Source: Candidatus Omnitrophota bacterium (GTDB lineage: Bacteria > Omnitrophota > Gorgyraeia > 2-01-FULL-45-10). From it: DNA of 37,597 nt. The stretch covers positions 1 through 37,597 of the forward strand of contig JAUYOL010000003.1 of assembly GCA_030695905.1 (NCBI GenBank), given 5' to 3'. Within the stretch, counting starts at the first letter, position 1, and the number at the start of each line of letters is the position of its first letter. Below are positions 1 to 37,597 of the stretch, piece by piece. The notes under the pieces were generated by a model. That model was not told the DNA's origin, searched no databases, and saw nothing but the letters and a program-made list of their open reading frames with translations. The position numbers were made by a program, and so were the translations under genes.

Positions 1-117
1 AGTTCCCGGGGCACGCGTTCTTTGACATACGCGAGAAGTCTAACATTATCGAGATAAAATACTAAACTTTACGAAACTACAGGAGGTTCGTTACGCAAGA
101 GGTGTCTCTATTCTAAT

Positions 118-1404
118 CTACCTCGACTGGGAAATTGGACACACGCTTACCCTGGAACGCACTTTATAGAAGCATTTTGATACCCAGTTCTTTATCGCGG
201 GCAGCTCCATAAAGCTGCTCCACACAAGGCCCGATCTATAATTCTCTATCATTACGGCGCATATGCCAACATCTATCCCTAAATACTCTTCTGCCCACCA
301 GCCTTTGTCTGTGTTAAACGCGTCCTTGAATCCATATTTTCCATACAAAAAGTTATGGTTCGTATATAGATTTTTAAGCCCGCCCAGAGAAGCTATTGGG
401 TCAAAAACAATGGAACCGGCCATGCCGTATGGCGGTATTGTGCCATCATTTAATGCGGCTCCCGGCTTAGCGCCGTACCCTTTGTATCCGTCGGGGCCAA
501 GACAAGCGCTTAGGCCCCATGAATTTTCTGAATAACTTTTATGAGAGGCGGCGTTGTCGAAGCAAAATTGCCTGTTTGCCTTAACCGCATTGACTGAATT
601 ATTATAGTAATTTATATCGCCGTCGAATATCTGTCGAAAATCTATCCAGGCATGAGAGTACTGATATGTGAATATACTGCCCGTGGAACAATATACTATA
701 CTGTAATCGCCATAAGAATCTACGGGCCTGGCCCATTCAAACCAGCACTCCGCCGGAATAGGATGCGTGGGAGAGCCTATTGCCAGCGCGTACAATATCA
801 TTGCCTCGCTGTAAGAATCCCAGTAGTACCATAGGAAGCCTTCTTCCGGCTTCCATCCCATGCATAAAACTTTCTTGCCGTTGAGCATCCAGGGCCATTC
901 AACGCGCTCATAAAGTTCTCTCGCCACATCCTCTATCTCCGTCCCTTTAAAGTACTCCCCCGCAAAAAGCGCTCCGGCCAAAAACAAAGCTGTGTCAATG
1001 GACGAGACTTCGGAATTCCACGCGCGTTGGGCCGTCCTCATGTCCAAAAAGTGATAAAAAAAACCTTTTTCATTCGGCACCGTATCGCGAAACGTTTTCA
1101 GGGTCTTGAGGACGATGTCATACGCGTCTTTTTTTACTATCCAGCCGCGCGATTCGCCTATACATATAGCTGTCAGCCCGAAACCGACGCTGGCGACACT
1201 CGCGGGAGAACCCGGACGTGAGGAATCTTTTATAAGGCCGTTAGCGGGATTATTTTCGCGGACAAAATATAGGATGCTGTCATATTCGAGCTTATCGAGG
1301 AATTCCTCGTCGGGAGAAGCAAAAGAAGGCACGGCGGAAAGAATAAAGCCGGCAAACAGAATCGTCATTGCGAGGAGGCCTTTAGGGCGACGAAGCAATC
1401 TCAT
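118..1404 (-). CDS. Glycoamylase-like (PF10091) secreted protein
   Basis: Predicted exported protein of the glycoamylase-like family, the (alpha/alpha)-barrel domain also found inside cyclic beta-1,2-glucan synthase (NdvB). Seen: a signal peptide (hydrophobic residues about 13-27, then SFAS) and family motifs SEVSSIDTALFLAG (131-144), WYYWDSYSEAMILYALAIG (192-210), SPTHPIP (211-217) and QYSHAWIDFR (248-257). Length (428 aa) fits a stand-alone family member. The start overlaps the stop of the upstream HAMP gene in an ATGA arrangement, so translation is probably coupled. Codons 2-14 lie in a dispersed palindromic repeat (1364-1402), so Met13 (MTILFAGF) may be the ancestral start. The last ~15 residues look like a non-conserved extension. 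A role in trimming or binding a glucan in the periplasm is inferred from the family and from the glucan-type neighbours; the substrate is unknown. Confidence 0.88.
   Translation of the reverse strand: MRLLRRPKGLLAMTILFAGFILSAVPSFASPDEEFLDKLEYDSILYFVRENNPANGLIKDSSRPGSPASVASVGFGLTAICIGESRGWIVKKDAYDIVLKTLKTFRDTVPNEKGFFYHFLDMRTAQRAWNSEVSSIDTALFLAGALFAGEYFKGTEIEDVARELYERVEWPWMLNGKKVLCMGWKPEEGFLWYYWDSYSEAMILYALAIGSPTHPIPAECWFEWARPVDSYGDYSIVYCSTGSIFTYQYSHAWIDFRQIFDGDINYYNNSVNAVKANRQFCFDNAASHKSYSENSWGLSACLGPDGYKGYGAKPGAALNDGTIPPYGMAGSIVFDPIASLGGLKNLYTNHNFLYGKYGFKDAFNTDKGWWAEEYLGIDVGICAVMIENYRSGLVWSSFMELPAIKNWVSKCFYKVRSRVSVCPISQSR
1364..1402. repeat. REP-like palindromic repeat fused into the glycoamylase start
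   Basis: The sequence begins GTCATTGCGAGGAGGCC and ends GACGAAGCAATCTC, with ATTGC/GCAAT ends forming an imperfect hairpin. From general familiarity this resembles a dispersed intergenic repeat (CATTGCGAGG...GAAGCAATCTC) found in many unrelated bacterial genomes. Here it lies inside the coding frame and encodes [13 protein letters not shown], the positively charged start of the signal peptide. Confidence 0.6.
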
Positions 1405-2003
1405 ACTTTATATTTAGAAAGTATCTTATCGATCTGCGGATCGTGGTTTAATTTTTTTACCTCTCCTATATCTTTTCGCAGTGACTCAACCATATCCTCT
1501 AATGACGCGGCGGTATCTTTCAACTCATCTGTCTTTCTGATATTAAAATTGACGCTCAAATCTCCGTTGCGAATCGCTTCGGCGGATTTCTGGAACCTGT
1601 ATATCGGACCCGCTATCCTGTGCGAAATGAATATCCCTCCGATAAATATTATTACGGCAAGTATCGCTATCTTCGGCACAAGCGACCTGTTCACCGAATT
1701 CAAAGCCCTGTGAAGAGTGTCCTGTTCCTGCGCGCTCAATAGCTCCGCTTCCCTGAAGATCTTCTCGAGCCTGAAATCGCCTTTACTATATCGCGCTTCT
1801 TCATAACCTGCTATACGCCTTGCCGTCTCAAGATTTTCCGACACTTTAAATTTGGAAAAGTTCTCTATTATAGACGACCACATACCGACGTAAAGCCCGA
1901 CGCCGCTGACAAGCATGACCGTTAATATCACCCCAACTATCGCCAGGGTATATTTAAGCTGAAAACCCCTCTTTATCAAGTAATGTCTTCTTCTGTGCGG
2001 CAT
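1401..2003 (-). CDS. Orphan HAMP-domain membrane protein
   Basis: A 200-residue inner-membrane protein. TM1 spans about residues 17-40, an extracytoplasmic helical stretch about 41-108, TM2 about 110-131, and a HAMP domain about 128-180 ([24 protein letters not shown] region). HAMP domains pass signals from a periplasmic sensor to a kinase, cyclase or methyl-accepting domain, but none follows: the protein ends about 20 residues after HAMP. The start ATG at 2003 follows a GGAG purine-rich site. The stop TGA overlaps the ATG of the glycoamylase gene. A partner sensor kinase or chemoreceptor elsewhere, or a structural regulator of the coupled glycoamylase, is inference. It may also be the stump of a longer receptor shortened by rearrangement, given the repeats on both sides. 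Confidence 0.8.
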
Positions 2004-2027
2004 TTTCTCCCCCCTCCGTTGATGAAA

Positions 2028-2106
2028 TTATACCATAAAACCCACCGGGAGGGTACATTTTGTACCCTCCCGGTGGGTAAAATAGGTAAAACGGTTTTCT
2101 GTTTAC
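2028..2106. repeat. 79-bp direct repeat with perfect hairpin, copy 1
   Basis: Identical over 79 bp to 2466-2544 and in the same orientation. It contains a perfect 18-bp inverted repeat (arms 2040-2057 and 2061-2078; arm ACCCACCGGGAGGGTACA; loop TTT). It sits at the 3' end of the ORF6N remnant and about 25 bp upstream of the HAMP start codon. On the minus strand the stem is followed by TTTTA, so it could act as a weak terminator. Small size, exact duplication and strong hairpin suggest a REP- or MITE-like element. Confidence 0.9.
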
Positions 2107-2280
2107 TAGTCTTGATTAAATCCAATTCTACGCCTTGTTCCGTAAATGCATACGGGAGATATCTTTCACCTCCCCAACTTGAGGTCGCAATTTGCGACCT
2201 CAAGACATTAAACTCTTGCGTGGATAATTCAAACATAAAATCTTTCTCTCAATAATCCCATCCGGAATCAGTGCTTTCAT
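2107..2280 (-). pseudogene. Decayed ORF6N-domain gene
   Basis: Remnant of an ORF6N-domain (KilA-N-type, phage-associated DNA-binding) gene. A good ribosome site (AAAGGA) precedes an ATG at 2280 that starts [15 protein letters not shown], the usual N-terminus of this family. The middle of the domain is missing and the frame changes. A second frame from 2236 carries the next conserved block, [19 protein letters not shown] then [11 protein letters not shown]. Homology ends there and the frame runs into the 79-bp repeat. About 40 residues (the 'LDRDLAELYGV' block of intact members) appear deleted. It is probably non-functional debris of a mobile element. Confidence 0.7.
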
Positions 2281-2465
2281 ATTATTCCTTTCATTCTGTA
2301 GCTGACTATACACACGAGCAGCCCCGCTGCCCTATACTATATAAGACGTAAAAAGTGCCAAAATTGTTGCAAACTATTTTAAAAAAGTTTAAAAGAAAGT
2401 TAGAATTAAGCAATAAGGCATGGTAGGAAATGTAGGTAGCAAAATATGTACGATACACCGTAAAT
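2281..2465. other. Non-coding AT-rich stretch between the repeats
   Basis: No gene seen. A small GC hairpin (GCAGC/GCTGC with a CCC loop, 2318-2330) lies upstream of the ORF6N remnant. Its promoter is not clear. The two flanking 79-bp repeats make 2028-2544 a potential recombination cassette. Confidence 0.4.
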
Positions 2466-2544
2466 TTATACCATAAAACCCACCGGGAGGGTACATTTTG
2501 TACCCTCCCGGTGGGTAAAATAGGTAAAACGGTTTTCTGTTTAC
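2466..2544. repeat. 79-bp direct repeat with perfect hairpin, copy 2
   Basis: Second identical copy of the element at 2028-2106. Hairpin arms are 2478-2495 and 2499-2516, loop TTT. The TAA stop of the 3678-residue gene (2543-2541) lies inside the repeat, so the element defines the C-terminus of that protein. Confidence 0.9.
2474..2516 (-). terminator. Probable terminator hairpin after the giant gene
   Basis: On the minus strand, 25 nt past the stop of the giant gene, an 18-bp perfect stem with a 3-nt loop is followed by TTTTA. The T tract is short, so termination efficiency is uncertain. Confidence 0.5.
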
Positions 2545-5500
2545 AGCGCTCGGGCAACCGCCTGGGCCGCTCTGTTGATCTCGGCTACCTCTGACATATT
2601 TACAGGAGCCGCTTTCGGTATAATACGCAGTAACCCTACTATGTTATTTAGCAATTGATCTATATCTTCTTTGACAAACGGCTGGTTCGGCCCTTTGGAG
2701 GCTATCCTGTTCAAACAAGCCAGAATATCCTCGTCGCTCTGGCCGTATGCCATTCTCAGAATAAAGTCATATAACCCTATGACAGGGACCGGCAGCATCT
2801 CGGTATCGGATACTTTGTTTTGTATCTGAAGGACTTTTCCTAAATTTGCAAGTTCTGGCCTGCCTGTCAACTCCTTTACTGTGTCGTCGCCGGCTACCGT
2901 CGCGATGAAGATGTCTTTTATGTTAATGTTGCGCTCTTTCGCTATCGAGGCGGCCACTTCCTGTATCTTTGCGGCCAGGTTACTGCCGCTGGCCCTTACT
3001 TCGATAAAAGTATCATCGAGATACCTGTTGACTGTTTCTTCAACGACACGCGCAGTAGTATTGGAAGCGGCATCCAGACTCGTATCATGGCCCACCAGGA
3101 CTATTTTCTTTGTCATTTCAGGCGCGGATACAGCGGATAGAGTGGAGCTTAATCCGGCTGCCTGTTTCATGATGCTTTCCATCGTTTCAGGGGTAAGCTC
3201 CTGCGCGGTCTGCGCCCTGGAAATAGCATCCGTAACCACCTGCTTGAGTCCGGCATTCATAAACGCCTGCTCAGTTTCAGTAAGTCCTTCGAGCGATGCT
3301 GGAGTTTCTGCCTTCGGAATGTCAGCTTGTCCATCCTCGGGTTTCGCAGACCCGACTTGAGGCTTACGAAACTCCTGAGCTTTATTTATCTCTACTTGTT
3401 TACCAAGTTCTTCTATAAACGCATTATAGAAAGCCTTTATTATGGCCTCCACATTTTCTGTTTTATCATTAAATTCCAACAAAATAGTTGGTGATACTTG
3501 TGCCATACGCATGATATTAGGTATTGTCATAGCGTCATTGGTCTGATGTATTGTGGCTCCGTTAATCCCTTCGTACAGTCTCTTATCTTTGACCATCAAT
3601 TCAATATCATTGAACTTCTGGTCATTGATATCAGCAGGCCCTAACTTCCTGGCGTTGAAGAATATATTTAACGTCCTGTTTGCCAGTAAAGGTTTCTCGG
3701 GATTATCTGAGTAGGCTAAATTTGCCTCCAATCCCTTATGTGACCATATCGGAAATAGCGCTGTCTGTATAATCCAACCAGCTTTAGCCCCTAAATCAGA
3801 CGCGTATGCGTCGTTCCTTAATTCCGATACCAGATCCAGAAGGTCTTCCCGTCCGGTAAATAGATTCAATCTATTACGTCCGTTAAGCAATCCTTTTTGC
3901 ACAAGTTCCGCGGCCAGTTCTCTGCCTTTTTCGGCGGCATTGGCCTGTGTCATAACTAGTTGGTTGCCTTCAGAGCCAATCTTGCTTTCCGCGGGGCTGC
4001 CATAACTCAATAGAACCTCGCCTTTCCTGCCCGCGATAGCATCTTTGTCATAAGCGGCTTGAGCCTCTTTCCACTTAGCTACTCTTTGTGCCGTATATTC
4101 GCGTACCAGTTTCACGTTAGGGTTGGAATTAGCGTCTACTCTTAAGAGAGTGGTAAATACAGTGACCATGTCCGTCCAAAGTATATCGAATGCGGCCTGC
4201 TGAGTCGGACTGATCCCGCCTTTAAATCCTTCGGATACAGCTTTTTGGCTGTCGACGGTAAATACCATAAGCGGCATCTTGTTTTTAAGCGCATCGACCC
4301 TTGCAAGGTGCTTTTCGTACCCTGGTGCCGATTTATCGAGTATTATCATCCCTATGCTAATTTTTCCTGCAGGACTATTAGCGAGATTCTGCAACACGTA
4401 TTCAGGTTCCTTTGTAAGATCGTGGGCACCCATAGATATAACATCTTCCTTGTTGGACCCTTCCATTATGTACTGTTCCCACTCGGTCCCGACAAGCCTT
4501 AACGATTCCGTATTCGTTATAAAAGCTATGTGTTCGGTACCTAATAACCTCATCGCGCCCTGCAGAAACCTCCCGGTGCTTACAGGCAAGCTATTTTCAG
4601 GAGCGCCGAAGTCATTCGCCGTATCGAACTGATGATGGAGTGCTGCAAACTTCGTAGAATCCATCGAAGGTAAAAACATGCCTGCAACGGTCTGTGCCGT
4701 ATAATATATAGTGGTCTTGCGGTGCATATTGCGCCCACCTATATCCGGACTCATTCCGATAACGAGCGGCTGATATCCTCCGCGCCTGGCAGCTTCCATA
4801 GTTATGGCCTTTACCGCCCCGCCATTCGCAAGAGCTATCCTTTTATTAAATCCAAGGTCGACTGAACGGATACCGATTTCAACGCCTTCCCATGTGCCGC
4901 CCGAGCGCGAGATGTCTATAAATAAGGAATTGGCAGGCTTAAGCTTCCCTTCGGAAACGAGTCTGGCAAATTCGCGGGCCGTTGTTACATGATACCACGT
5001 AGGAGCACCGGCCGGTTTATTGGCATTATACATATTAGCGAGCGACCACATAAACTGGTCGTTAGCACCTATACCGTTGGTAAGGATTGCTTCCAATGGC
5101 TCTTTTTCATTGAATCTATCTCTTACAAAAGAGCGTATCGCTTCATACCACTCTTTCATGAAATAGTCATTAAAGAACTGCTCTATAGTCTGCTTAGTTC
5201 CCGTTCCGCGGTAGTTATATCCGCCACGCGCCATGTCGGCGCCCATCACGGCCTGATATCCCTTAAGGGCCTCGAGCATTGCCGCGCTTACTGACACATT
5301 GGCGGGCACGTTGAAAACCACCTCTACGCCATTCTCCTGATAAAATCCGGCGGCTTGCGGTATCGAAATATCCTTAGCTGCCAGCGCAACTGTCGCGCCG
5401 GAAGTAGCTGCCTTGGACGCGCGTGCCGATTTCCATGTTGCCATCAGTGTCGGGAATATGTTCTCATCTAGTAGGCGCGCAACTATAGAATCCGACGCCT

Positions 5501-8500
5501 TACCTGCCGATAATGTTGTAATAAATTTGCCCACATCGACGGAATTCATAATGATACGCTCAATTCTCAAAGTAGTAAGATCTACCATCGCCGGATTGTC
5601 TGAAGAAGCGATCTGTAATTTCACAAATTCATTTAACTTTGTAGCGGCAAAGAAATCATTGGTGAGTTCATATGTTACTTTTTTCTCATCAACTATGGTG
5701 GCCATACCCGCCTTAACCATATTTTCCAGTGCCTTGTCTTTCTTTATACCTACAGATTCCGCAAAGTCATTTAACAGCATAACTTTGTTAATGCTTGCTG
5801 CGATGGCGCCTTGAACAATATTAGCTCCTATTTCTAGCGCCTTCGTTGTGCTTGCGACATCTACGTCTATACTATTTATTGCAGCGCCTTGCTTTTCAGT
5901 GCCTGCGTTCTCTTCTTTCTGAATAGCCTCGAGCCGCGCAATCTCTTTATCAAGGTTAGACACATCAACGCCCTTAGCTGTTTCTTGGCGTAAACGCTCC
6001 GTTATTTCTTTCATAATGCTTATTAAGCCTGCCCAGTTCGGTCCTTCAAATATAGTGGTAAGTTCTTCGCCTGTGTTCGACCATCGTACTAAAGCAGCGC
6101 TCCCATCGGCCAGCTGTACCTTAAATCCAGAAACCGTAATACGCCCATCTTCTTTTGGCTGTACATCATAGTCGTCTTCTTTATGACCCTTTTTAAGCGG
6201 TCCCATCATCATCGACCGCGCACGGTCTTTATAATAATCAAACATCCAATTGCCAACATCTGTAGCAACGGCTATCTTCACGCTGTTTGGCACCTTAACC
6301 CGCACCTCATTACTGCTGTATGCAACAGAGAAATTGGCAAATAGATTTGTAAGCAATGGTTCCTTCTCCGGGTTTTTCATTTCGCGCGTTGTTATGCTTT
6401 CACGTATACTCAACAATGTTATAAATCCGGCTATAGCACAATCGCACACTCTATTTGGATATCTTGCCGATATATGAAAGAAGTTATGCCCCGACGCCTC
6501 GGCAGTAAAGTAAGTGGCCTTGAGTCCGGCAAACTTTTCCATAAAATCCGCGTTATTTTTTAATTCAGGCTTTGAAGCGATAAATTCATCCAGTTCCGCT
6601 ATCCTATTATTCATAAAACCTAACTGCGGTGGATAACCGGTGGTTATAAACCATCCTTCAACGATATTCTTGTTATGAATATTGGCTCTGTACTGCAATT
6701 CTTTATTTACCTTATCTATTAAAGCAAGGAGTTTGCTATTAGCCCTTACATCACAAACAACTTTGATGGGGCCAAAACCGGCCTTGGCAAGCGCTATCAT
6801 GGCTTCCTGGTTGCTTTCACTGAGCAAGAACCTCTGATAATAAGGAAGAGTCATCTCAAACGCGGGAACACCATACCCGTCTTCTAATATACCTGTAATC
6901 CTGTCTGTATCTCCATCAAAAACAGCTCCGATTGCTTTTGGCATGCCTTCCGTAAGATTAGAATTAATAAGTTTTACCAGCTCCTGAGCATCTTTTAATG
7001 CTTCCGGTTTGGAAGGATCCCAAATGCCTCTACTCATATTACCGTCTGGTCTGGCATTAAGCAGTACCGCTATTTTACGGCTACCCGGTTTGCCGGTTTG
7101 CCACAGCCTGTTGATTTCAGAGATAAGATCTCCCTTCGCGACTATATCCATATTTATTATTTGAAAACCGCGCTTTGTCAATAACCCCTGCTCGCCTGTT
7201 TTAAGATTATCCATAAGGACCGCTCCGGCCGCGCCGGCCCTGGAATCTATTACTACAATTTCATCTTTAGTAAGAGCCGGCAGAGTCTTGTCAAGCATTT
7301 CGATAACTGCTTTTGCCAGTCCGCCTATCTCTTTTATATTGATAGTTTTAGCCTTCTCTCTTAATCCTGTCTGGCGCACACCTTTTGCCTTATTTTTCCA
7401 ATACAAGCTTTCAAGTCGTTCGGCATAAAGAGGCTCTAATATTTTGCGCCCTGTCTGATCATTTTTACCAAGGTAGGCCTTTATCTTTAAACCATTCTTC
7501 TGAGGAACTCCATGACTTCCGGAAACCTGAACCACGAGACTATAATTTCCCTCATTTTCGGTAGAGAGCAGATTGTGGCCGCCTGTTGTAATAAAATCTG
7601 GCGCGTATTCAGCGCTAACGCCCACCGATGCAGCTCCTAATGTCAGCATATATCTTAGAATGGGTGTGTGAACCCTGATATCTCCGGTAACCAGAATCTT
7701 GTCTCCTGCCTTGGCATAATAGGTTCCCAAAAGTTTTCCTATTACATACACATTAATAGGCGTGAGATCTACTTTGCCGCCGGTAATGGGCTGCGCGTTT
7801 CCTCTAACATCATATCCTTTGCCGAAACCAAATAAGTCTTCGGGGATATTTTTTAACCCTTCTGTCACGAACTGCTCAAAATACGTTGCAAGCTTTTCTT
7901 TCGGCAGGGCAACTATCGCGTTATACGCATCAACATCGCCGTTCACGGCTGCTTGAAGAACAATATCCATATCAGCTTTATCCATATTAGTCCCGATATT
8001 CTTTATCGACCTTTCTAAAATTGCTTTTCTGACATTTGTTGACGGCGCTTCTCTTTCGATCTCGGATTCCGACAATAATTTAACCGATGGATCATGACGA
8101 TTAGCATATTCATTATCTATATGAGCCTTTTCGTGTGTGGCGCCTTCTAATATTATATCTGCACCATTGGGTAAATCAAACAGATATTTAAAATCTTCTT
8201 CATCTATATATGTGGCTCTTCTGGAAATACCACAATGGAATATGAGATCTCCGGCAACACCAGCTCTCTTGAGCTCCTCTTTCAAGCCGCGTATCACTAC
8301 GAAAGTAATGCGAAGGTCATTAAGGCGCTCCTGTAAAGCCTTCAATTTATAGTCGTATCTATTAACATACATTAGATTGACTTGTACATCTTCTTTCGGA
8401 TGATGGGTCCCAGTGTACACATAAGAAATGGCATAATGATTTTTGTCTCTCATCAATCGCGAGATTACAGCATTGACACTCTTCTCATTCCATAAAATAC

Positions 8501-11500
8501 GTAGTCTGTCCTCAGTTTTAGCGTCAGTCTCGATTTGGCGGCCAATTCTCGCCCCGTGTTCCGCTGCTGTGAGCTCGCCACCCTTCATACGTATCGCGCC
8601 GACGCTGCCATCCTTTTGCTTGGGTGCGTATTGCGGCGCTATTCTACTTAAAACATCCATCAACTGCTCTCTTACACTTTCATCTCTAAGTATACTGTAC
8701 CCTGCTTTTAAAGCATACCCCTGTCTCAAAGAATTTGAATCACGCAAATGCTGGAAAAAATCATATACTGTAGGATGGTTAGAAAAATATGAGTCCCTTT
8801 CATCGGGACCAACAGGGCCTTCACCATTATCGTCATATAATGTGACTGCTATAACATCCAGTAAAATAAGCTTTTGTAGTCTTTCTGACTTCATGAATTC
8901 TGCAAAAACACCATACGCGGCTTCTTGGCCAAGACTTTCCCTTAGCGTTATTGCCAGGCCGTTAAAAAAAGCTTCGCTGGCCTCCCAATTAAACCCTGTC
9001 TTATCTTTCATTACGCCAAATTCGAACACTCCATCGTCTATTAAACGGAATCTCTGGACGCACTCATCTGGATTTTTAATGATAAACGCAACTAAATCGC
9101 CCAGCGTAAATTTTTTAGCCTTATGATCTTTTGCTAAAATTTTTATAGCATCCGCAGTAACTGGGTCAAACCAAGACGATATATGAACTGCGGTTCCATC
9201 CTGAAGACCGCCATCTGCGCCATCTAATAAAGGAAGCAAATCTATTTTATCAAGAGAATCCTGTATCGCGCCGGCGGCGGGAGTTGCGACTGCGATCTGG
9301 CGGCTTATCGGGTCTATTCCTGTGCCTCTGAGAAGATGCGCAGGCCGTTTTTCATAGCCGTTTAAATTATCCAGGGCGTTGAGGAAAATATCAACGGCAA
9401 GAACATTATCTATCGTAAATGATCCCTCTTCGCAATATTTGGTAGTAAGATTTTCATAAGCACGGCCAACAATATTCGGTTTCACATTCATGAAGCGTAA
9501 TAATTCTAAAATGATGAGGGCGGCCGTTTCTTTTCCCGACTCATCCCTTAAATCGGCAACGAAGATACCATTGTCACTGGCGTGGCCCCATATTTGGGTG
9601 CCATCCCGAAGCGTATAGATCGGCTTTCCATTTGTTTGCAGGATATTGATCTGCGGCTGGTATTTTGCGCCTTTCTCTATATAAGAGTTTGTACCATTTA
9701 TTAAATCATCGAATACCCCCAACAGGTAACCATATGTCCAGTTGTCGCTAAGCCATCTCCTTACAAGGCCATGTATCTTATATCTACGATCGAGCTTTTT
9801 TACCAGGCCTTTATTAAAATAATCTTTTCTTATCTTGCGGTCGAGGTTGTCATGAATGTCCCTATCCGTTATTCCTACCAGAGGCACGGGCTTATGGGAA
9901 AACGATTTCACGGTAAACGGTCTCGCGCCTTTCTCTGTGGATATTGTAAGCTGTCTGGATCCATCATCCGGGCGTGCCACGCCGGCAGGAGATTGAGAAG
10001 AAACGAGCCTCTCAAATGCGGGGGAGACGAGTTGTCCCTGGATAGCAATCTTAGTTATGACTTCGCGGCACCCTTGCAACCAGAGGTCATCGTAGTCTTC
10101 CCGCTTTTTAAGCGGCATAAAACGCGTCGTTGGTGTAACTGGCGCTGATGCTATAGCTGCAATGCTTGGCGTCAAGCCCCCGATCTTGGCTTTTACATCT
10201 TCGGTTGAAGGAACCATCGCGACGCCCACATTATCCTGCCCGCCATATTGTATGCACCATGCTCTGGTTTCATACGGTCTAGTCGGCAGAACTATTTCTG
10301 TGCCGTTCGTCATCGTAAGTTTAACAGGTTTAAAAGCGGCAAAAATACCAAATTTCTCGCGCCCTCTCTGCACAAGATCCCTTAGTGCCTGCTCGCGTTT
10401 TGCGCGCTCCGCGGCCGTAGCGTGAGGCATCGCTAAAACATCGTACAGCCATTTGTAATTATTAGCCCAAACGTTTTTGCCGTTGGAAAAATCAAACAAT
10501 GTAAATATAGAAGCATTGTTGATGGGGGAGAGGCCGAGTTTGGCATTGCGGGCTTCATCTGCCATAACATCAAATCCCGAGGCCTTTACCACGTCATCTT
10601 CTACCTGTAGTGGGTTCTTACCCTGCAGCGCAAACCCGCCGCCTTTACCGGCGTCTGTGGTCGGACGCTTGGATACTTCAAATAGCGCGCTGTAGTTACG
10701 GTCAATCATAAAACCTAATAAGACCAGCCAGTCCTCATTAAGAAGCGCCATATTATCGATATTATGGGCATAATCATAAATTACGCCCCTTTCGTCACTT
10801 ACTTCCAGCATAGTCTTTCCGTCATATTCGGCCAGCGGTATAAGATGGCTATGATAATAATCGCCGTGCCCTTCGGCAACGCCCGGTACGTTATTCAGAT
10901 CGGGTATCGCGTTTACAGGAAGCCCCTGATAATCCGCATGGCTTTTGAGATACGCAAGAGCTGCATCGTAAGCGGGTGATCCATAATCTTTAATAAACGC
11001 GGCTTTATTTTTTATAAGATCGTCTTCTGTCCCCAGGCATCTCTGTCCCAACGGCTGTTGAAATATAAGAATGCCTTTCGGATCAAAACCATAATAATTA
11101 TTTTCCTCCAGTATCTTCATGAATATAGGGTGGTAATTATCATTATCCATAAATTTCGGAATGAACGGCCTGCCCAACCCCAATTTCTCGCATTCATCAT
11201 TCATGCGCTTTATGTTAATCATATGAAATTCGAAAAATGTATACCATCGGCCGTTTATTTTTGCCGCAGGTAAAAGCGCTTTTGCCTTTGGCAGTTCTTC
11301 TTCGTTTCTGCCGAACCTTGCCGGGTCTTCCGCCTGTGCCTGCCTGATAACTTCCGGCATCGCACCTTTCTGCATACGCGATGCTTCGCCGCCGGCGAGC
11401 ACTGTAATACTTATCTTCTTGTCGTTTTCTTTCGCCAAACGAAGAAGATCGACCGCTTTCAGCAAAAATATTTGTCTGGTAGCGGAATTTACGTTTGATA

Positions 11501-13577
11501 AATTAAGCCATCTCTCATTTATATCCTTCTCTCTAAGCATCCTGTCTATTGTTGGGATATTTTTACCGGCACTGTCTCTCATTCTACGATAGCGCTCAAT
11601 GTCTACGGTTACCTTAGCCGGCTTTGCGGCCAATAATTCACGAATGATTTCCGGCGACATCTTCTTTATTTCTACGGCATGTTTTTTTATTGCCTTTACC
11701 GCATTCTGGCCGGGGTTGGTCGCTGTAAATTCCGCTACGGCATTATCCACCGACCTGTTGAAAGCGGCAATTGCGATTTCAGGAGTAAATTCAACGTGCA
11801 TCCTAGCGACATTTTCCCGCGCAATCGGAAGCCATGATTCTATCTGCTTTTTGGCCCATTCCTTAAGATCATCCGTAGCTCTGTCGCTGATCTCACTGAC
11901 GCCTGATAATGTATTTAAATCCATCCTCGCCGCGGTAATAAGGTAAGGCGCGAGCATGCTGTTGACATTCTTCGCGTCAGCTGTAGTAGCTCCTGTATCG
12001 GTCAGTATCTCTTCTAAGGGCGTGCGCTGATTGGTGAGTATCTTTATATAAGGAGTCTCGACATCTTTTGTTATATTAGGGCATACTACTATATATGACA
12101 TCCCCTGCTTTTCTAAAAGTTTTGTTATGCCTTCCGAGTGAAAACCTCCGGTGACGAGAACGGACACCTGCGCGTCCTCTTTCTTCATGGCCTGTATCGT
12201 GTTATCCACCAGCGCCCTATCACGCTTTATCGCTATAGCATAAAAATCTTCCAGTTTTGGCATGCTCTCAACGACGGCCTCGGACGGAGAATCTATCTCA
12301 TACGCAAAACCGAATTTCGTGGCCATCTTATTTATAAATTCGGCAAATATCTCATAAGTAAACTCTTCTTTGTGCTCTTTATAATAATCGAAGTCTCCGT
12401 TCAACAGCCTGATATTTACCAACCCCAGAAGTATATTGATATGGTGCGATAGCTTATCGAGCGTTCTCTGATCATCATTAGCAAATAACTTCTCTTTTAT
12501 CGCATCTTCGAATTTCTTTATATCATTAAATAATTTTTCGTTCTCTATCCTTGAATATACGGAGTTGTAGATTATGTAATTGAATAGATTTGGATATTCT
12601 TCTACGAGGGATATCCCGTACTTTAACGCAAGATTCTTCAAATAATCGTAATATTCCGATGAGGATATCTTGCTGACCTTGAATTCAAGTGATTTATTTA
12701 CCAGCTCTTTTAATTGATCTTTATCGAGCTTTTTCGTAATAGCGTCTATCAATGTGGCGCGTTCTTTATCTACAACGCTAAAATTTATCTTCTTTTCATA
12801 TATAAGCACACTTACGAGCTTAAATAAATTCTCATATTGGCGCAGCGGTATCTTGTGCTGGTTCGCGAGAGTTTCCAGATACTTGACATAGTCGGTGAAA
12901 GACATCTTCTTTGACTCATAATCTTGAGCCTTAGAGTCAAGGTCTTTAAGTTCGGTGCTATAAATATTGGTTTTAAGCTTATTAAGGACCGCCTTTATCT
13001 GGTTAAAATACTTCTCGGTATCTTCTTTTAGTGGGTAACTTGAGGTAAAAGCATTGAGGTTCTCTATATAGTAGGAACGCGTTTCCGCGCCGAATAGCTT
13101 TATTGGGTAATCTGAAGTTATAGCGAGAAATTCAGGGCCTGTTATCTCGCCCTTCTTCATGAAATAGTCGGCGACTTCTTTCCTTATGTCCGCATCGGGG
13201 AATGCCTTAAACCATGAGGTATCAATAAATCCGTCAGCGCCTTCTACTGATATTAAGCTCAAGCCATCGTTTTTGATAAGGCACTCTAATATTTTGATTA
13301 TATTTGACTGCGCTTCATAATTACAGTGAGCGTCCTGGATGTGCACAACAAGTTTTCTGGAGTCTTTGGCTGTATATTTGGCCTTTACAAGGCCATAGTC
13401 ACGGGGAATTACTATCTTTTCGGGATCAGTGGTGATCTGGGCCGATTTTTTAGTGTCCAGGGTGGATGTTTTGGGTATATCGGCTAACGCAATGTTGGAG
13501 AAAATAAAAGAGATGGCGACAACAAGTGATACAACTTTTTTGAATCGCATGCCCGATGGTAAATTTGATAAATTCAT
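2541..13577 (-). CDS. Giant fusion: ChaN/TraB-like, UDPGP, phosphohexomutase, PGI-like
   Basis: A 3678-residue protein in one open frame. The start ATG follows GAGGGGGG and a sigma70-type promoter. Signal peptide about residues 10-33 (FIFSNIALA). Residues ~70-550: possible ChaN/TraB/EreA-like fold (VVHIQDAHCNYEAQ, LISVEGADG, VLVTGGFHSEG). About 700-1130: UDPGP-family sugar-1-P uridylyltransferase (TVLAGGEASRMQKG, ILEENNYYGF, GHGDYYHSHL, NIDNMAL). About 1140-1900: not recognised. About 1905-2540: phosphohexomutase (FGKGYDVRG; serine loop VSGSHGVPQKNG; metal loop DGDTDR; EASGHNF; RWSNTGEELTTIFEG). About 2750-3390: phosphoglucose-isomerase-like SIS domain (DISRSGGTWEG, DIGGRNMHRKTT, HQTNDAMTIPN). 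About 3480-3678: alpha/beta C-terminal domain and tail. Together these could turn fructose-6-P into UDP-glucose (inference). The export signal conflicts with the need for cytosolic UTP. The stop codon comes from the 79-bp repeat. Confidence 0.85.
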   Translation of the reverse strand: MNLSNLPSGMRFKKVVSLVVAISFIFSNIALADIPKTSTLDTKKSAQITTDPEKIVIPRDYGLVKAKYTAKDSRKLVVHIQDAHCNYEAQSNIIKILECLIKNDGLSLISVEGADGFIDTSWFKAFPDADIRKEVADYFMKKGEITGPEFLAITSDYPIKLFGAETRSYYIENLNAFTSSYPLKEDTEKYFNQIKAVLNKLKTNIYSTELKDLDSKAQDYESKKMSFTDYVKYLETLANQHKIPLRQYENLFKLVSVLIYEKKINFSVVDKERATLIDAITKKLDKDQLKELVNKSLEFKVSKISSSEYYDYLKNLALKYGISLVEEYPNLFNYIIYNSVYSRIENEKLFNDIKKFEDAIKEKLFANDDQRTLDKLSHHINILLGLVNIRLLNGDFDYYKEHKEEFTYEIFAEFINKMATKFGFAYEIDSPSEAVVESMPKLEDFYAIAIKRDRALVDNTIQAMKKEDAQVSVLVTGGFHSEGITKLLEKQGMSYIVVCPNITKDVETPYIKILTNQRTPLEEILTDTGATTADAKNVNSMLAPYLITAARMDLNTLSGVSEISDRATDDLKEWAKKQIESWLPIARENVARMHVEFTPEIAIAAFNRSVDNAVAEFTATNPGQNAVKAIKKHAVEIKKMSPEIIRELLAAKPAKVTVDIERYRRMRDSAGKNIPTIDRMLREKDINERWLNLSNVNSATRQIFLLKAVDLLRLAKENDKKISITVLAGGEASRMQKGAMPEVIRQAQAEDPARFGRNEEELPKAKALLPAAKINGRWYTFFEFHMINIKRMNDECEKLGLGRPFIPKFMDNDNYHPIFMKILEENNYYGFDPKGILIFQQPLGQRCLGTEDDLIKNKAAFIKDYGSPAYDAALAYLKSHADYQGLPVNAIPDLNNVPGVAEGHGDYYHSHLIPLAEYDGKTMLEVSDERGVIYDYAHNIDNMALLNEDWLVLLGFMIDRNYSALFEVSKRPTTDAGKGGGFALQGKNPLQVEDDVVKASGFDVMADEARNAKLGLSPINNASIFTLFDFSNGKNVWANNYKWLYDVLAMPHATAAERAKREQALRDLVQRGREKFGIFAAFKPVKLTMTNGTEIVLPTRPYETRAWCIQYGGQDNVGVAMVPSTEDVKAKIGGLTPSIAAIASAPVTPTTRFMPLKKREDYDDLWLQGCREVITKIAIQGQLVSPAFERLVSSQSPAGVARPDDGSRQLTISTEKGARPFTVKSFSHKPVPLVGITDRDIHDNLDRKIRKDYFNKGLVKKLDRRYKIHGLVRRWLSDNWTYGYLLGVFDDLINGTNSYIEKGAKYQPQINILQTNGKPIYTLRDGTQIWGHASDNGIFVADLRDESGKETAALIILELLRFMNVKPNIVGRAYENLTTKYCEEGSFTIDNVLAVDIFLNALDNLNGYEKRPAHLLRGTGIDPISRQIAVATPAAGAIQDSLDKIDLLPLLDGADGGLQDGTAVHISSWFDPVTADAIKILAKDHKAKKFTLGDLVAFIIKNPDECVQRFRLIDDGVFEFGVMKDKTGFNWEASEAFFNGLAITLRESLGQEAAYGVFAEFMKSERLQKLILLDVIAVTLYDDNGEGPVGPDERDSYFSNHPTVYDFFQHLRDSNSLRQGYALKAGYSILRDESVREQLMDVLSRIAPQYAPKQKDGSVGAIRMKGGELTAAEHGARIGRQIETDAKTEDRLRILWNEKSVNAVISRLMRDKNHYAISYVYTGTHHPKEDVQVNLMYVNRYDYKLKALQERLNDLRITFVVIRGLKEELKRAGVAGDLIFHCGISRRATYIDEEDFKYLFDLPNGADIILEGATHEKAHIDNEYANRHDPSVKLLSESEIEREAPSTNVRKAILERSIKNIGTNMDKADMDIVLQAAVNGDVDAYNAIVALPKEKLATYFEQFVTEGLKNIPEDLFGFGKGYDVRGNAQPITGGKVDLTPINVYVIGKLLGTYYAKAGDKILVTGDIRVHTPILRYMLTLGAASVGVSAEYAPDFITTGGHNLLSTENEGNYSLVVQVSGSHGVPQKNGLKIKAYLGKNDQTGRKILEPLYAERLESLYWKNKAKGVRQTGLREKAKTINIKEIGGLAKAVIEMLDKTLPALTKDEIVVIDSRAGAAGAVLMDNLKTGEQGLLTKRGFQIINMDIVAKGDLISEINRLWQTGKPGSRKIAVLLNARPDGNMSRGIWDPSKPEALKDAQELVKLINSNLTEGMPKAIGAVFDGDTDRITGILEDGYGVPAFEMTLPYYQRFLLSESNQEAMIALAKAGFGPIKVVCDVRANSKLLALIDKVNKELQYRANIHNKNIVEGWFITTGYPPQLGFMNNRIAELDEFIASKPELKNNADFMEKFAGLKATYFTAEASGHNFFHISARYPNRVCDCAIAGFITLLSIRESITTREMKNPEKEPLLTNLFANFSVAYSSNEVRVKVPNSVKIAVATDVGNWMFDYYKDRARSMMMGPLKKGHKEDDYDVQPKEDGRITVSGFKVQLADGSAALVRWSNTGEELTTIFEGPNWAGLISIMKEITERLRQETAKGVDVSNLDKEIARLEAIQKEENAGTEKQGAAINSIDVDVASTTKALEIGANIVQGAIAASINKVMLLNDFAESVGIKKDKALENMVKAGMATIVDEKKVTYELTNDFFAATKLNEFVKLQIASSDNPAMVDLTTLRIERIIMNSVDVGKFITTLSAGKASDSIVARLLDENIFPTLMATWKSARASKAATSGATVALAAKDISIPQAAGFYQENGVEVVFNVPANVSVSAAMLEALKGYQAVMGADMARGGYNYRGTGTKQTIEQFFNDYFMKEWYEAIRSFVRDRFNEKEPLEAILTNGIGANDQFMWSLANMYNANKPAGAPTWYHVTTAREFARLVSEGKLKPANSLFIDISRSGGTWEGVEIGIRSVDLGFNKRIALANGGAVKAITMEAARRGGYQPLVIGMSPDIGGRNMHRKTTIYYTAQTVAGMFLPSMDSTKFAALHHQFDTANDFGAPENSLPVSTGRFLQGAMRLLGTEHIAFITNTESLRLVGTEWEQYIMEGSNKEDVISMGAHDLTKEPEYVLQNLANSPAGKISIGMIILDKSAPGYEKHLARVDALKNKMPLMVFTVDSQKAVSEGFKGGISPTQQAAFDILWTDMVTVFTTLLRVDANSNPNVKLVREYTAQRVAKWKEAQAAYDKDAIAGRKGEVLLSYGSPAESKIGSEGNQLVMTQANAAEKGRELAAELVQKGLLNGRNRLNLFTGREDLLDLVSELRNDAYASDLGAKAGWIIQTALFPIWSHKGLEANLAYSDNPEKPLLANRTLNIFFNARKLGPADINDQKFNDIELMVKDKRLYEGINGATIHQTNDAMTIPNIMRMAQVSPTILLEFNDKTENVEAIIKAFYNAFIEELGKQVEINKAQEFRKPQVGSAKPEDGQADIPKAETPASLEGLTETEQAFMNAGLKQVVTDAISRAQTAQELTPETMESIMKQAAGLSSTLSAVSAPEMTKKIVLVGHDTSLDAASNTTARVVEETVNRYLDDTFIEVRASGSNLAAKIQEVAASIAKERNINIKDIFIATVAGDDTVKELTGRPELANLGKVLQIQNKVSDTEMLPVPVIGLYDFILRMAYGQSDEDILACLNRIASKGPNQPFVKEDIDQLLNNIVGLLRIIPKAAPVNMSEVAEINRAAQAVARAL

Positions 13578-13647
13578 CTTCGGCTTCCCCCCTCGTTATT
13601 TATTGATTCGATTTTCTTACTTTTTGTTCTTTTTATACTTATTGTAT

Positions 13648-13675
13648 ATTATACCTTCAGAACACATAAAGTCAA
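13648..13675 (-). promoter_or_regulatory. Sigma70-type promoter of the giant fusion gene
   Basis: On the minus strand TTGACT (13675-13670) is followed after 16 nt by TATAAT (13653-13648). This predicts an A-rich leader of about 65 nt before the ATG at 13577. It shows that the giant gene can be expressed independently of the upstream ATPase gene. Confidence 0.65.
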
Positions 13676-13724
13676 TCACAATAAACTAAGTTTTTTATTT
13701 TTTAACCGTTTTGCGGAGATGGGC

Positions 13725-14888
13725 TTACAGAATCTTACCTTCCCAAAGCTGTTGCAGGAAAATTTCCCATGGCAATACGTCTATCTTGCCATGACGCCTC
13801 TTATCCTTTTCATTGCAGGCAATAATACTTCTTCTAGGAGAATATTCGCTGATAAACGCGTCCAAGCCGCTGGTGTCCTTTTTATCAACCCGGGCCGATC
13901 CTTTTATCTCTACGGCAACTTCTCCCGATCCCAACACAAAATCCACCTCAAGCCCTGTTTTTGTTCTCCAAAAATTTATCGCAAAGTCCTTACTCACATA
14001 GGATCTATACGCAAGGATCTCCATAAGCATAAAATGTTCGAATGCCTTGCCAAATTCCTCGCCCTTCTCTTCCGATAAATACCTATTGGTAAGGTATCCG
14101 GAAACCCCCACATCGAACATATAATATTTCGATGCCTTAGTTATAACCTTACGGGATTGCCTTTTTTTGAACGGTTCTATCCTTACAGCCAGCATAGTGT
14201 CTTCAAGTATCCGATAGTACTCTTTAACCGTTTTTGAATCAACGCCGCAATCGCGGGCAATATTGCAATAGTTTGTTATATGCCCATGCGAATATCCAAA
14301 AGCATCGAAGAATCTTGAGAAAGCGGGAATATTTCGCGTCAGGCCTTCGGCAAAGACTTCCTCCCGCAAATAATCCTGAACGTAAGCCTTAAGGGATTTT
14401 TTGCAATCCTCGTCATTCTGTAGATAATGCGTGGGGATAAGACCATGATTCAAAGCGCGCAAAAGATCTATCTTACCTATCTCTCTACTGACGAGCGGAA
14501 AGAGCTCGTACCGCCACGCCCTTCCGCCAAGCAGATTAGCGTGCCCTCTTTTGAGTTTTCTCGCGCTTGAACCGCAAAGAATAAAACTCAAATCTGTATT
14601 CTCTATGAGCCAATGCACCTCATCCAGAGCCTGAGGAACCTTCTGCACTTCATCGAGTATCACAGGCCCTCTAAGTTCCGACTTTTCCTTCGCGAGCAAC
14701 CGTTCGCGTAACAAAGATGGATGCTTCGAAATCTCCAGAAATAAGTCCGACTTCAAAAAATCAAATACGACACTATCCGGAAACCTCTCCTTAAGATAGG
14801 TGGTCTTACCTGTTTTTCTCGCTCCCCATAAAAATGCGGATTGCCGCCGCGGAAGCTTTATATCCAATATCCTTTTTATGTTTTTCAT
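13725..14888 (-). CDS. AAA_14/DUF4143 family ATPase
   Basis: A 387-residue P-loop ATPase with the two-part AAA_14 plus DUF4143 architecture. Seen: Walker A GARKTGKTT (22-30), Walker B VILDEVQK (76-83), sensor-like CGSSARKLKR (105-114), a helix-turn-helix-like segment about 208-232 (ARDCGVDSKTVKEYYRILED), and a PD-(D/E)XK-like strand pair EVDFVLG...VAVEIKG (314-330). Length is normal. The family is common in mobile and genome-defence contexts but its biochemical role is not established to my knowledge. It has its own promoter with a perfect palindrome over the -10, and its predicted DNA-binding segment makes autoregulation plausible (inference). It is a diverged paralogue of the next gene upstream. 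Confidence 0.88.
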   Translation of the reverse strand: MKNIKRILDIKLPRRQSAFLWGARKTGKTTYLKERFPDSVVFDFLKSDLFLEISKHPSLLRERLLAKEKSELRGPVILDEVQKVPQALDEVHWLIENTDLSFILCGSSARKLKRGHANLLGGRAWRYELFPLVSREIGKIDLLRALNHGLIPTHYLQNDEDCKKSLKAYVQDYLREEVFAEGLTRNIPAFSRFFDAFGYSHGHITNYCNIARDCGVDSKTVKEYYRILEDTMLAVRIEPFKKRQSRKVITKASKYYMFDVGVSGYLTNRYLSEEKGEEFGKAFEHFMLMEILAYRSYVSKDFAINFWRTKTGLEVDFVLGSGEVAVEIKGSARVDKKDTSGLDAFISEYSPRRSIIACNEKDKRRHGKIDVLPWEIFLQQLWEGKIL

Positions 14889-14901
14889 ATAAGATGCGCA
14901 T

Positions 14902-14953
14902 CCATTTTAGCATTACTAAAATGGAGTATGCTCCATTTTAGTCAAACAGTCAA
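14902..14953 (-). promoter_or_regulatory. Promoter with perfect palindromic operator-like site
   Basis: On the minus strand TTGACT (14953-14948), a 17-nt spacer, then CATACT (14930-14925). A perfect 12-bp inverted repeat (arm ACTAAAATGGAG at 14915-14926, partner 14931-14942, 4-nt centre) covers the -10. A third half-site, CCATTTTAG, sits at 14902-14910 toward the start codon. The layout suggests repression by a dimeric DNA-binding protein, perhaps the ATPase itself. Confidence 0.65.
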
Positions 14954-14970
14954 GTAAAAAAATGGTATTT

Positions 14971-16128
14971 CTATTTTTTCCCGAACATCCCTTTCATCCC
15001 GCCAATAACTGTTTCAAGCGGGATAACCTCGACTTGCTTGTGCAGTGAATACCTTTGTTTTCCCGGATACACCACAGCGATGCGCGATAGCTTTAAATCA
15101 TGCAGGGCTATCCTCATGGAAGGCATTATTGCCGGAGCGTCGGCTCTCTTACACTCAACGCCATACATTTGTCCTTTCTTTCTAAATACCAGATCAATTT
15201 CCGCGCCATTGTGAGTGGCCCAGAAATAAACATCATCCGGCTCAACAGCATTAATAACCTCCTCTATAACATAACCCTCCCATGAAGCACCAAATTTCGG
15301 ATTGGCCGATAGATCACCCATAGTTCTTATACCTAAGAGGCTATGCAGTATGCCTGTATCGCGAATATAAATTTTTGGCGCTTTGACCTGCCGCTTTTTA
15401 ATATTAGCGTGCCAAGGCTGCAATTGCCGCATCATAAATACTCCGGAAAGAATATCCAGGTACCTGCGTATAGTGGGCTCGCTGACCCCCAAGGAACCGG
15501 CAAAAGTAGCAGCATTCCATATCTGCCCATGGCTATGTGCCAGCATTGTCCAAAATCTATGCAATGCAATTATCGGCACAGCAATACCCTGTTGCCGAAG
15601 GTCCCTCTCAAGGAATGTTTGAATGAAGCTCTTGCGCCATAAAAAACTGTCGGAATCGTTCTTTGCTAAAAACGATAATGGAAATGTCCCGCGCAGCCAA
15701 AGACGAGAGGACTGTTTACTCCCAACTTCATCAAGACTAAACCCACCCATAACAATTATTTCGATGCGCCCGGCCAGGGTTTCAGAAGATTGTCTCAAGA
15801 GTTCGGGGGAGGCACTTCCTAAGATAAGAAATTTGGCAGGTAAAGGTTTTCTATCAAGGAGAACCCGGAGAACAGGAAATAGCTCTGGACGCCGTTGCAC
15901 CTCATCAATAACCACAAGGCCATTCAAATGGCCCAAGGCTGACTTGGCATTGTCCAGCCGCATGGCAGTTTCAGGATCTTCGAGATCAAAATAATTAGCA
16001 GATGCAGTATCGGCGAGTTCGCGTGCCAGAGTTGTCTTCCCGCATTGGCGGGGCCCTAATAAAACGACGGCGCGGCTTCTCCTTAACGCCTCCTGGACAT
16101 TTTCTTTAAGCTTTATTCTCTCGATCAT
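14971..16128 (-). CDS. AAA_14/DUF4143 family ATPase (second copy)
   Basis: A 385-residue paralogue of the 387-residue ATPase. Seen: Walker A GPRQCGKTT (25-33), Walker B VVIDEVQRR (72-80), sensor-like LGSASPELL (103-111), a helix-turn-helix-like segment about 206-226 (TFAGSLGVSEPTIRRYLDIL), and a PD-(D/E)XK-like GAEIDLVF...YGVECKR (308-328). Length is typical. A strong promoter ends 6 nt before the ATG, so the mRNA may be leaderless, and I see no Shine-Dalgarno sequence. Inverted repeats flank the -35. It lies between its paralogue and an AbiE toxin-antitoxin pair. The molecular function is unknown; a defence or selfish-element role is suggested by context only. Confidence 0.88.
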   Translation of the reverse strand: MIERIKLKENVQEALRRSRAVVLLGPRQCGKTTLARELADTASANYFDLEDPETAMRLDNAKSALGHLNGLVVIDEVQRRPELFPVLRVLLDRKPLPAKFLILGSASPELLRQSSETLAGRIEIIVMGGFSLDEVGSKQSSRLWLRGTFPLSFLAKNDSDSFLWRKSFIQTFLERDLRQQGIAVPIIALHRFWTMLAHSHGQIWNAATFAGSLGVSEPTIRRYLDILSGVFMMRQLQPWHANIKKRQVKAPKIYIRDTGILHSLLGIRTMGDLSANPKFGASWEGYVIEEVINAVEPDDVYFWATHNGAEIDLVFRKKGQMYGVECKRADAPAIMPSMRIALHDLKLSRIAVVYPGKQRYSLHKQVEVIPLETVIGGMKGMFGKK

Positions 16129-16134
16129 ATCAAA

Positions 16135-16179
16135 AGTTTACCATGAAATTCGAATATGTCAAGTTATATTTTCATGGTA
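16135..16179 (-). promoter_or_regulatory. Promoter and inverted repeat; likely leaderless start
   Basis: On the minus strand TTGACA (16162-16157), a 16-nt spacer, then TAAACT (16140-16135). Only 6 nt separate the -10 from the ATG at 16128, so transcription should begin at or next to the start codon. Perfect 10-bp arms TACCATGAAA (16139-16148) and TTTCATGGTA (16170-16179) bracket the -35, as expected for an operator. Confidence 0.6.
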
Positions 16180-16187
16180 TATAATAA

Positions 16188-16212
16188 CAAAAATCCCCGG
16201 CGCGGCTTTTGC
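16188..16212 (-). terminator. Possible weak terminator after the AbiE-like pair
   Basis: On the minus strand, after the toxin stop, a GC-rich segment (GCCGCGCCGGGG) is flanked by CAAAA and ATTTTTG. It can fold into an imperfect stem ending in a T run. Pairing is poor, so this is tentative. Confidence 0.3.
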
Positions 16213-16225
16213 ATATTTCTATTTG

Positions 16226-16885
16226 TCAATAGCGAGCTAAAATCTTTTCGCGAAGGAAAGAAAACTTGTTCGACATATAATACCTTCTGGCATCCGGTTC
16301 AAGTAATGAGCCAAGAGTTACACTGAAATCCGCGGCCTTAAAGGAGCTCATGAGCTTGAGCAGTTTCTCCGAATCACCGCGGGAGGCTTTGATGGCCACT
16401 CCTTTTCTCGCCATAAACTCCATATCATAGAAATCTCTTATTTCATGACGCTCCAAAGCGGCTTCTATTTTATTTTTCATCATTTGCTCTAAAGTATGCA
16501 CCTTTAATATCACCTGTTTTGAGGCGAACTTTGAAAAGGCGATCCTCTCTTCTATATCACAGGGCTTCATCTCTTTTCTTATCTCTATTTTGAGCTTTTT
16601 GGGATAACCTTTGACGCGCAATTCCAGTAAAATCGTATAATATGTTAATTTGGCATCGGTCAATTCATAGCGCTGTTCCAGGTGCTTTTTGAGCTTTTCG
16701 AAATATGCCCCGGGGTCGGTTTTTTTCACAAACCAGAAATTCAGATCAACGGAATAGCGGTTCAGCTCATAGCACAGCCTGAGCATAGTGCCGCCTCCGA
16801 ATACCAGCGGATCGAGAAACTTGCCGCTATTCATGCTGTCAAGAGTTTCAATTTCTAATATCTCATGTTTTTGCAATATATCCAT
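16226..16885 (-). CDS. abiEii: AbiEii-like nucleotidyltransferase toxin
   Basis: A 219-residue member of the AbiEii/DUF1814 nucleotidyltransferase family, the toxin of type IV AbiE toxin-antitoxin and phage-abortive systems. Seen: nucleotide-binding motif VFGGGTMLRLCYELNRYSVDL (28-48, R43, S45 and D47 in place), EIRKE strand, and the C-terminal family signature HTLEQMMKNKIEAALERHEIRDFYD. One oddity: the usual S-x-D-x-D pair reads S-V-D-L-N, so the second metal-binding aspartate is Asn49. The toxin may therefore be weakened or inactive. The start overlaps the end of abiEi by 23 nt in another frame, with only a weak ribosome site, so translation is probably coupled. Length is short but within family range. 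Confidence 0.82.
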   Translation of the reverse strand: MDILQKHEILEIETLDSMNSGKFLDPLVFGGGTMLRLCYELNRYSVDLNFWFVKKTDPGAYFEKLKKHLEQRYELTDAKLTYYTILLELRVKGYPKKLKIEIRKEMKPCDIEERIAFSKFASKQVILKVHTLEQMMKNKIEAALERHEIRDFYDMEFMARKGVAIKASRGDSEKLLKLMSSFKAADFSVTLGSLLEPDARRYYMSNKFSFLREKILARY

Positions 16886-17456
16886 ATCTTTTTAAAATCT
16901 CTTTCGTTTTTTCTGGAAATTTTCCGGCCATCGTTTTGATTTTCGCCAAATTCAACCTGGTGCGGTCTATGGAGCTTAAATCAAGACTATATCTTTTGAG
17001 GCTCATAAGGTAAACGGCATCCAGGAATGCTTTTTCGGGGGTTGCTATAAAAAAATCTTTTTCTTTTATGAATCCAAAATAAAGTTCTTTTTGTATTTTA
17101 GTAAAATTTAAAACTGTATCCGATACCCTGACTGTTTTTGTGCGTTTTATGGCAACCGATTCAAGAAAAAAGCGCTGCATCTGTGTCGTTATCTCATAAT
17201 AATCCAGGGCGCTCATTAAGGATATATATGAAGGGACCTGGGCAATGTTCGCGATGGCAAATTTTTCTTCTCTCGTAAATACATCCCACCTGTCGACCAG
17301 GACATAGAAGCCTCTTTTTACCCTCAGCAAAATACCCTGCCGGACATACCTGGTGGCGAAAACTCTTGCTGATTCAGGCGTTATGTCGAGGATTTTGGAT
17401 ATATCCTCATATCCAAAATATGGCTTTTTTATACCCTTTAATACTGTATAATTCAT
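16863..17456 (-). CDS. abiEi: AbiEi-like antitoxin and autorepressor
   Basis: A 197-residue AbiEi-type antitoxin. Seen: an N-terminal winged helix (about 15-55: YEDISKILDITPESARVFAT, then RVKRGFYVL), the family segment YISLMSALDYYEI, and the C-terminal domain with FFIATPEKAFLDAVYLMSL. Family knowledge: AbiEi represses its own operon by binding inverted repeats with the winged helix and counteracts AbiEii. Gene order (antitoxin first, overlapping toxin) matches. A near-perfect 17-bp palindrome lies immediately upstream and touches the ATG, fitting autoregulation. The first ATG after an in-frame stop is used, with AGG 7 nt upstream as ribosome site. Confidence 0.85.
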   Translation of the reverse strand: MNYTVLKGIKKPYFGYEDISKILDITPESARVFATRYVRQGILLRVKRGFYVLVDRWDVFTREEKFAIANIAQVPSYISLMSALDYYEITTQMQRFFLESVAIKRTKTVRVSDTVLNFTKIQKELYFGFIKEKDFFIATPEKAFLDAVYLMSLKRYSLDLSSIDRTRLNLAKIKTMAGKFPEKTKEILKRYGYIAKT

Positions 17457-17516
17457 AAGTATACCTAGTTAACATATTTGTTAACTAAGTATACTTGATA
17501 AATCTGCCTTTGTCAA
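17457..17516 (-). promoter_or_regulatory. abiE-like promoter with 17-bp inverted-repeat operator
   Basis: On the minus strand TTGACA (17516-17511), an optimal 17-nt spacer, then TATACT (17493-17488). Inverted repeat arms 17457-17473 and 17480-17496 (core AAGTATAC...GTTAAC) pair over 17 bp with one mismatch and a 6-nt centre. The distal arm covers the -10; the proximal arm abuts the ATG. The mismatch is where the proximal arm reads CTAGG instead of CTAAG, supplying the AGG ribosome site. Confidence 0.75.
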
Positions 17517-17543
17517 GTAGGGGAATAATGCGTGTTCATGGTA

Positions 17544-17825
17544 TTACAGTTGCCTGAGAAGCCTTCTGATTTCATCATGGTTGCCGTAAGCTATAAGCTC
17601 GATGAGGTCGCTATGTTTTCGTAGTAATATACGCCGATTCGAGACGGTGCTTATCTCGAAGTAATTATCCTTGCCGCTTAACTTCCTCACCCGCAAGTCG
17701 ACAAACATCATATCTTTGTTGTAATAGTTGAATAGCTCTCGAATCTTCTCATTAATCTGAGCCTTCTCAGAGTGGGGGAGTTTCTTATAGACTCGGCCGA
17801 AGGACGGCTTGATATTGATTCTCAT
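17544..17825 (-). CDS. RelE/ParE-like toxin
   Basis: A 93-residue basic protein with the RelE/ParE toxin layout: N-terminal SFGRVYKKLPHSEKAQINEKI helices, a central strand block VRKLSGKDNYFEISTVSNRRILLRK, and C-terminal LIELIAYGNHDEIRRLL. Family members cleave mRNA on the ribosome or poison gyrase; which applies is not decidable here. It begins 7 bp after the end of the AbrB-type antitoxin gene, which closes with two tandem TAG codons, giving the usual antitoxin-toxin order. Length is typical. The stop lies about 87 bp upstream of the abiE promoter region. Confidence 0.8.
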   Translation of the reverse strand: MRINIKPSFGRVYKKLPHSEKAQINEKIRELFNYYNKDMMFVDLRVRKLSGKDNYFEISTVSNRRILLRKHSDLIELIAYGNHDEIRRLLRQL

Positions 17826-17832
17826 ACGTCTA

Positions 17833-18117
17833 CTATGCCTTATGGAGGTGCTTTATGGCGGCATCCGCGCTATGGAACGTCTTGCCCTTGGCGGAAGCGA
17901 GCTTTTCTATCTTCTTCCATTCTTTCGACGTATAGGGATTCTCTTCTTTTATAGTCGTCGTGACTCTTACGAGCATAAACCCGTGGTTAGCAGGCTTGAA
18001 AGCGATTTCCGAGCCTTCCTTTAGGCCAAGCATCTCCCGCACCATCCTCGGTATGGTAGTCTGGCCCTTTGACGTTATGTGTGAAACATAGTAACGGCCC
18101 CTGTCTAGTGTCTTCAT
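17833..18117 (-). CDS. AbrB/MazE-type antitoxin
   Basis: A 94-residue protein with a SpoVT/AbrB swapped-hairpin DNA-binding domain at residues about 11-45 (SHITSKGQTTIPRMVREMLG, then EGSEIAF). The C-terminal ~45 residues (TSKEWKKIEKLASAKGKTF...AIKHLHKA) probably wrap the toxin. Family knowledge: such antitoxins bind their own promoter and neutralise the partner toxin. Here the partner is RelE-like. Start ATG at 18117 follows a good AAGGAG site. The leader contains 8-bp tandem repeats and a near-palindrome that could be its operator. Confidence 0.85.
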   Translation of the reverse strand: MKTLDRGRYYVSHITSKGQTTIPRMVREMLGLKEGSEIAFKPANHGFMLVRVTTTIKEENPYTSKEWKKIEKLASAKGKTFHSADAAIKHLHKA

Positions 18118-18141
18118 TTTATACCACTCCTTTCACTTGCA

Positions 18142-18194
18142 TTACTTCCTTACTTTCTTACATACAAGTATATCATATTATCGAAAACTGTCAA
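18142..18194 (-). promoter_or_regulatory. Antitoxin-toxin promoter with 8-bp tandem repeats
   Basis: On the minus strand TTGACA (18194-18189), a 16-nt spacer, then TATACT (18172-18167). Just downstream are three 8-bp units (plus strand TTACTTCC, TTACTTTC, TTACATAC; 18142-18165) and a near-palindrome ATACTTGTAT. These are candidate binding sites for the AbrB-type antitoxin. Confidence 0.6.
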
Positions 18195-18239
18195 GGGCTT
18201 TTATGGCGTAGATTCTTTGATCTCTCGCGCATTAACAAA

Positions 18240-18281
18240 TTACGCCGCTTGAAGCGCGGTCTGCTCGGCTGCGTATGTGCT
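18240..18281 (-). other. In-frame 13-codon extension after the TAG stop of the HEAT gene
   Basis: Directly after the TAG (18284-18282) the same frame continues for 13 sense codons to a TAA (18242-18240). The encoded peptide, STYAAEQTALQAA, nearly matches the last residues of the adjacent radical SAM protein (NTYAAEKTALQAA). Either the TAG is a recent nonsense mutation that removed the native tail, or it is read through. Confidence 0.7.
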
Positions 18282-19988
18282 CTACGCGGACCAGAGGACT
18301 TCAACTGATTGTCTCATTGCCCTGTATACGGTTATTGGCAAGGCTTTTAATATCGTCTTTATCAATCTATCCGCGTTGGTAACTATGCCTTCTATGTAAT
18401 TCTCGACTGACAGCTCTTCCGGCATATAGTCCTCCAAAAGATGGGAAAGCATACGATAGGTCGGACTTCCCTTGTCCTGAAAGTCTTCCGGCGTTATGAC
18501 TCTGGTGAGAAGTAAAATGCTAAATATATCGGCTTCATAATTATCGAGTTCATCAGAAGTCATTTTGTCTATATCGTCCATTTTCGCAAAATTCATGAGC
18601 CTGAGTTCAGAGGCCTGGTCTTTCAATAACCGTAAAATTCCGGCATCGACATCGCTAATACCGCTTGTCATGATTATGGATTTTGCGGGAGTTTTTATCA
18701 TTGTTTGCAAGTCTTCGACATACTGATAGACTCTTAGGCTGCCGCCAATTGATTCAATTATCGCTCTGTATCGGCCTGTAGTATTGCCCGGGAACTGCGA
18801 TTTCGGAATAAATATTTCCACCCCTGCCTCTTTTATGCGGGAAACCATTAAACGAATATCGTCATCAGAGGGCTTACTATATCTACTCATTTTAGCTTGT
18901 GCCCGCGGCTTTGATACCGGTTGGGTTGCGGGCTTCGTAACGGCTTGAGGAGCAGGTTTGGCGGCATTCGCTTTTTTGATTTCTTTGATGGCTTCTTTTG
19001 CGGCTTCACGAATGCCAGCATCTTTATCTTCTTGCAGTATTTTGACGAGAAACGGGATTGTCTGTCTGTCGCCTATCCTGCCCAGAGCCAGGATAGCGGA
19101 ATTTTGAACAACTCTATTATCATATGCGTTACTAATGCCCAGGGCCTTAAACTGATTAACATCCAATCCTGTAAGCCTGGCAAGATCCAACTTAATATTT
19201 CCGGATCTGTCTTTCGCAATGTAGTCCTGGACTTTTTTGCTCACTACTGCCTCTTTTATCGCCGTCAAGCCCTTAATATCCGCGTCTTCTGTGAGTAATA
19301 CCCTGAATATCACATTTTTGCCATTTCTTATAACTACGATATCCGCCCCTCGCATACCACCGTAATTCGGCATTGTCCAAGATAATAAGAATTCATTGTA
19401 TATAACATTGTTATTACTATCATATTGTATATTCTGGTATTGTTTAACTATAATTACATGGCCCTGCGCCTTCATATCCGCAGCAGATTTAAGCTGATCC
19501 GAAGCCGAGAATTCTCGAATGCCGCAATCTTTGTCTTTCAGTATCATTTCAATGAGAGCTGGGACTGCTTCCTTGCCAATGTTAATAATGGAAGTTATCG
19601 CATCCTCACGTATCTTCTCGTCATCAGCGCTTAATCTTCTTATATGATACCTTATCATCATCTCTTTGTTTTCGTACAATTGAGGCGCAGGCTCTTGCGC
19701 AAGCGGACGCGGACTTTCCCCTGCCTTTGCACTATGGCTATATCCGCCTATGGCTGTAACAGTCGCGAGAACTATTGGTATGGCTTTTTTAAATGGGCTT
19801 TTTCTTTTCCGCTCTTTTTTCACGCCCATCATGATCTGGGCAGCATCTTTGAATTCTTCACCATTAAGACTCGAGAAGCTGCTTGGCGGAGACAATTTAA
19901 AGGAACTGATCTCCGACGCAAAGGAAATATTCGAAAAAGAAAAGACAATTAAAATAACAAACGCCAATACTTGTTTTATAGACTTCAT
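18282..19988 (-). CDS. Exported HEAT-repeat protein, tail truncated by TAG
   Basis: A 568-residue protein with an ideal ribosome site (GAGGAGGGGAA) before the ATG. Signal peptide about 1-25 (SNISFAS), then LSPPSSF, and a second hydrophobic segment about 68-88. HEAT/PBS-lyase-like repeats lie at about 106-150 (VPALIEMILKDKDCGIRE) and 296-340 (ILALGRIGDRQTIPFLVKIL, EDKDAGIREAA). They are separated by an unrecognised beta-rich region of ~145 residues. A Pro/Ala linker (about 343-370) leads to a ~195-residue alpha/beta C-terminal domain (AKSIIMTSGISDVDAGIL) resembling those of three other proteins here. HEAT repeats imply a binding or scaffolding role; no catalytic motif seen. It starts 13 bp after the radical SAM gene, so it is probably co-transcribed. 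The TAG stop removes the shared tail (see 18240-18281). Confidence 0.75.
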   Translation of the reverse strand: MKSIKQVLAFVILIVFSFSNISFASEISSFKLSPPSSFSSLNGEEFKDAAQIMMGVKKERKRKSPFKKAIPIVLATVTAIGGYSHSAKAGESPRPLAQEPAPQLYENKEMMIRYHIRRLSADDEKIREDAITSIINIGKEAVPALIEMILKDKDCGIREFSASDQLKSAADMKAQGHVIIVKQYQNIQYDSNNNVIYNEFLLSWTMPNYGGMRGADIVVIRNGKNVIFRVLLTEDADIKGLTAIKEAVVSKKVQDYIAKDRSGNIKLDLARLTGLDVNQFKALGISNAYDNRVVQNSAILALGRIGDRQTIPFLVKILQEDKDAGIREAAKEAIKEIKKANAAKPAPQAVTKPATQPVSKPRAQAKMSRYSKPSDDDIRLMVSRIKEAGVEIFIPKSQFPGNTTGRYRAIIESIGGSLRVYQYVEDLQTMIKTPAKSIIMTSGISDVDAGILRLLKDQASELRLMNFAKMDDIDKMTSDELDNYEADIFSILLLTRVITPEDFQDKGSPTYRMLSHLLEDYMPEELSVENYIEGIVTNADRLIKTILKALPITVYRAMRQSVEVLWSA

Positions 19989-20001
19989 TTCCCCTCCTCG
20001 C

Positions 20002-23000
20002 TTATGCCGCTTGCAGCGCTGTTTTCTCAGCCGCGTAGGTATTTTTTAGAATCTCGTAGTCTTTCGGTTCTGCTCTTGGCAGGAATATGACAATCCTCAT
20101 CTTTTTATCGTAAGACACGATTATCTGAAGTTGGGGTGGCTCTTTACCTGCCGCGAGTTCAAGCGACGTATAAAGCAGGCTCGTCAATCTTATATAAAGC
20201 TGTTTAGTTGTCGCCTCTCCAAATTCCTCATAGAATCTAATGAGTTCCGTAGGGTCAATGCCTGCAAGAAACGGCCTATCGTTTTCGGGCGCATTCCTTA
20301 AAGGCTCGAAACTGGCGGAATTTATTGTATTGACCGACGCCATGACAACAATGTTGTGCATATTAGCATTGCTGTCTTTAGCGGCTTTTGTCAGCAATCC
20401 GGCCAGATCGCCACCGCTTCCATGGATGATCTCAATATTATCCAGCCCCATAGATCTCAACGCTCCAGCGATTTCATCTATCTCTTTCATGAGCGCACTT
20501 AATGCCTGCTTCTGCAGACTGCTTTTTACGCTCAGGCCCGGTATCCAGTCTGTTTCAAGGCCTATGATGAGTTTTTGGTTCTCCCTGGCTGCCCTTCGGG
20601 CAAGAATGATCAGGGATGCCACTCCGCCATCCGCTTCGAATTGGGCAAAATTTTTCTTTAAAGATTCTATTGCCGCTTTTGTTTCAGCCGAAACTTTTTC
20701 CTGCTCCAACACTTCAATGATCGATATGGCGCGTTCAACCTTTTCCCTTATTTCGGTTACCGTCATATCCTTATCAAGACTGGCGTTAATCTTATTACCT
20801 GTTTCTATGAATTTGACGCGCTCATTATTCAGCACCGACTCGACAAGGTTGAAAAGCTGTGTCGCTTTGTTTTCTGCTACCGGAGGCGGCATAAATTCAT
20901 TGCCATGGAATTCGGGGTCGAGCGTTATCTGTTTTATTTCAGTATTCTTATGTTCTTCTGTCATACCGTCTGCCACGGCCGCAATAGCCGGTTTCTTTGT
21001 TTCGACCTGCTTGCGGTCTGCTAACATTTTCCAGGACTCCAATAAATAAACTAAAATGCCTGCCCAGATGATCCCGGCATTGGCATCAAATAGAACTATA
21101 CAATCCGATTTGACTGCCAGCCCTATCAACTGGATGGGAAAGAACCAGACAAAATTTAATCCGGACACGCGTAAGCTTGACTTCACCGCACTCCAAAATC
21201 CCGGGGTCGGCTCGCCTTTAGAAACAAAATATTTCTGTGCAAGGAACTCAAGCGGAATAAATACGAGCGACGCATATAAACCCAAGTCAATGAGAGGAAA
21301 TAATATATCCGCCCCTTGGGTCAACCTCCATAGATATGGGAACCATATGCCATAAGTGAGCGGTCCTATCAATATCGCCCCGACAACTGCCCACTTCCAT
21401 GTCTTGGTCCAATTGATCGATTCTCCTCTTGCGGTCTGTGCCATATAATTACCGGCACCCAATGTTATGCCGCCTATGATAGTCGCAGCAATTGTTGCCT
21501 TCCAGGTAAAGGACTTAACTACGAATAGGGAGGCATAAAAATCACTGAAAAAATAAGATAGGGTAATGGTGATTACCGGAACAGCCAATAACTTAGTGGC
21601 GCGAGAAATTGCTTTTATGCTAAAAGTTTTTCCCTGAACACTTATCTCCGTTACAGGCGCGGATATTGCAACTTTCGGCCCTTCTCTTGCCTCAGCAGTA
21701 TCTGTACCAATCAACGGCTGGTCTTCCAAACATACACCATCATTACCGTCCTTGATAAGTTTCCCTAAAACGACATTAAGGTTCCTCTCGTGATATAGGC
21801 AGAAGGGGCACCGGTCGCCATCGTATGTGTTCTCTTTTTTCATACTACGCGCTATTACGCTGCGCAGATCCTCTACCGCCAAATTCCCTGTCTCCAGATC
21901 TTTTCTGGCATTTTGCGGATGTTCTGCATATTCACAGTAATATGTCCTGCCAAAAGGATTGACGCCCAATTTCAGAAGTCGTGCCCTGCAAGTTGTCGCT
22001 TCGGCGTCCTCTATATCATATAACTTTTCTCCGGTAAGCGTTTCTATGTCCATTCCCGGCGTAGCATAATTCATGTTCGGAAACTTGCCATCTTCCTTCA
22101 ACTTTTTTAGCTCTTGAGACATCCGTATTATCTCAAGGGCTTCTTGCTCAGTAAACATTCTAACTTTTTTAAAGTTACCCGGGCGCTCGTTTTTTTGATC
22201 CGGGAAAAATCTGACGGCGAAAAAGAAGTCCACGCCTATTTCGTTTGCCAATTTGGCCATTTCAACAAGGTCTTTGTAATTTTCTGGAACAAGAATGAAC
22301 GATATACCTATCTTGCATTTCGACCCAATCTCATTCCTTCTTTTAACAAAAGCCTTAACCTTTGAAATCACTCTATCAAATTGGTCTACACCATGCACAG
22401 CCTTGTACGTTTCTTTCGTAGCGCCATTTATACTAAACCGTACCCACGCCGCATTGAGCACTTTATCAAAGTCGTCTTGCCTTAAGCTAATACCGTTATT
22501 AAAAACATGCGTTTCCAGCCCTATCTCTTTTGCGGCATATTCTACGACATTTGCTGTACCTGTATGAATAAATGGTTCTTGCCCACCGGAAATCCAAAGC
22601 TGCCGACCTCCATTGTCAGCAAACTCCTTAGCTAATTCTTTCATTCTTGACAAGGTTAATACAGGCCAGCTCTTTTCTGTCCCTTCATATTTAAATCCGA
22701 CGGAGCCACACATAACACAGGAGCTTGGGCATACTTTACCGGGGTGCAATTCCAATATCATTGGATAAACCAATTCTCCTTTAACTATTTTGGACAATCT
22801 GTCTGGATCTTCCGACACCATCTTGAGCTCATTCATAAAACCAGGATTCACAGACTTGGCAGCTCTGATTATGAACTGCCGTAATTTGGGTTGAGAATTG
22901 ATACGCCTGTAAAGCTTAATGAGCTCTTCTATATCTATCCCTAGCCGAGAAGCGATGATCGAGCTATCCAAATATGGTTTTGCCCCCAAAAGATCAACCA

Positions 23001-23679
23001 GCTCGTCCATGTTCCATTTTGGCGCTTGTGGCGAATCCGTGGGTTTTTTCTCTCCTACTCTTGTCTCAACTGTTAACGCGGACGTTGTCATTATCGCCCA
23101 CGATCCCCCATAATTTTCGGGCAACTCTTTTACAACATATCTATCAGACACGAACCACTCATAACCAATCAAGTTCTTAGAGGCAACGTTGCTCCTTAAC
23201 GCTATCTGCACAACGCGTTTTTTATTTTTAATCTTGCAGGGGATCAACACAGCATCATTTTTAACCACTACTCGTGATAAGTCTATACCTCCCACGGCCT
23301 TGCCGAGCTCTGCTGTCATGACTTGTTCCAAATATTTGATGGGCAGGTTGTCTTCTAATAAATATTTACCAATACTGCAGACGGAGCCTAATAACTCGGC
23401 CTGGGAAAATATCGATTGTTGAAATCTTGCGGCGTGCTCGGCTATGGGCACCTGTTGTAAACCAGAAGGGACGGCAAGTGTAGAGTTAGCGTCATTATGT
23501 TCGGGTGGATACGCCCATGCTATATCCAGCGCGATAAAGGTAACTGCTAAGATAGCAGCAACTGTTTTAAACAAAATTCTTTTATAAACATTAAACAAAA
23601 GCGCCAAACTGAATCGTTTCGGTTTGGCGCGTAAATTCGAAATTTTGTCTTTTATACGTTTTAGTTTACATCTATGCAT
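20002..23679 (-). CDS. Radical SAM/SPASM fusion with membrane domain
   Basis: About 1225 residues. A signal-anchor (TVAAILAVTFIALDIAWA) opens the protein. Radical SAM domain: cluster motif CPSSCVMC (about residue 317) and ISGGQEPF. SPASM-like cysteines follow (TTCRARLL, YYCEYAEHP, CPFCLYHE; about 565-625). A four-segment membrane domain (about 695-890) resembles Mpv17/PMP22 by eye (GAGNYMAQ, IGPLTYGIWFPYLWRL, NFVWFFPIQ); tentative. About 1000-1225: alpha/beta C-terminal domain ending IFLPRAEPKDY...TALQAA. Radical SAM/SPASM enzymes often modify peptides; no substrate peptide is visible. ATG at 23679 is chosen because GGGA lies 8 nt upstream and it clears the previous stop; a GTG at 23703 would overlap the HD-GYP gene by 11 nt. 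Confidence 0.82.
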   Translation of the reverse strand: MHRCKLKRIKDKISNLRAKPKRFSLALLFNVYKRILFKTVAAILAVTFIALDIAWAYPPEHNDANSTLAVPSGLQQVPIAEHAARFQQSIFSQAELLGSVCSIGKYLLEDNLPIKYLEQVMTAELGKAVGGIDLSRVVVKNDAVLIPCKIKNKKRVVQIALRSNVASKNLIGYEWFVSDRYVVKELPENYGGSWAIMTTSALTVETRVGEKKPTDSPQAPKWNMDELVDLLGAKPYLDSSIIASRLGIDIEELIKLYRRINSQPKLRQFIIRAAKSVNPGFMNELKMVSEDPDRLSKIVKGELVYPMILELHPGKVCPSSCVMCGSVGFKYEGTEKSWPVLTLSRMKELAKEFADNGGRQLWISGGQEPFIHTGTANVVEYAAKEIGLETHVFNNGISLRQDDFDKVLNAAWVRFSINGATKETYKAVHGVDQFDRVISKVKAFVKRRNEIGSKCKIGISFILVPENYKDLVEMAKLANEIGVDFFFAVRFFPDQKNERPGNFKKVRMFTEQEALEIIRMSQELKKLKEDGKFPNMNYATPGMDIETLTGEKLYDIEDAEATTCRARLLKLGVNPFGRTYYCEYAEHPQNARKDLETGNLAVEDLRSVIARSMKKENTYDGDRCPFCLYHERNLNVVLGKLIKDGNDGVCLEDQPLIGTDTAEAREGPKVAISAPVTEISVQGKTFSIKAISRATKLLAVPVITITLSYFFSDFYASLFVVKSFTWKATIAATIIGGITLGAGNYMAQTARGESINWTKTWKWAVVGAILIGPLTYGIWFPYLWRLTQGADILFPLIDLGLYASLVFIPLEFLAQKYFVSKGEPTPGFWSAVKSSLRVSGLNFVWFFPIQLIGLAVKSDCIVLFDANAGIIWAGILVYLLESWKMLADRKQVETKKPAIAAVADGMTEEHKNTEIKQITLDPEFHGNEFMPPPVAENKATQLFNLVESVLNNERVKFIETGNKINASLDKDMTVTEIREKVERAISIIEVLEQEKVSAETKAAIESLKKNFAQFEADGGVASLIILARRAARENQKLIIGLETDWIPGLSVKSSLQKQALSALMKEIDEIAGALRSMGLDNIEIIHGSGGDLAGLLTKAAKDSNANMHNIVVMASVNTINSASFEPLRNAPENDRPFLAGIDPTELIRFYEEFGEATTKQLYIRLTSLLYTSLELAAGKEPPQLQIIVSYDKKMRIVIFLPRAEPKDYEILKNTYAAEKTALQAA

Positions 23680-23692
23680 AGAAATATCCCAT

Positions 23693-24256
23693 TTAATACA
23701 CACTCAAAAACGCATTTACCACTGCCGGGTCGAATTGTGTGCCGGCGCATCTTTTTAATTCGGCAACAGCGACGTCCTTCGTCATGGCTTTGCGATACGG
23801 CCTGTCATTGATCATGGCATCGTATGCGTCCGCGACAGATATGATGCGGGAGCCGATAGGGATACTCGTGCCCATCATGCCCGGATCGGGATAGCCGCCG
23901 CCGTCAAAACGCTCGTGGTGGTGCCTTACTATGGGAATTATTTCATTGAGAAAGCCCAGCTGTTTTATTATGTTAGCGCCTATATCCGGATGCATGCGGA
24001 CCTGCTGCCATTCGTCAATAGTTAATTTAGCGGGCTTTTTTATTACAGTCAGATCTATTCCGATCTTACCTATATCATGAAGCATGCTCGCTATCTTTAT
24101 TACTTTAACATCCCTGACCGGAAGTCTTAATCCCCTGCATATCAGTATGGAATGTTGCTCCACTTTGTAACAGTGCCGGCGCCTGCAGGCATCGCTGGAG
24201 TCAATTAACCGGGCGAGTTTGCTGACAGTCTTAATGTAGTTTGGTTTTATTATCAC
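23693..24256 (-). CDS. HD-GYP domain phosphodiesterase
   Basis: A 187-residue stand-alone HD-GYP domain, the family that degrades cyclic di-GMP. Seen: MLHDIGKIG (58-66), HPDIG (89-93), RHHHERFDGGGYP (111-123), and SVADAYDAMINDRPYR (140-155). The catalytic metal ligands of the HD core appear complete. There is no sensory or receiver domain. The start is GTG at 24256 with AAGGAG 5 nt upstream. It precedes the radical SAM and HEAT genes with a gap of only about 13 bp, so a shared transcript is likely. Control of polysaccharide production by c-di-GMP is common in bacteria, which would suit the neighbouring glucan-type genes (inference). Confidence 0.9.
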   Translation of the reverse strand: MIIKPNYIKTVSKLARLIDSSDACRRRHCYKVEQHSILICRGLRLPVRDVKVIKIASMLHDIGKIGIDLTVIKKPAKLTIDEWQQVRMHPDIGANIIKQLGFLNEIIPIVRHHHERFDGGGYPDPGMMGTSIPIGSRIISVADAYDAMINDRPYRKAMTKDVAVAELKRCAGTQFDPAVVNAFLSVY

Positions 24257-24285
24257 CTTTTCTCCTTATTTTTAGATTCACTATC

Positions 24286-24377
24286 ATGTAGCCCACCTCC
24301 GCCCCTACAGAGGGTTGCTTGGCGGACCCTCTATAAGAGCGAAGGCAGACGAGGGGGTAATCCCCGTATTGCTACAT
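24286..24377. repeat. Nested inverted-repeat element between the giant and HD-GYP genes
   Basis: Outer arms ATGTAGC (24286-24292) and GCTACAT (24371-24377) enclose a hairpin AGAGGGT/ACCCTCT (24309-24315 and 24326-24332) and a small GGGG-TAAT-CCCC stem (24354-24365). It nearly fills the 124-bp gap. It could be a small mobile repeat or an RNA structure for termination or processing. No T run is present, so a standard intrinsic terminator is unlikely. Confidence 0.45.
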
Positions 24378-24380
24378 AAA

Positions 24381-27300
24381 TTATGCTGCCGTGCGTATTA
24401 TCTCAATGGCCTCTATATACGACCTTATTTCTTTTTCATAATCTATCGGGATCGCGCGCGGCAAATATTTGAATATGCCCCGCACGTCATCTTTTGATAC
24501 ACCCGGTATTATTATCTCCCCGGTGCCGGCAAGCACTATTTTCAGCAATACCTGATATGAATTCATGGCAGGATACATCTCTTGGCCATTCATATCTATG
24601 GGCTGTATTTCAAGGAGTTTGCTTTTAGCGACTTTTTCGTCGGCAAACTCACCTGCCGCGGCCCTAATACCGATGCTTTCCGCCTTCAAGCCTGTCTGAA
24701 AAGCGGCTATTTCGGCAACTATATGCTCATACTTTTTGCCTCTCTTATCGATAAATCGCAGATCATCAATATTACCCCTATACCCGCACGCCTTTACAAA
24801 TCTCTTCGCGGAATCGATATCTTTTAAGGTATCACCATATATGAATACGTTGACTATGCCCTGCTTTTGGGCTGTTTCGATATTGTCGAACGTAAACGGA
24901 TCAAATTTCGCGATCTTTTCGGTGGTAGCCACTGCTATCCTGTTATCATAATTGACGGTCTTATCTATGGCCATACCATTATAAATGCCGGCTATTTCGT
25001 GTTTGCGCTTAGCGATGAGTTTTTGTATCGCGGGAATCTGGCTTGCCAGCTCCGGCCGCGCGGCCAATACCTCCTGGGCCCGGTTAAATATATCAGCAGC
25101 GTTAACGCTCGCGATATTAGGCAGAATTGCCTTTATTGCCGCCGATAACTCTTCACGCGTATTGACGCTTACGTCATTCATGGTAAGAAGAATTTCATAA
25201 TCTACGGCTAACTTCGCCGCTTTAATATCTCCCACAAATTTCCGCGGGCTGTCTATATAGAAAATATCTTTTATAAATATGCCTCTGAAATTCCTGGCTT
25301 TGGCCAATTTAGCAAATTCATTTTCATCCATTCTCGCTACTTCCAGATTAGCCCCCGCTGCCATGAGGGCTTCCCTGACTCTTTCTTCCATAGCATCGAA
25401 TGACCCGTTTGCCGGTATACCTATAATAACATTCGGCTCCGCACGGGCCGGCTGCAACACCTCGGCTACCTTTAGTAAGGATAAGAGATAGACTCCCTCG
25501 AGACCTACCACAAGAGCCCATATGCCAATCTGTAACGGCACACTATGGATAAATGGAAGAATAGCAATCGCGATCAATGGCACCAGGAACGCCAAAAGAG
25601 GCGTAATCGCCATGCCGGGCCTTGATAGTGGCAATGTTTTCAGCACCCCGTTTCTGGCCAATATCAATTGCAGCGTACGCAATGAACGCTCTTCTTTCGG
25701 CGGATTTGCCAGTTCACTCTCGCTGCGCGGGGCAGACTCGCGCGTAACAATATCATGTATCTTCCTATCCTGGTAAATCCTATCAAAAATACCTATAACA
25801 ATATTATTCGCGACGTAATCTACCGAGCGCGGGCCTACTTCATCTACCGCGTCGGCAAGAAATGTGTCAATTCCCGCATAATCTTCCTCAACAATATTTC
25901 TCAAGAAAACATTAACATGAGGTACCCTATAGCCTGACATGCTCAAACTAAGCGGAACCTCGCCTTCTTTGATACCTAATTTCTTCATCTTCTTTGCTAT
26001 AAATAACTCGAAACCGTACCAGCTCGCCATCTCTCCGCATATTGATAATTCTTTGCGGGGCATGCCTTCAGCAGCTCTCTCCCTATTTTCATCACGTATA
26101 GTTTCGATAATAGCGGCTATCTTTTCCAGCACAACCGGCTGCAGGCGGGATAGATACTGCTTATCCAGCGGGTTATCCCTGTCCAACTTTCCATCTTTCC
26201 TGCCAAGAGCCTTACCTATAACATAGCTCGAAAGGTCATTCGTGCCTATAGAATAGAAGTCTATCTCATTGACGGCCGCGAGTAATTTAATATTATCGAC
26301 CGCCACGGATGTTTCTACCATTATTCCTTTTTTGATACTGTTGATCCTGCCTATAATGGCATGCGCTTTTTTAACATCATAGCGCGCGTCTTGCGTTATT
26401 GGGGTAGATCCCATCACGACATTTAACCTCGCGGATGCCCATACAGACTCGTCTCTGGTTATCAGATATCCGACATCATCTATGCTGCTTACCATCGGAA
26501 ACATCACCTTAAGATTATCAACGCCTAAGAGACGGGCTTCCATTATGGCTTCAAGCTGAATGAGCAAAATGTCTCTGCCCAAAGGTGACTTGTAAAATTC
26601 CATTCCGCTTAAGTTTTTAACCTTCTGGAGTATAAGGTTCTTTTTATCCGGCTGAAGATCAAGAGTCCTTATTGTAACAGGCGCGCCTTGAGCAGCCCGC
26701 GCGATTCTCAAGAAATATTCCCGCAGGTGATCCTTTAGTTGTTCACGCTTCTCTTCGGCGGGAGATTCAAGGTATTCCCTGACTATTCTATTGCCCTTAA
26801 TGTCAGGCCTTTGGGGTTCAAAAATGTTTTCATCCGTAAATAGGTATTCTGTCCTCACGAGGCCCACGCCCGCGGCCTTGTATTTTTCAATACCCTCCTG
26901 TATCTCGGTTTCGCTATCCGCGTTAACATATAAGCTGGTAGTAGTCTCTGTCTGGCCTATTGGGACATTCTCACATCTATCTTTTGTCTGCTGCATGGCA
27001 AATGTATCAAACGCCACTTCCCGCAGCAATATGCCATAAGAAACTTTTACCGTGGACAAGCTGGGACGAAGAACAACCTCTCCATTTCCAGCCACGTCGG
27101 ACCGCATAAGAACCATGCGGGAAATTACCTTGCCCTTACGGGCCTTGCTCTCTTTTATAATCCTGGATATTTCATTGATGAAAGCCTTGCTATTCGGCAC
27201 ACCCTTGACCTTAAGGCTATCCGGCACATCAATAACGATAACAGGAATACCCTTATTTTTCGCATATATAGCGCCATGCGAGGTAGTTGCACCTTCAACC

Positions 27301-30300
27301 GTTACTATTCCCTCGATATCGTATTTTTTGCTTAAGGCATTTATCTCCAAAGGATCTATAAATTCGGCGAATATGATCAGCGGCGCTTTCTTTTCAATGT
27401 CCCCTATCGCCCGAATTCCCAATGCCTGGCTGTCATAATCCCCGTCTTGATTTACCAGATTGAACCAGAATCGGGACATCGCGTTGCATATCATCTCCGC
27501 GACATCGCGCGAGTTTGACATAGTTAAAATTTCTTTATTAATTAAATCTTGCTCTTTTTCAAAATCTTCCTTTTTTATTCCATTGCTGGCATATCTGGCT
27601 TCCAAATCCTCCAGCCTTTCCTTACTCTCGGCTATCTTGTCATCCCACACCCTTATTTCCTCTCTGTTTTTCTCCAGAGTGTTTTTCAGAGTGCTGGCAA
27701 GGTGCGTTAATCCATTCATTCCCTTATGAGCATTATAATCAAAAGGCCTACTGATCATCTTTACGAACTTAAGGGCCGGATCTACCAATTTTGCGTCTTC
27801 GCCTAATTCATTCATTGTCGTTTCTAATCTGCGGATAGCCTGCTCTGCCCTTCCTTTTAAATTTTCATCTTCCTGGACATTTAAGCTCGCAGGTACTTCT
27901 ATCGGAATTTCACTTCTCTTGAGAACGGCTATTAATCCCGAAGTGGAATAAGACGGCATTGTGGCATAGCCTCTGTAATTTCTATCTGTAGTTGCCAGAA
28001 TATTTTTAAGCTTATCGATGTCCTTTTCCTTCTCCAGCTCAAAACAGTAAATTACCAATGTCACCCTTCTGTTATCAGGCAAAAATACTTCCTGGGTAAT
28101 CTTATATACGATATCGGCCGCCGGGACAGCATTTTTAACAAGACCTTCTATTCTTGTTTCTACGCCTTCTCTAAGACGCGTAGCTATAAGAACTTTTTTC
28201 TCGCCCTGTATCGGCCAATAATTAAACTGTTCGGCATCAGTGTCTACCGTAGCGCGCATAACAGCGGAAACGTCGTTCCAATGGCTAAACGGTATACCTC
28301 TCGAACCTAAAAGGTTGTGCAGGCGCAGGCGTATTCGCCCAAACCAGGTCGTCTGGCCATCTGATTCCATCTGTGAAGGCGGCTCTATATGTGTCTCAGA
28401 CGGCGTCTGGGGTTTTTTGATAACAGGTGCGGACAACTCTACAAATAACTTCTCCCAATCGCCGCGTTTAATGGATTCGTCAAGGGCCTTTATATTATTT
28501 AAATTGCCTTGAATCATATCTTTTATCATCTGTTCGGAAATTTGTGGCCGTTTGGCATAAATCCAATATATAGACATACTTATCGCCTCAAGGAACCACG
28601 CACGATAAGCGTCGGGTAAGGCCTTCAATTCCTCTATGGTTAATTTATCATCTGCATTTTCTTGATAAGTGCGCAGGTAGGCTATCAAATCTTTGAGAGG
28701 ATCGCTGCTGTTCCAATCTATATTTATCGCGCCGTTGACAAGGTCAATTATACGGGCCGTTTTTCTTGTATAATCAAAATCTATTAGTCCGGAGATATTA
28801 TCGCCTTCGAAAAGTATATTATTTGAATTGTAATCACCGTGGATAATAAGTTGGGGGAGGGCTGCATAACCATTAGTCAGAGCATTTTTCTCAAGTTTAT
28901 CAAGTTGTGATTCGAAGAAAGCCAGTTGGCCGAGATACTTCTGCAATATTTCATCTGGCAGTGAATCTCTCGCCTTGTGGAACCACGCGCGCATCTCGGA
29001 TGGATTTGATGGTTCAGCGAGGGGATATAGTCTTTCTGTAGTGGCTAAATTTAATCCTTCGGGCTGGGCACCTCTAACAGCATTATGATACAATGCCTGA
29101 ATTTTTGCGGCTTCTTTGGCCTTAGCGCCTTTAATCTCTCCCCAATTAACATGCGCACCCGGCCTAAACTCATATAATTTGTAGAAATCACTGCCTACTT
29201 TAACAAATGGTTCGCCTCCGGATGTTCTATAGAGTTGTGGAACAACTATAAATCCATTTTTCTTTAAGCGCTCTAAGAGAGAGCACTCCCATTCGATCGA
29301 AGAAGGAGTGTTTCTTAAAGAGCTTTTTACGAGGACGAATTTATCCTCATTAGTTTCAATTAATTGCGGCTGGCTTTCTGCCATTCCCGGTATTAGCTGC
29401 GTTACCTGCTTTATTTCTCCCCTTCCATATCGGGCAAATATCTGCTCAACAAGCACCGGCGGGGCCTGCGGACGGGCCTGTTCGGCAATAATAGGCTTAG
29501 CAACTGTCATGTTTGCGGTATCAACAACAAGCGCCTTATTATCGATATCTAATCTGATCGGGATAACCGTATTTGTGGCGGGTATTTCTATCGCTGTTTT
29601 AGTAAATTTAATACCGCTAATATCGGCAAGAGTCAGAGTGGCCAGCGCGGTATCTATCTTAGCGGCTTCTTTATCCGACGTAAACCAAATAAAATCTACG
29701 TTTTGACCCGCCCTCGCATCTGTTAATTTCGCCGCGAGATACATGAGATAGAACCATTTGACAATATTTTCAGGATTCATATTACGCACAAGGAATACGA
29801 GACGGCGGAATTTCATATTGTTCATGAATTGATTAAAGCCGGTAATTTCTTCTTCAGGAATATCATTGTACGCGGCTCTTACAACTTGAAACGCCATTAT
29901 TTCATATAATTCCATAGTAGACGCAGATTCCAGCCCCATCAGGTTAACGAGGCGCCCTTTGCCCCACTGGCCCTGCATTGTTCCAAGATATCCGGTATCA
30001 GTATATTTGACAAATTCTTCTAATTGATTGGCAGTAAGACGGCCCTGACCAACAGAATTTACATCACAGACATGCAGGATAAGCTGCATCTTCAAAAATT
30101 TATCTACATCGAAACCTGATTCTTTCAGGAACTTAATATCCTCGTCAGGGACAGATTCGCCCAGATATAGTTCACCGAGATCGGAATGTCTTAAGATAAG
30201 TGTCTGAATGAGTTTTATCTTATCTTCAACCATTCCTATCCTATGCAGTAGAGGTTCGACCTCGCGCGCGCCATTTATATAATGGTCCTCACCCCAGATC

Positions 30301-33300
30301 TTGCCATAGTCGTGCAGGGCAACAAAGACCTGTAATGTTTCTCTGTAAGAGGGATCTGCCATAAGCTCATCATAAACAGCCTTTACCCTTGCAAACGTTT
30401 CACGACTGAATTCTCTGCCATCCTTAGGATATCTTCTGTTATTAAAATAATCATAGCTATTATCTTCGAGCATTTGCAGGGAATGGATAACTTCTCTCAT
30501 GTGCATAAGCATATCCATGTAGGAACCATCCGCCATCTGGAACGCCGCGCCGCCTTTCACATCTTTGAGCTTACTAAGATCTGTTATGCGGTAGAAGAAG
30601 TCGAATATATTTTGTATATTGCCGGATCTAACAACATCTTGATATGATAGATAATTATCAATTTGATCTCTTATCCTCTGTATATCCTGCTGCGGGATTT
30701 CATATCGGTCGAGTTCGGGGATAGTTAATATATAATCTAACTGCGGAGGAGATAAGTTGCGAATTTCGGATTTTAGCATATATTTGTATATCCTGGAACC
30801 CTTATCTACGTCTATAAGACCCAGCAATTCGAGCATCTCGAGCTCTTTCCTTACCGTTGTTTCGGAGAACTGCCTCGATTCAATAAGCTGATTCACTGTA
30901 ACACTTTCATTTTTAAACAATTCATACATCGCCTTCAGCGCTGAACGAACCGATCCCTTGCCTCTATCTTGCGAAGGTGTTACTTTAGGAATTTTTATCG
31001 GTGAGACTGGCCAAAGAGATTTTTTCAAATTTGATAGAGACGGATTTTGCCAAATCGGTTTAATGACTTTGTCATATAACCACAACTTTCCAAAACCCAA
31101 TGCATCGAATAGCCACCCCAAAAACAAAAATACCGAAGCTAGCGCGTAACCGAACAAAGCGGGGATGGCAAATGCGACCGACACCACGGAAAAATCATCT
31201 GTAACGCCAGGGCCTTTGAGCCAATGCATCCAATCTAACCCAAATAGGTCTCCCTGCACAGCAGTGTACAAAAATACACCCACCAATACGAAGCTACCAA
31301 TAAAATATACCCATCCTAAAACTCTGGTAGCTCGTTTTTCTACATCAAGCCTTATCAGGCCTTTGAAGAAAAGAGCAAGACTTAGCGCTATGATAAAGCC
31401 CGATGCAATCCCGACAGAATAAAATACTGTAAACACTATCATAGGCACTGCAATGATTACACCTGCAATAAACCCTATCGTAAATAATTTATTGGCTAAC
31501 ATTTTTGCCCTTAAAGCAATGTCCCCTAATCCGTATTTTCTTGCTTCTTTTTTCTTCGCAAAGAATTTCTTTAGCAGATCCTTAAGTTCTTTTTTTGTTT
31601 TTATTTCTCTAAAATCATCTATGGGAATCTTATCTTTTGTACTAAACTCCGGCACCTTTTGTTTAAGGTCGTTATATAACTCACCGCCTACTCCAGCCAC
31701 ATATATCCTGAAATCATCTAACCATAAGTTCGGGAGCGATTTAATCATATTCCATGGGGTCAGGCGCTTTACATTACCTTCAAACAGATAATTTGGCTTG
31801 GAAGTCCACCACCTATAGAAGAATCCGAATGACCATGAATAGAAAATAGCTATACCCCAGATAAACGGCCAGTAGTTAGACCAGTAAAGGGCGGCTTCTA
31901 TCATAAGCTCTGTTCCTACTATAAGAGTCCATTTTCTGGCTATTGCGGCCTGTATAAAGGTCTCGCGCGCGGTTTTAGCGCCGGTCTCTTTAAAGGCGCC
32001 CCACACTACCGGTCCTTCGTCCACATTATGCGCGTTTAATAACTTATATAGATATGCCGTCCTTTTAAGCAGATACACAACTATGGGCACAGAGACAAGG
32101 TATGGGGTCACCCACGACATAAGCATGCTGCTTAATGGCTGATTGATAAAAGGCGGAAGAAGTTCTGTTACAAAAGATGAATTTGCCCAGATAGGCATCC
32201 AGTGACTAAAAAGTGCCGTTACCCAGAGAGGCGAAACCATATAAACCGCAAGCATGATACCCGCGACTACCCACATCGTAGGGATGAATCTGCCCATCAA
32301 CCGCTTTATTGTAAGAAACGCAAAAATGGATAGCGCTATGCCCCCTATCCAATAGGACTGAAAATAACACATAAGGGCTGTCGTGGTGCCCATCGTTGTA
32401 ATCGCATATACTGCTGTTTCGATTTGGTTTATCTTCCTCGGCATGTCAGGGAAACCTGCGACGGACCTTTCAAACAGTCCCTTCATGTTTCGCAGTACAT
32501 CATATATGGGGTTGGTCAGGTATGTGGCATTGGCAAAATGTAATAGGCCGAGCTTCCTCGCTATACTTACAGCACCGTAATGCTTTGTTTCTTCTTTTGT
32601 CGATATCTGGGTCATTATGACCATGGCTATGATCATGAATATAAGCAGGCCGATAGCCAGCCATTGACCGGTCGCGTTCAATATTGGACCGGCAAATATT
32701 TGCGCCATGGGAGAATTGATCCATAAGAGTATAAGTATCGGACTTATCATATAGGTAAAGCCTATTAACTTTTCCATTGCTTTAGCAAATCTCGGATGTT
32801 TTGCCTCTGACTTATGATAGGCCCAGGCCATTAACACAAGGACTCCCAATATGGTCATAACCAATAAAGCTATGCCCAGCCATTGTCCGTTTGCCAGGCT
32901 GGATAAAGTTTGCTGGCCGTATTCCTGAAGCCTCTGAATAGGCTGTATCTTATCCGCAATACCGGAGTATGTCTGGGCTATCCAGGATTGGCGCAACCAT
33001 AATACAAATATCGGGCCTATCATATACATCATAACGCATATACTCATGAGATATCTTTGCTGCATATCAACCCCGGCCGTGAAGATATGGTATATGTACA
33101 AGACAACTCCTTTCCACCATCTCATTTCGCGTTCTTCCTGGGCCTTTGCATTGGCATTGGCAGGTTCAAATATCATAGCCCGCACTGAATGCATAACCCT
33201 GCCAAAAGTGCACTCGAAGTAATCATGAGATAATTCCTGGAAATATCCGGCTAAAAATACGCCGAAATGATACATGCCTTCCTTGCCGCCGAATATCCAA

Positions 33301-36300
33301 AGACCGGCGGACATGCCTATCAATGCCCATGTACCAAAATAAGAAACTCCGAAAAAATACGCAGCTAATAATCCTAATGATGTCCCTCCTAACATACCTA
33401 TAAAATATAATCTTGGTAGCGGGGAAATAAATCTGTTTGGCCCGTACAGATAGATGCCTTCTTTAAACGGCCTCGCAAGACGCTTTAATGAAAAAGCTTC
33501 AGATATAGGTGGTTTATCGGGTCTTTTTATTCCTCTCAACCATGGTTGAATAACGATAAGGCCTTTGCCGTAGAAAGAGCTGGTAGGATTCCATGCATTA
33601 TCTTTTCTCTTTATGATCAGTCTTAAAACAAGCCCAATAAAGCCGCCTGCGCTAAATCCTATAAGAGCTAAATTTAACCCGCCAAATAGCGTTCCTAATG
33701 TAAGGCCTATTACAGAGCCTATTATCAATGAATGCCATATGGTAACAGGGGCATTACTAAGATTGAACATCATCGAATTTTCAAAGTGCGCCACAGCCTG
33801 TTGGGCTGTCGCCAAATATTGAGCATACGGAGTGCGGCTTTCGGGCGCCGGCACAAACGGTTCGGGTATGCCGATATCCGGCTCAAGGTCCGCGGTTATA
33901 TAAATATATGGCGTTACGAATGTGACTTCGGGATGCGCGGCGCCATCTTCTATTATTTTTCTTATCGGATCGACCATAGGATCAAGTTCTCTTGCCCTTG
34001 CGTCAATCTGTTCAGGCGTTGGATTTAAGTTGTCTTCCCCCATAAGTTCCTCTTTTGCTTCACGTACAAATACCGGCCTGGGATCTGGAATACCCGCGCC
34101 GTTCTTATTATCGAGCGTAAATATCGCCCAAGGGGGAAGGTATTCCCCCTCTTTTTTATCTTCCGGAGTGACAAGCTGAGCCCGTTGTGTGACCGGGTCC
34201 AGATTAGCGAGAACATCGGTGTAAAGAAGCGGTTTTTTAGGATCGAATCCTGCCGGGGACTTAAACCCTAACAGCCTCATGTCGCCCCATATTTTGTTTA
34301 TCATGGGCCTTTTCGGCATATCGTATCCTTTGGCCTCTAAAATATGGGAGCCTTTTTCGCCTGAGACGTATATGGCCCATGCCGTGCCTATAACTATACC
34401 GATAGTCATGCCAACGGCTATGGCCGATAAGGCTGAAAAACCGAATAATACCGGTAAAGATACCCAGGTTATAATGGTTGAGATAGCTGTCGCATAGGCT
34501 CCTTTTAAAAATACATCGTGAGATAGCTTATAGCCCACATGCAATTCACCGGCGCTTTCCGGCTTTACAACCCCCTGGCCTATAAGCCTTAAAAGATCGG
34601 ATAGAGAAAGGAATTTCTTGTCCAGATTTATTATGGCTCTGGCTACATCCCTATCAACATATAAAATACCCTCACTCGGGAGCAATTCCCCCTTATCACG
34701 AAACTCATTTACAATAGTCTGGACTATCTTTGCATTTGCCTCATCTTCTTCATTCGGCGGTTTCGCGTTATATACGATAAATCCTATATTGCCTTTTTTC
34801 TTGTCCCGGCAATTTCTGAATGTATCTGTTATCAGTTGTCTCAACGCCGGGTCTATCGCGCCCATAGTAGGTATTGTAATAAATGACCTATGATCTTCGG
34901 GAACGCCGTCCCTATAATCCTCATGCTCAACATTTTTCATCATCTCCTTAAGAGTGGCTTTCTTATGGAAACTCAAGACCCTTGCGAAGAAGACCCTGTT
35001 AAGCCACCATCCTAATAATGCAAACAATACCAAATCAACAAGAGAGAACTGCGGAACGATCGCAAAAAAGTTGAACGAGAAAAATCTGGCAGCTACATAC
35101 AGGGTGGCACCCGCTAAAACGGCTGCCATCTTCAGCTGGAAACGGGCCGGGAAATTAGGCGCTACTCTTCCTTTTTCGGCTGCTTCTTTCACCATGCTCT
35201 CCTTAGCTTTTGCGACGGCTGCCTTGATTTCACTGCGTTCTTTTTTCAACGCATCAATTTTATTTCGTATTCTGCCTAATATATTTCCTCTGTAAGGGCC
35301 GGCGGCACCTAGGTCAATATCCTTCTTGGCAGGCCTTAACCGCGCTACCCTGTTACGCCATTGTAATAACATCGCCAAAGCGGCAAAAAGTATCACTAAA
35401 GCGGCAATGGTCCCCGCAAATTTATCAGCATATCTTAAAATAGCTTTTTCATTTCTTTTGGCCATGCCCTCTCTGTGTTCAATGTAATCCCTAACCTCCG
35501 GCTCGCTTCCAGCCACAGTTTCTCTCATCTTTTCCTGGACCTGCTCCTCTATTTCCCACAATATATGGCCATTTATAATCCCTTTCATTTTTTTCTGATT
35601 TTCATCCAGCTCATTGCTATCTTCGGTAGGCGATGTAAATCTCTGCAGCCTTAGCTTTTCTTCCGGATCCGTTATTCCGCTGATATATTCGACTAAAGCA
35701 TCCTTTACGTCCTTCTTTGTGGGGTATCCTGTTATTTCGCCATTTATTATTTTCGCGACCAGGCTATCAGCGACAGAGCGTTCCATTAATACCAGCGATT
35801 CAATACAACCGCTCTTTCTTACTCTATATATTTCACGTAATAGTTCCGCTGTGCTCAGCGGTAAAGTAATGCCCCAATCCTTCGCGACTTCGCTGGTAAT
35901 AGCAGCGGCATCGTTAATAAGGGCTTTGATCTGGCTTCTTGAGATCCCGAGCCTATTACCGCTGCTGTCACGCTCACCTCTTTCATATTGCCTTAACAGA
36001 TTCATCCAATATTCAAGCTCGCCTTTGACTATGCCGTCTTTGTCGATATTATGTACCCTGAACATCTCATTAAAGAATTCGGGCAGAGGCATGTCTTTTT
36101 CTCCGTTGGAAAGCTTTCTTTCCACGGGCCTTGTGACCATCCTCATGATAATGTATTTGTCTATTTTTTCCCTGCTAAACATGTCCGGGGTATAATCGAT
36201 CTCGCTGAATTCCAAAGACCTTGCTATGTCTATCACAGACGCGGAGATATCGAAAAGGTCCCTGACATCTTCAACCTTTTCCGGGTCAGAAGAAAAGAGC

Positions 36301-37597
36301 CCTTGATTCGCGGGAAGCATATTGCCTAACTTGCTCTCCCAATAGGCACATTCGTCATCGCTCAGTATCCTGAGCATATGCCGGCCTTCCCATAATACAA
36401 ACCTTCTCCTCTCCTGCTCTGGACCGGTTGTTCTGTTATATGCCTCGTCCTTACCCTTGGACAACACGCTGCGGAAGGTCGACTCCGTATGCCAATCTGT
36501 TATTTTCCTACCAAGATCGAATATGATACGGTCGCCCCTCATAAGGCTTTTAATGCTTTTTCCGTATTCGGTAACTCTTACGACAATCTCGTCAAACATC
36601 ATGTCTCTTCTTAAATAACCGCGGGAGAGCTGCTGGATCTTTACGCCATATTCGAAGAATTCTCTGCGCGATACCTTCATATTCTTATCGAAGTCCTTGC
36701 TCGCGAGCCAGGATATATCCGGCCCTCTCAAAATCTCTATCGGCCTTTGCGAATCGGGCAACCACAGTTCGTGGTACAACTTTATTACCTCTTTTAAGGC
36801 ATCCATATCCACTTCTTTATTTACAACAGCATTTGCCCACGCGGTAAGACGGCCCATATCCTCGCCATCCGTATTGGCTATATTGAACTTTTCGCCATAA
36901 AAAATTTTAAGATAAGGCGCTATCTCATCCTCAACAATTAGGAATTGTTTTACAACCCCTATAAGGCTATCGGATGAAATATTCTTATCTCCCGCCTTAA
37001 GCCTTTTTGTAATTTCATCCCTTATAGTAGTTATTTTTATAGCGTCTATCTGCGACTGTTTAAGCAATTTTGTTATGGATAACTCCGTTTTGACAAAATT
37101 ATTAAACCCTTTATCCGCGAATGTTTTAAATAATAACTCAAACATCGCCGGATCTTTTAGCGCTCCATTCGCGTCAAAGAACCTTGCCCAATATCTGTGA
37201 TTTATGGCAATGTCCCTGGCTATGGCCATCATTATTCCGTCCCTGTCTGATGCGTCGCTATATCCCGCTACATCTCTAAGGACCCGATCTATCTCGCTGT
37301 TCTTTTTTAGATTATTGAATATATCAAACATGGATTCCGCTTTTGGTTTAGGCGATCCTGTTTCGGTAAAGAAATGTTTCCATGTATAATAATCCGTCAC
37401 TATTTCCCTGGCTATGGCCGTTATCCGACCGGCCTCCTGGTTATCATCGTCTGCCAGATAACCGCTGATGCCTTCCTGGAGATTGGGAATGACCGTTCCA
37501 AACAACTGCTTGACGTTTGTATCGCGCTGGGCCTTCTGCTTATCCCCTTCGGGCGTCCCTGCCTTATCTTTGTCAGCGTCTATTGTGCCATCGGACG
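24381..37597 (-). CDS. Giant GT84-like membrane fusion with HD, APH and EI modules (5' partial)
   Basis: Over 4400 residues; the frame is open to the window edge, so the N-terminus is missing. An internal TTG at 37505 is not a convincing start; positions below count from it. 1-690: helical, not recognised. 690-2140: many membrane segments with a GT2/GT84-like glycosyltransferase (FITIPTMGAIDP ~875; ELSHDYFE ~1427; EMRWWKG ~1462). 2185-2245: winged helix (VNQLIESRQFSETTVRKELE). About 2390: HD domain (VALHDYGKI, LILRHSD). 2700-3050: APH-type kinase fold (IIHGDYNSNNILF, LIDFDYT). 3350-3900: PTS Enzyme I-like module with phospho-His loop (GATTSHGAIYAKNKGIPVIV), GVGLVRTEYLF, TIRTLDLQPDKK, SIGTNDLSSY and active Cys (SICGEMAS). 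Two membrane segments ~3965-4010; then an alpha/beta C-terminal domain and tail (YLPRAIPIDYEKEI...IIRTAA). Glucan synthesis is inferred; the glycosyltransferase call is moderate, the HD/APH/EI calls strong. Confidence 0.8.
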   Translation of the reverse strand, partial: SDGTIDADKDKAGTPEGDKQKAQRDTNVKQLFGTVIPNLQEGISGYLADDDNQEAGRITAIAREIVTDYYTWKHFFTETGSPKPKAESMFDIFNNLKKNSEIDRVLRDVAGYSDASDRDGIMMAIARDIAINHRYWARFFDANGALKDPAMFELLFKTFADKGFNNFVKTELSITKLLKQSQIDAIKITTIRDEITKRLKAGDKNISSDSLIGVVKQFLIVEDEIAPYLKIFYGEKFNIANTDGEDMGRLTAWANAVVNKEVDMDALKEVIKLYHELWLPDSQRPIEILRGPDISWLASKDFDKNMKVSRREFFEYGVKIQQLSRGYLRRDMMFDEIVVRVTEYGKSIKSLMRGDRIIFDLGRKITDWHTESTFRSVLSKGKDEAYNRTTGPEQERRRFVLWEGRHMLRILSDDECAYWESKLGNMLPANQGLFSSDPEKVEDVRDLFDISASVIDIARSLEFSEIDYTPDMFSREKIDKYIIMRMVTRPVERKLSNGEKDMPLPEFFNEMFRVHNIDKDGIVKGELEYWMNLLRQYERGERDSSGNRLGISRSQIKALINDAAAITSEVAKDWGITLPLSTAELLREIYRVRKSGCIESLVLMERSVADSLVAKIINGEITGYPTKKDVKDALVEYISGITDPEEKLRLQRFTSPTEDSNELDENQKKMKGIINGHILWEIEEQVQEKMRETVAGSEPEVRDYIEHREGMAKRNEKAILRYADKFAGTIAALVILFAALAMLLQWRNRVARLRPAKKDIDLGAAGPYRGNILGRIRNKIDALKKERSEIKAAVAKAKESMVKEAAEKGRVAPNFPARFQLKMAAVLAGATLYVAARFFSFNFFAIVPQFSLVDLVLFALLGWWLNRVFFARVLSFHKKATLKEMMKNVEHEDYRDGVPEDHRSFITIPTMGAIDPALRQLITDTFRNCRDKKKGNIGFIVYNAKPPNEEDEANAKIVQTIVNEFRDKGELLPSEGILYVDRDVARAIINLDKKFLSLSDLLRLIGQGVVKPESAGELHVGYKLSHDVFLKGAYATAISTIITWVSLPVLFGFSALSAIAVGMTIGIVIGTAWAIYVSGEKGSHILEAKGYDMPKRPMINKIWGDMRLLGFKSPAGFDPKKPLLYTDVLANLDPVTQRAQLVTPEDKKEGEYLPPWAIFTLDNKNGAGIPDPRPVFVREAKEELMGEDNLNPTPEQIDARARELDPMVDPIRKIIEDGAAHPEVTFVTPYIYITADLEPDIGIPEPFVPAPESRTPYAQYLATAQQAVAHFENSMMFNLSNAPVTIWHSLIIGSVIGLTLGTLFGGLNLALIGFSAGGFIGLVLRLIIKRKDNAWNPTSSFYGKGLIVIQPWLRGIKRPDKPPISEAFSLKRLARPFKEGIYLYGPNRFISPLPRLYFIGMLGGTSLGLLAAYFFGVSYFGTWALIGMSAGLWIFGGKEGMYHFGVFLAGYFQELSHDYFECTFGRVMHSVRAMIFEPANANAKAQEEREMRWWKGVVLYIYHIFTAGVDMQQRYLMSICVMMYMIGPIFVLWLRQSWIAQTYSGIADKIQPIQRLQEYGQQTLSSLANGQWLGIALLVMTILGVLVLMAWAYHKSEAKHPRFAKAMEKLIGFTYMISPILILLWINSPMAQIFAGPILNATGQWLAIGLLIFMIIAMVIMTQISTKEETKHYGAVSIARKLGLLHFANATYLTNPIYDVLRNMKGLFERSVAGFPDMPRKINQIETAVYAITTMGTTTALMCYFQSYWIGGIALSIFAFLTIKRLMGRFIPTMWVVAGIMLAVYMVSPLWVTALFSHWMPIWANSSFVTELLPPFINQPLSSMLMSWVTPYLVSVPIVVYLLKRTAYLYKLLNAHNVDEGPVVWGAFKETGAKTARETFIQAAIARKWTLIVGTELMIEAALYWSNYWPFIWGIAIFYSWSFGFFYRWWTSKPNYLFEGNVKRLTPWNMIKSLPNLWLDDFRIYVAGVGGELYNDLKQKVPEFSTKDKIPIDDFREIKTKKELKDLLKKFFAKKKEARKYGLGDIALRAKMLANKLFTIGFIAGVIIAVPMIVFTVFYSVGIASGFIIALSLALFFKGLIRLDVEKRATRVLGWVYFIGSFVLVGVFLYTAVQGDLFGLDWMHWLKGPGVTDDFSVVSVAFAIPALFGYALASVFLFLGWLFDALGFGKLWLYDKVIKPIWQNPSLSNLKKSLWPVSPIKIPKVTPSQDRGKGSVRSALKAMYELFKNESVTVNQLIESRQFSETTVRKELEMLELLGLIDVDKGSRIYKYMLKSEIRNLSPPQLDYILTIPELDRYEIPQQDIQRIRDQIDNYLSYQDVVRSGNIQNIFDFFYRITDLSKLKDVKGGAAFQMADGSYMDMLMHMREVIHSLQMLEDNSYDYFNNRRYPKDGREFSRETFARVKAVYDELMADPSYRETLQVFVALHDYGKIWGEDHYINGAREVEPLLHRIGMVEDKIKLIQTLILRHSDLGELYLGESVPDEDIKFLKESGFDVDKFLKMQLILHVCDVNSVGQGRLTANQLEEFVKYTDTGYLGTMQGQWGKGRLVNLMGLESASTMELYEIMAFQVVRAAYNDIPEEEITGFNQFMNNMKFRRLVFLVRNMNPENIVKWFYLMYLAAKLTDARAGQNVDFIWFTSDKEAAKIDTALATLTLADISGIKFTKTAIEIPATNTVIPIRLDIDNKALVVDTANMTVAKPIIAEQARPQAPPVLVEQIFARYGRGEIKQVTQLIPGMAESQPQLIETNEDKFVLVKSSLRNTPSSIEWECSLLERLKKNGFIVVPQLYRTSGGEPFVKVGSDFYKLYEFRPGAHVNWGEIKGAKAKEAAKIQALYHNAVRGAQPEGLNLATTERLYPLAEPSNPSEMRAWFHKARDSLPDEILQKYLGQLAFFESQLDKLEKNALTNGYAALPQLIIHGDYNSNNILFEGDNISGLIDFDYTRKTARIIDLVNGAINIDWNSSDPLKDLIAYLRTYQENADDKLTIEELKALPDAYRAWFLEAISMSIYWIYAKRPQISEQMIKDMIQGNLNNIKALDESIKRGDWEKLFVELSAPVIKKPQTPSETHIEPPSQMESDGQTTWFGRIRLRLHNLLGSRGIPFSHWNDVSAVMRATVDTDAEQFNYWPIQGEKKVLIATRLREGVETRIEGLVKNAVPAADIVYKITQEVFLPDNRRVTLVIYCFELEKEKDIDKLKNILATTDRNYRGYATMPSYSTSGLIAVLKRSEIPIEVPASLNVQEDENLKGRAEQAIRRLETTMNELGEDAKLVDPALKFVKMISRPFDYNAHKGMNGLTHLASTLKNTLEKNREEIRVWDDKIAESKERLEDLEARYASNGIKKEDFEKEQDLINKEILTMSNSRDVAEMICNAMSRFWFNLVNQDGDYDSQALGIRAIGDIEKKAPLIIFAEFIDPLEINALSKKYDIEGIVTVEGATTSHGAIYAKNKGIPVIVIDVPDSLKVKGVPNSKAFINEISRIIKESKARKGKVISRMVLMRSDVAGNGEVVLRPSLSTVKVSYGILLREVAFDTFAMQQTKDRCENVPIGQTETTTSLYVNADSETEIQEGIEKYKAAGVGLVRTEYLFTDENIFEPQRPDIKGNRIVREYLESPAEEKREQLKDHLREYFLRIARAAQGAPVTIRTLDLQPDKKNLILQKVKNLSGMEFYKSPLGRDILLIQLEAIMEARLLGVDNLKVMFPMVSSIDDVGYLITRDESVWASARLNVVMGSTPITQDARYDVKKAHAIIGRINSIKKGIMVETSVAVDNIKLLAAVNEIDFYSIGTNDLSSYVIGKALGRKDGKLDRDNPLDKQYLSRLQPVVLEKIAAIIETIRDENRERAAEGMPRKELSICGEMASWYGFELFIAKKMKKLGIKEGEVPLSLSMSGYRVPHVNVFLRNIVEEDYAGIDTFLADAVDEVGPRSVDYVANNIVIGIFDRIYQDRKIHDIVTRESAPRSESELANPPKEERSLRTLQLILARNGVLKTLPLSRPGMAITPLLAFLVPLIAIAILPFIHSVPLQIGIWALVVGLEGVYLLSLLKVAEVLQPARAEPNVIIGIPANGSFDAMEERVREALMAAGANLEVARMDENEFAKLAKARNFRGIFIKDIFYIDSPRKFVGDIKAAKLAVDYEILLTMNDVSVNTREELSAAIKAILPNIASVNAADIFNRAQEVLAARPELASQIPAIQKLIAKRKHEIAGIYNGMAIDKTVNYDNRIAVATTEKIAKFDPFTFDNIETAQKQGIVNVFIYGDTLKDIDSAKRFVKACGYRGNIDDLRFIDKRGKKYEHIVAEIAAFQTGLKAESIGIRAAAGEFADEKVAKSKLLEIQPIDMNGQEMYPAMNSYQVLLKIVLAGTGEIIIPGVSKDDVRGIFKYLPRAIPIDYEKEIRSYIEAIEIIRTAA

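Follow-up and report, generated by a model that had tools for sequence, protein, structure and literature searches.

The question raised by this locus is why a protein-like sequence should stand directly behind a stop codon, in the frame of the gene that the stop codon closes. In a window of 37,597 nucleotides (the whole stretch of DNA that was analysed) from a Candidatus Omnitrophota bacterium, the gene of a HEAT-repeat protein ends in TAG, beyond which its frame stays open for a tail resembling the end of the adjacent radical-SAM gene. An earlier note had described this arrangement, which proved to be real, and had proposed that the tail was translated as part of the HEAT protein until recently or is still made by readthrough or amber recoding. 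The comparisons presented here favor another origin: the peptide behind the stop most likely represents the last 13 codons of an otherwise deleted neighbouring gene. That the tail is the scar of a recent deletion of a second gene with the C-terminal domain called A, the TAG being the normal HEAT stop, was given a probability of about 87%.

The end of the HEAT gene

The HEAT gene and its C-terminal part comprise the following features.

18282..19988, minus strand: gene of the HEAT-repeat protein (568 aa), complete (open reading frame; Pfam HEAT_2, E 8e-13; C-terminus aligned with five relatives)
18284..18282, minus strand: TAG of the HEAT gene, assigned as its natural stop
18285..18830, minus strand: C-terminal domain B of the HEAT protein (182 aa; homologues in genomes G070, G261, G191, G080 and G019; conserved end VEVLWSA and stop)

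On the minus strand, the 3' end of the HEAT reading frame encodes VEVLWSA followed by TAG (TGG TCC GCG TAG). Domain B, for which no Pfam family was matched, gave strong scores in five relatives among the 292 genomes of the class searched; additional weak matches were left out of the comparison of the HEAT ends. The identity to the window domain is 68% for G070, 44-46% for G261, G191 and G080, and 33% for G019, and an extra search of genome contigs returned four of the same relatives and none closer. The C-termini of the five relatives (VEVLWAA, VEVLWSA, VEILWSA, VEILWSV and VAILWSA) are level with that of the window protein. Since all five end at this place, with TAA and without any tail behind it, the TAG is regarded as the natural stop of the HEAT gene, and no HEAT extension would have been lost. 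Judged from the aligned sequences, its position is the ancestral end of the protein, the third base alone having changed with respect to the TAA of the relatives.

TAG is also an ordinary stop codon in the window, as it terminates 4 of the 13 genes. The glycoamylase gene (118-1404) does stop at TAG and the antitoxin gene (17833-18117) at tandem TAG TAG codons (17830-17835), as had been noticed earlier. Conserved sequence was not found behind the TAGs of the glycoamylase, antitoxin and ATPase genes.

The tail and its domain-A origin

The sequence behind the HEAT stop has its counterpart in the C-terminal domain of the radical-SAM gene.

18240..18281, minus strand: putative orphan remnant, the last 13 codons and TAA of a domain-A gene, STYAAEQTALQAA and stop (11/13 identical to the radical-SAM gene end)
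20002..23703, minus strand: radical-SAM gene (1233 aa), the C-terminus of which is an intact domain A closing with NTYAAEKTALQAA-TAA (Pfam Radical_SAM, E 8e-12; domain-A homologues)
20005..20601, minus strand: C-terminal domain A (199 aa; homologues and alignment), ending LPRAEPxDYExLKxxYxAEKxALxAA and stop

Within the class, 17 of 147 genomes carry domain A, whose only Pfam match is a weak, sub-threshold one to Smr. This module of about 200 aa (20005-20601 in the window; L051, L052, L067, L053-L057 and L070) is common to otherwise different large proteins, and its carriers often adjoin each other, in the source genome as in related ones. One copy in G041 (L076, G041:C10:21713-22261) is interrupted by an in-frame TAA within the matched region, close to the conserved end, so that truncated domain-A tails may occur elsewhere too. 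Two stretches of G141, both close to contig starts (L117 and L112, at G141:C52:335-370 and G141:C24:208-243), carry nearly identical last codons of domain A with the stops TAG and TAA, respectively.

The tail reads, on the minus strand, AGC ACA TAC GCA GCC GAG CAG ACC GCG CTT CAA GCG GCG TAA; its 13 sense codons, which share the HEAT frame, span 18281..18243, and the TAA follows at 18242..18240. Of its residues, 11/13 are identical to those of the radical-SAM end. When all 3,564 stop codons in the six frames of the window were considered, the next best match of a post-stop sequence to any domain-A tail was 5/13, which places the resemblance far beyond chance; among 75,112 segments of 13 residues, the best match besides the two tails themselves was 6/13. 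In the genome, TALQAA followed by a stop occurs at two places only, behind the HEAT stop and at the radical-SAM end. Searched as a degenerate DNA pattern in 26 family genomes, none of the same genus as the source genome, the tail motif was found at 11 places, 10 of which close an open A domain. The sole orphan is the one behind the HEAT stop, where 2 open codons alone separate the TAG from the motif, the HEAT coding sequence lies directly upstream and the rest of the A gene is missing. A terminator search at the tail returned a single terminator-like site, which does not exceed the number in shuffled sequences.

The tail differs from the radical-SAM tail at 10/39 bases, distributed over the codon positions as 1, 1 and 8 (binomial P 0.003), and from the end of the second A gene of G070 (A2) as 3, 2 and 10 (P 0.009). 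Against the first A gene of G070 (A1), the bias was not significant. As 8 of the 10 differences to the radical-SAM tail fall at third positions, the tail would have been coding until recently, in another gene than HEAT. The pattern of substitutions indicates that the fragment evolved as protein-coding DNA over most of its history. The loss of its gene would thus be recent, although a fragment of 13 codons is too short to be dated. Of the former proposal that the HEAT tail was translated until recently, the coding past is therefore retained; its attribution to HEAT is not, given the common end of the five relatives.

The same protein-level constraint could be expected if the HEAT protein had acquired the tail from its neighbour and then been cut off from it by a recent nonsense mutation at the TAG. 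The shared frame, the lack of any stop in between and the 11/13 identity to the neighbour all agree with such a history. It is nevertheless unlikely. All five HEAT-B relatives stop here, so that a sense codon at the TAG would be the novelty, and there is no reason to expect an A tail on domain B, as the two domains showed no significant similarity when their profiles were compared (probability 0.5%). The same comparison spoke against deriving B from A by divergence and duplication of the last helix, and this idea was dropped. A frameshift ahead of the TAG that would restore a different frame was rejected as well, nothing like domain A or B being found in the other frames.

Gene order in relatives

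The surroundings of the tail contain two conserved flanks and an insertion.

24381..37505, minus strand: 4374-aa giant gene, conserved upstream flank (C-terminal relatives upstream of an A gene in G070, G041 and G012)
2541..13577, minus strand: 3678-aa giant gene, conserved downstream flank (relatives in G070, G041 and G133 directly preceded by an A-domain reading frame)
13725..18117, minus strand: inserted island with a PrlF/MazE-like antitoxin, a ParE-like toxin (weak match), AbiEi/AbiEii and two AAA_14-DUF4143 ATPases (Pfam)
18167..18194, minus strand: promoter-like TTGACA-16-TATACT (11/12), presumably that of the antitoxin

The order in the window is 4374-aa giant gene, HD-domain gene, A gene (radical SAM), HEAT-B gene, 13-codon tail, island, 3678-aa giant gene, HAMP gene and glycoamylase. 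In G070 it is 4374-like giant gene, A1, HEAT-B, A2, 3678-like giant gene, HAMP gene and glycoamylase; the intact A gene that follows HEAT there ends NTYAAEKTALMAA and is itself followed by the 3678-like gene. The order is 4374-like, A and 3678-like in G041; an A-domain reading frame, seemingly in two pieces, precedes the 3678-like gene in G133, and HEAT-B directly precedes it in G261. A second, intact A gene behind HEAT, in the succession A, HEAT, A, was thus met in a single relative, G070. The island is compact and defence-like and is absent from the corresponding interval in G070, G041 and G261.

Set against the order of G070, the tail takes the place of the A2 end, which is most simply explained by a deletion that spared only the last 13 codons of A2. 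Trees of the C-terminal and N-terminal parts of domain A disagree at weakly supported forks and did not show which A copy of G070 corresponds to the radical-SAM gene of the window, or which copy was lost.

The following course of events is proposed. A second domain-A gene would once have separated the HEAT gene from the 3678-aa giant gene, an arrangement that G070 has kept. In the source lineage, a deletion starting at or just past the HEAT stop would have reached to 13 codons before the end of the A gene, joining its tail directly to the HEAT stop. That the joined tail lies in the HEAT frame would be a one-in-three coincidence. The TAG may itself have formed at the joint, the HEAT stop supplying TA and the preceding A-gene codon G. 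The tail would now be untranslated.

A chimera of the HEAT 3' end and an A-gene tail could also have been created during assembly, as the source genome is a draft of 43 contigs and domain-A genes exist in multiple copies, at which contigs break in relatives, e.g. in G141. Such an artefact is very improbable: the tail DNA differs at 10/39 bases from the only other TALQAA-stop copy of the genome and hence was not copied from the radical-SAM end during assembly, and the remaining gene order is as in G070.

Decoding of the HEAT stop codon

Least probable of all is that a share of ribosomes passes the TAG, by readthrough or recoding, and makes a minor HEAT form with the tail: the open frame and the undecayed tail that fit it are equally expected of a recent remnant, while several other window genes end in TAG, none of the five relatives has the tail past its HEAT stop and the RNA near the stop folds in no unusual way (z -1.2). 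The decoding machinery points the same way. RF1 (prfA) is intact, with a score of 483 bits, above the cut-off. The suppressor tRNA whose search had been recommended was not found, none of the 44 tRNA genes having a CUA anticodon; the genome is 97.5% complete and the Arg-TCT tRNA is missing from the set found, so that this set may lack a few members. Nothing supports recoding, and this part of the earlier note was abandoned. It is just as remote that low-level readthrough of the TAG has, since the deletion, been supplying some of the HEAT protein with a functional domain-A tail. If true, the added tail could serve e.g. as a localisation or turnover signal common to A-domain proteins.

Comparison with known systems

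The finding is best read as an ordinary gene remnant. It calls for caution, as a conserved peptide past an in-frame stop may be the last piece of a neighbour lost by deletion, lying in the same frame by chance; comparison of orthologues, together with gene order, separates such a remnant from a true post-stop extension. It also illustrates turnover in a conserved Omnitrophota locus of adjoining genes with a common C-terminal domain. The giant genes of 3678 and 4374 aa that flank the locus are, like the giant reading frames described for the phylum, large, but measure 11 and 13 kb, whereas the published ones exceed 20 kb and have few annotated domains (PMC10066038).

With programmed stop-codon readthrough and amber suppression, the locus shares an open frame and protein-like sequence past the stop. 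In contrast to readthrough genes, the stop and extension are not conserved in the five relatives, and in contrast to amber-recoding genomes, a CTA anticodon is absent from the 44 tRNAs and prfA scores over the cut-off. The likeness is closer to the deletion scars and 3'-terminal pseudogene fragments of bacterial genomes, in which a short, recognisable gene end stands where a relative has the intact gene. Here, too, the tail is homologous to an intact family, the rest of the gene is missing and an intact copy occupies the same place in G070. It differs from usual gene remnants in being very short, at 13 codons, and in lying by coincidence in the frame of the upstream gene, which makes it mimic a readthrough extension.
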